A stretch of 50,671 nucleotides of DNA from a virus. Below, one piece after another: positions 1 through 50,671 of this stretch. The stretch lies in IMG/VR virus record IMGVR_UViG_3300003885_000005, positions 1 to 50,671 of that record; one strand, written 5' to 3'. The notes under the pieces were generated by a model. That model saw only the letters and a program-made list of their open reading frames with translations. It had not been told where the DNA came from and searched no databases. The translations under genes were made by a program, and so were the position numbers. Every line of letters starts with the position of its first letter. Position 1 is the first letter of the stretch.

Positions 1-91
1 ACTCTTGCTGCTGCTGAAGGCAAGATGACAAGTAACAACCATGATACGGTTATTCTTTCAGCCACTTCAGGTCATGCCTTAACAGATGAGC
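1..91. repeat. Left copy of 91-bp terminal direct repeat
   Basis: Bases 1-91 are identical to 50581-50671, and the open reading frame at the right end continues in frame through the join. This shows that the molecule is circular in the assembly (a circularly permuted or concatemeric phage genome) with a unit of about 50,580 bp. The repeat lies inside a gene rather than at a packaging boundary, so it is more likely an assembler overlap than a biological terminal repeat. Confidence 0.95.
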
Positions 92-819
92 TTACTATTA
101 CCAAAAATAGAGGTCACTTCTATGGCATGGATGCTGTAGGTAGATACTATGGTCAACGTTCAAGAATCACCATGGGTATTACTACTGGCACTGCTGTTGC
201 TATTATCCAGAATACCGGCGTTGGTAACACATTTAGTAATCTCAAGTTCGATAGCGCTGATACATTGGGTACTAGTTTATATGCCTTTGCTGAGGGTGGT
301 GAATACACAGTAATAGAACACTGTGAGATTTACAAATCTACCCTCTTAGGCACAGCTACTGCTGCTGAGCTCTTGATGAATGGTGATAGTGCACTTATTA
401 TTGGCTGCACAATTGGTTCTTTAGCCAACGAAGTTTCGGTTGCAAGAACTAATGTACTACTTACCAGAGAAACAATTACTGGTAAGGTTTGTAGAGATGT
501 CACGTTTCAAGACTGTAACTTCTGGTTGAAGAGTTCCTCAGCAACTGCTTCTCATTTCCACTCAACTACCGCAACTGATGTTGAGCGTATGCTTAAGATC
601 AAGAACTCCGAGATGATAGTGGCGAAGTTGAGTAGTGGAACTGTTGGTGATGCGATTATAGTTGATATAGCTCAGACCGAGGGCGAGATCATTGTAATCA
701 ATACTCCTAACGTTAACAGTACTGCACTTGGTACTACAGGCGCCGTTGGTATTGTTTATTATGGACCTGAGATTGCTACAGCAGCTACAGCTGGTAACCC
801 AGTTGCAGTTACTGACTAA
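1..819 (+). CDS. Beta-rich virion fibre/appendage-like protein, 3' part (gene wraps the ends)
   Basis: This is the C-terminal 272 codons of a 334-residue protein whose start is the ATG at 50395. The frame runs through the terminal repeat without a stop. An ATG at position 25 is internal and has no ribosome site. The sequence is rich in short beta strands, Gly, Thr and Asn, with hydrophobic residues spaced as in parallel beta-helix phage proteins (for example the stretch around 'NTGVGNTFSNLKFDSA'). No enzyme motif is visible. It lies directly after the capsid genes and before a run of small virion-type genes, so a head-decorating or fibre role is likely. The function is inferred from composition and position only. 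Confidence 0.7.
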   Translation, partial: TLAAAEGKMTSNNHDTVILSATSGHALTDELTITKNRGHFYGMDAVGRYYGQRSRITMGITTGTAVAIIQNTGVGNTFSNLKFDSADTLGTSLYAFAEGGEYTVIEHCEIYKSTLLGTATAAELLMNGDSALIIGCTIGSLANEVSVARTNVLLTRETITGKVCRDVTFQDCNFWLKSSSATASHFHSTTATDVERMLKIKNSEMIVAKLSSGTVGDAIIVDIAQTEGEIIVINTPNVNSTALGTTGAVGIVYYGPEIATAATAGNPVAVTD

Positions 820-828
820 ACAGGATAA

Positions 829-844
829 GGGGGCTTCGGCCCCC
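829..844 (+). terminator. GGGGGC-TTCG-GCCCCC hairpin after the fibre-like gene
   Basis: A perfect 6-bp GC stem closed by a UUCG tetraloop begins 9 bases after the stop at 819. There is no T-run after it, so it is not a classical intrinsic terminator. A very stable UUCG hairpin here would block 3' exonuclease decay or partly reduce read-through between the abundant virion gene and the next gene. Confidence 0.6.
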
Positions 845-865
845 AGTCCTACAAAGGAGACTAAT

Positions 866-1066
866 ATGAGTCTACAGTGTGCTAAATGTAGTTGTACAGA
901 AGCTGATGTTAAACCAGCAGGGGTATGTCTAGACTGCGGGTCGAAGATGGAAAAAGTGAGAGTGGTTGCACCAGTAAAAACACCAGTAAAGATATATGCT
1001 CCATCACCTTCAAAACCGGTGGCTATAGTAGATAATACAAAAGAAGTATCAACTAAAAAGACATGA
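866..1066 (+). CDS. Small zinc-ribbon-like protein, function unknown
   Basis: A 66-residue protein. The ATG at 866 is preceded by AAGGAGACTAAT, so this start is preferred over upstream in-frame codons that overlap the previous gene. Residues near 5-27 carry CAKC and CLDC, a paired-cysteine pattern typical of a zinc ribbon. The rest is a basic, Pro/Val/Lys-rich tail with repeated 'PVK' and 'PSP' bits that looks disordered. It overlaps the next start by 4 bases (ATGA), suggesting translational coupling. One of many small CxxC proteins in this genome; no function can be named. Confidence 0.75.
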   Translation: MSLQCAKCSCTEADVKPAGVCLDCGSKMEKVRVVAPVKTPVKIYAPSPSKPVAIVDNTKEVSTKKT

Positions 1067-1260
1067 AAGAGGCCTTACCTGATAAAATGACAGGGAATGA
1101 CTTAGTCGCACAGGAGAGCTACGAAGCCAGTATTGAAAAATGCCTAGTCGATAATATGGATAGAGTAGATCGAAGAGACAAAAGAGACGAAATTATCTCA
1201 ATGGCATCTAATAATAAGTTCAGAGAGAACTTCGATAAGATAAATTGGGGAGGAAAATAA
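1063..1260 (+). CDS. Small charged hypothetical protein
   Basis: A 65-residue, highly charged, probably helical protein. It begins in an ATGA overlap with the preceding gene's stop and ends in 'NWGGK' just before the next start. The ribosome site is weak (AAAAAGAC), which fits translation coupled to the upstream gene. No recognisable family. The GGGGAGGAAAATAA at its 3' end serves as the ribosome site of the next gene, so it is a genuine member of the late operon. Confidence 0.6.
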   Translation: MKEALPDKMTGNDLVAQESYEASIEKCLVDNMDRVDRRDKRDEIISMASNNKFRENFDKINWGGK

Positions 1261-1261
1261 G

Positions 1262-1627
1262 ATGGGAACTTGGTTAATGCAAGATGCTGTATTACTGGTT
1301 GATGATATGGTAACTTCTAGTATATTTCTAACACATGTTACTGAGAAACATACTTTATCAGCATCATTAGTTGATGGTGATGCAAGTGTTAGTGCACTTT
1401 CAATAGACTTAGAAGCATCTGATGATGGAAGAGGTGTTACTGATGCTAATGCAAAGTGGTATAGCTTAAACACTCATGCCTTTGATGGTGGTGAGATAAC
1501 TGCTTTACGTGCTATGTGGCATGTTGTTAGTAAACCAGTTAAGAGGGTTAGAATGAAGGTTACTGCGTCTACTGGTGAGGGTGTAGGAGATCTTCTCACA
1601 ATGAGGTATACACAGGGGAGTCAGTAA
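1262..1627 (+). CDS. Putative virion protein, family not recognised
   Basis: A 121-residue protein with a strong ribosome site (GGGGAGGAAAATAAG) ahead of ATG 1262. It is beta-rich, with alternating hydrophobic and small polar residues and no cysteine, transmembrane or enzyme motif. The start of the next gene overlaps its stop (TAATG). Size and composition resemble small head-decoration or fibre-accessory proteins, but this is inference from context. Confidence 0.7.
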   Translation: MGTWLMQDAVLLVDDMVTSSIFLTHVTEKHTLSASLVDGDASVSALSIDLEASDDGRGVTDANAKWYSLNTHAFDGGEITALRAMWHVVSKPVKRVRMKVTASTGEGVGDLLTMRYTQGSQ

Positions 1628-2151
1628 TGTCTATAACATATAAAGATGTTAATAATGATACTGTTAGGGTTATTACTTTTAAAGAGGGTGTAAAAACAGT
1701 AATAGTAAAAGAGAATGTAATCGTAGTCGAACGCCCACGATATAAGGATACTGAGATTATAAGGCCCAAGATTATAGAGAAGGAAGTAGAAATAACCCAC
1801 GAGAAGCATACCTATAAAGATGTTGAACATGAGCGGCCGGTTCCTGTAGATAAGGAATATGAGCGGCCTGTCTTAGTAGAGAAGGAATATATCATTCCTA
1901 AATATGTAGATAAGGAGTTTGTTATTCCTATTTATAAGGAAAAGGAATTTATAATTCCTAAGTTTGTGGAGAAGGAAGTTACAAATGTAACTATCATAGA
2001 AAAAGTGGTTGAAGTAGAAGTTCCTAAATACGTAGAGGTTATAATTGAGAGACCTGTTTATAAGGATAGAGAAGTTATAAATCCTATATTTAGGGAAAAG
2101 TTAATAGTAATAGAAAAAGAAATCAAGCCTAAAGTTAAGGATAAGAGTTAA
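1627..2151 (+). CDS. Repetitive EKE/P-x-V decapeptide-repeat protein
   Basis: A 174-residue protein, almost entirely charged and beta-branched. Residues 70-119 are five consecutive ten-residue units of the form [R/I]-P-x-[V/Y/F/P/L]-x-[D/E/K]-K-E-[Y/F/V]-x. Further degenerate units lie at about 36-55 and 140-165. The pattern recalls the 'EKIVEVP' repeats of eukaryotic alveolins and articulins, which form filaments, but that is a compositional likeness and not evidence of homology. No hydrophobic core, signal or enzyme motif. It starts in a TAATG overlap with the gene before it. A shaft or fibrous virion component is plausible. Confidence 0.75.
   Translation: MSITYKDVNNDTVRVITFKEGVKTVIVKENVIVVERPRYKDTEIIRPKIIEKEVEITHEKHTYKDVEHERPVPVDKEYERPVLVEKEYIIPKYVDKEFVIPIYKEKEFIIPKFVEKEVTNVTIIEKVVEVEVPKYVEVIIERPVYKDREVINPIFREKLIVIEKEIKPKVKDKS
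1834..1983 (+). repeat. Five degenerate 30-bp tandem repeats coding decapeptides
   Basis: Five in-frame 30-bp units encode the decapeptides of the protein at 1627. Each has a proline codon near its start and AAGGAA/GAAAAG in its second half. Bases have diverged mainly at third positions while the K-E and P positions stay, so the repeat is maintained at the protein level. Confidence 0.8.
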
Positions 2152-2460
2152 ATGGAAACTAGAGTCTACCCATTTCAGAATGTAGGTGCCTTAGCTGATG
2201 CACCTAAAATGGATGTTGATGATACTGGAATAGATATTTATACTATGACTGCAGGTATGCGAGGAGTTATATTTTATAATACTGGTCCTGATATTTGCTG
2301 GCTTGGTGGTGCTACAACTGTTAGTGCTACTAATAAGAGGGGTATGGAGATATTGCCTAAAACAGCTATGCAGTTTGATAAGCCTAATTCCGATTTTACT
2401 GCGGGTTTTAGGTGTGGTACAGGTGAGACGGCTGAGATATCAATAATGGAGTATAAGTGA
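2152..2460 (+). CDS. Small beta-sandwich-like virion protein
   Basis: A 102-residue protein starting at ATG 2152, directly after the stop codon of the repeat protein. The order of segments ('GMRGVIFYNTGPDICWLGG', then 'GMEILPKTAMQFDKP', then 'FRCGTGETAEISIMEYK') matches the small phage structural proteins that sit next to fibre genes. No catalytic motif. Likely a virion accessory protein; the exact role is unknown. Confidence 0.7.
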   Translation: METRVYPFQNVGALADAPKMDVDDTGIDIYTMTAGMRGVIFYNTGPDICWLGGATTVSATNKRGMEILPKTAMQFDKPNSDFTAGFRCGTGETAEISIMEYK

Positions 2461-2464
2461 TATA

Positions 2465-3433
2465 ATGGGATTAAAATCTTTTGTATTAAACATTGAGGAA
2501 CTTGACGGCATTCCGTCAGTATTTCCTTATAAGTTGAAAGTTCCTAACACCTCTTTGGATGACAATGGTGATGGCACAGCAACGCTTGATTTTGCGGCTG
2601 GAATAGGCGGTGCGTTTACATCAGGGTCAATTCTATTCTCAGACGGTACTACAGTCGCTGAGGACAACGCAAACCTCTTCTGGGATGATACAGCCAATGA
2701 ACTGAAAGCATTAAATCTTACTGGAACGGGTTTATTAAATTGGGATGGCGCAGTAACAATCAACTCAAGTCAAGCTGATAAGAATTTTGCAGTTGGGACT
2801 TTAGACAGTGCGAATACACTTTTTGTAGACGGCGAGAAAGGCACTGTTGGCATAGGTGCTCAACACCCATATTTCGATAAAAACAACTGGAAAGGTACTT
2901 TGTATATCAGGGGAAGTAGAAATATAGATTCTTATCGTGGATTAGTTATGGGGCAAAATTCTAATAGTGGCGCTGGAATTTTTAATTATGTAGAAGCTTT
3001 GGATGCTATGTTTTTCGGATTCACCTTGTGGGTAAATGATCCTACATCAAAATCAGAATTATGGTATGGCGGTATAGGCTGGGGCGGTCATGATGTTCAA
3101 CGGCATAAATTTTACACAAACCCAACTTACAAGAACGGAAGCGTTGGTTCAGTATTACGCTATGAAATAGATGAAGACGGATATGTTTATTTCCCCGGTG
3201 ACGACCAGTATGTTTACTTCGGTGCAGGAAATGATGCGAGGATATATTACAACAATACTAACTTTATCATTGACCCTGACGTAGTAGGCTCCGGCAAGGT
3301 CCTGATCGGGGTAACTGGAAACGATACTATCAATGCCGGGGCTTATGAGGTCGGCGGAGTGGCTGGAGCAAACTTTAATGGAGCAATTACAAATCTTACG
3401 GTAGTCAATGGAATTGTGACTGCCGCATCTTAA
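2465..3433 (+). CDS. Tail-fibre-like protein
   Basis: A 322-residue protein. It begins with a compact N-terminal segment, followed by 'FDGT/DDTANEL' type repeats commonly found in phage fibre proteins, a central domain around residues 130-240 and a C-terminal 'GANFNGAITNLTVVNGIVTAAS'-type tail that often ends fibre and appendage proteins. Glycine and asparagine are abundant and there is no signal peptide or membrane segment. The ribosome site is GGAG about 12 bases before ATG 2465. A role in host surface binding is inferred. Confidence 0.75.
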   Translation: MGLKSFVLNIEELDGIPSVFPYKLKVPNTSLDDNGDGTATLDFAAGIGGAFTSGSILFSDGTTVAEDNANLFWDDTANELKALNLTGTGLLNWDGAVTINSSQADKNFAVGTLDSANTLFVDGEKGTVGIGAQHPYFDKNNWKGTLYIRGSRNIDSYRGLVMGQNSNSGAGIFNYVEALDAMFFGFTLWVNDPTSKSELWYGGIGWGGHDVQRHKFYTNPTYKNGSVGSVLRYEIDEDGYVYFPGDDQYVYFGAGNDARIYYNNTNFIIDPDVVGSGKVLIGVTGNDTINAGAYEVGGVAGANFNGAITNLTVVNGIVTAAS

Positions 3434-3443
3434 GGAGGAAAAA

Positions 3444-3920
3444 ATGAAAAAGATTTTAGTTTTAATTGGGATGTTACTTTTTTTATTAACATCAGTGGCA
3501 TTTGCGGACACAGAGACGGCGACAGAAACGGCTGTATTAAAAGATTATAGTAACAACATTGTGATTGTTAAAGTTGCATTTGTGTGTGATGATACTGATG
3601 GAGTGTGTGCTACTGAGTTAGTTAATATTAATGGATTCATTTTAAATGTTGATACTAACCCTGGGTCGCCAGGACCATCAGATGGTGTATATGACATAAC
3701 CCTAATTGATTCTATATCTGGGGTTGATGTCATGGGCGGTGAACTGTCAAACAGGTCAGCTACTGCCAATGAGTCAGTATTTGCTAAACGTGGTAATGGT
3801 TACGGTGCTGTGTATACAACTGCTGTAACTATAACACCAATAAACAACTCAGTCAATGATGCTGTTTTTGATGTTTATATTACTATCTCAACAATGTTCC
3901 GTTTATCGAACTGGAATTAG
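3444..3920 (+). CDS. Signal-peptide-bearing protein in the fibre region
   Basis: A 158-residue protein with a textbook Sec signal peptide: two Lys at residues 2-3, a hydrophobic run to about residue 17 and an 'AFA' cleavage site around residue 21. The mature part is acidic and beta-rich with two cysteines (in 'CDDTDGVC') that could form a disulphide in the periplasm. AAGGAGGAAAAA precedes the ATG. A cleavable signal is unusual for a virion component, so it may be an exported phage product such as a surface-modifying or superinfection-related protein. The family is not recognised. Confidence 0.8.
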   Translation: MKKILVLIGMLLFLLTSVAFADTETATETAVLKDYSNNIVIVKVAFVCDDTDGVCATELVNINGFILNVDTNPGSPGPSDGVYDITLIDSISGVDVMGGELSNRSATANESVFAKRGNGYGAVYTTAVTITPINNSVNDAVFDVYITISTMFRLSNWN

Positions 3921-3932
3921 AGGAGAGCTAAC

Positions 3933-6308
3933 ATGAAGAAACTATTAATAGTTTTTCTATTCGTGTTCCTGTTTACTGGAATTGCGGAGGCCGCCAACCA
4001 AACAGAGTATTTTTATAAAGGTGCTGGTAGAAGGTCGATTTACTGGTCTGGAGAACAGGCACAGGAAGTTAACGGCGTTATCTATATGGTGTTTCAAGGG
4101 GCTGATGAAGACCCCTATGCTATTACCTATACGATAGCAACTGATACATATTCAGCAGCAGTCAAGGTAGGCACTAATCCATTGACTGATGATGCTCATG
4201 GCTCACCTACTATGTTGGTAGATTCCAGTGGGTTTATTCATGTGACTTTTGGTTCTCACGGGGGAGTGCAGAAGTATTCTAAATCTACAAACACATACGA
4301 TATATCTGCATGGACAGCTATGAGCGATATAACCGCTAATTCTACATACCCTTCATTGTTTGAAGATTCAACTGGCGATTTGTGGGTTGTGTATAGGGCA
4401 GGGACAGTAACTAATGATTGGGCTTTTAGGATTTCAACTAATGGCGGGACATCATGGGGTGCTGAATCATCATTCATAAATGGAGATGCAACCAATGGCT
4501 ATTACGGGACTACGGTTATGGATTCTAACGATGATTTACACCACGGCTTTATGTGGGTGGATATTGCTGGAGGCTCTACACGATACGATGTTTATTATAT
4601 GTGGTATGACTCGTCTGGTTCTAAGTGGTATAACGCCGCAGGAACGGAACTGACAGTACCACTTTCTAAAGCAGACGCAGACACTTATTGCAAAGTCCGT
4701 GATACTGGCTCAAATCAAGTAGGTGTATTACCCAAAGTTGGTTATGATGGTACAAACCCTTATGTATTATTTTCAGAAGGGCTTGGACAATCCTATACAT
4801 ATAAAATGGGTAAATATAGCGGTGGCTGGTCTATAAGCACTGTTGCGGCTACGGGCAATTCAAGAAGAGATAATTATATTTTAGATATTAAAAGCTCTAC
4901 TGACATAGATGCTTATGTGAATACCGGAGGTTTTACAAGCGGGGAAGTTGGACATTATGGTGACGGTGGTGGAGATATAACAATGTATAATTGGAATGGT
5001 TCGGCGTGGGGTGCCGGTTCTACTATCATGTCAAACGGTTCTTATATGGACAATCCTAAAATGGTAAAAAATTACACTACTTCGGGCAAGATGATTGTTA
5101 GTCAGTATCCTCCAAGTACATATTATAATGACCATGAACTCTATATGTGGGATGGCACAAAATTAATTACAAACGATACGTCGGACGGTACAAGTTGGCT
5201 AAGTGGATATGACAGCGCAAGCAAAGGCGCAAGACGTAAAATAATAATAAGAAACGAACAAGTTCCTGCTGATATATCTAATTATCCCGTCTATGTGAAG
5301 ATGCCACCTAATGATAATTTAGTAGCGAAAGCACAGGCAAGTGGCAATGACATAGCCTTTACAACATCAGACGGGACTACTCTGTTGGATTACGATAGAC
5401 GAAGCTATGATAGTTCGACAGGTGAACTCCATGCTTTTGTTGAAATGGATATTACTGCGGCTACCGACACAGTTTTTTATATGTATTATGGTAATCCAGA
5501 TGCTTCAGATCAACAGAATAAAGCAGGTGTGTGGGATTCAAATTATAAGTTGGTTCTGCATATGGATGAAACCACAGGTCAGCATATAGATTCTTCAGCT
5601 TCGGGTAACGACTCTACATCTATTAATGTAACAACTCAGGGTTCAGCTACTACGGTAGCGGTTGGAGCAGATAGGTTTGTAGTGGGGAGTTCTAACAAAG
5701 TTCAAATTGCAGACGATGCTACTCTTGACGCTACTGGTGATTTTACTTACGAGATATTATTTAAAATTGATAAGGTAACATCAAGCGCCACAGTACAAAA
5801 TCTACTCAATAAGAGGGATGCCGCTCTACCTTCCGTTGGAATAGTTATGTATTATCAGGGTTCGGTTACTAAGCTTGTTCATGGTGCGATAGACGTGGGG
5901 GCTGTATCCACAACATTAAGCTCTACGTCTACGGTAGATGATGATGGGTGGCATCATGTCGCATTTACAAGGTCTGGCACTACAACCGCTTTATATGTTG
6001 ATGGCGTATCGGAGGACACTGATACAACAGCTGGGAATGATGCTGATTTATCCAATGCTAATGATTTTAAAATAGGGGCTAATCGTAATGATGCTAATTT
6101 TTTAGATGGCGATGTAGCATCAGTTCGTATGTCTAATACTGTCAGAGACGCAGACTGGTTACTTACAACATCTAATAACTATTTAGACTTCATAGAATTT
6201 TACAATTTAAGTGGTGAGGAATATGTGCCCTCGACTGCTACGAAAAGCATGCAGATGTATTTCCCGTGTGCAAGGCCGTATCCGTGTAGAAAAGGTAATA
6301 GTAACTAA
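3933..6308 (+). CDS. Exported sialidase-like (BNR-4) / DUF2341 / LamG multidomain protein
   Basis: A 791-residue protein. Residues 1-20 are a Sec signal peptide ending 'AEA'. Residues ~25-430 resemble BNR-4 beta-propeller proteins ('GSPTMLVDSSGFIHVTFGSHG'). About 435-535 resembles DUF2341 ('RRKIIIRNEQVPADISNYPVYVKM'). About 540-770 is a LamG/concanavalin-like domain with the typical 'DGWHHVAFTRSGTTTALYVDG'. Such domain sets bind or cleave polysaccharides. Position among fibre genes suggests a receptor-binding or depolymerase role, yet the signal peptide means the protein would be exported. Catalytic residues cannot be assigned by eye. Ribosome site AGAGGAGAGCTAAC. Confidence 0.8.
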   Translation: MKKLLIVFLFVFLFTGIAEAANQTEYFYKGAGRRSIYWSGEQAQEVNGVIYMVFQGADEDPYAITYTIATDTYSAAVKVGTNPLTDDAHGSPTMLVDSSGFIHVTFGSHGGVQKYSKSTNTYDISAWTAMSDITANSTYPSLFEDSTGDLWVVYRAGTVTNDWAFRISTNGGTSWGAESSFINGDATNGYYGTTVMDSNDDLHHGFMWVDIAGGSTRYDVYYMWYDSSGSKWYNAAGTELTVPLSKADADTYCKVRDTGSNQVGVLPKVGYDGTNPYVLFSEGLGQSYTYKMGKYSGGWSISTVAATGNSRRDNYILDIKSSTDIDAYVNTGGFTSGEVGHYGDGGGDITMYNWNGSAWGAGSTIMSNGSYMDNPKMVKNYTTSGKMIVSQYPPSTYYNDHELYMWDGTKLITNDTSDGTSWLSGYDSASKGARRKIIIRNEQVPADISNYPVYVKMPPNDNLVAKAQASGNDIAFTTSDGTTLLDYDRRSYDSSTGELHAFVEMDITAATDTVFYMYYGNPDASDQQNKAGVWDSNYKLVLHMDETTGQHIDSSASGNDSTSINVTTQGSATTVAVGADRFVVGSSNKVQIADDATLDATGDFTYEILFKIDKVTSSATVQNLLNKRDAALPSVGIVMYYQGSVTKLVHGAIDVGAVSTTLSSTSTVDDDGWHHVAFTRSGTTTALYVDGVSEDTDTTAGNDADLSNANDFKIGANRNDANFLDGDVASVRMSNTVRDADWLLTTSNNYLDFIEFYNLSGEEYVPSTATKSMQMYFPCARPYPCRKGNSN

Positions 6309-6353
6309 TTAAAGTATTATAACTTTGTTATTAGTTATGGAGGTTTAATATTT

Positions 6354-6545
6354 ATGAAAAAGATTAAGAAAGAAGTCAAAAAGGACGATAACAAGGAAGC
6401 TCTGATTGCCGCTCAGAAGATATTGCAGGAGTCGCAAATGATTAAGATTAAGAAGTTCGAGGCTAAGTATAAGGCACTGTGTCAGGAGTTTGAATTAGAA
6501 ATACGGTTCCGAACTGAGTTGGTAATCGTACCTATAAACAGGTAA
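6354..6545 (+). CDS. Small basic helical hypothetical protein
   Basis: A 63-residue, Lys-rich, probably alpha-helical protein with ribosome site ATGGAGGTTTAATATTT before ATG 6354. No membrane segment and no recognised domain. It opens the lysis-gene neighbourhood, which is the only hint about function. Confidence 0.6.
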   Translation: MKKIKKEVKKDDNKEALIAAQKILQESQMIKIKKFEAKYKALCQEFELEIRFRTELVIVPINR

Positions 6546-6558
6546 GGAGAACGCTAAC

Positions 6559-6834
6559 ATGGCTGAATATGATGTTTTATATAAAGTAATACCAGCAACT
6601 GCAGGAGGTTCAGTAGCTCTTGTAATTGTAACTAATTTCTTAAATAGGGCCTGGCGTGATTATTGGTCTAATAGAAAATATAGTAAGAATGGTAATAGCA
6701 AACACATGACAGAAAAAAACTGTAATCGTGAAATGGAGCATATGAAAGAAGTATTTGATTTGAAAACAAATTATCTTATTGAAAAAATAGATGAACTTCC
6801 TAACAAAATACATGCAAAACTAAATGGAGGTTAA
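6559..6834 (+). CDS. Membrane-anchored coiled protein, lysis-region candidate
   Basis: A 91-residue protein. A short hydrophobic segment at about residues 10-28 ('VIPATAGGSVALVIVTNFL') could span the membrane once. The rest is charged and helical, with a probable coiled region after residue 55. It lies immediately upstream of the peptidase gene, whose ribosome site (GGAGG) is in its last codons. This arrangement fits a spanin- or holin-accessory protein, but neither a lipobox nor paired open frames typical of spanins is present. Confidence 0.65.
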   Translation: MAEYDVLYKVIPATAGGSVALVIVTNFLNRAWRDYWSNRKYSKNGNSKHMTEKNCNREMEHMKEVFDLKTNYLIEKIDELPNKIHAKLNGG

Positions 6835-6838
6835 CCTT

Positions 6839-7255
6839 ATGAAAATGACACCTGAAGCATGGGATATGGTACCGAACTTTGATCCTGCTATAGACAACTT
6901 CGGCAATCCATTATTAATGGAAGTAGACTTGATATTTAAGATACAGAACTTTCGAGATAGAGTAGGTCTTGGAGTTATAATTCATTGTGGGACTAATAAA
7001 GAACATAGCAAAACAGGTGAGCATTATAAGGGTAATGCTATTGATGGTCATGTTAAAGGAAAACTCGACCTCCTAGATATCTTTGTAGCAGCTATAAGAT
7101 CTGGCTTTATGGGAATAGGCCTCTATCCATGGGGATTTCATTTAGATGATAGAGCAGGCCCTTTAGCTTTATGGGGAAGTATGAATGGGAAACATCAGGC
7201 TTTAACATCTGTTAATATAGATATACTTAGAGCAGCATATCGAATACACTATTAA
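6839..7255 (+). CDS. Endolysin: M15-type peptidoglycan peptidase
   Basis: A 138-residue protein from ATG 6839, chosen because GGAGG lies 8 bases before it; an in-frame ATG at 6824 has no such site. The zinc-peptidase pattern H-x-x-G-x-A-x-D is at residues 62-69 ('HYKGNAID'), followed by 'YPWGFHLDD' at 96-104 carrying the second metal-binding His/Asp. This matches the M15 group of L,D/D,D-carboxypeptidase or L-alanyl-D-glutamate endopeptidase lysins, which cut peptide cross-bridges of the cell wall. No signal peptide, so release must depend on the holin-like neighbours. Confidence 0.82.
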   Translation: MKMTPEAWDMVPNFDPAIDNFGNPLLMEVDLIFKIQNFRDRVGLGVIIHCGTNKEHSKTGEHYKGNAIDGHVKGKLDLLDIFVAAIRSGFMGIGLYPWGFHLDDRAGPLALWGSMNGKHQALTSVNIDILRAAYRIHY

Positions 7256-7269
7256 AAGGAGGTCGTAAC

Positions 7270-7461
7270 ATGGCAGACATATTAGGAAACTTTATTTGGG
7301 GAGTGTGTATCGGAGGATGGGACGGACTTATCAGGGATGCTATATTTGTACTTATAGGTATGTTTATAGGTGCAAATAATCTGAAACTGGTAGCACAGAT
7401 GAGATTTATATCTAAGCAGAGGGCAAGGGAAATAGCCACTGAAATTAAGAAGGTGTTTTAA
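7270..7461 (+). CDS. Small membrane protein, holin-like
   Basis: A 63-residue protein with one clear hydrophobic stretch (about residues 20-38, 'IRDAIFVLIGMFIGANNLKL' region) and a basic C terminus. It follows the endolysin gene after AAGGAGGTCGTAAC and its last A is shared with the next ATG (TTTTAATG). Size and position fit a holin or antiholin. The call is from topology and context only. Confidence 0.65.
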   Translation: MADILGNFIWGVCIGGWDGLIRDAIFVLIGMFIGANNLKLVAQMRFISKQRAREIATEIKKVF

Positions 7462-7877
7462 TGAGCTTCTTGGCAGCTATCCCAATTATAGGCAGTATCA
7501 TTGATAAGGGTCTTGGGATTATAGACAAGGCAGTACCTGATAAAGACCTTGCCCGTAAGTTAAAGCATGAGTTTGAATCAAGCGTCATGTCTATGGATTA
7601 TAGCGTTATTGAAAAGGAACTTGATGCCAGAGCTAAAATAATAACATCTGAGACAGGTGGTGCGGGAATTAAGGCATGGTGGCGTCCTGTTACAATGTTG
7701 GTTTTTGTCTACATAGTGGCGCATAACTATATTTTAGCTCCAATAATTCAGATGTTCTATCCACCTATGGTTGTACTTGAGATACCACCCGATTTATGGA
7801 TGTTACTCAAGTTAGGTATCGGAGGATACATCGTTGGCCGGTCAGGTGAAAAGATGATTGAGAAGTGGAAGAAGTAA
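7461..7877 (+). CDS. 3TM-type holin
   Basis: A 138-residue protein. An amphipathic N terminus ('MSFLAAIPIIGSIIDKGLGIIDKAVPD') is followed by a charged helical part, then 'WWRPVTMLVFVYIVAHNYILAPIIQMF' and a C-terminal hydrophobic segment with 'GGYIVGRSGEKMIEKW'. The Trp-Trp-Arg-Pro start of the membrane region and the 'GRSxEK' end are hallmarks of the three-transmembrane holin family found near M15 lysins. It would oligomerise in the inner membrane to release or activate the endolysin. Confidence 0.8.
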   Translation: MSFLAAIPIIGSIIDKGLGIIDKAVPDKDLARKLKHEFESSVMSMDYSVIEKELDARAKIITSETGGAGIKAWWRPVTMLVFVYIVAHNYILAPIIQMFYPPMVVLEIPPDLWMLLKLGIGGYIVGRSGEKMIEKWKK

Positions 7878-7895
7878 TAAATTGGGAGATACTAA

Positions 7896-8063
7896 ATGCG
7901 TGAGACTCATAAAGATGGATACAAGCCTGGCGACTATTGGGTAACTTGTCCTAGGTGTGGTTTTGAGTATAGAAAAAGTGAGATGGTTATTGAATATACA
8001 GGTAAAGAAGTATGCAAACCTTGTGTAGATGATCATCCAAAGACACCAAGTAAGAGATATTAA
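7896..8063 (+). CDS. Small 'GYKPGDYWVTCPRCGFEY' zinc-binding protein
   Basis: A 55-residue protein with ribosome site TTGGGAGATACTAA. CPRC (about residues 18-21) and CKPC (40-43) form a two-knuckle zinc site. Small proteins with the 'KPGDY.V.C..CGF' opening are common between holin and adaptor genes in phages, but their function is not established. Confidence 0.75.
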   Translation: MRETHKDGYKPGDYWVTCPRCGFEYRKSEMVIEYTGKEVCKPCVDDHPKTPSKRY

Positions 8064-8074
8064 GGAGATAACAT

Positions 8075-9118
8075 ATGATAGCTATAGTAGCTAATGAATC
8101 GACTGCAACACTAAGGAGAATTTACTTCTTTTGTGTAGATGCTACTGATGGTATAACGCCAGAACTTGGAGAGGCCGCAGGACAACCGCAGTTATCAGTT
8201 AGTGCTGGTGCATGGGCAAATTCCAGTAACACCCTTGTTGCTATTGGTAGTGGTCATTATTACCTAGAGCTTACGCAAACTGAAGTCAATATTGCAGTTC
8301 AGTCAGTAATCAGAACTAGGTACAAATCAGCTAATACGATTGAGACAGAAGGCTCGACGGCTCAGATCTTTAGTGCTACACCTACAGACTTTGCCTCTAC
8401 GGCATCTGGTGTTCTAGGTACACTAATAACTGATGTAAGGCGTGTGGTTAAAGATGTGAGTGGAGTTAACTCTGAGATTTTATGGGATGAGCTTGAGTGG
8501 ATTGAATACTTTGCTAGTGCAGAAAGAGAAATATGTGAAAGAGCTCATGTGTTAGAGGACTCAACCACAGCGGCTGTTGTTACTATAACTATGGTAGATG
8601 GGACAGCTTCATACTCATTACACCCAAAAATTTTGTATGTGGAGAAAGCTGTACCATCTTGGGGAACCGATAGCACACCGATACCGAAGAGGTCAGAAGA
8701 CTGGTTAGATGTTAATTATCTTGGATGGCGAGATCTAGATGACGGTAAGCCAGAATATATAGTTGAGAAACAGACACATAAGATAATCTGTGTTCCAGCG
8801 CCGAACTCTGACTATGCCGCTGAGACCCTATCACTGGTGGTAAAGAGACTTCCACTTGTTGACTTATCGTTGATTAATGTTACTCCAGAAATCGACTCTC
8901 GGTACTATGACGATATGAAACACTGGGCTCTCTACCGGGCGTTTTCTAAAAGAGATGCCGAGATATATGATGAGAATAAATCTACATTCTATTCTAAACA
9001 TTATTACAACTTGTTTGAGGCAAGAGTCGGACAGAGGCCAGATGCTAATACTCAGCGGATAATGAAACAAGAGCCGGCTACTGGTATACAGATAATACCT
9101 TATAGAAGGAGCACATAG
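8075..9118 (+). CDS. Head-tail adaptor (tail tubular A-like) with N-terminal beta domain
   Basis: A 347-residue protein. Residues ~1-110 form a beta-rich domain ('VANESTATLRRIYFFCVDATDG') often fused to short-tail proteins. About 115-347 resembles podovirus adaptor proteins: helical 'LGTLITDVRRVVKDVSG', the 'LEWIEYFASAEREICERAHVL' helix, a beta insertion, then 'DMKHWALYRAFSKRDAEIYDENKSTFYSKHY'. Such proteins form a dodecameric ring below the portal. Position just before a nozzle-like gene supports this. ATG 8075 has AAGGAGATAACAT. Confidence 0.78.
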   Translation: MIAIVANESTATLRRIYFFCVDATDGITPELGEAAGQPQLSVSAGAWANSSNTLVAIGSGHYYLELTQTEVNIAVQSVIRTRYKSANTIETEGSTAQIFSATPTDFASTASGVLGTLITDVRRVVKDVSGVNSEILWDELEWIEYFASAEREICERAHVLEDSTTAAVVTITMVDGTASYSLHPKILYVEKAVPSWGTDSTPIPKRSEDWLDVNYLGWRDLDDGKPEYIVEKQTHKIICVPAPNSDYAAETLSLVVKRLPLVDLSLINVTPEIDSRYYDDMKHWALYRAFSKRDAEIYDENKSTFYSKHYYNLFEARVGQRPDANTQRIMKQEPATGIQIIPYRRST

Positions 9119-9143
9119 TATCGTTCATTGTGTGAACATAACT
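9117..9143. promoter_or_regulatory. Dispersed 27-bp palindrome, copy 1
   Basis: Core GTTCATTGTGTGAAC at 9123-9137, flanked by AGTATC on the left and ATAACT on the right. It fills the whole gap between the adaptor stop (9118) and the next start. The core differs from the consensus only in its centre; both outer arms match. The gene after it lacks a visible Shine-Dalgarno site. Confidence 0.7.
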
Positions 9144-9147
9144 AACC

Positions 9148-10101
9148 ATGAATAAAATGGAAGTAGTAACATATAATAAGTTCTTAGGCGTCTACAGTAG
9201 TGGTGACTCTCAAGATATACCAAAGCCCGAAGGGGCTATAGCTCTTGTAACCGCTGATAATATGGATATTAATAAGTACTTTAAACTTAAATCTAGACCT
9301 GGTAGAACATTGAAGCTATCTGGAGATTATAAGAACCTTTGGTCCGACGGCTCAGTTATCTTTGCTACTATAGATAATGACTTATATAAGCTGGTTTTAA
9401 ACCAAGACTTGACTATGTCAGCAACTCTAATCCAACAGAATGTAGGTCCAGGAATAATGAACTATGCTAGCATAGGTGAGTTAGCTTATATGACTAATGA
9501 TACTAATATCTATGCCTACCAAGACAGCGCTATTAGAGCACTTAGAACCACAACCAATCAGTTCAGAAAAACTATGCCGCCGGGATACTTACTTGAATTA
9601 CACCGGAGTAGGATGTTTATAGCTAAGACCATCCAAACCTTTGATAGTGATTCTGCCTACAAACGTACCCAAGAAATCTTGATGCAGTCTGAAGCTGGTA
9701 ACTATGAGAGATATGATACTCGGGATGATAAATCCTGGCAGTCTTTTCCAACTAGACTAACCATGATAAAGTCAGTCGGAGACGGACTCTTTGTTTCAGC
9801 CGACAAGACGTATTTCTTAAAGGGGTCATTCTTAGGCCCGAATGGAATGACGCTGACTAAAGTTGATAATTCTTCAGCGATTTTTGGTACAGCTAAAAAA
9901 ATTCGTGGAGCTATGATAGCCGGCGAGTATTACGATAATGCAGTACTCTGGGAAACCGAACTTGGTATATGTGTAGGTGGTTCTGGTGGACGCTTTAAGT
10001 ATCTTACTGAAGGAAGGAAAGATAAATCCACTGCTAGCATTGGTGCTAGTTATATTAAACGTGGCGAAATAAATCAATATGTAGTTAATAAAAAAGGTTA
10101 A
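9148..10101 (+). CDS. Tail nozzle-like beta-propeller protein
   Basis: A 317-residue protein lying directly after the adaptor, as tail tubular B/nozzle genes do. 'NKFLGVYSSGDSQDIPKPEGAIALVTADNMDINKYFKLKSRPGRT' resembles the conserved opening of podovirus nozzle proteins, in which the protein first binds the adaptor and then folds into a beta-propeller. The following segments repeat strand patterns ending 'FISADKTYFLKG'-like. It is shorter than the large nozzles of T7-type phages. No ribosome site is visible before ATG 9148 or the in-frame ATG at 9157. The palindrome copy 1 abuts the start. Confidence 0.72.
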   Translation: MNKMEVVTYNKFLGVYSSGDSQDIPKPEGAIALVTADNMDINKYFKLKSRPGRTLKLSGDYKNLWSDGSVIFATIDNDLYKLVLNQDLTMSATLIQQNVGPGIMNYASIGELAYMTNDTNIYAYQDSAIRALRTTTNQFRKTMPPGYLLELHRSRMFIAKTIQTFDSDSAYKRTQEILMQSEAGNYERYDTRDDKSWQSFPTRLTMIKSVGDGLFVSADKTYFLKGSFLGPNGMTLTKVDNSSAIFGTAKKIRGAMIAGEYYDNAVLWETELGICVGGSGGRFKYLTEGRKDKSTASIGASYIKRGEINQYVVNKKG

Positions 10102-10111
10102 GGAGGGAATT

Positions 10112-10897
10112 ATGAGTATTGAATATGGTAGAGCTTTTAGAAACTTCACTCAAGGATATGGCTCTAAAAGACAGGCTATTGAAGGTGGAGTAATTGACAT
10201 TTATGATGGTTCTGGTGTGTTACCAGCATCTCCAGATGATGCAGCTACAGGGGTAAAACTAGTTAGATGCACTCTTGGTAGTGGAGCATGGACTCCAGAG
10301 GTTCTGTCTATGGGAACCATAACACTAACTGGTTCAGCTGGAACATGCACCAATATAACTGTAGACAGCATCTCAATTCTTGATGCAACTGTTACCTTTG
10401 ATACAGATTTAGCCACTACTGCCATTGCGCTAGCGCTTGCCATCAATAACACGCCTCACGTGCGAGAGCGCTATTTTGCTTATTCGTCAGGCGCGGTTGT
10501 CTATATAAGGGCCTTACATGGCACGGGCACCACGCCTAACGGTTTTGTACTTATCTCGACTACAGCTGGCGGCTTAACGGGCACTGACGTTAATCTTGGC
10601 ACTGGCGCCGCAGGCGTCGCGTCTGTTAATGGATTAAGTTACAATGCTCCTGTCAATGGTATCTTTGCTCGTGATGGTATAATGAGTGGAGTAGTACTGG
10701 CTACTGGATATGCAGCTTATTTTAGAATTACTGGCAGTGTTGCTGATGCAGGAGGTGCTGATGCAGCTCCATGGAACCAAATAAGAATCCAAGGAACCTG
10801 TGGAACAAGTGGAGCTGATTATAATATGGATACTACATATCTGATTCTTGGTGCTACTCATACAGTAGATACCTGGACTGAGACTCTGGCTGAGTAA
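10112..10897 (+). CDS. Beta-rich tail appendage protein
   Basis: A 261-residue protein with AAGGAGGGAATT before ATG 10112. The sequence is Gly/Ala/Thr-rich with repeated 'TGxAAGVASVNGLSYNAPVNGIFARDGIMSGVVLATGYAAYFRI' segments, as in phage fibre or baseplate-like proteins. Bases ~10420-10625, inside this gene, are markedly richer in G+C than the flanks, suggesting a recombined segment. No enzymatic motif. Confidence 0.7.
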   Translation: MSIEYGRAFRNFTQGYGSKRQAIEGGVIDIYDGSGVLPASPDDAATGVKLVRCTLGSGAWTPEVLSMGTITLTGSAGTCTNITVDSISILDATVTFDTDLATTAIALALAINNTPHVRERYFAYSSGAVVYIRALHGTGTTPNGFVLISTTAGGLTGTDVNLGTGAAGVASVNGLSYNAPVNGIFARDGIMSGVVLATGYAAYFRITGSVADAGGADAAPWNQIRIQGTCGTSGADYNMDTTYLILGATHTVDTWTETLAE

Positions 10898-10909
10898 GGA
10901 GATAAACTA

Positions 10910-11203
10910 ATGACGATAACTAATACTAGTACGTTAAAGCTGAGACAAATAACTTATCTACATAATGGTGAAGAATCAGCAGATGCGTTTAATGAGAGTT
11001 TAACAATATTGGATACTATATACAACTATTTTGTAGCAGGTAGATATGTGAATATTAATGAGGTTGATACCAGTATCTATACTACTGTCGGAAACTTAAC
11101 ATCCTTAGACTTTATTAATGGTGACACTTCTATAAGTGTACCAATAGTATCAGATAGGTCTACAGGAAAACCTATAATAAATAGATTAGCACTACCATAT
11201 TAA
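10910..11203 (+). CDS. Small hypothetical virion protein
   Basis: A 97-residue protein preceded by AAGGAGATAAACTA. Begins with beta-strand 'STLKLRQITYLHNGE', then a helical 'FNESLTILDTIYNYFV' and a beta C terminus. No cysteine, membrane segment or known domain. It is spaced 12 bases from the gene before and 12 from the gene after, as part of the late operon. Confidence 0.65.
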   Translation: MTITNTSTLKLRQITYLHNGEESADAFNESLTILDTIYNYFVAGRYVNINEVDTSIYTTVGNLTSLDFINGDTSISVPIVSDRSTGKPIINRLALPY

Positions 11204-11215
11204 GGAGGTAATAGC

Positions 11216-11614
11216 ATGTTTTTAGATGAACTTAGTGGAGTAGTAAGAGTTTCAAGAACAGTATTGTTTGACTTTAATGACACAGCAGATCACACATTGT
11301 ATACAGTGCCAACTGGATTTAGTTTTGTTCCAACTCTGCTTGTTATTCATACTTTATCTGGAACTATGTCAGGAGCTGTGTTCTCAGCAGGGTTATCATC
11401 AGCAAAGACTGATTTTGTTGCTACAATAACTGCTTCGGGTGCAAACGGGACAACAAAGATACTGGTTATAAGACCAGATTATAATGCAACTCCAGCCGCA
11501 GGCTCAGGCTTAATGACAATTATTCCAGCCGGTAGCACCTTTGTAATCGATATGCTTACAGCGGCTGGTGTGGCTTGCACTGGAACAGTAGACTTATTTG
11601 GATATCTTTTCTAA
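11216..11614 (+). CDS. Small beta-sandwich virion protein
   Basis: A 132-residue protein with AAGGAGGTAATAGC before ATG 11216. The sequence 'DHTLYTVPTGFSFVPTLLVIHTLSG' and later strands, ending 'GTVDLFGYLF', form the jelly-roll-like pattern seen in small head-fibre and tail-appendage proteins. Function otherwise unknown. Confidence 0.68.
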   Translation: MFLDELSGVVRVSRTVLFDFNDTADHTLYTVPTGFSFVPTLLVIHTLSGTMSGAVFSAGLSSAKTDFVATITASGANGTTKILVIRPDYNATPAAGSGLMTIIPAGSTFVIDMLTAAGVACTGTVDLFGYLF

Positions 11615-11640
11615 AACTGTTTGAATAAGGAGATTAATTA

Positions 11641-12462
11641 GTGGACACTTATTGGGGTTCTGGAGGTTGGTGTTATGGTGGCTGGGCTGGTGGGCCAGCT
11701 ATCAGTACCAATATATTTGCGGGTACAGCTAAGAAGGGAACACTTAGTCTCCGTAGTGGTAGTATACTTAATATAACAGCTAAGAAGGGTACATTCTCTC
11801 TAGTTGGAGTTGGTGGGGCTAACGTAAACGCTCTTGCTATGGTAGCTAAGGGAGGGACTCTGGTTGTATCAGGAATTAATGGTACAATTGGAGACTTTGT
11901 TCTAGCTGCTCAAAGAGGTACCTTAAATGTATTAGGATTTAGTTCTACATCTGGTACTTTAGCTATGGTAGCTAAGCATGGTGTATTATCTCTTAAACAG
12001 TTAGCTATACTTTGGGGTTGTACTGCTCTGTGTTTAGATAATGTAGCCAACTCGGACTATAATAATTTTGAGTTCGATTCTTTTGCTGTTAAAGATGGTT
12101 ACGTAATGGCCACTAATGCTAGTGGAGTCTATCTACTTACTGGTTCTGATGATGCTGGAACAAACATAGATGTTACTGTTGAGACAGTTCAGGATGATTT
12201 AGGAGCAGGTGAGTTAAAAACGGTTCCAGATGTTTATGTTACTTATAAAGGTGGTCCTGTAGTTGTTCAAGCTGTTAATCAAAGCAATGTTAGAACTGGT
12301 TATGAAGTTGAGGCTACTACTGAAATGAGGACTAAACGAGCACGAGTGGGACAAGGAGTTGAAAAGTTGTTATGGGGAATTAGGCTAACAAATCAAGATG
12401 GTGGTTCACTTGATGTGGATAGAATCGAGATGAGACCTTATAAAAGGAGTGGAAGAATTTAA
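11641..12462 (+). CDS. Virion protein with repeated 'AKKGTLSL' motifs
   Basis: A 273-residue protein starting at GTG 11641 behind AATAAGGAGATTAATTA. The N terminus is a Trp/Gly/Tyr-rich loop. Residues ~29-118 hold five copies of a short motif of the form [T/V/A]-A-[K/Q]-[K/G/R/H]-G-[T/V]-[L/F]-x-[L/V], 18-25 residues apart, which would build a repeating beta structure. The C-terminal half (about 120-273) is a globular beta domain. A tail-fibre or appendage role is inferred; enzymatic residues are not apparent. Confidence 0.7.
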   Translation: MDTYWGSGGWCYGGWAGGPAISTNIFAGTAKKGTLSLRSGSILNITAKKGTFSLVGVGGANVNALAMVAKGGTLVVSGINGTIGDFVLAAQRGTLNVLGFSSTSGTLAMVAKHGVLSLKQLAILWGCTALCLDNVANSDYNNFEFDSFAVKDGYVMATNASGVYLLTGSDDAGTNIDVTVETVQDDLGAGELKTVPDVYVTYKGGPVVVQAVNQSNVRTGYEVEATTEMRTKRARVGQGVEKLLWGIRLTNQDGGSLDVDRIEMRPYKRSGRI

Positions 12463-14172
12463 ATGTCATTAAGTGTTAGACTGTTTGGTAATAGAGTTAG
12501 GGCTCAAGAGCTTATAGGCGAAGCTAAGAGACAAATGGTTTTATTAAAGCGTTTTATGGGATTTGGAAACCTAAGTCAACTTGAGCCTCAGCCTATTCGT
12601 TTATTTGATGGTAGTACTATTAGAGTTAGAAGCTTTTTTGGGATAGATATAGTGGAAATTATTGGGGCTGGAGCACCTATTGATAAAATCGGTGAGGAGC
12701 TTGAGAAGGTTTACTTAGTCTTCCTTATTGTTGGTCAAACTGAATATGCTGTATGGAGAATAACACATAAGGATGCTTCTTTAACCTCTGCTCGTTTTGA
12801 TATAAGTAAGTATACTACATACTTTAACATTTATGCAAATAGAAGTCCGTCGGTTGTAAAGTCTTATAAAAATAAAGAGCATGTTTATACTATTGAAAAT
12901 ATAAGGGTCGATATTAAGTATTTTTACCCTACAACTGGTAATACTTTTCCTCATTATGGAAGAAGGGTTAGATCATATCTCTTACCTAGTGGCGATAAAG
13001 ATGTTGTTATAGGAGTTAGAAATTGCTTTATAGGAGGAAACTTTGACTATGATGTTTCTTATATAGATTATTCTCCCACAGATATTAGTAACTATATATT
13101 ATCAGGTAGGCACTCTTCTTATATAGACGAAGATGAAGGATTAGTGACAGACCTTTCTTTATGGAAGATTAATGCAACTTCAGGTCAGATTAAATATAAA
13201 AGTATAGGGGTACAAAAGGATGGAGCTGTAATTTCCTATGCAAAATCTAATGATATATATGCTGTTTTATCTAAGGATAAATTTATAGGAGTAGATTTGA
13301 ATAGCTATGTTTCTGTAGATGATAAAAGATATAAAGATAACCAATGTCCTGAAATCTGTGGTGATAGTCCTTCACTATATTATCAAGATTCTGGTGATAA
13401 ATATGATTATCTTTTTGGTAGTGTAACATTAGAGCACTGGTTAGGTTATTATGCTAAAATAAGGACTGCTAACTTTCATAAGATTACTTGCCCTTATGCA
13501 GGGAGTATTTGTCTAGCTGGTGATACATGTTTAAGACAGAAAATCTCTCTGATATATGATTTAGGACAAGTTAAGATGCTAGATTATGATAATATAAATA
13601 TAGATGAATCTTTTGTGGCTATATATGGTTTTTTTCAAACTGGTGTAGCTTATAGAGACCATATGGGGAATTATTGCGGCGGTGCAGCTTTTTGGGATGC
13701 GGCTTTTAAACCCATTTATTGGCATGATGCTGAAACTACAGACTATAAGCTTGTATATAGAACAAATAATGGAAGTCTTAAAACAATAACAATATGTACT
13801 TCATTTGGTGGCACAAAATATGATGCTACAATTTATTGTGGTAGTGGTGGTTGTGCTCGATGGAGTCAGTTTAGTTTAGGAACAATATATGAAGGAGAAA
13901 GATTATCTGGAGTTTCTTGTCAAGCTACAGAAAAGTATTTATTTTATACATACACTATATGGACTTATACAGGACCAGATAATGAAAGTCATTTTGATGA
14001 TGAAGATAATGATGAGTTTACTTTTAGTAAAAGAATTATAGGAATTATAGATATAAAAACTAATGAGAGAACTGAGCATATAATTGATGATACGCTCTTA
14101 GGAGATTTATATAAAGACACTTTTGATAAGGAAAAAATATCAGCAATCGGGCTACATATTCTAGAGAAATGA
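12463..14172 (+). CDS. Large unrecognised protein of the tail region
   Basis: A 569-residue protein starting directly after the preceding stop. It is Tyr-, Ile- and Asp-rich and has several clustered cysteines (around 'CPEICGDSPS', 'ITCPYAGSICLAGDTC' and 'CGSGGC') that could form disulphides or metal sites. No signal peptide or membrane segment. No domain recognised. Low sequence complexity in third positions matches neighbours, so it is native to this genome. A receptor-binding or tail-tip role is only positional inference. Confidence 0.65.
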   Translation: MSLSVRLFGNRVRAQELIGEAKRQMVLLKRFMGFGNLSQLEPQPIRLFDGSTIRVRSFFGIDIVEIIGAGAPIDKIGEELEKVYLVFLIVGQTEYAVWRITHKDASLTSARFDISKYTTYFNIYANRSPSVVKSYKNKEHVYTIENIRVDIKYFYPTTGNTFPHYGRRVRSYLLPSGDKDVVIGVRNCFIGGNFDYDVSYIDYSPTDISNYILSGRHSSYIDEDEGLVTDLSLWKINATSGQIKYKSIGVQKDGAVISYAKSNDIYAVLSKDKFIGVDLNSYVSVDDKRYKDNQCPEICGDSPSLYYQDSGDKYDYLFGSVTLEHWLGYYAKIRTANFHKITCPYAGSICLAGDTCLRQKISLIYDLGQVKMLDYDNINIDESFVAIYGFFQTGVAYRDHMGNYCGGAAFWDAAFKPIYWHDAETTDYKLVYRTNNGSLKTITICTSFGGTKYDATIYCGSGGCARWSQFSLGTIYEGERLSGVSCQATEKYLFYTYTIWTYTGPDNESHFDDEDNDEFTFSKRIIGIIDIKTNERTEHIIDDTLLGDLYKDTFDKEKISAIGLHILEK

Positions 14173-14183
14173 AGGAGGCATAA

Positions 14184-15305
14184 ATGGCTTACGTAACACA
14201 AGTAGTACCTAACAGACGCTCAGAGATAAAAGAGAATATAGTTACTCAAAAGTTCTCTGATATGACAGATCTTACAAATGATTTTTATACATTAGTAACA
14301 AGTTACGTTGCTGAGATTACTAACATTGTTGGGTCTATGCCAGATATAGATAATACAGTAGAGGAACCAGAAGTTGATCTAACCTCATTAGATACATCTA
14401 AACTTGAAGAACTGTTGAGGGACTTTCCAGTCAACCCATTAGAGAACGTGGTATGGCCAGATGTACCTAGTGACACTTTTAACTTCAATGAAGATGTTAA
14501 TTATAGTGATACATTGTTTGATAGCTTCGATACTAAACTACAAGAAGTTCTAGCCAACGCCACAACACTTCTCAGCGCATCTATTGAGAGTGATATCTTA
14601 GACCAAGAAGAAGAACGAGATGTATTAGTTAACCAAGATGCTAAAAGTGCTAAAGCCGCTGATTGGTCTGAGAGTGGATTTGAAACTCCTGGCAGTGGTC
14701 TCTTTACTACTCAAGGTCAGATTGATATAGATTATCAAAATAAAAAGCTAGACAAGTCCAGAGACATAAGAGTTGAGTCAAGGAAACTTGAGATAGATAA
14801 TATGAAACATGCTTTAGAACAGATAAATGGATTTGAGTCTATTAGAATGCAGTTCAAATCCGATTATTGGCAGAGAAAACTTGAGGCTACAAAAGCTTTA
14901 CTAGAGCGTGGCACTGCTATTTTTACAGCTCAGATAGAAATTATAAGGTCTCAAGCAGTTACATATCAGGCTATCTGCTCAGCATATTCAATGCATGCTT
15001 CAGCATTAGCTGAGTTTGCAAAAGCTAAATTCCAAGATATAAGAGCTCGAGTTGAATATGCAGCGGTGTTAGTAACTGCCAGGGTTGCAGAACTTAATTC
15101 AAAGATTAAAGAAGTTGAGACTAAGTATGGTATAGCTATGGATGGTGCTAAGACTCAAGGTGCTTTAGCTGCTCAAGTTATGGCTTCGGCCTTAGCTGCT
15201 GTATCAGCATCTGCTTCAATATCATCTACAGATAGTGCTAACGTAGCTTCAAGTATTTCAGCTTCAGAAGGTTGGACACATTATATGGATGAGTCACCGG
15301 AATAA
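14184..15305 (+). CDS. Internal virion/ejection protein, helical
   Basis: A 373-residue protein with GAAGGAGGCATAA before its ATG. Residues ~90-330 are a long alpha-helical, coiled-coil-rich stretch ('KLDKSRDIRVESRKLEIDNMKHALEQING'), and the C terminus is Ala/Ser-rich ('GALAAQVMASALAAVSASASISS'), typical of podovirus internal core proteins that are ejected with the DNA. It opens the three-gene internal-protein cluster. Confidence 0.7.
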   Translation: MAYVTQVVPNRRSEIKENIVTQKFSDMTDLTNDFYTLVTSYVAEITNIVGSMPDIDNTVEEPEVDLTSLDTSKLEELLRDFPVNPLENVVWPDVPSDTFNFNEDVNYSDTLFDSFDTKLQEVLANATTLLSASIESDILDQEEERDVLVNQDAKSAKAADWSESGFETPGSGLFTTQGQIDIDYQNKKLDKSRDIRVESRKLEIDNMKHALEQINGFESIRMQFKSDYWQRKLEATKALLERGTAIFTAQIEIIRSQAVTYQAICSAYSMHASALAEFAKAKFQDIRARVEYAAVLVTARVAELNSKIKEVETKYGIAMDGAKTQGALAAQVMASALAAVSASASISSTDSANVASSISASEGWTHYMDESPE

Positions 15306-15325
15306 TAAATATAAGGAGGAATAGA

Positions 15326-16312
15326 ATGGCTACGTTGCAAGAGGAACTTAAAAGATTAAGAAAAGATAAAAAGTATAAAGGGCTATTCAAGAAAGGAGAT
15401 ATTACTGTTAGTGATCCTAATACTCCACCTCCAAGACCTGGACTTGCTATATCTGGTACGTCTGGTCACCGTAGACGTCCGGAGCAAATTGCGAGTTTGA
15501 AACGTAGAGAATTTAAACGTGGGATATCAGATGCTGGGGGTAAGAGATCTTACTTAGATCAGATAGCAGAGAAGTATCTTGGCGAAGATAGTAACCGAGG
15601 TATGTCTTGGCAAGAAAAAACCGGTATGCAGATTTATGATAGAGATAAACAAAGGAGATTTGATCTTAGGTCTGCTTTAAAAAAGGCTGATGAGTCTAAG
15701 TATGTTAAAGGTATCATGGCTCGTGTAACTCAAGCTGAGGCAATTGGTGGACAGATAACTGAAGAAAGAAAAGCCAAGCTTGGTTTAATGGGAGATATAA
15801 TAGGCGCTGAGGCAACTGGTGCAAGGACAGATGTTGCTGCGTCTAGTGATCTTGTTACACAGGAATATAGAAAAGCGCAGCTTGGAATAAGTTCAGCTGG
15901 TCAGAAGAGTCTAGAGCAATCTAGATTAGATACAGCTCAGTATCGTAAAGGAGTATTAGAACTTGGTGAGGCTACTAAGCCTAGTTCAGATGAGAACCAG
16001 TTAGCAACGTTAACAAGGCAAATGCAGAAGGACTTATCTGATGTTGCTCAGAGTGCTAAAGAGGCTCCAGCAGAGGAAACATATTGGGGCTTAGGTGGAC
16101 CAAATAAGGCTCAGGAACAAATTGATGCTATACGAAAATCCTATGCACCTGAGTTAAATAGAATCAAAGGTAATATGATCTTTAAAGACTTTAAGAAGAA
16201 TTTTGAGAAAAAGACTGGTAAGAAAATAACTAGGACACAATGGAACGCATATATAAAGACAGATAAAGGTAAGAAATATCTTAAAGAGCAAGGCTTGGAT
16301 ACAGGAGAATAA
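15326..16312 (+). CDS. Internal virion/ejection protein, charged helical
   Basis: A 328-residue, strongly basic and Gln/Lys-rich protein, mostly helical, preceded by AAGGAGGAATAGA. It has an apparently disordered N-terminal third ('PNTPPPRPG') and a C-terminal 'FKDFKKNFEKKTGKKITRTQWNAYIKTDKGKKYLKEQG' basic tail. It sits between the helical internal protein and the giant polyvalent protein, so an ejectosome component is likely. Confidence 0.65.
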   Translation: MATLQEELKRLRKDKKYKGLFKKGDITVSDPNTPPPRPGLAISGTSGHRRRPEQIASLKRREFKRGISDAGGKRSYLDQIAEKYLGEDSNRGMSWQEKTGMQIYDRDKQRRFDLRSALKKADESKYVKGIMARVTQAEAIGGQITEERKAKLGLMGDIIGAEATGARTDVAASSDLVTQEYRKAQLGISSAGQKSLEQSRLDTAQYRKGVLELGEATKPSSDENQLATLTRQMQKDLSDVAQSAKEAPAEETYWGLGGPNKAQEQIDAIRKSYAPELNRIKGNMIFKDFKKNFEKKTGKKITRTQWNAYIKTDKGKKYLKEQGLDTGE

Positions 16313-16315
16313 TCT

Positions 16316-19300
16316 ATGGCAAATGACAACTATGCTGATATAACGAACTTTATTGAATCTGAAACTAGCGTTCATGAAATGAACAAAAGTAATAAAGATA
16401 AGTTTAGTGATATAAATGAGTTTTTAGGAATAGAAGCTGAGCCAACGTCTACAGAGATTCTTATTGACCCAGAAAAGCGTGGTAAGAGTTATGGTGTATC
16501 TGGAGAGTGGGAAGATGAAAGTGGTGTACCACCAGAAATACTTACTGGTTTAAAAGGGGAGAACCGAAAAAAGAAAGCTAACTTATATAAACAGGCGACT
16601 CCTGAACAAAGAGCACTATATTTTCCGCAAACAGCTGCAACTGCTAGAGTTGTGGCTAAAGGAATTAATGCTAGACTATATGGAGCTCCTAAAGCTATTT
16701 TTGGTGATATACCTCCGTTTCAAGAATCAGAGAGCACTGCTGAATCTATAGGAACAGTTGGTGCAGAATTCTATGGTTTTTTAAAGGGCCCCTTTGCGCT
16801 AGCCAAAAGCTTATTAGGAAAAACTTGGGCTGCTAGAGAGGGTAGTATTGCAGCTAATTATGCTAGAATGATTGGAAGAGGTGGTCTTGAGCTTGGAACT
16901 GCCGGTGGAATAAGTGAAGTAATTCCCGCAGTTAGTGAAGAAGGATTAACAAGAGAAGCAGGTACTAGAGTTAATGATGCATTTAAACAAAGTGCACTAT
17001 TTGGTATGATATTTCCTGCTGCCGGAGTTATACCAACTAAACCTTTAAGAGTAGTTATTGGTGCTGGCTTGACTGATTTAGTTAGAGGTAGAGGTGAGTT
17101 TACATATGATGATACTATTAGAGGTTTACAGGATGGTACCATTGACCAACAGGAATTAGTTGATAGAGGCTTTGGGTATCTTATGGATGTATATTTTTTA
17201 ACTAGAACTCCTTCAGTAAAGAAACAAATAGAATCTCTTATACCATTTAAAAGAGTAGACAAGTTGGCATCTATGATAGCTAATGATAAGATGCAACAGG
17301 GTAAATACCAAGAAGCTGTTGATATAGTTAATGAGAGGTTTGAAAAGATTAAGAATGATCCAGAAATAAAAGAGAAGATGTCTGAGTTAGTTGGTAAAGA
17401 GTTAGAGGAGATACAGAAACAACTTAAAACTGATAAAGGAAGACAGGCTATTATAGATAAAAAGATGCCTAAAGATTTAGGTGATACACTTAAACTAAAT
17501 GCTCAAGCTAGACAAGCTGAGATAGATAGAATATCAGCCGTTGCTACAATACCAATAGAAGAAGCTCCAAAGATAGCTAAAGCAATAAAGCCACCTGAAA
17601 CAACTATGCAGAAGATTGATAAAATGATAGATGAGATAAAAACATTAGGAGAAGATATTGGTTACAAGCCAGTCCTTAAACGTGATAAATTACAAATACC
17701 AGTAGGTGAAAAGAAACCAGCTGATACTAAATTAATTGAACAGGATAAAAGAGTTCAAGAAGTTTTATCTGAAATAGAAAAGCTCGAAGGTTTAAGAACC
17801 ACAGCCGAGAAAGCTACTGGTATGAACCTCAAGTCTATATATGATAAAGCAATAAATGAAGCTATAGATACTTTACCTGAAGGTGAGAAGATCGAACTAC
17901 AATCAGCTATAAGTAACTTTAGAAAGAAAGTATATGTTACAGGTATTGAGAAGTATTATGCTGAGAAAGCAGCCGAGAAGAAAGCTACAGAGGTTGAGGT
18001 AAAGGAAAAACAAACGGCAAAGGAAACGACCCCTGTAAAGGGAAAAGAAAGCCCGGCGCCAGCCAAGCGTACGATGGAAGAGTCCGTCGCTGCTGGGGAA
18101 ATTCCGGCGCCCGAATACAAAGGCAAAGAACGGAGAGAAGTACCAGAAGCTAGACAGACAGTTATAGATGGATATGTAAGAAAGGAGCTTGGGGTTAAAG
18201 GTCTTGGTGGAAAAAAGTTAGCGCCGCTGACCAAATCTGAAAAAGAAGTTCTGGCGTTATATGAAGCTAAGCATCCTGATTATGTTAAAAAGGTTAGAGA
18301 AGATATAAAGGGGCGTGAAGAACCATCTAAAAAGGCTGCTGAGGTTGATAAGAAAAAAGAGATTGATCGGGTTGCTAAAGAGCATGATGTTAAGTATGAG
18401 GGAATACAGGAAGGTGCTGAGGGTGAAAAGTTCTATACCTTTACAGATAAAGAGACGGGTTCTACTTTTATGGTAAGTAATTTATCTAAGGTTGAGCGTA
18501 GTGTAACTGATATGAGGAAGAAGTTTAAAGAAGCAGAGAAGGAACCTAAAGAAGAAGTCAAAGTGGAACCTGATGCTGAGCTCTCTAAGACAGAAGTCAG
18601 TATAAAAGAACTTGGTGAGCTTACTCCTACGCAACTGGTTGAGAGAGCTAAGAAGGTGGGGCTCGAGCAAACGGTATGGAGTAAAGCTCTTTCAAATCGT
18701 GAGTATGTAGAGAGGCAGATAGTGGGGAAGGAAGGGAAGCCGTTTGAGGAAATGGTGAAGGAACCAGAGATTAAAATTGAGCCTGAGATTAAACCTGGTT
18801 TAAGAACTAAGTTCCAAAAGATCCTTGCCCAAGATAAGCTAACCCAAGAAGATATTAAGTGGCTTAAAGAAAACAAGGAAGCTCTGGATTTAACTCCAGA
18901 GGAAACCCAAGCCATTAAAATGCGTATGGCTGGTAAGCTTGTTAAAAGAATTATATCAGAGGAGAAGTTTCAAAAGAACTCAGAGTCTATTAAAAAGTAT
19001 CTTAAAGGTTTGAAGGTATTTACTGGGGTTCCAGACCCAAAGATTATAAAGGCTATGTCTGAAAATGCTATTTATCATATTGAAAGAAAAGCTACAAGCT
19101 TTTATCAATGGTCTCAAAAGATGATTAAAGAGTTTGGCAATAAAATTAGACCTATTCTACACCAAGCTTGGACTAATGCCCAGAACCATATTAATAGTGC
19201 TCGGGGGTATGAAGCTTATAAAGGGCGTATAGTTGCCGGAGATAAATTTAGTAAGGTTTATATAGCAGATAGTGTAACTGAATCTCTTCAAAATGAATCT

Positions 19301-21976
19301 AAGATACTTAATAGTTATGTCTCTAAAGGATACATATCAGATAAACAACTTGATGTTGATTTAACTTATAGCACTGGTAAGATGTATGAGAGAGCTGGGT
19401 TTGAAAAACCAAAGCGTAGGTTTGACATTAAGCCAAGGTCAGTTGATGTAGAAAAAGCAAGCGTAGTAGATAGTGTTCCCATAGAAAACATGTCTGTGGG
19501 CTCGATAATGTTTGACCCTCCGTTCTTAGTTGGTAAACAGTTTGCAGAGATAGCTAAAACATATGATAAAAGTAAATCAAGTAATATATTTGGGGACAGA
19601 TTTGGTTCATTTAAGGACTTAAATGAAGCTGTAAATATGTGGGGAAGTGGGATAGCTGAAGCAAGTAGAATATTGAAACTGGATGGGAAGTTGTTTGTTA
19701 AGATACAGGATACTGTTTCTTTTGGTGGAGATCCAAGGCTCGAACCGTCATTAGAAACAGGGGTTACAAAAACTAAAAGTGGGGCAACTAGAGGAAAGAT
19801 TCCTGCGACGCAGTACTTAATAGATGTAGCAAGTATATATAAACTTAATTTAATTGAGGGCGTGTCTAAAGTATCATCTATGACTTCTCATCCAGAACTG
19901 AAGACTATTGTTAACTATATGGTGTTTGAAAAAGTAAAAGCTCCTGTTGTTAGTCCTGAAATTAGTGTATCAGCTGAGCGCTACCAAAAGTCTTTTGATA
20001 TCATCAAGAAATATTTCAAAGGCGAGAAGCCTTATGGTGAAAAACTCCATGCTGGTATTGGATTAGACCCCCAATTGGTCAAAGACATATCTCGTGTGAT
20101 GAGGTACCATATTGAGAAGGGCACTAAAGACTTCTATCGTGTTAGTCAAGAGCTAATCAAAGAGTTTGGTGAGAAAGTCCGGCCGTATCTCAAACCCGCT
20201 TTTGATCAAGCTCGGGATAAAATAAGACTTACATCTATGACCAGAAAGGATATCAAGTATGCCAATGACGCTCTTGTAAAGATGGGCCTCAAGACATTAT
20301 CTGAGGCAGAGGCTGAGAATATAAGCCCTGAAACCGTGAATGAGCCTGGCTTAATCAAACGTTTTATGAGTACTCTTGAATCTACCGATCAAACTTTGGA
20401 AGCTTACAAGGGCGGCGCTCAAGAACATATTAACGCTGTGCCAAAGATAATGGTTGAAGAGACTTTTATACCTAAGCAGCAGTGGATAGTGGAGAAGTTT
20501 AAACAACTAGATGGAGCTATGAAGGGAGTACGAAGATCTGTTAAAGCTGATGAGCTTAGTCGAGTAGGTAAAGAAGCCAATAAGCTTGGGCGAGAAGTGT
20601 CTGAGGTTCTTGAACTTAAAGATATAGCAGACGCTAAATATAAATACTCCTCAAAGTCTATTGAGATAGCCAAAGATGTTCGTAAGATACTTGATGATAT
20701 CTTGGTTGAACTACAAGACGCTAACGTGTTGGATAAGAAGGGTAAGCTTATCAAGAGGCTTGAAGGCTACTTCCCACACATAAAGAAAGAGTTCAGCATG
20801 TCTGAGGATCTTCAACGCTACATGAATGATGCCCTTGAAGGACGCCACGATGATATTATAGGTGCGGCCAGCGGCGGTGTTGATCTGTATGGAACTGCAA
20901 AGCCTGTACCAAAGTTTGGTCATGCTGAGAAGAGGGCTAAAGGTGAGTATGGGCTACAAGATATAGAAACAAATCCGTTGAGGGTGCTTAGACGCTATGT
21001 CTTGGCAGCTTCAAGAATCCTTTATGATAAGCCTGGTATAGAGAAAGCTCGGGTTGAGATAGATATGATACCTAAGGGGCCTATGAAAGATCTAAGTGTG
21101 AAGTATATTCAGAACTATATGAGAGTATCAGACTCTATATCGGGTACTCTAAGGCTCGTTGATGCTAAGTTGGCTAGAATGGGTGCGAGGTCAGTTTTAG
21201 CCTTTAGTACTGGCTTGCAAACTCTCCATCTTGGTCGTGTTGCTACACAGATATGGCCAGAGCTTGGAACTAGATATTCTCTATCAGGATTAAACCAGTT
21301 ACTTATGAGCCCAGCAAAAGCTTGGGCAGAAACCAGAGACGCGGGACTTTTACCTCAAGCATCTATACCAACTAGATTTAAGTTTCGTGGTGAAGTCTTT
21401 GACAACATTAGTAACTATGGTGACTTTGGTAACTCAGTAGCTAAGATAATAGCCTATCAAGGATTTTTAAGGAAGGTAGCCAACCAACATCCAGAATGGA
21501 CTTTTAAGCAGGTACAAACAGAGGCTATCAAGCAGACTATTAGAGCTGAAGGAGTTATCAATCAAGCGACTAAGTCTATAGCATTAGAGAAGATACCTAA
21601 GTTCTTCTTACAGTTCAAGTATTGGTTCCAAAAGTATGGTGAGAATACATCCAGAGCAATAGCATATGCAGCCAAAGACCCAAGCATGGACAACATGACG
21701 AGGGTTGGAAGGTACCTAACCGCTGCGGCTATAACTGAAGAGATAACTAGACAACTTGGCTTGAAGATATTCCATATCACTCCATATGTGATACAACTAT
21801 CAGCAACCGGCGCTGGGTATTTAAAAGACATTGCCTTCATATTGGCTAATGATAAAGACTCTATAGAGACAAGACTTGAGAAAGCCTTTAAACGTACAGC
21901 ACAGTATGGAATACCTGGTGGAGTCTCGGTACCAAGAGAAATCACACAAGGTCCAACTGCTATAAAGAAACATTAA
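16316..21976 (+). CDS. Giant polyvalent ejection protein with internal methyltransferase-like domain
   Basis: An 1,886-residue protein, the largest gene of the window. Residues ~1-600 are mixed and charged. About 560-830 is Lys/Glu/Pro-rich linker. About 890-960 and 1219-1304 are two copies of one helical module sharing 'kYfKG...GxdP', 'YHIE', 'FYxxSQxxIKEFGxKiRPxL'. Between them, ~965-1215, is a methyltransferase-like domain with motif I 'DLTYSTGKMY' (~1013) and motif IV F-D-P-P-F at 1066-1070. The last ~250 residues are hydrophobic/amphipathic and may insert in membranes. By analogy with phage polyvalent proteins and P1 DarB-type virion methylases, it may enter the host with the DNA and protect it from restriction. 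Confidence 0.8.
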   Translation: MANDNYADITNFIESETSVHEMNKSNKDKFSDINEFLGIEAEPTSTEILIDPEKRGKSYGVSGEWEDESGVPPEILTGLKGENRKKKANLYKQATPEQRALYFPQTAATARVVAKGINARLYGAPKAIFGDIPPFQESESTAESIGTVGAEFYGFLKGPFALAKSLLGKTWAAREGSIAANYARMIGRGGLELGTAGGISEVIPAVSEEGLTREAGTRVNDAFKQSALFGMIFPAAGVIPTKPLRVVIGAGLTDLVRGRGEFTYDDTIRGLQDGTIDQQELVDRGFGYLMDVYFLTRTPSVKKQIESLIPFKRVDKLASMIANDKMQQGKYQEAVDIVNERFEKIKNDPEIKEKMSELVGKELEEIQKQLKTDKGRQAIIDKKMPKDLGDTLKLNAQARQAEIDRISAVATIPIEEAPKIAKAIKPPETTMQKIDKMIDEIKTLGEDIGYKPVLKRDKLQIPVGEKKPADTKLIEQDKRVQEVLSEIEKLEGLRTTAEKATGMNLKSIYDKAINEAIDTLPEGEKIELQSAISNFRKKVYVTGIEKYYAEKAAEKKATEVEVKEKQTAKETTPVKGKESPAPAKRTMEESVAAGEIPAPEYKGKERREVPEARQTVIDGYVRKELGVKGLGGKKLAPLTKSEKEVLALYEAKHPDYVKKVREDIKGREEPSKKAAEVDKKKEIDRVAKEHDVKYEGIQEGAEGEKFYTFTDKETGSTFMVSNLSKVERSVTDMRKKFKEAEKEPKEEVKVEPDAELSKTEVSIKELGELTPTQLVERAKKVGLEQTVWSKALSNREYVERQIVGKEGKPFEEMVKEPEIKIEPEIKPGLRTKFQKILAQDKLTQEDIKWLKENKEALDLTPEETQAIKMRMAGKLVKRIISEEKFQKNSESIKKYLKGLKVFTGVPDPKIIKAMSENAIYHIERKATSFYQWSQKMIKEFGNKIRPILHQAWTNAQNHINSARGYEAYKGRIVAGDKFSKVYIADSVTESLQNESKILNSYVSKGYISDKQLDVDLTYSTGKMYERAGFEKPKRRFDIKPRSVDVEKASVVDSVPIENMSVGSIMFDPPFLVGKQFAEIAKTYDKSKSSNIFGDRFGSFKDLNEAVNMWGSGIAEASRILKLDGKLFVKIQDTVSFGGDPRLEPSLETGVTKTKSGATRGKIPATQYLIDVASIYKLNLIEGVSKVSSMTSHPELKTIVNYMVFEKVKAPVVSPEISVSAERYQKSFDIIKKYFKGEKPYGEKLHAGIGLDPQLVKDISRVMRYHIEKGTKDFYRVSQELIKEFGEKVRPYLKPAFDQARDKIRLTSMTRKDIKYANDALVKMGLKTLSEAEAENISPETVNEPGLIKRFMSTLESTDQTLEAYKGGAQEHINAVPKIMVEETFIPKQQWIVEKFKQLDGAMKGVRRSVKADELSRVGKEANKLGREVSEVLELKDIADAKYKYSSKSIEIAKDVRKILDDILVELQDANVLDKKGKLIKRLEGYFPHIKKEFSMSEDLQRYMNDALEGRHDDIIGAASGGVDLYGTAKPVPKFGHAEKRAKGEYGLQDIETNPLRVLRRYVLAASRILYDKPGIEKARVEIDMIPKGPMKDLSVKYIQNYMRVSDSISGTLRLVDAKLARMGARSVLAFSTGLQTLHLGRVATQIWPELGTRYSLSGLNQLLMSPAKAWAETRDAGLLPQASIPTRFKFRGEVFDNISNYGDFGNSVAKIIAYQGFLRKVANQHPEWTFKQVQTEAIKQTIRAEGVINQATKSIALEKIPKFFLQFKYWFQKYGENTSRAIAYAAKDPSMDNMTRVGRYLTAAAITEEITRQLGLKIFHITPYVIQLSATGAGYLKDIAFILANDKDSIETRLEKAFKRTAQYGIPGGVSVPREITQGPTAIKKH

Positions 21977-21989
21977 GGAGGAACACAGA

Positions 21990-22172
21990 ATGCTTAAAGC
22001 AAAACTAGGAACCATAGAGTCTACCAATGATAGCATAATGCGCCGCAACTTATTAGCTAAGAAGCTAAACTCTCGGAGGGCAGTCTTAGAAGGTATCACT
22101 AAGAAGAATTTTAAGAGGCAGATACCTTATAAGAACTTACCCGGCGCTGATGCTAGTAAAGTTAGGATTTAG
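21990..22172 (+). CDS. Small basic protein ending the late operon
   Basis: A 60-residue, Lys/Arg-rich protein behind AAGGAGGAACACAGA. Probably helical and nucleic-acid friendly from charge alone. Its stop codon (TAG, 22170-22172) overlaps the stop of the leftward ThyX gene, so the late and early blocks meet tail to tail with no intergenic terminator. Confidence 0.65.
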   Translation: MLKAKLGTIESTNDSIMRRNLLAKKLNSRRAVLEGITKKNFKRQIPYKNLPGADASKVRI

Positions 22173-22822
22173 TATTCTATATCATCAAAGAGAACAGGAA
22201 TTACAAAGCGGAACCCCTCTAACATATCTCTTGCAAGTTCCCTCATTTGAGGATGAGCAGCTTTAGAGCATCTGAGAGTAAAAAAGTGGCGCCACTCACG
22301 AACATTACCAGTGATAATTATCTCGGTCTTGAGACTATTAGGTAGTACCGAACGAGCTTCCTGTGGAGATTGACCTAATTTTATTAGTCTTATATAGGCA
22401 TCTTCTGTTTCTTCCATGCTATAGATCCATGTTTTATATGCTTCACTCCACTTATCTGTATTATGTTCACTATAATCACCATAAAACCATAATGGGCGAA
22501 TGACAGTCAACTCGCTACCATATTTACCTAAAGTATAGTTACAGTACCTTGTTGACTCCTGTGCATAGGAGAATAGACGGTGACGCACTATTTCATGTGT
22601 CACCCCTCTATCGGTAATTACTCTCACGGGCGGCGGCACTGCATGTTCAATCATAGCATGATGCCCTGACTTAAGCATACGTCCAACAAATTCTTTAGCA
22701 GAATCACTTGTAATTTTATCCTCACTTTTATAACAAGTTCTTCCTGCTTTCTCAATTGTCTTAAGTAATAATTCTCCGTTACAATAATGTTCAAACTTCC
22801 AACTTTGATCTACAATTTTCAT
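22169..22822 (-). CDS. thyX: Flavin-dependent thymidylate synthase
   Basis: A 217-residue protein, near the usual ThyX length. The ThyX signature R-H-R-x7-S is present at residues 80-90 ('RHRLFSYAQES') followed by T-R-Y, and the upstream 'SGHHAMIEH' and downstream 'LPNSLKTEIIITGNVREWRHFFTLRCSKAAHPQMR' match the family. It methylates dUMP to dTMP using FAD, NADPH and methylene-tetrahydrofolate. It sits at the distal end of the leftward early operon and overlaps the gene upstream by 4 bases (ATGA). A phage copy raises the dTTP pool for replication. Confidence 0.95.
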   Translation of the reverse strand: MKIVDQSWKFEHYCNGELLLKTIEKAGRTCYKSEDKITSDSAKEFVGRMLKSGHHAMIEHAVPPPVRVITDRGVTHEIVRHRLFSYAQESTRYCNYTLGKYGSELTVIRPLWFYGDYSEHNTDKWSEAYKTWIYSMEETEDAYIRLIKLGQSPQEARSVLPNSLKTEIIITGNVREWRHFFTLRCSKAAHPQMRELARDMLEGFRFVIPVLFDDIEY

Positions 22823-23172
22823 GTCTTCCTCCTTGTGTGTTCTCCATCATCAATGGAGTTAAAGTGTTTTTTTGTATGGTTCCCTTCAACAAATTCAACT
22901 AAAGATATATTAGCTATATCGACTAAGTGTTCAAGATTACCGGTTTTAATATACTTTTCTACCCGGCGTTGGATAGAATCCATTCTATTATACTGTGGTT
23001 TATTAGGTGACCCAAGTTTGCCATAACGTAGTGAGCCCATAATTAGACGATTACGCATAAGCTGTTCGAACTCATCACACCATTCAGAGATACATAAAGC
23101 AGTATAGCTATCTGAATCTCGTTCATGAGCTGTATTAAGTAACCGTTGTCGTATATAATTAGTATTGTTCAT
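22819..23172 (-). CDS. Helical phage protein, possible MazG/dNTP-pyrophosphohydrolase-like
   Basis: A 117-residue, mainly helical protein. The segment 'RYGKL...DSIQRRVEKYIKTGNLEHLVDIANISLVEFVEG' has the Arg/Lys...Tyr...TGN-x-E-x-L-x-D-x-A-N pattern of a widespread phage family that resembles all-alpha NTP pyrophosphatases (D and E/N metal ligands). Being adjacent to thyX supports a nucleotide-pool role. The start codon is inside the palindrome at 23161-23187 and there is no Shine-Dalgarno site, so its translation may depend on that element. Assignment is tentative. Confidence 0.72.
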   Translation of the reverse strand: MNNTNYIRQRLLNTAHERDSDSYTALCISEWCDEFEQLMRNRLIMGSLRYGKLGSPNKPQYNRMDSIQRRVEKYIKTGNLEHLVDIANISLVEFVEGNHTKKHFNSIDDGEHTRRKT

Positions 23173-23187
23173 TCAATGAACATAACT
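23161..23187. promoter_or_regulatory. Dispersed 27-bp palindrome, copy 2, containing a start codon
   Basis: Core GTTCATTCAATGAAC at 23167-23181 is a perfect 7+1+7 dyad, flanked by AGTATT and ATAACT. On the minus strand its second arm supplies the ATG (23172-23170) of the gene at 22819-23172, and its edge touches the stop codon of the gene upstream. In RNA the dyad would fold into a hairpin holding the start codon. Confidence 0.8.
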
Positions 23188-23506
23188 ATGATGTCATCCC
23201 TTTAAGATTCGGCACCACTAATAACCCGCTTATAGCATGTATATACTTCTTATACAAATCATCAGTTATTTTTAGTTCCGACATAAATGCTCCGCCACCT
23301 ATAAAGTAGATTTCTTTCTTAGTAGGTGCAAGATCAAATTGATTTTGGCCAACTGGAACCATAATAACTGTGTCTTTAAAAAGTATATAAGGTGGTCCCG
23401 GCTCATGTTTATCAGCAGTAGCCATTAATGACCCAATCCTCTTTATCTTCCCTATCATCATACTCTGACCATAAGTTATGTGTATGACATCGTCAATTTT
23501 TAACAT
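23186..23506 (-). CDS. Hypothetical protein, 106 residues
   Basis: Beta-rich N terminus with 'IHITYGQSMMIGKIKRIGSLMATADKHEPGPPYILFKDTVIMVPVG', then 'KEIYFIGGGAFMSELKITDDLYKKYIHA'. No cysteine pair or known motif. Overlaps the upstream gene by 14 bases and ends at palindrome copy 2. A genuine early-operon member by spacing and composition; the function is unknown. Confidence 0.65.
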   Translation of the reverse strand: MLKIDDVIHITYGQSMMIGKIKRIGSLMATADKHEPGPPYILFKDTVIMVPVGQNQFDLAPTKKEIYFIGGGAFMSELKITDDLYKKYIHAISGLLVVPNLKGMTS

Positions 23507-23735
23507 CTTCTTCCTCCCTTTCTATTTTAATGTTATTATATGGACAGACAGTTATAATACATTTACCCTTATCATTACATAAATAAAACCAGTAACTGTT
23601 TACATTACTATCATAGCCCTTAGCTAAACAAAAGTGTGGTTTGTTACCATTAGAACCAATATCAATTAAGTGTCTAAGTTTATTACCTAGAATTTCCTCT
23701 TCTTTAGTTATATTTGGTTCCCATAATTTAGTCAT
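23493..23735 (-). CDS. Hypothetical protein, 80 residues
   Basis: A small acidic protein with two cysteines (C-N-D-K-G-K-C near the middle) and aromatic residues, overlapping the gene upstream by 8 bases and the one downstream by 14 bases. No recognised domain. Ribosome site GTTAGGGAAAC is modest. Confidence 0.6.
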   Translation of the reverse strand: MTKLWEPNITKEEEILGNKLRHLIDIGSNGNKPHFCLAKGYDSNVNSYWFYLCNDKGKCIITVCPYNNIKIEREEEDVKN

Positions 23736-24996
23736 TCTTTTGTTTCCCTAACCATTCATAGATTACATTCCCATCAACAGATATATACTGATGTATATAT
23801 TTCATCTCTATTAACTGTCCCATAGCTTGTTGAAATTTAAACGGTGATACATCTCGATATAAGCCTCTGAGTAGATCCCTTCTCGGAATTTTTTTAGCTG
23901 TTTTAACTACATTAAGTATATCATCAACATCTATACCTACATCACTTCTTCCAGCAGCACCAAAAGCATCTACCATTTTATCTTCAAGCTCATCTATTAA
24001 GCCTAAGCCTAACTCTAAATGCTTATCGGTTATAATCAACTTATCACTTTCAGCTATAGATAATAACATAGCCACTTTTAACAAATGTATATGTTTACGA
24101 GCACTATACCCACTGAACCTTGAATCAGTCGCGAGTTTGTCTTCTTTAGTCATATACCATTGCTCGAACCAACACCAGGCACAACCTTTAACACTCCCAG
24201 TATGGCTTCCATTAATAATTTTATGCTCAGATATAGGTACACTTGGGTCGCCCCAGTCTAACTTCATCTCACCCTGCAGCAAGGCTATTTGCTCCAAATC
24301 ATAGATGATCTCTTCTTGAATTATCTTTTCCTCTGGGGTTATTTTAGGCATGGCCTTTTTATGTCTAGCTTCATCTTCAACTATGAATATTATACGAGAG
24401 GTAAACCCGCCGCCTATAGCAGTTAATGGTATCGAGCCACTCAGCCACGCCGGCGTTGTGGCAGCAAGCATATTAAGCCATGTACCATGTAAGACATCAG
24501 TGCCCATATTTTTGGTACGGTACTCCCATTTGTCACTACAGTCATATAAATTTGTGAGGAACGATAACAAAGCGTGGTTCTCTTTACCTAAAAACACGCT
24601 AAGCTCCTCACTTACAATGGTTAGAGAGGAATGAAACCCTATCTTCATCTCACTACCCTCAAATGATATAGTCTGTTGTGCGTCCTTCATAGCTTTAATT
24701 AAAGCCTCTCTAGTTGTAGCATCAGCGCTGATATGTATGTCAGGGTTAGAAGATACTAAATTAGTTGCAATCCTAATGGCTGTAGTCTTTTTAACACCAG
24801 GCGGCCCGACTAAAACTATATACATATTAGGGAAGACCTTAAAGAAGCTCATGTCTATCCATACTTTACGTCGGAGTGCAGCTGCTACTACTCCGAGGAA
24901 ACACCAGATATGGTAACGAGTTGGTGATTCAGACTGAGCTGTATAGTTTAAATATGAACTTAGAATGTTTTTGCACTTTCTTAAGCCATTACTCAC
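23728..24996 (-). CDS. DUF3987-type ATPase (helicase/primase-associated)
   Basis: A 422-residue protein starting at GTG 24996 in a GTGA overlap with the gene upstream. Residues 1-60 match the DUF3987 opening ('SESPTRYHIWCFLGVVAAALRRKVW'). Residues 64-72 form an altered Walker A, G-P-P-G-V-K-K-T-T, in which the usual Gly before Lys is Lys; a Walker B-like 'SSLTIVSEELSVFLG' is at ~127. The C terminus is a winged-helix-like domain ('IPRRDLLRGLYRDVSPFKFQQAMGQLIEMKYI'). Such proteins accompany phage replication genes and are thought to act as helicases or loaders. Confidence 0.8.
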   Translation of the reverse strand: MSNGLRKCKNILSSYLNYTAQSESPTRYHIWCFLGVVAAALRRKVWIDMSFFKVFPNMYIVLVGPPGVKKTTAIRIATNLVSSNPDIHISADATTREALIKAMKDAQQTISFEGSEMKIGFHSSLTIVSEELSVFLGKENHALLSFLTNLYDCSDKWEYRTKNMGTDVLHGTWLNMLAATTPAWLSGSIPLTAIGGGFTSRIIFIVEDEARHKKAMPKITPEEKIIQEEIIYDLEQIALLQGEMKLDWGDPSVPISEHKIINGSHTGSVKGCAWCWFEQWYMTKEDKLATDSRFSGYSARKHIHLLKVAMLLSIAESDKLIITDKHLELGLGLIDELEDKMVDAFGAAGRSDVGIDVDDILNVVKTAKKIPRRDLLRGLYRDVSPFKFQQAMGQLIEMKYIHQYISVDGNVIYEWLGKQKND

Positions 24997-25175
24997 TTAT
25001 TTTTACCATTCTTCCTCCCATATTTTTTAATCCATATACTAAGCACAGAGGGCGCAGTTGGAATTGTTTTTGCGTAGTCAACTACTTTGATATCAGGCAT
25101 TAGTATCCGACGCTTTTGGAATATTTGAACGTGCTTTCTTTTCACTGAGATAGGTATAAATCTTCCTGAAGCCAT
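24993..25175 (-). CDS. Small basic hypothetical protein
   Basis: A 60-residue basic protein starting immediately after the stop of the gene upstream. 'PSVLSIWIKKYGRKNGKNK' at the C terminus is Lys-rich. No domain recognised. The ribosome site lies in the end of the preceding gene (CTGAGGGGAAATAA). Confidence 0.6.
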   Translation of the reverse strand: MASGRFIPISVKRKHVQIFQKRRILMPDIKVVDYAKTIPTAPSVLSIWIKKYGRKNGKNK

Positions 25176-25499
25176 TTATTTCCCCTCAGTTAAAGTTTCT
25201 GATTCCTCAATAGCCTTAACAAGCACTTCCCTGTCGGCATACTTGAGCGACTGTATCTTGCGGAGGGCCTCATACATCTTATTCACATCAGCAGTAATCC
25301 ACCCGTCTACACAGGAAGGGCAATCTTCCTCTAATATACGTGCCTCTTTTGTAAATATTTTTTTAATTCTGCCCTTATCGCACTCAGGACACGGTATCCT
25401 GTTGGTGATGGAGAGAATCTTACCTGTGCATTTAACAGGGTTATTTCCAAATCGTCTTATCAGCTCAGTTATTTGTAATTCTATTGGACATTTATCCAC
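25176..25499 (-). CDS. Zinc-finger protein of DnaJ-like type
   Basis: A 107-residue protein starting at GTG 25499 behind AAGGGAGGTGG, one of the best ribosome sites in the block. CPECDKG and CPSCVDG (about residues 37-66) form the C-x-x-C-x-G pair of DnaJ-type zinc fingers. Helical segments surround it. The gene starts inside the last codons of the small gene upstream, in another frame. Role unknown; possibly an RNA- or protein-binding adaptor. Confidence 0.72.
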   Translation of the reverse strand: MDKCPIELQITELIRRFGNNPVKCTGKILSITNRIPCPECDKGRIKKIFTKEARILEEDCPSCVDGWITADVNKMYEALRKIQSLKYADREVLVKAIEESETLTEGK

Positions 25500-25600
25500 A
25501 ATCCACCTCCCTTAATTTCTTTATCTGCGGTTGCCGTTGTAAACTGTGACAATTCAAGAAACAATTTATCAACAGTGCTTAATTCAAAGTTATCCCTCAT
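25481..25600 (-). CDS. 39-residue helical micro-protein
   Basis: ATG 25600 follows AAGGAGCTATTAA, a good ribosome site, giving 39 residues: 'MRDNFELSTVDKLFLELSQF' and a Lys/Gly-rich tail. It overlaps the start of the zinc-finger gene by 19 bases in a different frame, and its last codons contain that gene's Shine-Dalgarno site, a layout typical of coupled phage genes. Real expression is likely but unproven. Confidence 0.5.
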   Translation of the reverse strand: MRDNFELSTVDKLFLELSQFTTATADKEIKGGGLWINVQ

Positions 25601-25627
25601 TTAATAGCTCCTTGTTGTGTCTTTTCA

Positions 25628-25735
25628 TTACACGTTTAACTCCCTTCTTGCTTTGTCAATTAATTTCAATTCATTTCTTAGCCATTGAGCATGAGTCAGG
25701 GCAACATCAATACAAACTTCGTTGTAATAGAACAC
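25628..25735 (-). CDS. 35-residue micro-protein candidate
   Basis: An open frame from GTG 25735 overlapping the end of the gene upstream by 29 bases, encoding an amphipathic helix ('LTHAQWLRNELKLIDKARREL'). The ribosome site is weak (AAAGAG). It occupies otherwise empty space between two real genes. Moderate to low certainty. Confidence 0.38.
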   Translation of the reverse strand: MFYYNEVCIDVALTHAQWLRNELKLIDKARRELNV

Positions 25736-26027
25736 TACGGTACTCTTTGTCGGTCCCTAAGAAATCACATGCTTTATTTATTAACTTAAATTTCTTTATC
25801 TGCCTACTCTTTTTTCTCAATGCTTTGTTGGTTTTGCGTAACTCTCTGTGCAACTCAAAAAACTTAGCTTTCCATAAATTTGCTTGTGTTCTGTTTGCAA
25901 GAGGCAGTTCCATGTCAGTTAATTTATAACGCTGCAAATATACATTAATCATATTGCAAGTGCCATCATGCGACACTTCGCAATCATTCTCTTTGCAACT
26001 ATTACAGAATGGGTTGTCGTTATTCAT
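25707..26027 (-). CDS. Cys-cluster plus coiled-coil small protein
   Basis: A 106-residue protein behind AAAGGAGAAAAA. The N terminus has four or five cysteines in 'CNSCKENDCEVSHDGTC', a likely zinc knuckle. Residues ~50-85 are a basic helix ('FFELHRELRKTNKALRKKSRQIKKF') that may form a coiled coil or bind nucleic acid. Family not recognised. Confidence 0.65.
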   Translation of the reverse strand: MNNDNPFCNSCKENDCEVSHDGTCNMINVYLQRYKLTDMELPLANRTQANLWKAKFFELHRELRKTNKALRKKSRQIKKFKLINKACDFLGTDKEYRSVLLQRSLY

Positions 26028-26114
26028 TTTTCTCCTTTCAGGACTGGCTTAGAATGGCTCTGACTTTCACAGATTCCGTTCATCGGGTCTTGCACTGCCG
26101 GAAGGCTTTAACTG

Positions 26115-26558
26115 TCATTCTTTACCGGCCCGTTCGATTTTCCAATTATCTTTAAGCACCAATTTATCCTTTTTGATCGTTCTGTCCCAGTCAATATCAG
26201 CGAGGGTTAGGGGTTCTTTGATAATGCCAGTACCTTTGCAGGTAGAGCATTCCTTCATAACAGTTCCAAATTCAGTTTCTACGAAAATAAACCGCTTACC
26301 ATTGGGAAAATTCCCGTCATGGGGAATATCACACTTCTTTACTTTCATCAGCGTCCTCTGCCCGTTGTCGCAGTGGGGACATTTTTCACTTATTCTTTGA
26401 TGATTTACCCCGCCCTCCTCCCATGTTTCGCTATGCGTAATTCCATTATCACAATCACATGGCACGGTTATGGGTATTGAGAAGATACGGTCAGCAAGCT
26501 CATGTGGAAGTAAATCTGTATCGAATATTAAGTTCTCTATCTCCTCACTCAGCATCAT
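26115..26558 (-). CDS. Zinc-finger protein with 'EIENLIxDT' N terminus
   Basis: A 147-residue protein with CDCDNG, CPHCDNG and CSTCKGTG cysteine pairs, like DnaJ central zinc modules. The N terminus 'MMLSEEIENLIFDTDLLPHELADRIFSI' resembles that of the neighbour at 26948-27205, indicating duplication. It starts in an ATGA overlap with the tiny gene upstream. May be an adaptor protein; the function is unknown. Confidence 0.72.
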   Translation of the reverse strand: MMLSEEIENLIFDTDLLPHELADRIFSIPITVPCDCDNGITHSETWEEGGVNHQRISEKCPHCDNGQRTLMKVKKCDIPHDGNFPNGKRFIFVETEFGTVMKECSTCKGTGIIKEPLTLADIDWDRTIKKDKLVLKDNWKIERAGKE

Positions 26559-26731
26559 GGTTTCTCCTTTCTCGACTTTGCTTTTCTTAAAAGTGTTACA
26601 ATATTATCAACTATAATTTTTATATCATCTGGATGAAAGGCTTCACTTTCTTTTAATCCGCGTTCAATATTTTTACGAGCCATGTTTTTGTATTTTTCAA
26701 CATCTAATCGAAAACATCTACCCCACATCAT
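26555..26731 (-). CDS. 58-residue helical basic protein
   Basis: ATG 26731 follows TTAAAGGAGAAACC; the frame runs 58 codons and ends in the ATGA that starts the gene at 26558. 'LDVEKYKNMARKNIERGLKESEAFHPDDIKIIVDNIVTLLRKAKSRK' is clearly helical. The ribosome-site leader (GGAGAAACCATGATG) is repeated before the next gene, a local duplication of initiation signals. Confidence 0.65.
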   Translation of the reverse strand: MMWGRCFRLDVEKYKNMARKNIERGLKESEAFHPDDIKIIVDNIVTLLRKAKSRKEKP

Positions 26732-26741
26732 GGTTTCTCCT

Positions 26742-26951
26742 TTAAATTACTTCTTCGAGGTTTTTGCACATTGTAGGTTTGAGTACCCATCCCTCAGGTG
26801 TTCGTTTTAGAAAGAAGAAATTTAAATCACATGTCGCATGACCACCCTCATTGTCGAAGAATTGACATATAAGATTATCTTTTCCACCCCAACAATATAG
26901 GGTGTCGGGAACTTCGATCGGATAATTTACTTTAATTTTGTTTCTAATCAT
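26742..26951 (-). CDS. Hypothetical protein, 69 residues
   Basis: A small protein with three or four scattered cysteines and a Phe/Leu-rich centre ('ATCDLNFFFLKRTPEGWVLKPTMC'). It starts in an ATGA overlap with the gene upstream (26948). No family recognised. Confidence 0.6.
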   Translation of the reverse strand: MIRNKIKVNYPIEVPDTLYCWGGKDNLICQFFDNEGGHATCDLNFFFLKRTPEGWVLKPTMCKNLEEVI

Positions 26952-27205
26952 TTCTCCCCCATCAAGTCCCCGATTGTTTTGGTTAGGCGGCCCTTAAAAC
27001 ATCTATTGCATATACCGACAATTCCTGCATCGTCATATAACTTGCCATAATCACAATCAGGACACTTCACCTTAACCTCCATATCCTTAGAAACGTAGTC
27101 GCGGTTGATGAGGGCCATTATCCGCTTAGTATAATAACTAGCTATATATTCATCCGGGATATACATTGTATCAATTATTAGATTCTCAATCTCTCTCTTA
27201 ATCAT
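26948..27205 (-). CDS. Zinc-ribbon paralogue with 'EIENLIIDT' N terminus
   Basis: An 85-residue protein. N-terminal 'IKREIENLIIDTMYIPDEYIASYYTKRIM' matches the start of the protein at 26115-26558 in pattern. CPDCDYG and CNRC form one zinc ribbon, against three cysteine pairs in the longer copy. Starts inside the last codons of the Lar-like gene (8-base overlap). Likely the product of a duplication followed by loss of one or more zinc modules. Confidence 0.7.
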   Translation of the reverse strand: MIKREIENLIIDTMYIPDEYIASYYTKRIMALINRDYVSKDMEVKVKCPDCDYGKLYDDAGIVGICNRCFKGRLTKTIGDLMGEK

Positions 27206-27377
27206 TGGCCCTCCTGTTCCATGCTTTAATAAGCAACTTTTTTGTTCTTCTATATATAAGCACTGTAATCAAGAGAGATTTGCAATAATGCAATATTCTT
27301 GGTGCTTCATTCCATGAGGTGTCTCCGGTAATTCGCACATTCCTTACACAAAACGGACACTTCTTTAATTCAGTCAT
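27198..27377 (-). CDS. Lar-like small zinc protein (divergent)
   Basis: A 59-residue protein. 'TELKKCPFC' at the start and 'AWNRRA' at the end are the conserved ends of Lar/restriction-alleviation-type phage proteins, but the centre lacks the usual second C-x-x-C (only one Cys, 'HYC'), so it may be divergent. It overlaps the genes on both sides by 8 bases. In Rac prophage Lar modulates a type I restriction enzyme; whether this one does is unknown. Confidence 0.62.
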   Translation of the reverse strand: MTELKKCPFCVRNVRITGDTSWNEAPRILHYCKSLLITVLIYRRTKKLLIKAWNRRAND

Positions 27378-27597
27378 TAGTATCCCTCTCCTTAAAAAGC
27401 TTTATCATTTCACCCTTACATGTTCCTACGTCAATGCCCCTATATGCTACATGCTCAGGTTTTGCTAATTGCTTACTGTTATTAACCCAGTCAATTTTAT
27501 TGCAAGTTCTACAGCCCCAGGCAACATGTTCTCTTGTCATAACTCCCTCCTTTCTTAAATTGTGTCCGAATAAATAGCAAATTAATCTCTCTTTCAT
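27370..27597 (-). CDS. Small 'LFGHN' CxxC protein
   Basis: A 75-residue protein beginning 'MKERLICYLFGHNLRKEG', like a widespread phage family with a short helix followed by one C-x-x-C ('CRTC'). Its start overlaps the end of the gene upstream and its stop overlaps the Lar-like gene. Function unknown. Confidence 0.68.
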   Translation of the reverse strand: MKERLICYLFGHNLRKEGVMTREHVAWGCRTCNKIDWVNNSKQLAKPEHVAYRGIDVGTCKGEMIKLFKERDTND

Positions 27598-27713
27598 TCA
27601 ATCCCTCTCGTATACATGCAAGTATGACCTCCCACGTCCTCACAGTTACCGCTATCATCAAGCGGACTGCCGCATATAGGACATTCGGGTTCTTTATCTT
27701 CTGACACGTTCAT
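27594..27713 (-). CDS. 39-residue zinc-knuckle micro-protein
   Basis: ATG 27713 in an ATGA overlap with the gene upstream. Contains CPIC and two more cysteines (C-E-D-V-G-G-H-T-C), enough for one zinc site. Stop overlaps the next start. Preserved overlaps at both ends support a real gene despite its size. Confidence 0.6.
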   Translation of the reverse strand: MNVSEDKEPECPICGSPLDDSGNCEDVGGHTCMYTRGIE

Positions 27714-27871
27714 TTTGCCTCTTTATATCCCTTTTTAAATATTTGTTTTCTGCTCTCACATTCACAAGGTTCACAGTTAATAACATAGCTGCCATCTATG
27801 TCAGTATGAGTTTCAATTATTACTAAATCAGCTCCACAATTATTGCATACTATTATTATTGTTGGTTTCAT
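27710..27871 (-). CDS. 53-residue zinc-ribbon protein
   Basis: ATG 27871 follows AAAAGGAGGAATCCAA. Cysteines are in CNNC and CEPCEC, a compact zinc ribbon, with a basic C terminus. Coupled by ATGA to the next gene. Function unknown. Confidence 0.68.
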   Translation of the reverse strand: MKPTIIIVCNNCGADLVIIETHTDIDGSYVINCEPCECESRKQIFKKGYKEAK

Positions 27872-27887
27872 TTGGATTCCTCCTTTT

Positions 27888-28094
27888 CTACATACGTATT
27901 ATTTCATCGCACCGGAATGTTAGTTCATTAACATTAACTATAATTCCATTCTTCGTTAAACTATCATTAACTACTACTTTAGGTGCCTCTATATAAGATG
28001 TAGTAAGTATAGTACTTCTAAAACCATTAAGTACTTGTACTAAATTAATCTCGTAATCAACAACTCTCGCAATTTCTAAAACTGTTTTTAACAT
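27888..28094 (-). CDS. Hypothetical protein, 68 residues
   Basis: ATG 28094 is chosen because AGGGGG lies just before it; a longer frame to 28112 would need TTG. Beta-rich, with 'NGFRSTILTTSYIEAPKVVVNDSLTKNGIIVNVNELTF', no cysteine pair. First small gene after the polymerase. Function unknown. Confidence 0.6.
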   Translation of the reverse strand: MLKTVLEIARVVDYEINLVQVLNGFRSTILTTSYIEAPKVVVNDSLTKNGIIVNVNELTFRCDEIIRM

Positions 28095-28119
28095 AAAACC
28101 CCCTATAACCAATCATTTT

Positions 28120-30432
28120 TTACTCCAGATCCCTCCAGTTCTTACCACTTTTAGTATCACTAGGAATATAAAAAGTTCTTCCATGATACGTCAACTCATA
28201 CTTAAAAAGCTCATGTACCTTATCCACCACAAACTTCCTCATGCTTATTGGGTGTTGTATAAGCAATGAATCATGCACTTGCAACTTAACACTAATATCT
28301 TTATGTTTCTTACAAACTTCATTATAGAACCTAATAATGCCTTTATTAATAACAGTTCCAACAACCTCTTGCGGCTCGTAAGCAACACACTCTTTAACTA
28401 AATCCGGACCCAGACGGCCAAAGAAAATCCTCTTTCGGCCAGTAGCGGTTGTGTGTGTTTTGGTACGTTTTAGCTCATCATCTAATGTCTTGAATAACCT
28501 CTCCAGGTTTGGGTTCAAGTCATAGAACTTCCTCTGTAGTTGCTTAGCCTCGGCGGCTGGTATTCTAAGTTGCTTTTGTATCCCTATGAAAGAGCCACGT
28601 TTCTCAAGTGTGTGTCGGAGCTTCTTAGCTCTAAAATATTTAGACAGGGTATCTTTACCCTCTGCCTCACGTTTGAGTTTATCTTCTTTAACCTCATCTG
28701 GATTCATATTAAACACAAGACAGGCTGTATAAGTATGTATGTTTTTATCCATCTCAAATATTTTAATAGAAGCTTCATCACCAGACCAATACGCAACTAT
28801 CATAGACTCAGCGCCTTTAAGATCAGCCTCGGTGAACTCCATACCCTCATCTGGAACAAGTATATCTCTAATCTTTTTAGGTATATTTTGAGCGTTTGTT
28901 CCAAAACCAAATGTACTTGTAGATGAACTTAAGCGATAAGTCTCAGCGCCGGTAGGATTAATATTGAACATAAATCTGCCATTAATAGGATCAGTTAAGT
29001 CAACAAGCCAAGTTGATATAAGCTTTCTTTCGCTCCTTATATTAATAACCTCAGCAATCTCTGGTGATTGTATGCTGAGTTTCTCAAGAGCGTCGGCATT
29101 AGAAGTAGGTTTGCCTCCTTTCATTATAGGTTTTAACTTAAGTGTCCCATAAGCTAACTTCATCATCTGTTGTGGGGAGTGAGGGTTTACTCCATTGAAG
29201 GTCTTAGCAAACTTTTCTTCTCTTTGTTTAAGTGACTTTTTATAGTATTCAATGTGCTCATTAAGTCTCTTAACATCTACTCTTATTCCACTCATTTGCA
29301 TAAATAGAAGTGGTTCAAGCAACTCCATCATATAATCATAAGTGTGCCGAACACCAAGCTCATTTATTTCTTTTTCAAGTTCTTCATACACCTCATATGT
29401 TACAGCTGAGTCACGAGCAGAGTAGGTCCAGTTCTGCTCATCAGTTGAGGTGCCGGCTAACCATGTTTTTAGATCGTCTTTATAATAAGGCTCATTAGTA
29501 TATATCGAAGCAAGAAAATCTAAACCCTTTGGAAGCTCTGAATAACATGAGTGCTGTGCAATCATAGTATCATACCACGGCTTCTTAACAAGTACACCCC
29601 AGTTACGCATTATCCACTTAATATCGTGACTTATATTTTGACCTATCTTTAAGTCATCTCTGTTAAAGACTTTTTCCATTGCCTTCCAAATTATTCTTAA
29701 GTTTCCCCATGAACCCCAATACGATTTAGTTGTTGGTATGCTTATAGACTCATCTTTAGAAAATGCAAATGATATGCAGTGTATCCAATTTGGTTTATTC
29801 TCAATATCATAAGCGAAGTTGCCTCTGTTATCACCAAGAAAGTGCAAGACGTCATCCATGGTGGGTTCAATAATCAAGTTCCGTTTAGGCAGAATAACTT
29901 CTGGAAATTCACTTTCTTTAAGTATCTTCTTTAAATCAAATCTTTGAACGGGATTAAGCTTCCAACTATTATTTATAGCAGCTGGGTGATAGGTGCCTAT
30001 AACTTTAACTACATGACCATTGGGTAGAGTGGTTGATAAAATACTTCCACGCCATTTACCTATTTGTGTCTTACCGGTGAGAGCCCATAAGGGATTCGCA
30101 CCTAATGGAACAATTATATTAGTATCTAATTCATCGAGCTCTTTTAGTAGCTCATCTTTGAGTTTAAGAAGCTGTGCTGTTGGTTGTTTACCTTTCCAGA
30201 ACATTTTATTAAACATTTTAGGTGGAACAGCGAGCTTAGATATGTTGGTAAGATAACATTGCTGACGTGAGATGCCAGTCATATGCAGGTTGCTATTAAG
30301 GATTCGGCCAGAAGTCCCAACAAATGGTTGGAGGTTGGCTACTTCTTCGACCCAAGGAGCCTCACCAATGAAGGCTATCTTACACTTTTTGGGTCCTACA
30401 GGTGGAACGTAGATGGTGCCGAGGGCCATCAT
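28120..30432 (-). CDS. Uracil-DNA-glycosylase / family A DNA polymerase fusion
   Basis: A 770-residue replicative polymerase. Residues ~15-185 are a UDG family 4/5-like domain: 'GEAPWVEE...PFVG' at 23-39, 'TNISKLAVPP' at 62-71 and H149-P-A-A, but without the cysteines of iron-sulphur UDGs. A 3'-5' exonuclease follows with Exo I 'DIE', Exo II 'NISHD' and Exo III 'YSARD'. The polymerase has motif A 'ADLKGAES' (~532), motif B with conserved Lys/Arg near 'KRGSFIGIQ', and motif C 'VHDSLL' (~718). It starts in a TGATG overlap with the methyltransferase gene. The glycosylase part may edit uracil or act as a clamp-like accessory domain; its activity cannot be judged from sequence. Confidence 0.88.
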   Translation of the reverse strand: MMALGTIYVPPVGPKKCKIAFIGEAPWVEEVANLQPFVGTSGRILNSNLHMTGISRQQCYLTNISKLAVPPKMFNKMFWKGKQPTAQLLKLKDELLKELDELDTNIIVPLGANPLWALTGKTQIGKWRGSILSTTLPNGHVVKVIGTYHPAAINNSWKLNPVQRFDLKKILKESEFPEVILPKRNLIIEPTMDDVLHFLGDNRGNFAYDIENKPNWIHCISFAFSKDESISIPTTKSYWGSWGNLRIIWKAMEKVFNRDDLKIGQNISHDIKWIMRNWGVLVKKPWYDTMIAQHSCYSELPKGLDFLASIYTNEPYYKDDLKTWLAGTSTDEQNWTYSARDSAVTYEVYEELEKEINELGVRHTYDYMMELLEPLLFMQMSGIRVDVKRLNEHIEYYKKSLKQREEKFAKTFNGVNPHSPQQMMKLAYGTLKLKPIMKGGKPTSNADALEKLSIQSPEIAEVINIRSERKLISTWLVDLTDPINGRFMFNINPTGAETYRLSSSTSTFGFGTNAQNIPKKIRDILVPDEGMEFTEADLKGAESMIVAYWSGDEASIKIFEMDKNIHTYTACLVFNMNPDEVKEDKLKREAEGKDTLSKYFRAKKLRHTLEKRGSFIGIQKQLRIPAAEAKQLQRKFYDLNPNLERLFKTLDDELKRTKTHTTATGRKRIFFGRLGPDLVKECVAYEPQEVVGTVINKGIIRFYNEVCKKHKDISVKLQVHDSLLIQHPISMRKFVVDKVHELFKYELTYHGRTFYIPSDTKSGKNWRDLE

Positions 30433-31769
30433 CCATCTCCTATCTTATCCAAGAGCCCTGCATCCTTAGCACTCAGAAAGTCCGCAATCCTAAGCAACGC
30501 TCTGTCATAGTTAACTTGGTCAAGTTCAAATCCAAGTGCCTTGCATCCACTCTTGATACCAGCAATAATCGTGGTAGCACTCCCAGCAAATGGATCTAAG
30601 ATAGTCTGACCTGGTAAGCAGAACCGACTAACTAGCTCTTCCATAAGTGGGAGCGGCTTCTCCACCACATGAACTTTCTCCGAGATCGAGACCCCAGGGA
30701 AAGGTAGTATGTTACTTTGACCTCTTTTAACCAGTGAGTAGTCACCTCTTGTGCCATAGAGGAAGGCTTCATAAGATCGAGCCATGTTCTTGGACGGTAC
30801 ACTAGTTTGGCCCGGGCCGCCTGTACGATGCCAAATACCAGGGATGGGGTCAACGGAGAAACCTATCTGAGTAAACCTGTCAGCCAACCAACCAAAGTTG
30901 CTTAAGCTGTTTGGCTTATGTTTGTGGTCACAGAAGAAAACAAAACAGGCATCCTTTGCCATAACCCGATCAAGTTTATTAATCAACGTATCTATCATTG
31001 TAAAGTACTCTGCCTCATCATCATCATAAGTACTATTATCTTGAGCGGCTTGAGAGTCAGATGAAACCTTCTTAATTTTCTTTAGGTCTATACCATAAGG
31101 TGGGTCGGTTATCAAGGCACTGATGGAGCCAGCGGGTAGGCTATCTATTAGCTCCAAACACGAGCCATTGAAGAGGTAATTCTGTGCTTTGGAACCATAA
31201 TTAGTCTTCTTCTTCCTAATCGCTAGCTCAGCATGAGTTTCATCCAACTTGTACTTCTGTAAGACTTTCAAAGCCGACTCTCGAGTCTTACACCTAACAA
31301 ACATTTCAGGATCAACCTTAAGGGCCTCAGCCAAACCCAAATCAGTGCTAATAGCCCCAGTAGACAGGCCAGTTTTCTTTGCAGCCATACGTAGGGGCAT
31401 TTTCTTATACTTAGCCTTTAACATATCCATCAAGTCGGTAGTAGCTGACACTTTCTCACGCCAGTCGAAGTCTTTGCGCTCGAGGTTCTCAGTTATCTCC
31501 CATATGCGGTGGTCTACTTCATCCAGAGTCGTGATGATGGCCCGAACGTGTACTTCTGCTTTCTTACAGGCGGCCGTTCGCCTCTCTCCGGCAACCAACG
31601 TATATCTACCGGGTACGTCGGCTGGAATTACGATTATAGGGATTATGTTTTTTCCTAATGTTTTGATACTTTCTGATAATGACTCTATATCACCAAGGTC
31701 TTTTCGGTATCGGTCAGAGTCTATTATAATATCGTCTGGGTTGAGTAGAGCAATGTTGTCAGTGGTCAT
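30429..31769 (-). CDS. ParB-like domain / DNA methyltransferase fusion
   Basis: A 446-residue protein. Residues ~10-100 form a ParB/Srx domain with G-E-R-R-T-A-A at 61-67 and 'ENLERKDF'. About 110-190 is a helix-turn-helix region ('RMAAKKTGLSTGAISTDLGLAEAL'). The C-terminal half is an N4/N6-type DNA methyltransferase: 'DPPYG' at ~221 and, after a recognition region, 'DPFAGSATT' at ~390, giving the motif IV-then-I order of class beta enzymes. It probably methylates phage DNA against restriction or for regulation; the ParB part would give sequence-specific binding. Coupled to the polymerase gene. Confidence 0.87.
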   Translation of the reverse strand: MTTDNIALLNPDDIIIDSDRYRKDLGDIESLSESIKTLGKNIIPIIVIPADVPGRYTLVAGERRTAACKKAEVHVRAIITTLDEVDHRIWEITENLERKDFDWREKVSATTDLMDMLKAKYKKMPLRMAAKKTGLSTGAISTDLGLAEALKVDPEMFVRCKTRESALKVLQKYKLDETHAELAIRKKKTNYGSKAQNYLFNGSCLELIDSLPAGSISALITDPPYGIDLKKIKKVSSDSQAAQDNSTYDDDEAEYFTMIDTLINKLDRVMAKDACFVFFCDHKHKPNSLSNFGWLADRFTQIGFSVDPIPGIWHRTGGPGQTSVPSKNMARSYEAFLYGTRGDYSLVKRGQSNILPFPGVSISEKVHVVEKPLPLMEELVSRFCLPGQTILDPFAGSATTIIAGIKSGCKALGFELDQVNYDRALLRIADFLSAKDAGLLDKIGDG

Positions 31770-31993
31770 TTATCCTCCTTCATTTTAGCCAGCAATTTAG
31801 CCAACTGTTCTTTAGACAACCCCTTTACTAAATCATTAAGCTGACGCTCAGCATTGGATACTATCTTTGGTTTCTTTGTAGAGCTGGTTCTTTTTGCTAC
31901 GATTTTTAGCTTACTCAACAAGTGAGCTTGTTTCTCCAACTCTTCATCTGTACATTCGCTGGCGGGTTTATCAATTAGATCTTTTAGTTCCAT
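31766..31993 (-). CDS. Small helical protein with 'LSKEQLAKLL' tail
   Basis: 75 residues from ATG 31993, which follows GGGAGGAGGATTG and overlaps the stop of the gene upstream by one base; an earlier in-frame codon is not needed. Mostly helical and charged. Its C-terminal 'VKGLSKEQLAKLLAKMKEDK' resembles the tails of the proteins at 34571 and 37390. Function unknown. Confidence 0.65.
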   Translation of the reverse strand: MELKDLIDKPASECTDEELEKQAHLLSKLKIVAKRTSSTKKPKIVSNAERQLNDLVKGLSKEQLAKLLAKMKEDK

Positions 31994-32178
31994 CAATCCT
32001 CCTCCCATTTCTCTGCAACTTTCTTTCCAGCCTCATCAACCTTACCATATTTTAGAAACGCCCTGTAAAGGCATCTTGTCAAGATAGATATCTGTCCAGT
32101 CTCGGTACAACTTCTCAAGAGTTGCTCATGTAGCTCAGGTGCTATCTCTACATGGATTTGTTTCTTTGGTTTAGACAT
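31993..32178 (-). CDS. Ribbon-helix-helix type DNA-binding protein
   Basis: A 61-residue protein: one beta strand ('KQIHVEIAPEL') followed by two helices ('HEQLLRSCTETGQISILTRCLYRAFLKYG'), the CopG/Arc fold layout, where paired strands of a dimer contact DNA. Together with the ParB fusion it is the only obvious DNA-binding regulator in the genome and therefore a candidate partner of the dispersed palindromes. AAGGAGGCTCAATAA precedes the ATG. Confidence 0.72.
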   Translation of the reverse strand: MSKPKKQIHVEIAPELHEQLLRSCTETGQISILTRCLYRAFLKYGKVDEAGKKVAEKWEED

Positions 32179-32316
32179 TTATTGAGCCTCCTTCAAATAT
32201 TCAGACTTTACTGTTTCCACAATAAGCTTCTGGGTGTTTAGTGTAGAACCAAAGTATGATAACAAAGTAAAGCCTACCAGTAATACAATAATTATAATCT
32301 TGTCGTGTATTTCCAT
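32179..32316 (-). CDS. 45-residue single-span membrane protein
   Basis: ATG 32316 follows TAGGAGATTAAT. Residues ~6-23 ('KIIIIVLLVGFTLLSYFG') form one transmembrane helix; the rest is polar. It ends one base before the next ATG and its last codons contain that gene's Shine-Dalgarno site. Unknown function. Confidence 0.65.
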   Translation of the reverse strand: MEIHDKIIIIVLLVGFTLLSYFGSTLNTQKLIVETVKSEYLKEAQ

Positions 32317-32325
32317 ATTAATCTC

Positions 32326-32649
32326 CTATAACTTTATCCTCATAAGCTGTTCTATAACCAACCTAATCATTAAATCATGGCAAGTACGACCTTCTTGACA
32401 AGTATGCCCACAAGCAGCTGTAAGTGTCTTAACAGCAATACCATGAGGTGTATTTTTAATTAAGGTGTTAATAAGCGCCACATTGGATTCTAGGTGAGAG
32501 CTAGCACATCCACCCGCTTTACCCATAGAAGCTTTTATGCCAGATATAATAGTTCTTTCTTCATCTTTAAATATAATATGAATGTATAAGTCACCACATC
32601 CAGTCTTTAGTTGATGAGTTTCGCTTGGCCATATTGTTGGATCTTTCAA
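32326..32649 (-). CDS. TSCPD-domain protein
   Basis: 107 residues from TTG 32649, chosen because AAAGGAGACATT lies directly before it and because the longer frame would run through a structured RNA. 'KTGCGDLYIHIIF', 'GKAGGCASSHLESNVALINTLIKN' and the closing cysteines match the TSCPD domain found at the end of B12-dependent and other ribonucleotide reductases and as stand-alone phage proteins. No reductase gene is in this genome, so it may act with the host enzyme or have another metal-binding role. Confidence 0.75.
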   Translation of the reverse strand: MKDPTIWPSETHQLKTGCGDLYIHIIFKDEERTIISGIKASMGKAGGCASSHLESNVALINTLIKNTPHGIAVKTLTAACGHTCQEGRTCHDLMIRLVIEQLMRIKL

Positions 32650-32666
32650 AATGTCTCCTTTAGTAA

Positions 32667-32826
32667 TGTAGAACAGAGGCAGGATTCGATACCTGCATGG
32701 GATAACCCGTTGTACAGTGATGTTTCCTATGTACAATAGTAGGGATACCCTTATCACTATTAGCGTCTACTTATCATGGTTACTCTTAATAAAGTATTAT
32801 CCACGCTTCCGCCACTCTGTCCTACA
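32667..32826 (-). ncRNA. Structured tRNA-like RNA element (candidate)
   Basis: A 160-nt minus-strand element closed by a 12-bp helix (TGTAGGACAGAG with CTCTGTTCTACA, one G-U). Inside, directly before the 3' strand, is a T-arm-like hairpin GCAGG-TATCGAAT-CCTGC, and directly after the 5' strand is TGGCGGAA as in leucine tRNAs, with GTAGACGC further on. Extra hairpins separate these parts: AATAGT...ACTATT enclosing AGGG-TAT-CCCT, and GTACA...TGTAC. Too long for a normal tRNA and no clear anticodon loop. Could be a decayed or expanded tRNA, or a regulatory leader of the TSCPD gene. Confidence 0.42.
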
Positions 32827-32832
32827 CATTTA

Positions 32833-32859
32833 ACTACCGTTCATTGAATGAACACAAGT
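32833..32859. promoter_or_regulatory. Dispersed 27-bp palindrome, copy 3
   Basis: Core GTTCATTGAATGAAC at 32839-32853, a perfect 7+1+7 dyad, flanked by ACTACC and ACAAGT. It lies between the SSB-like gene (stop at 32864) and the structured RNA at 32667-32826, so it could control read-through into the downstream genes. Confidence 0.75.
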
Positions 32860-32863
32860 TCAT

Positions 32864-33208
32864 TTAGACGGCCCAAACCTTATTCACAACATTCTGGATA
32901 CCATACTCCGGAGTCTCTTTCGTCCCGATCCTTACATTGATCTGGGCTCCTACCGCAATCTGCGGGTCAAACCCAGTTTCATCATATGCAGACTTCGCAG
33001 CATCCATCATAGCTTTGATCCTAGATGGAATCTTTGAGTTGGTGTTATGGAACAGGGTTCTTCCAGTTGTCAGTGCCAACAGCCAGTTAAAGTTTGTACT
33101 TTGTCCATCTTTTGATGTTTTGGGTTCCACGCTCTTAATCGTTACTACATAGTCCCCATCAGCTATTACATCATCTGCTTTGGTTAAATCTATTTCAAGC
33201 TTAGGCAT
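32864..33208 (-). CDS. Single-strand DNA-binding-like protein
   Basis: A 114-residue protein behind GAAGGAGGCAACAT. 'DGDYVVTIKSVEPKTSKDGQSTNFNWLLALTTG' followed by an OB-like strand order and 'INVRIGTKETPEYGIQNVVNKVW' resembles the DUF669/SSB-type proteins that accompany phage Sak4 recombinases. It sits two small genes downstream of the Sak4-like ATPase. Probably coats single-stranded DNA during recombination and replication. Confidence 0.62.
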   Translation of the reverse strand: MPKLEIDLTKADDVIADGDYVVTIKSVEPKTSKDGQSTNFNWLLALTTGRTLFHNTNSKIPSRIKAMMDAAKSAYDETGFDPQIAVGAQINVRIGTKETPEYGIQNVVNKVWAV

Positions 33209-33251
33209 ATGTTGCCTCCTTCAAAAAATAATAACACTGCTAATGCAGTGG

Positions 33252-33416
33252 TTAGTCAACATGTTTTTCTTCTGATGCTTCATAACCCTTTTGATAACTA
33301 TGGTCACATGACTCTTCATTACAAGTTATACAGGGCTGGAGTCTTACTTGCTCCCCAGTTGTTCCGTCTGCAACCTCAAGATCATTTCCACAAGCATCAC
33401 AAATGTACTTCGACAT
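33252..33416 (-). CDS. 54-residue zinc-ribbon protein
   Basis: ATG 33416 follows GAGGAGGTAACTTAA. Cysteine pairs CDAC and CITC with a further Cys in 'ESCDHS' suggest one zinc ribbon. It starts one base downstream of the stop of the gene upstream. Function unknown. Confidence 0.68.
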   Translation of the reverse strand: MSKYICDACGNDLEVADGTTGEQVRLQPCITCNEESCDHSYQKGYEASEEKHVD

Positions 33417-33614
33417 TTAAGTTACCTCCTCATTAAGTTTATGGTCACCACACCAATCTTTACTAGTTACAACAGGATATCCAGACATAGTTGGAGCGTG
33501 ACGCCTGCATCTACCAATTGTTTTAGATGGTACTTTTGGCGTATAATGCATACAAGTCGGACATAACATAAATTTACTACGATGTTTCCATGGGTCGTTT
33601 ACTTCTCTTGGCAT
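33417..33614 (-). CDS. Small phage zinc protein ('CPTC...CRRHAPTM...WCGDH')
   Basis: A 65-residue protein with CPTC, a Cys in 'GRCRRHAPTM' and 'DWCGDH', a metal-binding set recurrent in small phage proteins near recombination genes. Preceded by AAAGGAGATAGACA. The exact role of this family is unknown. Confidence 0.7.
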   Translation of the reverse strand: MPREVNDPWKHRSKFMLCPTCMHYTPKVPSKTIGRCRRHAPTMSGYPVVTSKDWCGDHKLNEEVT

Positions 33615-33627
33615 TGTCTATCTCCTT

Positions 33628-34431
33628 TTATTTAAGGTGTTTACTGAGCTCAGCGAAAGTCGCTGGCTTTAATGGGTCTGGGAGATGGTGCCTTGAACCG
33701 GCACCCCTAAATAATCCATGATTACGAGTACGCCAACAATAAGTTCCATCCTGAGCTTGTTCCATCCTCCAAACCTCGTCAAAGTACTCTGACATATTCT
33801 TGCCAAGGTTCTTAGTAGGCCCAACTGAGTATTCGCCTGTAAGTGTACCTGTATCAGACTGATCGAAGTCCTCATGACTAATACAAATAACATAAGATAC
33901 AATACTGCTAAGGTACTGAAGATTAGGAATGAACTGTCTAGCCAAAACACCTTCTAATGTTAAGTAATCCCCACGCCTAAGCTCTGGTACTTTATTAACA
34001 AACAGTATTCCATCTTTCCACAGCCTATACATAGCTGTAGTAGGGTCTATAATAACTGTTTTGAACGGCCCAACTTTCTTACCCTCTTTATTAACCAAGC
34101 ATCCATCTACAGCTAAGTCTGCCATCATCTTATTATACATTTCAAGTACTGGCATAGCCTCTTTAGCATGTTCTGGGGCGGGCCCTGTAGCACCACCTTT
34201 AACTAATTGCCAGCTCTTGAAGTCTAGTGGTGCAGCCTGCTTTTTGAACAACTGTATTGGTGTAACTTGAGCATGGTCAGGTACAACTAAAGTACCGTCT
34301 TTGTTCTTAGCATTCTGAACTGATGCAAAGCCAAGGTCAAAGTCAAGTAGAACTATAGGCTTCGGAAATGTACAAGCACTAACGGTCTTGCCAGTTTTTG
34401 GTTTTCCTACAATGTTTATTAGTAATCCCAT
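33628..34431 (-). CDS. Sak4-like RecA-fold ATPase (recombination)
   Basis: A 267-residue protein. Walker A 'GKPKTGKT' is at residues 9-16 and a Walker B 'TVIID' at about 122. 'ICISHEDFDQSDTGTLTGEYSVGPTKNLGKNMSEYFDEVWRM' resembles the L1/L2-like region of Sak4/AAA_24 phage ATPases. These single-strand annealing factors work with an SSB and an exonuclease, and here SSB-like and PD-(D/E)XK genes are close by. AAGGAGGTGTAA precedes ATG 34431. Confidence 0.82.
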   Translation of the reverse strand: MGLLINIVGKPKTGKTVSACTFPKPIVLLDFDLGFASVQNAKNKDGTLVVPDHAQVTPIQLFKKQAAPLDFKSWQLVKGGATGPAPEHAKEAMPVLEMYNKMMADLAVDGCLVNKEGKKVGPFKTVIIDPTTAMYRLWKDGILFVNKVPELRRGDYLTLEGVLARQFIPNLQYLSSIVSYVICISHEDFDQSDTGTLTGEYSVGPTKNLGKNMSEYFDEVWRMEQAQDGTYCWRTRNHGLFRGAGSRHHLPDPLKPATFAELSKHLK

Positions 34432-34466
34432 TTACACCTCCTTATATAGATTTAGTAGACAATCAT

Positions 34467-34571
34467 TCAAACCCAAATCAGTAATTCTAACCTCTCAACT
34501 TTTTCCTCTAAGTCTCGGATCCTTCTTTTCATTTCTGATATCTCTACATTGATTTCTACAGTTTCTTCCAT
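34467..34571 (-). CDS. 34-residue coiled-coil micro-protein
   Basis: ATG 34571 overlaps the stop of the gene upstream by one base (TAATG), with AAGGAGGTAATATA before it. Sequence 'VEINVEISEMKRRIRDLEEKVERLELL' is a clear heptad coiled coil. Possibly an oligomerisation or decoy peptide; the function is unknown. Confidence 0.55.
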   Translation of the reverse strand: MEETVEINVEISEMKRRIRDLEEKVERLELLIWV

Positions 34572-34876
34572 TATATTACCTCCTTATTAAACAAGTTTGC
34601 AATCTCTTCTTGGCTCATATTACTAAGAGCACTTTTAAGAGTCGCTTGGTTTATAGGTTTTGATGCTTTAGCTTTCTTTCCTATGTGTTCTAGGTAAGTA
34701 ATTAGTCTTCCGTCTTCAAGTAGTTTAAGCCCTGAGCTACATGAGTTACACCACATAAGACAGATTTTATCTTTTATTTCAAATGGCTCATCATTAACTA
34801 TAGCTTCTAATGTAGTTAAAAGAGATATTTGAACATCTACTTGTATGTTTTCTCTGTTACAATGAGGACAATTCAT
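34571..34876 (-). CDS. Zinc-ribbon protein with 'MSQEEIANLF' tail
   Basis: A 101-residue protein: CPHC and CNSC form a zinc ribbon, followed by a linker and the C-terminal helix 'LKSALSNMSQEEIANLFNKEVI', which resembles the tails at 31766 and 37390. Starts in an ATGA overlap with the gene upstream (34873). The shared tail suggests a common binding partner. Confidence 0.7.
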   Translation of the reverse strand: MNCPHCNRENIQVDVQISLLTTLEAIVNDEPFEIKDKICLMWCNSCSSGLKLLEDGRLITYLEHIGKKAKASKPINQATLKSALSNMSQEEIANLFNKEVI

Positions 34877-35010
34877 CCAAGGACCTCCTTTTTCTTTTTT
34901 GTGAATGGTATCTTAAAAAAGAAACTCTTAGAATGGGACTGGCCGTAGAATATTACAATGACTCTCCATGTATTATATATAGTATGTTGAGTCCATAGTT
35001 TAATTTTCAT
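34873..35010 (-). CDS. 45-residue basic protein
   Basis: ATG 35010 follows AAAAGGAAACCTAA, a leader also found before the ligase gene. Encodes an aromatic, Lys-rich peptide ('WRVIVIFYGQSHSKSFFFKIPFTKKKK'). Its stop overlaps the next start (ATGA). Function unknown. Confidence 0.58.
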   Translation of the reverse strand: MKIKLWTQHTIYNTWRVIVIFYGQSHSKSFFFKIPFTKKKKEVLG

Positions 35011-35022
35011 TTAGGTTTCCTT

Positions 35023-35916
35023 TTAAATAGATTTATCATCTCTAAACCTCAAAAATTGAGGGTGACGAGGTAAATCCTTCATACCTATTACCATACCTCT
35101 GTATTCAATAACTCTACCAATATACTTATCTTTATTTTGCCATATTTCCTTTGACATTTTGTGAGTAGAAGCAAGGCTAACAGAAAGTTTAAAGCCATTA
35201 AAAAATACTGTAAAAGCTGATGCTTGTTCAACCAAGATTCGATCACCTTTCTTTTTAGATGTTACACTACCCCCGAGCTCGTTCTTTTTCTTTATAGCTT
35301 TAGGGTCTACTATAGTGGCTTGTTCAACAGCTATGATAATAGCGTCAAAGGTAATGTATGGTTTCATCTTAAACATCAAACCTTCATTAAGAGTGCACCG
35401 ACCAGTTTTATAATAACCATCAGGCGACTTAAGAATCAATCCTTCATAACCGTTTAATAGAGCTTTATCCATTAAATCTTTAACATGAGCTGTGCTATAT
35501 ACAAATGTTTGAGTAACTTTAATAAATCTGTTGTCTAATAAAAGAGTTTGGTAGTCATTTACTCTTTGAGCAAAAGGTTTCTTTAAATCTTCTGTTTTAA
35601 CTATATCAAAACAGTGATAGTTAATACTATTTGGAATCAATTTATTGTGTGTCTGAGTTACACCTACAATATCTCCAAAAGGTATATCGTGACTATACCA
35701 CTCGCCATCAAGAATTAAATTATTATCTTTAGTGTATGCACACACTTCTTTAATTAGTAACTTTAACTGAGCATTTGGAATATGTTTAAGACTTCTAGAT
35801 AATAATTCTCCTTTAGCAATTAAACACCGTACCCCGTCCATCTTTACTGAGGCTAATAATGGAAATGGTAAAGCTTTAATATCTAATTGCTTATTAGGTG
35901 CTAACATTGGTTTCAT
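35023..35916 (-). CDS. ATP-dependent DNA ligase
   Basis: A 297-residue protein. The adenylation motif K-x-D-G-x-R is at residues 25-30 ('KMDGVR'), followed by 'LILDGEWYSHDIPFGDIVG' (motif III region), 'EGLILKSPDGYYKTGR' (motif IV) and 'LMFKMKP' (motif V), then a short OB domain. Small ATP-dependent ligases of this size join nicks in phage DNA. The gene starts within the last codons of the gene upstream, behind ATAAGGAAACCTAA. Confidence 0.9.
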   Translation of the reverse strand: MKPMLAPNKQLDIKALPFPLLASVKMDGVRCLIAKGELLSRSLKHIPNAQLKLLIKEVCAYTKDNNLILDGEWYSHDIPFGDIVGVTQTHNKLIPNSINYHCFDIVKTEDLKKPFAQRVNDYQTLLLDNRFIKVTQTFVYSTAHVKDLMDKALLNGYEGLILKSPDGYYKTGRCTLNEGLMFKMKPYITFDAIIIAVEQATIVDPKAIKKKNELGGSVTSKKKGDRILVEQASAFTVFFNGFKLSVSLASTHKMSKEIWQNKDKYIGRVIEYRGMVIGMKDLPRHPQFLRFRDDKSI

Positions 35917-36104
35917 TTAGGTTTCCTTATTATAGGACCTTTATGGCCTTTTATCTGATATATTACATTATTCAGATTATGAACAGTAGACATAACTAGT
36001 ATACCTGGGAACATCTTTTGTATCTTTTTGATATTAGCCTGCATACCTTTGATGGTGAATATAACTTGGTTCTTAAATTGAGCATCAGATACTTTACGTT
36101 TCAT
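35913..36104 (-). CDS. Small basic hypothetical protein
   Basis: A 63-residue basic protein ('MKRKVSDAQFKNQVIFTIKGMQANIKKIQKMFPGILVMS'), probably one helix plus strands. Coupled by ATGA overlaps to the membrane micro-gene upstream and the ligase downstream. Function unknown. Confidence 0.62.
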   Translation of the reverse strand: MKRKVSDAQFKNQVIFTIKGMQANIKKIQKMFPGILVMSTVHNLNNVIYQIKGHKGPIIRKPK

Positions 36105-36205
36105 TCCACACCTCTACTAAACATTAGAAGCACAATAAGTAAGATTATTAATATAACTATTGGTGCCATTACTGGTATTGTTAATATAGAATCAAGGTCT
36201 ATCAT
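36101..36205 (-). CDS. 34-residue single-span membrane protein
   Basis: ATG 36205 sits inside the end of the nuclease gene, behind AAGGAGCGG. Residues ~7-29 ('ILTIPVMAPIVILIILLIVLLMF') form a transmembrane helix. Coupled to the next gene by ATGA. Unknown function; one of three tiny membrane proteins in the early block. Confidence 0.62.
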   Translation of the reverse strand: MIDLDSILTIPVMAPIVILIILLIVLLMFSRGVE

Positions 36206-37152
36206 TTCTTATCCGCTCCTTCTTTTCTCAACCTAGATATATCCCAAGGCTCCCACAACTCCCTCTTATATATACTACTCAACTCCATCTTTTCAAGGTT
36301 ATGCACAGTTGGGTGCTCCGTACAAATGGGTAAGTACTCACAAGTGAATCCAACCAAAGGAGCACAAGCGTCTGTATTCATAGGCCAAACTTTAGTCTCT
36401 TTAAACCTAACCAGATGTGAGTACCATTCTTTAATATTAACAATCCAGTTATCAACGTCTTCCTTTGACCTCACCGTGATGAATCTAAAGGGCTTGTTCT
36501 TATCGGCTTTTTTCTTCTGAGCTGCCGGGCCCTTTTCTCTTGTCCTAGTCTCATCATAGATAGGTATAACATCTAAGATCGCTCCATAAGGCATCTCACC
36601 AGTGTTGATGTACCATGCTGAGACATAACCATCTATCTGGGCATTGGGCTTAGTACGTAAATGCCAACGCTCACCAACAACAGTGGTGGTTTTGGTTTCT
36701 TCAATCATACGACCATAAGAGGCTATCTCCTTAGCAGCATCAATAACGCCGACAAAGATAAAATCGTCTAAGTCTACTGCAAAGCCGATCTCGACATGAG
36801 TTGTAGTGTAGGGTTCATCCTTCCATCTCTCAAAATAGTTATCCATAACTTTATTTATAACAGTTTCATTACGTAGGTCATCTGGATTAGGTATTGCAAG
36901 CATAGCTTTTGACACAGCCATCAAGGCTACTGCCTTGCAGTCTTCGTGAGGGACTCCTTTCATTTTAGCTTTTAAATAAGTCGCTTTAGATAAATGACAA
37001 GCAGAGCCTGTAGACAGCGCGGCGGATGTTACTGCTGTGGCAATCTGTTGCTCAACACGAAGAAAGAATTTACGAGGACAAAGCTTGAGTAAACCCATAG
37101 AGGAGTTATCAAGCCAGAGTTTGTTTTCGTTTAGTATGCCAATGGTTTTCAT
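36202..37152 (-). CDS. PD-(D/E)XK nuclease with Fe-S type cysteines (RecB/Cas4-like)
   Basis: A 316-residue protein. 'LLKLCPRKFFLR' at about 21-32 is the opening of RecB/AddB/Cas4-type domains. The nuclease core is 'VGVIDAAKE' (D138) and E152-T-K154. Four cysteines, one near the N terminus (C25) and three near the C terminus ('CAPLVGFTCEYLPIC'), fit an iron-sulphur cluster. With Sak4-like ATPase, SSB-like protein and ligase nearby, it is probably the exonuclease of the phage recombination module. Confidence 0.85.
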   Translation of the reverse strand: MKTIGILNENKLWLDNSSMGLLKLCPRKFFLRVEQQIATAVTSAALSTGSACHLSKATYLKAKMKGVPHEDCKAVALMAVSKAMLAIPNPDDLRNETVINKVMDNYFERWKDEPYTTTHVEIGFAVDLDDFIFVGVIDAAKEIASYGRMIEETKTTTVVGERWHLRTKPNAQIDGYVSAWYINTGEMPYGAILDVIPIYDETRTREKGPAAQKKKADKNKPFRFITVRSKEDVDNWIVNIKEWYSHLVRFKETKVWPMNTDACAPLVGFTCEYLPICTEHPTVHNLEKMELSSIYKRELWEPWDISRLRKEGADKK

Positions 37153-37161
37153 TTAGGCTCC

Positions 37162-37305
37162 TTAGTAATTTATCCTCTTACATTCAATGCACTTCATATA
37201 TGACTCATCATCAAGCATAATTCGGGATAGTTCTCCACCACAGTATTCACAGACCTGTTCTGCTATATCAGATGCGCTTTCCGTCCATTTATTTTCTTGG
37301 TACAT
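37162..37305 (-). CDS. 47-residue zinc-ribbon protein
   Basis: ATG 37305 follows TTAGGAGCCTAAA. Contains CEYC and CIEC, a simple zinc ribbon. The stop is followed at once by the ribosome site of the nuclease gene (AAGGAGCCTAA). Function unknown. Confidence 0.66.
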   Translation of the reverse strand: MYQENKWTESASDIAEQVCEYCGGELSRIMLDDESYMKCIECKRINY

Positions 37306-37324
37306 TTTAGGCTCCTAAAAGGTT

Positions 37325-37366
37325 AGATAGGCACCACCTTCGCTAGCCTGAAGATGGCACCTATCT
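37325..37366. terminator. Strong interrupted hairpin between two early genes
   Basis: AGATAGG pairs with CCTATCT, then after two mismatches CCA with TGG and CTTC with GAAG, around the 8-base loop GCTAGCCT. It lies between the stop of 37390-37764 and the zinc-ribbon gene in the leftward transcript. No T-run follows, so it may be an attenuator, processing site or protein-binding hairpin rather than a classical terminator. Confidence 0.5.
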
Positions 37367-37389
37367 GGGTTAAAGGTTAATAATGTAAC

Positions 37390-37764
37390 TTACTCTTCAG
37401 ATAAGTCGCTTAGGAGTTTCTCGATATCTTCTTTAGACATCTTCGAGAGAACTTCCTTGACCTGTTTCTGAGTGGGTCCAGTTCCACGTCTGGATACTCC
37501 AGGAACATAACTGCTCGCAGCTTCCTGAGCATCTTCCTGTGTCCTGTGGCGCCGACAAAGAGCTTGTACTTTAATCTTGATCATATCAAGAAGACAGCTC
37601 AACGCTGGAACCTCGCCAAACATTTGTGCAGCTTCTTCCAGACTCTCGGGCATGTTATAGAGTACGGTGCCATCATATGAGTGGGCAGCCGCAGTCTCGT
37701 TACCGTCATCGTCTGTTTCTGCAGAAAAGTTTGCTTTGTAACTGATTGTTTCCTGTTTAGGCAT
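37390..37764 (-). CDS. Phage early protein with 'MSKEDIEKLL' tail
   Basis: A 124-residue protein behind AAGGAGGTAAACCTT. A beta-rich N terminus is followed by helices ('ESLEEAAQMFGEVPALSCLLDMIKIKVQALCRRHR') and a disordered linker ending in 'VLSKMSKEDIEKLLSDLSEE'. The layout resembles the protein at 41307-41657. The tail is shared with proteins at 31766 and 34571. Role unknown; its position at the promoter-proximal side suggests early expression. Confidence 0.65.
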   Translation of the reverse strand: MPKQETISYKANFSAETDDDGNETAAAHSYDGTVLYNMPESLEEAAQMFGEVPALSCLLDMIKIKVQALCRRHRTQEDAQEAASSYVPGVSRRGTGPTQKQVKEVLSKMSKEDIEKLLSDLSEE

Positions 37765-37809
37765 AAGGTTTACCTCCTTTATTAGATTTGAGTTTCTTAA
37801 CCTAAAAGA

Positions 37810-38037
37810 TTAAGTGCAAGAATGTTGCTCTAGTTGTTCTTTTATAAAATCTAAGATTGATCTAATATTAGCTTCATGTATAGTTGCTTCACTTCCCATA
37901 TCCCATATAATTTTAGTACTGTCAAAGAAACTATCTTGATATTTTATTGTAATCTCTTTTTTAGCCTTATCATGTCTAACACAAAAGGCACTTTTTACAC
38001 TTGAAAGTGTTTCAATATTTCTGTTAGGTTCATACAT
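37810..38037 (-). CDS. Hypothetical protein, 75 residues
   Basis: ATG 38037 is preferred because AGAGGAACTATAAAT precedes it; a longer frame to 38085 lacks a ribosome site. Contains a beta hairpin ('KKEITIKYQDSFFDSTKIIWDMG') and a C-terminal helix. Function unknown. Confidence 0.58.
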   Translation of the reverse strand: MYEPNRNIETLSSVKSAFCVRHDKAKKEITIKYQDSFFDSTKIIWDMGSEATIHEANIRSILDFIKEQLEQHSCT

Positions 38038-38176
38038 ATTTATAGTTCCTCTATTATTTATTGGCAGCCTATATACAGTAGTCATCTATAGACAGCATTA
38101 GCCTAACGAGGGAAAGGCAAGTGTACAACACTTCCAACCCCGGACTACTTGCTATTGACAAGTCAATTACCCAGTA

Positions 38177-38404
38177 TTATATATTTATCCTTCTACATTT
38201 TGATGCAAGCTTATTACGTTTATGTCTTGCGATACGATAGTTTTTAATACCATAAGTTCCTTTAGCGCTTGCAGAAGGTAAACTATATATCGATGGTGTT
38301 CTTGCTTGACCTAAAAAAGCAAGTGCTGCGAGAACACTAATACAATAATTTTTCTGTGTATGCTCCTTAACTAACTTTGGTCTATCAGTTCCATCATATA
38401 TCAT
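38177..38404 (-). CDS. Small basic protein, possible membrane segment
   Basis: 75 residues from ATG 38404 (AAAGGAGTCATA before it, one-base TAATG overlap with the gene upstream). A mildly hydrophobic stretch 'NYCISVLAALAFLGQA' could be a membrane helix; the C-terminal half is Arg/Lys-rich ('RIARHKRNKLASKCRR'). It ends before a ~90-base hairpin-containing gap. Function unknown. Confidence 0.58.
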   Translation of the reverse strand: MIYDGTDRPKLVKEHTQKNYCISVLAALAFLGQARTPSIYSLPSASAKGTYGIKNYRIARHKRNKLASKCRRINI

Positions 38405-38640
38405 TATGACTCCTTTACACACTCAAACTTTTTTAACTGTTTAAACTGCTGCATTACGTCTTTTGTTTCTTGTCTTAGCTCATCAGATAAACCTGTAGGC
38501 TTCTCGAACTTAGTTAGTTCAAGTTGTAGTTGCCCTTTCTTTGTCATGTTATCTAGTTGGATAGCTGTAATATGCCCATGATGAAAGAGCATATACAACT
38601 GTCCCCAGTAACACTTGATTGGTAGCTTAATAGTGCTCAT
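38404..38640 (-). CDS. Hypothetical protein, 78 residues
   Basis: Beta-strand N terminus ('IKLPIKCYWGQLYMLFHHGHITAIQL') and a charged helical C terminus. Overlaps the upstream gene by 4 bases (ATGA). No family recognised. Confidence 0.6.
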   Translation of the reverse strand: MSTIKLPIKCYWGQLYMLFHHGHITAIQLDNMTKKGQLQLELTKFEKPTGLSDELRQETKDVMQQFKQLKKFECVKES

Positions 38641-38900
38641 TTTCTTTTAACTTTGGTATCTCTATCAGCAGTCTCAAAAGGTAAGTTAGCATTAAAACCT
38701 ACAGCATTTTCCCTTTTAATTTGCCTTTGTATAGAATCAATATCTATTCTAAATATTATAGTGTCTCCATGTTTATCGGTTCTTCTACCAACATATTTTT
38801 CTACGTCTTCAGTTGAACAGTTATCACATTGGTCTATATAACCATTACTTAACTGTTTAGTACGTTGGTTTATTTCTTTGCTACAATTCCTACATATCAT
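38637..38900 (-). CDS. Zinc-ribbon protein, 87 residues
   Basis: Starts behind AAAGGAATAGTT. N-terminal CRNC and CDNC form a zinc ribbon; a helical middle and a Lys-rich end ('DTKVKRK') follow. Coupled to the next gene by ATGA. Palindrome copy 4 lies just upstream. Function unknown. Confidence 0.66.
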   Translation of the reverse strand: MICRNCSKEINQRTKQLSNGYIDQCDNCSTEDVEKYVGRRTDKHGDTIIFRIDIDSIQRQIKRENAVGFNANLPFETADRDTKVKRK

Positions 38901-38916
38901 AACTATTCCTTTCTAT

Positions 38917-39402
38917 TTAGTTACGTTCATGAAATGAACAATACTTGTCAACCACCATCATAGGATAATAAGTATGCTCATCTTCATATCGTTCAATCTT
39001 TGGTATGCTTACTGGGATATCTTTCTTCTTGCTAAGGATAATATCTATTAACTGTGTTTGTGGCAGAGTCATAAGATACTGTCTACACTTTGAACAACTA
39101 TTCACTTTACAATTTCCTTTTCCTGATGTGTAGAATGGGCTGAGTGTTACCCATTCTTTCTTACAAATTGCTGTGGAGTGGTGCTCCTTGACATGACCAC
39201 AAAGTAAGCATGTAGTATTATACACAATAAAGTAATCACCTTTTTTTGCTTTGGGTCCTCTTGGTATGCCTTGCTTCTTTGATGCTTGTGGTAATAGATT
39301 TTTTAGCTCCTCGCCACTTAGATTGTACAACTTCTTGATTTGCTGGTCGTCAAAGCCCATTGATTTTAGGGCCTTGGCATCTTCAGGACTACAGTAGGAC
39401 AT
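38917..39402 (-). CDS. Cys-rich early protein with 'LSGEELKNLL' helix
   Basis: A 161-residue protein behind AAAGGAGCCAAAA. The N terminus 'EDAKALKSMGFDDQQIKKLYNLSGEELKNLLPQ' is helical and UBA-like in pattern. The middle carries four cysteine pairs ('CLLC', 'CKVNSCSKC', and single Cys/His), likely two zinc sites. Its last codons are part of palindrome copy 4. Function unknown. Confidence 0.68.
   Translation of the reverse strand: MSYCSPEDAKALKSMGFDDQQIKKLYNLSGEELKNLLPQASKKQGIPRGPKAKKGDYFIVYNTTCLLCGHVKEHHSTAICKKEWVTLSPFYTSGKGNCKVNSCSKCRQYLMTLPQTQLIDIILSKKKDIPVSIPKIERYEDEHTYYPMMVVDKYCSFHERN
38919..38945. promoter_or_regulatory. Dispersed 27-bp palindrome, copy 4
   Basis: Core GTTCATGAAATGAAC at 38925-38939, flanked by AGTTAC and AATACT. 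It overlaps the final codons and stop region of the gene at 38917-39402, so the palindrome is accommodated inside coding sequence, and it lies just before the next gene of the leftward operon. Confidence 0.7.
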
Positions 39403-39432
39403 TTTTGGCTCCTTTGGCTAAAAGGTTAATAG

Positions 39433-39534
39433 TTAACTAGCTAAACTATAAATTGTTATAGTCACTACTATCATCAATACTGCTAATATAAGCACATTTA
39501 TTGTTAATTCTTCAAGAAAGTTTAATATTCTCAT
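39433..39534 (-). CDS. 33-residue single-span membrane protein, first gene of the early operon
   Basis: ATG 39534 lies 8 bases after AAAGGAT and about 47 bases after the predicted start point of the 39588 promoter. Residues ~12-28 ('VLILAVLMIVVTITIYSL') form a transmembrane helix. First gene behind the main early promoter, so probably made very early in infection. Confidence 0.6.
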   Translation of the reverse strand: MRILNFLEELTINVLILAVLMIVVTITIYSLAS

Positions 39535-39587
39535 AAACATATCCTTTTGTTTAGGTTATCAAAAGTGTATAATTTCATCAATGACTG

Positions 39588-39617
39588 ATTATAACATATT
39601 TTGATGTCAAATGTCAA
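39588..39617 (-). promoter_or_regulatory. Consensus sigma70-type promoter, leftward
   Basis: On the minus strand TTGACA (39617-39612), 18-base spacer, TATAAT (39593-39588); both hexamers are perfect. It faces the early block starting at 39534 and would be read by the host RNA polymerase. The spacer holds the near-palindrome TTTGACATCAAA, a possible operator. Confidence 0.85.
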
Positions 39618-39658
39618 TAAAATAATCACCCTATCATAAACATAATAACAGCATTGAT

Positions 39659-40042
39659 TTATTTACCAAGTTTACCTATCATATCCTTGATACGCTTTTC
39701 ACCTGTTTGCTTAGCTTCTTTCTTCAACTCCTTAAACACACGCTCAAGGTCTGGGTCTCCAATGTTTGCTTTTGGTTCCAGCGCGCTTAGTGGCAATAGT
39801 TTAAACACCTCCAACATATCAGCCACTAGATGCTTTGAACCCTTCTTACCATACATCTCTATACTCCATATAATAAGCGTGGTATTCATAACCGCCGAGG
39901 TATAAGACTCTTTCAAGCCTTGTCGTCTAAGCTCATTGTTGATATGGTTCCTGAGCAACCAAGATTCATCATAGCTACTCATGATTACCTTGACCGCACC
40001 GACTCTGATTAGTTCATCTATTACTATGTTATGGTCAATCAC
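39659..40042 (-). CDS. Hypothetical protein, 127 residues
   Basis: Helical, charged protein ('MIDHNIVIDELIRVGAVKVIMSSYDESWLLRNHINNELRRQGLKESYTSAVMNTTLIIWSIEMYG'), ending in a basic helix. Starts one base after the stop of the gene upstream. In the short leftward operon that begins at 40528. No family recognised. Confidence 0.62.
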   Translation of the reverse strand: MIDHNIVIDELIRVGAVKVIMSSYDESWLLRNHINNELRRQGLKESYTSAVMNTTLIIWSIEMYGKKGSKHLVADMLEVFKLLPLSALEPKANIGDPDLERVFKELKKEAKQTGEKRIKDMIGKLGK

Positions 40043-40225
40043 TTATACTATTCCAACCTCCACTATCTTCAACCTAAACGTATTGATAGTTGTATCACCT
40101 ACATTCAGCTCCCTCTCCAACATAATCACCTCATTAGGCTTAAGCTTCTCTAGCACATCTTGTTGGAGCTTAACGTAACCGATTAACCTGTTCTCTTGTA
40201 TTATGGTTATACCCTTGCTTAACAT
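40043..40225 (-). CDS. Hypothetical protein, 60 residues
   Basis: A small beta-rich protein with a central charged helix ('DVLEKLKPNEVIMLERELNVGDTTINTFRLKIVEVG'), adjacent without gap to genes on both sides. Function unknown. Confidence 0.6.
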   Translation of the reverse strand: MLSKGITIIQENRLIGYVKLQQDVLEKLKPNEVIMLERELNVGDTTINTFRLKIVEVGIV

Positions 40226-40528
40226 TTAATCACTCCCCACCACCTGCAACGTCTTACTCTTAGCATAGCTCTGAATACTTAACACCGTGTTACGGCATTT
40301 GGTCTTTGAACTGTAAGCCTCTGAACTTGCTAGCGTCTGTCCATTATTTGCAACCAGCCTAAACCTCCATTTCTTCTTCTTATCTTGAAACATCTGTAGA
40401 TACATTTGTGACCTCCATTGGTTCGGCGATTTATGTCTTGAAAGCCAAAGTCTTCCATCTTTGCCAAACATTACAGTTTGTCCTGTTTTTATGTCTTCAG
40501 CTGCAATTGCTATAAGTTCATTCATCAT
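40226..40528 (-). CDS. DUF1508/YegP-like small protein
   Basis: A 100-residue protein. The C-terminal 'KKKWRFRLVANNGQTLASSEAYSSKTKCRNTVLSIQSYA' is the DUF1508 (YegP) signature 'WRWRL.A.NG..IA.S..Y.sK..C...I.SV'. First gene behind the 40543 promoter, with a leader of only about 8 bases, next to the candidate origin. The N terminus has a separate small domain. The biochemical role of DUF1508 is unknown. Confidence 0.75.
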   Translation of the reverse strand: MMNELIAIAAEDIKTGQTVMFGKDGRLWLSRHKSPNQWRSQMYLQMFQDKKKKWRFRLVANNGQTLASSEAYSSKTKCRNTVLSIQSYAKSKTLQVVGSD

Positions 40529-40542
40529 TGTTCATACTTCCC

Positions 40543-40571
40543 ATTATAACATATGCCGCAGGCATTGTCAA
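40543..40571 (-). promoter_or_regulatory. Consensus sigma70-type promoter, leftward, with palindromic spacer
   Basis: Minus-strand TTGACA (40571-40566), 17-base spacer, TATAAT (40548-40543), both perfect. The spacer contains the perfect palindrome ATGCCGCAGGCAT (40553-40565), a likely operator. Predicted start near 40536 leaves an almost leaderless message for the 40528 ATG. Confidence 0.85.
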
Positions 40572-40578
40572 ACACGTG

Positions 40579-40884
40579 ATAATAATAATAATAATCTTCC
40601 TGGATATGGTCTCTATCCATACATGTGTGTTACATGTTCTACATGACATATATTGTCACATGTAGCCCTCCCCCCCCCTTTATTTAAAAAAAAAAAATAT
40701 AAGTATAAGGGGTAGGAGAAGGACATGTAACATGAACAAGTATCGTTCATTCAATGAACGGAAGTATACATGAGACACCAGTAGCGAGTACATGCCATAT
40801 AACTATACATGACATGACATGTAGTTATACATGTGTGTCATTGATGGATATGGAGCATATGTTCAAAGATTATTATTATTATTA
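40579..40884. other. Candidate replication origin (repeat-rich non-coding region)
   Basis: The 418 bases between genes at 40528 and 40947 have no plausible gene. Inverted (AAT)n-CTT (40579-40598) and AAG-(ATT)n (40866-40884) arms enclose six ACATGT palindromes (40621, 40632, 40658, 40723, 40817, 40829), other TACATG copies, direct repeats ATACATGTGTGT (40619, 40827) and TGGATATGG (40601, 40845), a C9 tract at 40670-40678, an A12 tract at 40686-40697 and palindrome copy 5. Iterons plus AT-rich tract are typical of phage origins; it lies between leftward and rightward genes. Confidence 0.6.
40739..40765. promoter_or_regulatory. Dispersed 27-bp palindrome, copy 5, in the candidate origin
   Basis: Core GTTCATTCAATGAAC at 40745-40759, a perfect 7+1+7 dyad, flanked by AGTATC and GGAAGT. 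It sits midway between the ACATGT repeats, so a factor bound here could link replication and transcription. Confidence 0.78.
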
Positions 40885-40946
40885 CCTGGGTTTTGACAAA
40901 AAATAGGCAGGGGAACGATACCATATAGGCACCGTCCCTTTGAGAG

Positions 40947-41084
40947 TTAATCAAATAAACTTTTAATATGTTCTATAGGTAATTTGCTTAAAGCCTTTCT
41001 ATAGTACGCAACTTCAGCATTGTCCAAAAAACACACCCATGTAAAGCAGGGCCAATATGGGTCAATGGTTATAACTGTTGGCAT
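40947..41084 (-). CDS. 45-residue hypothetical protein
   Basis: ATG 41084 overlaps the gene upstream and follows GAGGGGGAAAC. Aromatic- and Cys-containing N terminus ('DPYWPCFTWVCFLD') and a helical C terminus. Function unknown. Confidence 0.55.
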   Translation of the reverse strand: MPTVITIDPYWPCFTWVCFLDNAEVAYYRKALSKLPIEHIKSLFD

Positions 41085-41245
41085 GTTTCCCCCTCATAAT
41101 TTGCTACAAATTCGGTTATTATACTCCCTGCACAATCAAAGCATACTATCCCCATTATATCATCCGTCCAGAATATATCCTTTTCCCTTATCTCACATTT
41201 ACAAACTAAACATTTCATTTCACATACTGAAAATTCTATATGCAT
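41069..41245 (-). CDS. 58-residue zinc-ribbon protein
   Basis: ATG 41245 follows TAGAGGTGTAAC. Cysteine pairs CLVC and CFDC, plus a further C-K-C, form a zinc ribbon. Its last codons contain the start and ribosome site of the gene at 41084. Function unknown. Confidence 0.62.
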   Translation of the reverse strand: MHIEFSVCEMKCLVCKCEIREKDIFWTDDIMGIVCFDCAGSIITEFVANYEGETCQQL

Positions 41246-41306
41246 GTTACACCTCTATGTATTAGTTTTGGTGGGGACACGCATTACACGTGCCCCCCGG
41301 GGGTTG

Positions 41307-41657
41307 TTATTTGTTAAGCACTGCAAGGACAGCGTCCTTGGCAAGTTTGCCTGACGCTATTGCCTTGCGTATGTCCTCAGGTGTGAGTTCCTTTTTGGGT
41401 TTTGTGGTCGGGACATACAGTTCAACGGTTGCATGTTCATACCCGAAGGTTTTGAGGGTTGCCAGGGCATCCTCGGTACTCGCACTTTGTCTCAGCAATG
41501 CCCCTTTACGGTTTTGCAATTCCACCTTTGCATGTGCAGTAGCATACGCCATTGTGTCAGGCACCTTGTCGAGTATATCCTCACCTAAATCCACCTGGTA
41601 CTGCACATCTTTGTTCTCGCTTGCCTTTGTTGCCTTGAATGTTAGTATGGTATTCAT
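41307..41657 (-). CDS. 116-residue protein related in layout to the 37390 gene product
   Basis: Behind AAGGGGGTGTTAAT. 'VDLGEDILDKVPDTMAYATAHAKVELQNRKGALLRQ' has the 'p.sl.ea...a.....k...q...R' order of the protein at 37390, followed by a Pro/Lys linker and 'ELTPEDIRKAIASGKLAKDAVLAVLNK'. Its base composition is more GC-rich than most early genes, suggesting later acquisition. Function unknown. Confidence 0.65.
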   Translation of the reverse strand: MNTILTFKATKASENKDVQYQVDLGEDILDKVPDTMAYATAHAKVELQNRKGALLRQSASTEDALATLKTFGYEHATVELYVPTTKPKKELTPEDIRKAIASGKLAKDAVLAVLNK

Positions 41658-41709
41658 ATTAACACCCCCTTATTTTGGCTTGCTCACGGAATACGTGAGA
41701 TGCGTATTA

Positions 41710-41874
41710 TTATATGGTTGCGTCATCCGATGAGCATATTAATACACCCTCATTATTGGATATTACACCCTCAATTTTTACATGTATTGTTTTATTACCC
41801 ACCTTCATTGATATTGTTACTTGAGTATCACCATTTACATCCAATAAACACCTTGCTAATTCACATGCCTTCAT
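41710..41874 (-). CDS. 54-residue hypothetical protein
   Basis: ATG 41874 follows GAGGTGGTAAT. A small beta-rich protein ('TQVTISMKVGNKTIHVKIEGVISNNEGVLIC'), first gene behind the 41927 promoter. Downstream lies the perfect hairpin CTCACG-GAATA-CGTGAG (41683-41699). Function unknown. Confidence 0.58.
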   Translation of the reverse strand: MKACELARCLLDVNGDTQVTISMKVGNKTIHVKIEGVISNNEGVLICSSDDATI

Positions 41875-41905
41875 ATTACCACCTCATATGTATATATTTT
41901 TAGCA

Positions 41906-41955
41906 GCGTCAATGACGCATTAACCAATGATAACACATCGAGTTATTTTTGTCAA
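41906..41955 (-). promoter_or_regulatory. Leftward promoter with downstream GCGTCAATGACGC operator-like palindrome
   Basis: Minus-strand TTGACA (41955-41950), 17-base spacer, TATCAT (41932-41927). The perfect palindrome GCGTCA-A-TGACGC (41906-41918) begins just after the predicted start point near 41920 and would block transcription if bound. It serves the small gene cluster 41874-40947. Confidence 0.8.
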
Positions 41956-42147
41956 GCACAAAATAAAAGCGTGTCAATACCACCACACTGTGGCGTTAGA
42001 GCCACACGAACCATGGTAGAACGAGTACCCCCCCTTCACTCATATCATCATATAAAGACAAAGAGTCTTTTGGCAATCCACATTACTTTTTAACATATGT
42101 AGAATGTGCTACAAACACTCGTAGTGTTAGCTACCGCAAAGCTGCGC
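41956..42147. other. Divergent control region between early-side and late promoters
   Basis: No gene is visible from 41875 to 42191. The stretch holds hairpins AAAGAC-AAAGA-GTCTTT, AACACT-CGT-AGTGTT (42115-42129, perfect) and CGCA-AAGC-TGCG (42135-42146), the last two directly upstream of the rightward -35 region. They may bind regulators of late transcription. Confidence 0.5.
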
Positions 42148-42176
42148 TTGTGTTTACTACGCAAACATGTTATAAT
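42148..42176 (+). promoter_or_regulatory. Rightward late-block promoter
   Basis: TTGTGT, 17-base spacer, TATAAT (42171-42176). The -10 is perfect and the -35 weak, as expected of a promoter needing an activator. The predicted start near 42183 leaves a very short leader ahead of the terminase ATG 42192, and the spacer carries GTTT...AAAC. Confidence 0.65.
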
Positions 42177-42191
42177 ATGAGCAGAGGGATT

Positions 42192-42797
42192 ATGGGACTA
42201 ATACCACAGACATTGAGTAGAAGCGTTGAGAGATATGGGTTAGGGTATATTAGGCCAAGGCATGAGGAGATAGCTCGAAGGCTGGTTTGTGGGCAGAACC
42301 AATCAGATATAGCCCGGCACATGGGTATTAATATAGGTCGGTTGAGTATCATAGTTAATTCACCGTTGTTTAAGGTGGTGCTGGCAAGGCTGTCGAAGCT
42401 CAGGGATGACTCCGCGACTGATATACAGGAGGAGATTAAAGCACTCGCGCCGATCGCGCTGGAGCAAGTCGCTTCCACAATTATGACCAGTACAAGTGAG
42501 AAGCTCAGGTTGTCAGCATCACAGGATCTGTTAGATAGAGCAGGGTTAGCTAAGAAGGGTAATGTTGGGGTGCAGATAAATATAGGAGCAGGGCATCCCG
42601 TTGATTTGGAGAAGTATAAAGGTGACGCTGTAACGGTAGAGGTTAAAGCTGAACCATCCAGTGATAATGGTGGCAACGGCGCCAATGGAGAGAGTGCTGT
42701 TCAGTCTGTGAACACAAGCGAAGAGGACACAGCAGAGGATATGAAGCTTTTGGAGGATATTATCGGCTTAGAAGAATCTGAAGAGGATAATAAATGA
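42192..42797 (+). CDS. terS: Small terminase subunit
   Basis: 201 residues from ATG 42192 (CAGAGGGATT before it); upstream in-frame codons would lie before the promoter start. Residues ~20-60 hold a helix-turn-helix ('HEEIARRLVCGQNQSDIARHMGINIGRLSIIVNSP') used to recognise packaging DNA, followed by helical 'LSASQDLLDRAGLAKKGNVGVQINIG' typical of phage small terminases and an acidic C terminus that may contact the large subunit. It opens the late block. Confidence 0.8.
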   Translation: MGLIPQTLSRSVERYGLGYIRPRHEEIARRLVCGQNQSDIARHMGINIGRLSIIVNSPLFKVVLARLSKLRDDSATDIQEEIKALAPIALEQVASTIMTSTSEKLRLSASQDLLDRAGLAKKGNVGVQINIGAGHPVDLEKYKGDAVTVEVKAEPSSDNGGNGANGESAVQSVNTSEEDTAEDMKLLEDIIGLEESEEDNK

Positions 42798-43045
42798 ACT
42801 ATAGGTCTATAATTAAAATATCTTTTGATGAGCTTAGAGATGTCTTGAAGCTCCCAGAACATGTTGATATAACTGGATATATAACACCAGACCAAGAAAC
42901 AAGGACTCTAAAAATTGCTATTACAACAAAAGAGCCTATAAATAATCTAGTGTATGAAACTGGAAACTGTAATCAATTATGTTATGTGTATTATCGTACA
43001 CTAAAAGAACTTGGATTATTAGAGGAACCCAATAATGGAGCATAA
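42794..43045 (+). CDS. Hypothetical protein, 83 residues
   Basis: Starts in an ATGA overlap with the small terminase gene. Mixed alpha/beta protein ('FDELRDVLKLPEHVDITGYITPDQETRTLKIAITTKEP') with two cysteines. Lies between the two terminase genes. Function unknown. Confidence 0.65.
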   Translation: MNYRSIIKISFDELRDVLKLPEHVDITGYITPDQETRTLKIAITTKEPINNLVYETGNCNQLCYVYYRTLKELGLLEEPNNGA

Positions 43046-43136
43046 ATACTCAGAAACTAGTTATCACTGTATATATTGTATGAAGTCGAAGTTAGAAATA
43101 ATTGATAAGGGTTTAAGGTGCACTAAGGATGATTGA
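43035..43136 (+). CDS. 33-residue zinc-knuckle micro-protein
   Basis: ATG 43035 overlaps the gene before it by 11 bases, and its stop lies inside the large terminase start region (8-base overlap). It contains CIYC and one later Cys. Overlaps at both ends support expression, but the function is unknown. Confidence 0.55.
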   Translation: MEHKYSETSYHCIYCMKSKLEIIDKGLRCTKDD

Positions 43137-44718
43137 ATTTACTCCCAACCCACTATGCACCTATAAATACCGTTACGATAAGATCTTCAAAGATATGGCA
43201 GAGGAGAAGATCGACCCCATCGCAACATATAGGCAGCTTATATTAGATGATTTGTTTTTTGTATTGTTCTTTATAGTTCATCCATTTAATCCTAAGTGTG
43301 AGTACACCGTGAATCATCCTTTCATAGTTAATGCTTGTAAAGAGGTTGAGAATGGCCCAGCGGACTTTACTATGGATGTATGGGCAAGATTCCATTACAA
43401 GAGCTCAATTATTACTATAGCCGAAACTATCCAGTACATTGCTAAGAATCCAGAATATACCACAGGGATTTTTTGTTATGCTAACAAGCCAGCTAAGAAA
43501 TTTCTGTTCTCTATTCGAGAAGTTTGTGAGAATGAGAAGTTACTTCATACATGCTTTCCGGATATTTTCTGGGAGAACCCAAAGAAAGAATCTCCAATGT
43601 GGAGTATAGATGATGGTATTATCTTGAAGCGTGACAGTAATCGCGGCGAACCAACTGTCTCCGCACATGGGCTCACAGAAGGTATGCCGACTGGTGCTCA
43701 CTATGAGCGGCGCATCTATGATGATATAATCACGGAGGATATTGCTAACTCAGTGGATGTGATGGAGAAAGTTAAGGAGAAATTTGATTCATCGCAGAAT
43801 CTTATGACTGATGGTGGTACACATAGGGTGGTTGGAACATTCTACCATCATGCTGACCCGCTTAATTATGTTAAAGAGAAGAAAGATGTATATGATCAGG
43901 AGAAGCCAGCTTATCTATTAAGGCTTAAGCCCGCTACAGCTGATGGGACTATTAGTGGTGACCCGGTGCTGTTAAGTCAGAGAACCTTTGATAGTCTTAA
44001 GTTAACATCTACATTTTCATGTCAGCAGTTACTGGACCCAACACCAGTTGGCATTAGGCGCCTGGATTCGACTTTGTTCCAAGACATAGAGCCTGAGTTT
44101 ATTCCCGCCGGGCTTTACAAGTTTCTTATTGTTGACCCAGCGGGTGATGATACTGGTCAGGCACGACGTGATAATTGGGCAATAGGTGTTTTAGGTGTTG
44201 AACCTAAAGCTGACGATATGGGCATGTCGAGGGTGTTCTTGCTAGATGCTTTGATCGAGCCACTTAGAGAAGACGAGGCGCCGGACGAAATAGTTCAAAT
44301 GTACCTTAACAACGGACGTATATGGCAAACAGGTATTGAGAAAGTTGCCCTGTCCACCACTGAGCTACATGTAGCCGCTGCACTTATGAAAAAGGGTATA
44401 TATGTCTCAGTTAAGAATAGAAACCTGGTTATATTGAGGCCTTCTGGAAGAAAGAAAACAAAGAGAATCGAGAGAGGTCTAGCAGCCCCATTATACCATA
44501 GTAAGTTGTTTATGTCTAAAGCTGTTCCACAAAAATATAGAGATAAAATTAGAATAGAAGCTGATACATTCCCTTATGGTATTAAAGATGATGGCTTAGA
44601 TATGTGGAGTTACTTATATGACATGATTCTAGATTTTAGGTTTGTCTTGATGGATGAAGAAGACGAGCAGATACCTGTCACGAGGGAGGTAGGCCGAAAT
44701 GCCACAACCAGGTACTAA
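43129..44718 (+). CDS. terL: Large terminase subunit
   Basis: A 529-residue protein. The ATPase part has an altered Walker A (F-H-Y-K-S-S at 88-93, with 'IITIAETI'), 'CYANKPAKKFL' after it and a Walker B-like 'RRIYDDIITEDI'. The C-terminal RNase H-fold nuclease begins with 'FLIVDPAGDDTG' at ~330 and includes further acidic residues near 'DDGLDMWSYLYD'. It pumps and cuts DNA at the portal. The gene overlaps the portal gene by 20 bases, and GGGAGGTAGGCC near its end is the portal's ribosome site. Confidence 0.9.
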   Translation: MIEFTPNPLCTYKYRYDKIFKDMAEEKIDPIATYRQLILDDLFFVLFFIVHPFNPKCEYTVNHPFIVNACKEVENGPADFTMDVWARFHYKSSIITIAETIQYIAKNPEYTTGIFCYANKPAKKFLFSIREVCENEKLLHTCFPDIFWENPKKESPMWSIDDGIILKRDSNRGEPTVSAHGLTEGMPTGAHYERRIYDDIITEDIANSVDVMEKVKEKFDSSQNLMTDGGTHRVVGTFYHHADPLNYVKEKKDVYDQEKPAYLLRLKPATADGTISGDPVLLSQRTFDSLKLTSTFSCQQLLDPTPVGIRRLDSTLFQDIEPEFIPAGLYKFLIVDPAGDDTGQARRDNWAIGVLGVEPKADDMGMSRVFLLDALIEPLREDEAPDEIVQMYLNNGRIWQTGIEKVALSTTELHVAAALMKKGIYVSVKNRNLVILRPSGRKKTKRIERGLAAPLYHSKLFMSKAVPQKYRDKIRIEADTFPYGIKDDGLDMWSYLYDMILDFRFVLMDEEDEQIPVTREVGRNATTRY

Positions 44719-46753
44719 AGATATAGAAGCTGTAGTAAGATCTACTAAAGACGGCGGAGCTATTGTTAACTTAAATGCCAAGCCAGTCGAGGTGACTTCT
44801 AACGAGATGTATAATCTAGTGCCTGTGATGAAAGAGTCAGGTAAGTTATTTCCATCTTATTTTGATGATAAGTCGCTTAAGACGGCTGATGAGATTCTGC
44901 TTGAAATAGGAGATACAGTGGTTCAAGACTATGAGGCAGACATTGCTTCAAGAAGTGGGTGGGAAGAAAATATAAGTAGCATACTTAAGTTATTCTCGTC
45001 CTTTCAAGGACAGAAGAACTATCCATTTGAGAATTGCTCTAACGTCAAGCTCCCCATCATAACTGTAGCGGCGATTCAGTTTCATGCAAGAGCCTATGAC
45101 TCACTAATACCATCTAAGGATATAATAAGAGCTATTGCTACTGGTGATGAGGATGTTGAACAAGCCGAGCGTGTGGATAAGTATATGAACTATCAACTCT
45201 TATATAAGATGAAAGAGTTTATACCGGGCATGGATACATCGCTGCTTCAGATACCGTTGTTTGGTTCGGTGTTTAGGAAGACCTATTTTGACTTCGACAA
45301 GAGGCGCCCGGCATCAGTCTCTGTAAATGCTATGGACTTGGTGCTTCCATACTCATATACTGATTTTGAAAGTGTTCCAAGAAAAACACATAGGATTCCT
45401 CTATACAAGAACGATGTAAGAAAGAGAGTAGCAAGCGGTGTGTTTATTCAAGATGCTTGGGACTTTGGGCCTGGAACCTCTATGTATTTATTCTCACCAC
45501 TGAAACAAACTAGTGATCAGATCTCTGGTGTAGATCCTGGGACATCTTGGGAGCAAATGCCGAGAATGTTCCTTGAACAACATAGAGATTGGGACTTAGA
45601 TGGGGACGGTATACAAGAGCCATATATCATAACAGTTGATTATGAAACCAGGAAGGTTGTTAGAATCACTTCAAGAACTTTCATTGATGCGTTTGGTGAG
45701 AAACAAGATATTGAGCACTTTACACAGTATACGTTTTTACCTAATCCAGAAGGTGTTTATGGCTTCGGTCTGGGTACTCTTCTCTTTGGTATGAATGAAG
45801 CTATGAATACTATCCTAAACGAGGTTATAGATGCTGGTTCCCTAGCCAATCTACAAGGTGGTTTTGTATCAAAGAGATCTGGTATATCTAAAGGTCCCAT
45901 CAAGTTTAAACAAGGTGAGTATGTAGAAGTTGATACTCTTGTTGATGATATATCTAAGGCTTTCTACCACTTTGATTTTAAAGGCCCTAACCAAACACTC
46001 TATGCGACGCTTGGACTGTTATATGAGTATTCAAAGATGGTATCAAGTATCAGCGAGACTATGACAGGACAGATGCCCGCCGGAGATACTCCAGGGATGA
46101 CTATTATGGCACTCATAGAAGAGGGTCGTAAAGTATATTCAAGCGTGTTTAAGCGTATTCATACTTCATTTGGTGGCGAGCTGCAGAAAATCGCCAGGCT
46201 CAACAGCATATTCCTAAACGAGGCTGAGTATTTTAAAGTTCTTGGTGACCGTAATATGCCTACTGGGCCACAGGTGGAAATAGGCAGAAGTGACTTCTTA
46301 GTCAGTGTTGATGTTATTCCAGTGTCAGACCCAAACATATTGTCCAGGGCCGAGAAGATACTTAAAGCTCAACAGGTGTTAGAGAATGTAAGGAAGAGTC
46401 CTCTCACCATGAACGATATGGAGGCACAGAGGAAAGCCGAAGCTAACTACTATGAGGCACTTGAAGTGCAGAACTATCAAGACTACTTAAAGGAGCCCGA
46501 GCCGACTCCTGATCTGTCAGCACACGAAGAGAACGCCGAGATGCTTCTTGAAAAAGGAGTAGAGGTGATGCCTGCTAATAATGATTTAGAACACATAGAT
46601 ATACATAGTAGCTTCTTGGAAGGAACTTTCCAAACTGATATAAGTCCCCACGCTAAGAACCTAATAGATACACATGTGAAGGAGCATATGGCTCAGTTGT
46701 ATCTGAAGCAGACAATGCCTGAGAAGTTCGAGGGCGGAGGCGAAAATGCCTAA
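44699..46753 (+). CDS. Portal protein
   Basis: A 684-residue protein directly after the large terminase. N-terminal wing 'ADIASRSGWEENISSILKLFSSFQGQKNYPFENCSNVKLPIITVAAIQFHARAYDSL', helical stem 'GTLLFGMNEAMNTILNEVIDAGSLANLQGGFVSKRSG' and C-terminal crown match large podovirus portals. It forms the dodecamer through which DNA enters and leaves the head. Last bases overlap the next gene. Confidence 0.88.
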   Translation: MPQPGTKDIEAVVRSTKDGGAIVNLNAKPVEVTSNEMYNLVPVMKESGKLFPSYFDDKSLKTADEILLEIGDTVVQDYEADIASRSGWEENISSILKLFSSFQGQKNYPFENCSNVKLPIITVAAIQFHARAYDSLIPSKDIIRAIATGDEDVEQAERVDKYMNYQLLYKMKEFIPGMDTSLLQIPLFGSVFRKTYFDFDKRRPASVSVNAMDLVLPYSYTDFESVPRKTHRIPLYKNDVRKRVASGVFIQDAWDFGPGTSMYLFSPLKQTSDQISGVDPGTSWEQMPRMFLEQHRDWDLDGDGIQEPYIITVDYETRKVVRITSRTFIDAFGEKQDIEHFTQYTFLPNPEGVYGFGLGTLLFGMNEAMNTILNEVIDAGSLANLQGGFVSKRSGISKGPIKFKQGEYVEVDTLVDDISKAFYHFDFKGPNQTLYATLGLLYEYSKMVSSISETMTGQMPAGDTPGMTIMALIEEGRKVYSSVFKRIHTSFGGELQKIARLNSIFLNEAEYFKVLGDRNMPTGPQVEIGRSDFLVSVDVIPVSDPNILSRAEKILKAQQVLENVRKSPLTMNDMEAQRKAEANYYEALEVQNYQDYLKEPEPTPDLSAHEENAEMLLEKGVEVMPANNDLEHIDIHSSFLEGTFQTDISPHAKNLIDTHVKEHMAQLYLKQTMPEKFEGGGENA

Positions 46754-46958
46754 AGAATTTACTATTGATGGAGAGATGGTTACAGAATGGCTTGACTTTG
46801 CAACAACAAAAGCTTTTATAGCTAAATTAGACCAGATAGAAATTGAAAAGCTTAAATCTATCGTAGTTAATGATAATAAAGAAGAAGCTTGCGGTATCGT
46901 CAAGGGTATTATCCTTGTTAAATCACTTATAGAGAGTGCGAAGGAGGAAGGTTTATGA
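46746..46958 (+). CDS. Small helical protein before the co-chaperonin
   Basis: A 70-residue helical protein overlapping the portal gene by 8 bases and the co-chaperonin gene by 4 bases (ATGA). 'IEKLKSIVVNDNKEEACGIVKGIILVKSLIESAKEEG' is typical of small phage head-region proteins. Function unknown. Confidence 0.65.
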   Translation: MPKEFTIDGEMVTEWLDFATTKAFIAKLDQIEIEKLKSIVVNDNKEEACGIVKGIILVKSLIESAKEEGL

Positions 46959-47266
46959 GCGTTGTAGAAATGATTGATGTAGATATTGAGAAGGAAATAA
47001 AGGAGTTTCCTTTAGTACCATATACACAGAGGGTCTATATAATAGAAGATGAGGTATTTAAATCTCATGGTCTATATATTCCAGATTCTTCTCGTAAAGA
47101 AGGCGAAATGCAAACTAATATAGGTACTGTGGTAGCTGTGGCTGATGATATTGGCTTTGTAAAGCCCGGCGATAGGGTTCTGTATGCCCGTTATTCTGGT
47201 TCATGGGTTCTCGATCAAAAATACCGAGTCATGAACGAAGAGGATATTCTTGGGAGATATAAATGA
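46955..47266 (+). CDS. GroES-type co-chaperonin
   Basis: A 103-residue protein, the length of bacterial GroES. 'PLVPYTQRVYIIEDEVFKSHGLYIPDSSRKEGEMQTNIGTVVAVADD' gives the core strand plus mobile loop, 'VKPGDRVLYARYSGS' the roof-side strands and 'YRVMNEEDILGRYK' the usual end. In T4, gp31 is a GroES substitute that lets GroEL fold the capsid protein. Placement just before scaffold and capsid genes supports the same use here. Confidence 0.86.
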   Translation: MSVVEMIDVDIEKEIKEFPLVPYTQRVYIIEDEVFKSHGLYIPDSSRKEGEMQTNIGTVVAVADDIGFVKPGDRVLYARYSGSWVLDQKYRVMNEEDILGRYK

Positions 47267-47292
47267 GTAGCGTTCATTATATGAACAATACT
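47266..47292. promoter_or_regulatory. Dispersed 27-bp palindrome, copy 6
   Basis: Core GTTCATTATATGAAC at 47272-47286, flanked by AGTAGC and AATACT. It begins at the co-chaperonin stop and lies before a GC-rich gap and the scaffold gene. On the plus strand the second arm reads ATGAACAATACTAA, the same 14 bases that follow the start in copy 2. Confidence 0.72.
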
Positions 47293-47443
47293 AACGCGCC
47301 GCGCTTGGCGCTTACGCCGGTCGTTTGCACTCACGCTGGTCGGGCGCTGTCGTTGTCTTTCATTAAACCGGCCGTGGCAGTTGCCGTTGCCGTTTTTGTA
47401 GTTTTAAATAACACCTTTAAGGTGCGAAATCATAGGAGGAACT
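47293..47443. other. GC-rich hairpin-containing gap before the scaffold gene
   Basis: About 110 bases (47290-47400) are far richer in G+C than the surroundings, with GCGCC-GCGCTT-GGCGC and GCCGGT pairing to a distant ACCGGC. It may be a structured leader of the scaffold message or an inserted foreign segment. A 63-codon open frame across it (47263-47454) has no ribosome site of its own and odd composition, so I do not call it a gene. The scaffold ribosome site ATAGGAGGAACT follows. Confidence 0.5.
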
Positions 47444-48316
47444 ATGCCAGGTGAAGAGAAAAAAGACGCAGAAGGTAATGTAATAATAGAAACTGGGAAC
47501 AAGGGAAAAGAGCAATGGATAGACCCAGGGTCTCAAGAAGGAGTAAAGAAAGATCCCAGGGTTGAACAGAATAAGTTGACTCCTGATACTCCAAGGTTTC
47601 AGGATATTTATAAGGAGATGAAACAGGGTCAGGAGAAGATTGCTGAGCTTGAGAAGAAGATCGAAGTTGGCTCTGGTAATACTGCTTTAGTTGAAGAGAT
47701 GCGTAAGCATAATCAGGCACTTGAGAAAACTATTCAGGGAATATCTGAAAAGAATTCGTCTGAGACGGCTGATACGACAGTTAAAGACCTTGAGACCAAG
47801 TTGACTGAGTTCAAAGAGTTAAAGAAAGCAGCTAGAGAAAAAGCTGACTTTGAGTCTGAAACAGATATTGACGAGAAGATGGCTGATCTCCGGGTCGATA
47901 TCAGAGACGCTAAGAAAGCTAAAGCAGCACCTAAGACTCCTGAAAAGAAAGAGTCTGAGATATCTGATGATGATACAGCTGAATATGAACTTTGGAAAGC
48001 TGACAATCCATGGTTTACTAAAGAGCCAAAAAAGAAGGCTTATGCTATACTTGTTGAAAAGAAGATAGTAAAAGAGCCTGAATTTGCGGACTCAACTATA
48101 ACAGAAGTGTTGGAGGAGGTGGGAAAAAGGGTGGAAGAGAAATTTAAACCAGTAGAGGGAGTAAACGCTGTAGAGGCTGGAGAGCATAAAGGTTCTAACC
48201 GGATTCCTGGCACTGTGAAGGTGTCTCCTGTTGAGATGGAACTTGCTAAGGGTTTTGGAATATCACCAGAGAGATGGGCAAAACAGAAGTCTATGATAGC
48301 AGGAGGTAATAAGTAA
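47444..48316 (+). CDS. Scaffold-like protein
   Basis: A 290-residue, Lys/Glu-rich, almost wholly helical protein ('EEKIAELEKKIEVGSGNTALVEEMRKHNQALEKTI') with a disordered N terminus and C-terminal 'MELAKGFGISPERWAKQKSMIAGGNK', a common ending of phage scaffold proteins. Position between portal and capsid genes matches. It would template head assembly and leave before packaging. Confidence 0.72.
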   Translation: MPGEEKKDAEGNVIIETGNKGKEQWIDPGSQEGVKKDPRVEQNKLTPDTPRFQDIYKEMKQGQEKIAELEKKIEVGSGNTALVEEMRKHNQALEKTIQGISEKNSSETADTTVKDLETKLTEFKELKKAAREKADFESETDIDEKMADLRVDIRDAKKAKAAPKTPEKKESEISDDDTAEYELWKADNPWFTKEPKKKAYAILVEKKIVKEPEFADSTITEVLEEVGKRVEEKFKPVEGVNAVEAGEHKGSNRIPGTVKVSPVEMELAKGFGISPERWAKQKSMIAGGNK

Positions 48317-48739
48317 ATGGAAAATAAACCACAATTAAATATACTACAGGAAACCGGTGCTCCAAAACCACAAGCCACTCAGCCTTGGAAACCTGCTCAG
48401 GTATTAAAAGTTGCAGAGAGACCAGGTTTTAGGCGTAAATGGGTAAGAGAAGACTTAGTTGACAGATTTCAAGCTGAAGGTTGGAAGTTTGTTGATAATA
48501 AGAATAAATCTGTAAACCCTCCAAAAACAATAGTTGATGGAGCTCCACTATCTACGGTAGTGCAAAAGAGAGAACTGGTTCTCATGGAGATTACTGAGGA
48601 ACTAGCGAAGTCAAGGGAAGCATACTTTAAATCACTATCTGATGGAGCATTAGAGTCAAGTGTTAATGAGTTTAAGAAGACTGCTAATGAGGGTAGTGGT
48701 AAGAGCTATGGCGAAGTAACAATCAGAGGAGGTAAATAA
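48317..48739 (+). CDS. Head-region protein, 140 residues
   Basis: Begins one base after the stop of the scaffold-like gene, behind GCAGGAGGTAATAAGTAA. 'WKPAQVLKVAERPGFRRKWVREDLVDRFQAEGWKFVDNKNKSV' is a compact motif seen in small phage head proteins, followed by a helical Lys/Glu-rich C terminus. Overlaps the next start (TAATG). Function unknown. Confidence 0.66.
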   Translation: MENKPQLNILQETGAPKPQATQPWKPAQVLKVAERPGFRRKWVREDLVDRFQAEGWKFVDNKNKSVNPPKTIVDGAPLSTVVQKRELVLMEITEELAKSREAYFKSLSDGALESSVNEFKKTANEGSGKSYGEVTIRGGK

Positions 48740-49254
48740 TGGCAAATAAGGATTTTGCAAGAGGTTTATGGCCTGCTGGTCATTTGACTGGTGGCATGAT
48801 TAGAACTCATCCTTATATCTTAACCACAGGTCAGGTAATTAGACGAGGTGAAGTTGTAATAGCTGTAGCCGGTGGTACTGTTGAGGATGGAGCTGCTGGG
48901 AGTGGGGCTATTGTAGTTGGTGTATCTGCTGATTTCGTGGATGATTCTGGTAGTGCAGGTAGTAAAGTTGTTAATGTTTTTGACGACCCCAATATCATCT
49001 TTGGAGTGCAGGGTGCGACTGGAGTAACACCTGCTGCTACAGATGTTTTTGCGACATCTGATTTAGTAACGTGTAGTAAGACTGGTGTAACTGATGCTTC
49101 TCAACTATCTGACACAGAGCTAGACCTTGATGGCAATGCTCAAGTCAAGATTATTGGTAAGGTTGATGAGCCAGATAATGCCTGGGGTGTTAATGTTAAT
49201 CTTCTCGTTATCTTTAACGAGCATCTTTATAAAGCCGCGGTAGCTGGCGTTTAA
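48739..49254 (+). CDS. Capsid decoration-like protein
   Basis: A 171-residue Gly/Val/Ala-rich beta protein with AGAGGAGGTAAATA before ATG 48739, located directly before the capsid gene. 'GQVIRRGEVVIAVAGGTVEDGAAGSGAIVVGVSADFVDDSGSAGSKVVNVFDDPNIIF' fits the beta-tulip decoration proteins that stabilise phage heads. Assignment is based on composition and position. Confidence 0.7.
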   Translation: MANKDFARGLWPAGHLTGGMIRTHPYILTTGQVIRRGEVVIAVAGGTVEDGAAGSGAIVVGVSADFVDDSGSAGSKVVNVFDDPNIIFGVQGATGVTPAATDVFATSDLVTCSKTGVTDASQLSDTELDLDGNAQVKIIGKVDEPDNAWGVNVNLLVIFNEHLYKAAVAGV

Positions 49255-49269
49255 GAGGAGGTAACATAA

Positions 49270-50163
49270 ATGCCACTTTATTCAAGTAACATGCCGGAGC
49301 TTCTGGAGCCAGGAATAAGAATCGTCTATGGTGATTCTTACAATGACTACCCAGAAGAATATACAGAAGCATTTGAGGTAGATACCTCTACAAAAGCTAC
49401 TGAGAAGGACTTCAGTGTGAGTGGATTTGGACTTGCTCAGCAGAAGGGTGAAGGTCAAGATGTGTACTTTGATGAGATGTATAAGGGGTTTTCAACTACC
49501 TACACTCACCTTGAATATGCTCTTGGGTTTGCTGTAACAAGGATAATGTACGAAGATGATCTGTACCGTCAGATTAAATCTCGTCCACAGGCCTTGGCAA
49601 GAAGTGTCAGACACACTGTTGAGATCTTGTCTGCGAATATCTTAAACAATGCTTTCACATCCGGACTCGGTGGTGATGGAGTTGTTCTTTGCTCTGCTAG
49701 CCATCCGATCAAAACTGGGACACTCAGCAATCTAATGAGTCCTACAGCTACTTTCTCTGTTACATCTTTTGAGCAGGCTTTAATTGATATTCAAGGATGG
49801 ACAGATGATAGAGGGTTGAAAATCAGGGTGCTTCCAAAGAAACTGATTGTAAGTCCTAGTGATGCATTTCAGGCTCAGATTGTCCTTAAATCTGCGAAGA
49901 TGCCAGGTACTGCTGACAATGACGTTAACCCAGCGATGAACTATCTTCCTAATGGTTATACTGTCATGCACTTTCTCACCGACACAGATGCTTGGTTCCT
50001 TAAAACAGACCAGCCCAATGGTTTGATGTTCTTCTGGAGACGTAGACCAGAATTCACCAGAGATAATGACTTTAAGTCAGATAACGCTCTGTTTAAAACT
50101 ACCCTTAGATGTTCACAGGGTTGGACGGACTGGCGAGGACTGTACGGATCTGCTGGGGCCTGA
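49270..50163 (+). CDS. Major capsid protein
   Basis: A 297-residue protein behind AGAGGAGGTAACATAA. 'DTSTKATEKDFSVSGFGLAQQKGEGQDVYFDEMYKGFSTTYTHLEYALGFAVTRIMYEDD' and 'ALARSVRHTVEILSANILNNAF' resemble the Mu gpT-like/HK97-fold major head proteins, with an extended-loop region followed by a long helix. No large N-terminal scaffold domain, consistent with the separate scaffold gene. Confidence 0.82.
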   Translation: MPLYSSNMPELLEPGIRIVYGDSYNDYPEEYTEAFEVDTSTKATEKDFSVSGFGLAQQKGEGQDVYFDEMYKGFSTTYTHLEYALGFAVTRIMYEDDLYRQIKSRPQALARSVRHTVEILSANILNNAFTSGLGGDGVVLCSASHPIKTGTLSNLMSPTATFSVTSFEQALIDIQGWTDDRGLKIRVLPKKLIVSPSDAFQAQIVLKSAKMPGTADNDVNPAMNYLPNGYTVMHFLTDTDAWFLKTDQPNGLMFFWRRRPEFTRDNDFKSDNALFKTTLRCSQGWTDWRGLYGSAGA

Positions 50164-50315
50164 TGAAAGTAACAAAGAGTCCAAGTAATGTGTTAAGTAT
50201 GAGGACTCCTTCCAGGATGAAGGAGGTGGCTGCTAATTTTAAAATTAGACGGCCACTTCCCATTCGGAGGAAGAATGTGAAGTCTGGTGCTTTTCCGCCA
50301 GCGTTTAATAAGTAA
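50163..50315 (+). CDS. Small basic head-region protein
   Basis: 50 residues from ATG 50163, in a TGATG overlap with the capsid gene; the upstream frame overlapping the capsid gene is not needed. Basic ('RRPLPIRRKNVKSG'), possibly DNA-contacting. Palindrome copy 7 begins inside its last codons. Function unknown. Confidence 0.58.
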   Translation: MKVTKSPSNVLSMRTPSRMKEVAANFKIRRPLPIRRKNVKSGAFPPAFNK

Positions 50316-50337
50316 TGTTCACGAAATGAACACAACT
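50311..50337. promoter_or_regulatory. Dispersed 27-bp palindrome, copy 7
   Basis: Core GTTCACGAAATGAAC at 50317-50331, flanked by AGTAAT and ACAACT. It overlaps the stop of the gene at 50163-50315 and lies before two hairpins and the fibre-like gene. One position of the left arm departs from the consensus. Confidence 0.65.
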
Positions 50338-50344
50338 ACCTCTG

Positions 50345-50379
50345 ACCCTAAATAGGGTTGGTGAACCAGTAAGACTGGT
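50345..50379 (+). promoter_or_regulatory. Tandem hairpins in the leader of the fibre-like gene
   Basis: ACCCT-AAAT-AGGGT (50345-50358) and ACCAGT-AAG-ACTGGT (50365-50379), the second perfect, lie between palindrome copy 7 and the ribosome site AACTGGAGGAAG. They would form in the late message and may control the amount of this protein or mark a processing point. Confidence 0.55.
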
Positions 50380-50394
50380 AAACTGGAGGAAGAT

Positions 50395-50671
50395 ATGTCA
50401 AGAGATTCAAGTTATGGTTTTGGATTAAATGGGCCTACCTGGAATGGTATGCCTATGGTAGGTGGAGTTCCAGTAACATTTGGTAATACTGCCTATAATG
50501 GTGCTGGTAAGAGGTATTATGTTAACCCGACTACCGGCGCTAATGGTAATAAGGGGCTTAGTATGGCAAAGCCTCTTGAAACTCTTGCTGCTGCTGAAGG
50601 CAAGATGACAAGTAACAACCATGATACGGTTATTCTTTCAGCCACTTCAGGTCATGCCTTAACAGATGAGC
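50395..50671 (+). CDS. Beta-rich virion fibre/appendage-like protein, 5' part (continues at 1)
   Basis: ATG 50395 follows CTGGAGGAAGAT. The first 62 codons (50395-50580) lead into the repeat copy and continue at base 1 to the stop at 819, giving 334 residues. The N terminus is Gly/Asn/Tyr-rich ('YGFGLNGPTWNGMPMVGGVP' and 'YNGAGKRYYVNPTTGANGNKG'), and 'PTTGANGNKGLSMAKPLETLAAA' is a motif often found at the start of beta-helix phage proteins. Confidence 0.75.
   Translation, partial: MSRDSSYGFGLNGPTWNGMPMVGGVPVTFGNTAYNGAGKRYYVNPTTGANGNKGLSMAKPLETLAAAEGKMTSNNHDTVILSATSGHALTDE
50581..50671. repeat. Right copy of 91-bp terminal direct repeat
   Basis: Identical to 1-91. Its exact 91-base length and location inside a gene suggest the overlap left when a circular sequence is assembled. 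Confidence 0.95.

What the first reader, a model, noticed from the sequence alone, without database searches (positions are those of the whole stretch)
16316..21976. Giant ejection-type protein with a methyltransferase between two copies of one helical module
The module 'YHIE...FYxxSQxxIKEFGxKiRPxL' occurs at ~890-960 and ~1219-1304, and a domain with motif I 'DLTYSTGKMY' and motif IV F-D-P-P-F sits between them. This looks like an insertion into a duplicated module. If packaged and ejected with DNA it could be a delivered anti-restriction enzyme, similar in idea to P1 DarB. The embedding between duplicates appears unusual.
Basis: partly seen in the sequence, partly recalled or inferred. Interest (0 to 1): 0.8.

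Follow-up and report, generated by a model that had tools for sequence, protein, structure and literature searches.

The report
Methyltransferase inside a phage virion-type protein
A phage gene sitting where related phages encode a giant protein carried inside the virus particle contains a DNA-methylating enzyme domain wedged between two copies of one helical building block, an arrangement seen nowhere else in the relatives sampled and probably a variation on the known trick of injecting anti-restriction enzymes together with the viral DNA.

Summary
ORF 16316-21976 (1886 aa) carries two copies of an ~85-aa helical module (aa 880-960 and 1218-1307; 42% identity over 86 aa, score 167 against 31 +/- 5.5 for shuffles). 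Between them lies a class I methyltransferase (MTase) domain (aa 985-1208) with its catalytic core intact. The module is not orphan: it occurs once in each of 89 other sampled ORFs, nearly all giant DarB-like phage proteins, usually 200-930 aa before their NPP[Y/F] MTase. Only this protein has two copies. The MTase belongs with a family (phrog_24333) that is stand-alone (178-340 aa frames) in all 35 related viral loci found; here it is fused. It is divergent and has lost the family's C-terminal QxHARKxHSYF signature. The gene ends the late operon, collinear with Pseudomonas phage H66, whose equivalent gene (gp60, NPPF methyltransferase) is annotated as found in virions by mass spectrometry. 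So a virion-borne, DNA-methylating ejection protein is the best reading, but virion location, activity and anti-restriction function are inferred, not shown. It is not a DarB orthologue: no helicase, no NPP[Y/F] MTase, and P1 DarB lacks the module. Verdict: a new architectural variant of a known kind (phage polyvalent/ejection proteins).

The parts
16316..21976 (+). 1886-aa virion/ejection-type multidomain protein, last gene of the late operon
   Evidence: single open frame; position collinear with H66 gp60; no relative outside aa ~816-1350 found in phages
18953..19195 (+). helical module copy 1 (aa 880-960)
   Evidence: profile match to module of DarB-like giants; 42% identical to copy 2
19268..19939 (+). 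class I DNA-methyltransferase-type domain (aa 985-1208); motif I region D1015-Y1024, catalytic DPPF 1067-1070
   Evidence: phrog_24333 E 5e-21; profile match and conserved residues; AF2 plus Foldseek
19718..19801 (+). about 28-aa insertion (aa ~1135-1162) after motif KxQD, absent from stand-alone relatives
   Evidence: alignment reading, register approximate; low pLDDT here
19967..20236 (+). helical module copy 2 (aa 1218-1307)
   Evidence: AF2 model of four to five helices, mean pLDDT 80
14184..15305 (+). homologue of H66 gp58, two genes upstream; synteny anchor
   Evidence: phmmer E 2.7e-22; tblastn
15326..16312 (+). gene between the gp58 homologue and the giant, at the position of H66 gp59; no recognisable relative
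11641..12462 (+). virion structural protein, H66 gp57 homologue
   Evidence: phrog_26502; phmmer E 2.4e-5
9148..10101 (+). head closure protein Hc3, H66 gp54 homologue
   Evidence: phrog_8040 E 9e-19; phmmer E 5e-5

Best explanation
The gene encodes a virion-carried, ejection-type multidomain protein of a short-tailed-type phage. A DNA-methyltransferase domain related to a stand-alone phage MTase family has become fused between two copies of an ~85-aa helical module; in other phages that module occurs once, upstream of the MTase of DarB-like giants. Most likely mechanism: the protein is packaged in the head, enters the cell with the DNA, and its MTase methylates the incoming genome to reduce restriction, the flanking helical modules holding the enzyme within the larger ejected chain. 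Shown by computation: the duplication, its shared ancestry with the DarB-like module, the MTase fold and intact core motifs, the fusion, and the synteny. Inferred: packaging (about 0.75), catalysis (about 0.65), DNA rather than another substrate (about 0.7), protection of incoming DNA (about 0.45).
For: Duplicated module far above chance. The module is conserved in DarB-like giants: PBC5, Atu_ph08, BcepIL02, Skulduggery, Mwe-JY07, Y7, POI1126, Bacteroides phages and 80 IMG/VR loci. It lies upstream of their NPP[Y/F] MTase, median 477 aa, in 78 of 89. MTase: phrog_24333 E 5e-21. Family-invariant core residues kept: D1015, T1017, Y1018, G1021, Y1024, P1032, D1037, D1067-P-P-F, R1118, G1124, K1129, Q1131. 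Class I MTase fold. Stand-alone in all 35 other viral loci and in the three best Bacteroidota hits. Virion context: Hc3, gp57-like and gp58-like genes in H66 order, with the giant at the position of gp60, annotated as virion-verified by mass spectrometry. JC1 gp69, a DarB-like giant with the module (H31), has 51 unique peptides in purified virions (PMC9144972). [quoted passage not shown]
Against: The domain has lost the family C-terminal signature QxHARKxHSYF, carries a 28-aa insertion and sits on a very long branch (3.74), so specificity or activity may have changed. No close relative of the whole protein exists in the collections searched, so selection on the active site could not be tested. 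The SWI2/SNF2 ATPase that nearly always accompanies the DarB-type MTase (Iyer et al. 2017, PMC5512222) was not found. Even for P1 DarB the anti-restriction mechanism is undefined (PMC11109961). The same genome carries a second ParB-MTase (30429-31769) that could protect its DNA without this protein.
Confidence: 0.45

Rival explanations
1. The MTase domain acts in the producing cell rather than after ejection: tethered to a virion protein, it methylates the genome at or before packaging so that particles already carry protected DNA.
For: The gene lies in the late operon next to virion genes. Stand-alone relatives are ordinary cell-acting enzymes, for example H103 gp51 beside terminase and replication genes.
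Against: A free MTase, such as this phage's own ParB-MTase, would do the same without fusion. Virion giants with MTases in related phages are thought to be injected (PMC5512222).
Confidence: 0.2
2. The domain is catalytically altered or inactive and serves as a structural, SAM-binding or DNA-binding element within the ejection protein.
For: Lost HARxxHSYF signature, long insertion, very long branch.
Against: All core SAM-binding and catalytic residues that are invariant in the family are retained after great divergence, which suggests selection for catalysis.
Confidence: 0.2
3. The module acts mainly as a packaging or ejection signal or docking element. Its duplication brackets cargo, and the MTase could have been any cargo.
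For: The module occurs in giants with different cargo, such as InPase, transglycosylase, hydrolase and LPD domains, and is near-invariant in single copy.
Against: It usually sits before an MTase, suggesting a functional link to methylation; no structural relative gives a function; H66 gp60, a virion protein, lacks it.
Confidence: 0.12
4. Assembly chimera or chance similarity.
For: Single metagenomic virus record with no close relative.
Against: One uninterrupted frame through all junctions, sister modules in the same gene (98/95), similar composition across the segments, coherent synteny.
Confidence: 0.03

Closest known systems
DarB-like giant proteins of podoviruses (Burkholderia phages BcepIL02 gp70 and JC1 gp69, Agrobacterium phage Atu_ph08 gp21; phrog_10089, phrog_938)
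   Same: Share the ~85-aa helical module N-terminal to an MTase; last big late gene after virion genes; JC1 gp69 detected in virions (PMC9144972).
   Different: They have one module, an Eco57I/NPP[Y/F]-type MTase and SWI2/SNF2 helicase motifs, and are mostly 3500-5200 aa; the window protein has two modules, a DPPF MTase of another family, no recognisable helicase, and 1886 aa.
phrog_24333 stand-alone phage DNA methyltransferases (e.g. Pseudoalteromonas phage H103 gp51)
   Same: Same core motifs D-x-T-Y-S/G-x-G-x-F/M-Y, FDIxP, FDPPF, RF, GxxxFKxQD.
   Different: Stand-alone ~200-290 aa proteins; window copy is fused, has an insertion and lacks the QxHARKxHSYF C-terminus.
Pseudomonas phage H66 gp60 (Hollowayvirus, F116-like)
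   Same: Collinear position after gp54, gp57 and gp58 homologues; MTase domain inside a large protein annotated as virion-verified by mass spectrometry.
   Different: NPPF MTase, DarB-like C-terminus, no helical module, 3787 aa.
P1 DarB
   Same: Large phage protein with an MTase domain; packaged and co-ejected in P1 (PMC12810830).
   Different: No module, different MTase, helicase present in DarB (PMC11109961).
Polyvalent proteins (Iyer et al. 2017)
   Same: Phage-encoded large multidomain protein with an effector domain in a portal/terminase phage; repeated independent incorporation of DNA methylases is described (PMC5512222).
   Different: Module duplication around a non-DarB MTase is not mentioned in the passages searched; the module has no Pfam model.

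Membership tests
DarB (MTase plus SWI2/SNF2 dyad) | EcoKI/TaqI-like adenine MTase with NPP(Y/F) | tested here: not met
   only [DNS]PP[YFW] in the protein is DPPF at 1067; best family phrog_24333
DarB (MTase plus SWI2/SNF2 dyad) | C-terminal SWI2/SNF2 helicase | tested here: not met
   no Pfam hit; no Walker A or DExH-type motif
DarB (MTase plus SWI2/SNF2 dyad) | LPD36 domain (GXGU motif) N-terminal to the MTase | tested here: inconclusive
   no LPD36 model was available to me; the module consensus shows no clear GXGU and in the giants it lies further upstream
DarB-like podovirus giants | conserved ~85-aa helical module | tested here: met
   two copies, E 5e-19 and 7e-21
DarB-like podovirus giants | LPD38-type C-terminal region (one subgroup) | tested here: not met
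   profile of 22 members gives no hit
phrog_24333 DNA methyltransferases | SAM and catalytic core motifs including DPPF | tested here: met
phrog_24333 DNA methyltransferases | C-terminal QxHARKxHSYF signature | tested here: not met
   therefore called a divergent relative, not a typical member
phrog_24333 DNA methyltransferases | DNA methylation activity | not testable with these tools
   needs biochemistry
Phage polyvalent proteins | large multidomain protein in a phage with a portal/terminase packaging system | tested here: met
   terminase and portal in the window; late-operon position
Phage polyvalent proteins | two or more domains of disparate activity | tested here: inconclusive
   one enzymatic domain recognised; N- and C-terminal regions unassigned
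Phage polyvalent proteins | packaged and transferred with DNA | not testable with these tools
   inferred from synteny with H66 gp60 only

The most novel reading that the evidence does not exclude
The helical module is an interchangeable cargo socket in phage ejection proteins: a unit into or beside which stand-alone enzymes are plugged by recombination, its duplication being the footprint of such a cargo capture. The window phage then shows a non-DarB methyltransferase newly recruited for delivery with the genome without the usual SWI2/SNF2 translocase.
Probability: 0.15. Interest if true: 0.7.

Novelty: new variant of a known kind. Interest (0 to 1): 0.45.

Why it matters
If the protein is packaged and active, it would be a delivered DNA methylase of a different family from DarB, acting without the SWI2/SNF2 partner. 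That would make it a much smaller system in which to ask whether ejected methylases protect incoming DNA by methylating it, a question still open for P1 DarB (mechanism 'not defined', PMC11109961). It also points to an unnamed module, absent from Pfam and present in at least about 90 phage ORFs, as a recurrent neighbour of virion-borne methylases.

Tried and rejected
Exact-peptide searches of IMG/VR with the whole protein, the MTase region and module copy 2 gave no relative. DNA-pattern scans for window-like modules: the first viral and the genome-contig scan used a pattern with one N too many (it did not match the window), so they are uninformative; the corrected viral scan gave only chance matches. 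The module was absent from the 33 records holding the stand-alone MTase, so the two parts do not co-occur as separate genes in this sample. A phage sharing TerL (45% identity, L128) shares nothing else. Module in 297 Bacteroidota genomes: none, without a positive control. LPD38 at the C-terminus: rejected. Zincin-type HExxH protease motif: absent. DarB orthology: rejected. Structural relatives of the module in the PDB: none significant. The MTase tree cannot give the direction of fusion because the window branch is too long. Folding the whole module-MTase-module stretch was given up because MAFFT misplaced rows; module 1 plus MTase, and module 2, were folded separately.

Full report
OBSERVATION. 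The ORF at 16316-21976 (+) encodes 1886 aa. Two copies of a helical module lie at aa 880-960 and 1218-1307, with 42% identity over 86 aa; the local score of 167 compares with 30.7 +/- 5.5 (maximum 65) in 2000 shuffles, and the boundaries come from a profile built on both. The DNA of the copies is almost unalignable, so the duplication is old. DLTYSTGKMY begins at 1015 and FDPPF at 1066.

THE MODULE IS A KNOWN PHAGE PART WITHOUT A NAME. tblastn with copy 2 finds giant DarB-like phage proteins. Iterated profiles align both copies with single modules in PBC5, Atu_ph08, BcepIL02, Skulduggery, Mwe-JY07, Y7, POI1126 and BS-TP4. The consensus is N-x-IFTEDAAEKARxxLRxKL...NSGIDPE...GITLAGYHIEKGARTFAAYAKAM..DLGD.VRPYLKSWYMGVK. 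Scanning IMG/VR gave 238 relatives, of which the best 80 loci were kept. Of 90 module-bearing ORFs, only the window's has two copies. With all filters off, the best second hit elsewhere has E = 1.3, against 3e-21 for the window. A few loci are the same phage in two collections, so the 89 are not fully independent, and the sample is weighted towards the classic consensus. In 78 of the 89 an NPP[Y/F] motif follows the module, median 477 aa downstream. In BcepIL02 and Atu_ph08 the module precedes an Eco57I-type MTase and helicase motifs. AlphaFold2 predicts four to five helices (pLDDT 80) with no significant PDB relative. Pfam has no model for it.

THE METHYLTRANSFERASE. aa 983-1135 match phrog_24333, 'DNA methyltransferase', E 5e-21. 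Relatives were found in 35 IMG/VR loci, and in every one the domain fills a stand-alone open frame of 178-340 aa. Strong matches in Bacteroidota genomes are also stand-alone (228-296 aa). The residues that are invariant or nearly so in the family core are kept: D1015, T1017, Y1018, G1021, Y1024, P1032, D1037, P1040, D1067, P1069, F1070, R1095, F1096, E1115, R1118, G1124, K1129, Q1131. The C-terminal K.R...Q.HAR..HSYF signature is lost, and about 28 residues are inserted near 1135-1162. The AF2 model of module 1 plus MTase (mean pLDDT 70.7, MTase core above 90) matches class I SAM methyltransferases (Foldseek E to 1e-6, probability 1.0) and viral DNA methylases. The TM-scores are moderate, up to about 0.6 by target length. 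The motif order (I before IV) differs from beta-class enzymes such as CcrM, which the profile touches only weakly. The domain sits on a very long branch, so the tree does not prove descent from within the stand-alone set.

CONTEXT. The window is a 50.7-kb virus record with terminase, SU10-type portal, a major head protein match and head closure Hc3. Three genes upstream of the giant match Pseudomonas phage H66 gp54, gp57 and gp58 in the same order (E 5e-5, 2e-5 and 3e-22). After gp58 both phages have one gene and then the large one. H66 gp60 is annotated as similar to SAM methyltransferases and verified in the virion by mass spectrometry. It carries an NPPF MTase and a DarB-like C-terminus, but neither the module nor the window's MTase. 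A DarB-like giant with the module, JC1 gp69, was found in purified virions with 51 unique peptides (PMC9144972). The late-operon position and these two cases make virion location likely but do not show it.

ORIGIN. The two copies are sisters (98/95) apart from all other modules, although both branches are long. This favours duplication within this gene lineage over capture of a second module from elsewhere. Whether the MTase was inserted into an existing tandem pair, or came first with duplication following, cannot be decided without homologues, and none were found.

MECHANISM. Best supported: a packaged, ejected protein whose embedded MTase modifies the incoming genome. Shown: architecture, fold, intact core, synteny. 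Inferred: packaging, activity, DNA substrate, anti-restriction. P1 DarB is the functional model (head protein, co-ejected; PMC12810830), but its mechanism is 'not defined' (PMC11109961). The usual DarB partner, a SWI2/SNF2 ATPase (PMC5512222), was not found here. P1 DarB itself lacks the module and this MTase, so the window protein works, at most, like DarB and is not a DarB.

NOVELTY. Iyer et al. (2017) described polyvalent proteins and the repeated accretion of DNA methylases into them (PMC5512222). New here are the use of another MTase family in such a position, its apparent independence of the helicase, and the duplicated module on either side. This is a new variant of a known kind. Interest is moderate because function rests on inference and the architecture is a single case.

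Noticed in passing
28120-30432 (-): Uracil-DNA glycosylase superfamily domain fused N-terminally to a family A DNA polymerase with 3'-5' exonuclease.
   Followed up: no
30429-31769 (-): ParB N-terminal domain fused to an N6/N4 DNA methylase: a second, early-region methyltransferase in the same phage.
   Followed up: partly
46955-47266 (+): GroES-like co-chaperonin gene in the head-gene cluster.
   Followed up: no
3933-6308 (+): Tail-type protein with BNR, DUF2341 and laminin-G domains, matching an alpha-L-rhamnosidase model below its cut-off: possible receptor-binding or glycan-cleaving protein.
   Followed up: no
43129-44718 (+) and L128: Terminase large subunit is 45% identical to that of IMG/VR contig 3300037424_000408, but nothing else is shared: terminase exchange between unrelated phages.
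   Followed up: partly
L006 (Sinorhizobium phage PBC5) 4040-19788: The DarB-like giant is annotated as two adjacent genes (gp22, gp21); the module lies near the end of gp22, the only split case noticed.
   Followed up: no
L008-L012, L048-L127: The ~85-aa module (consensus NSGIDPE...YHIEKGARTFAAYAKAM..DLG..VRPYLKSWY) is near-universal in this type of DarB-like giant yet has no Pfam model.
   Followed up: yes
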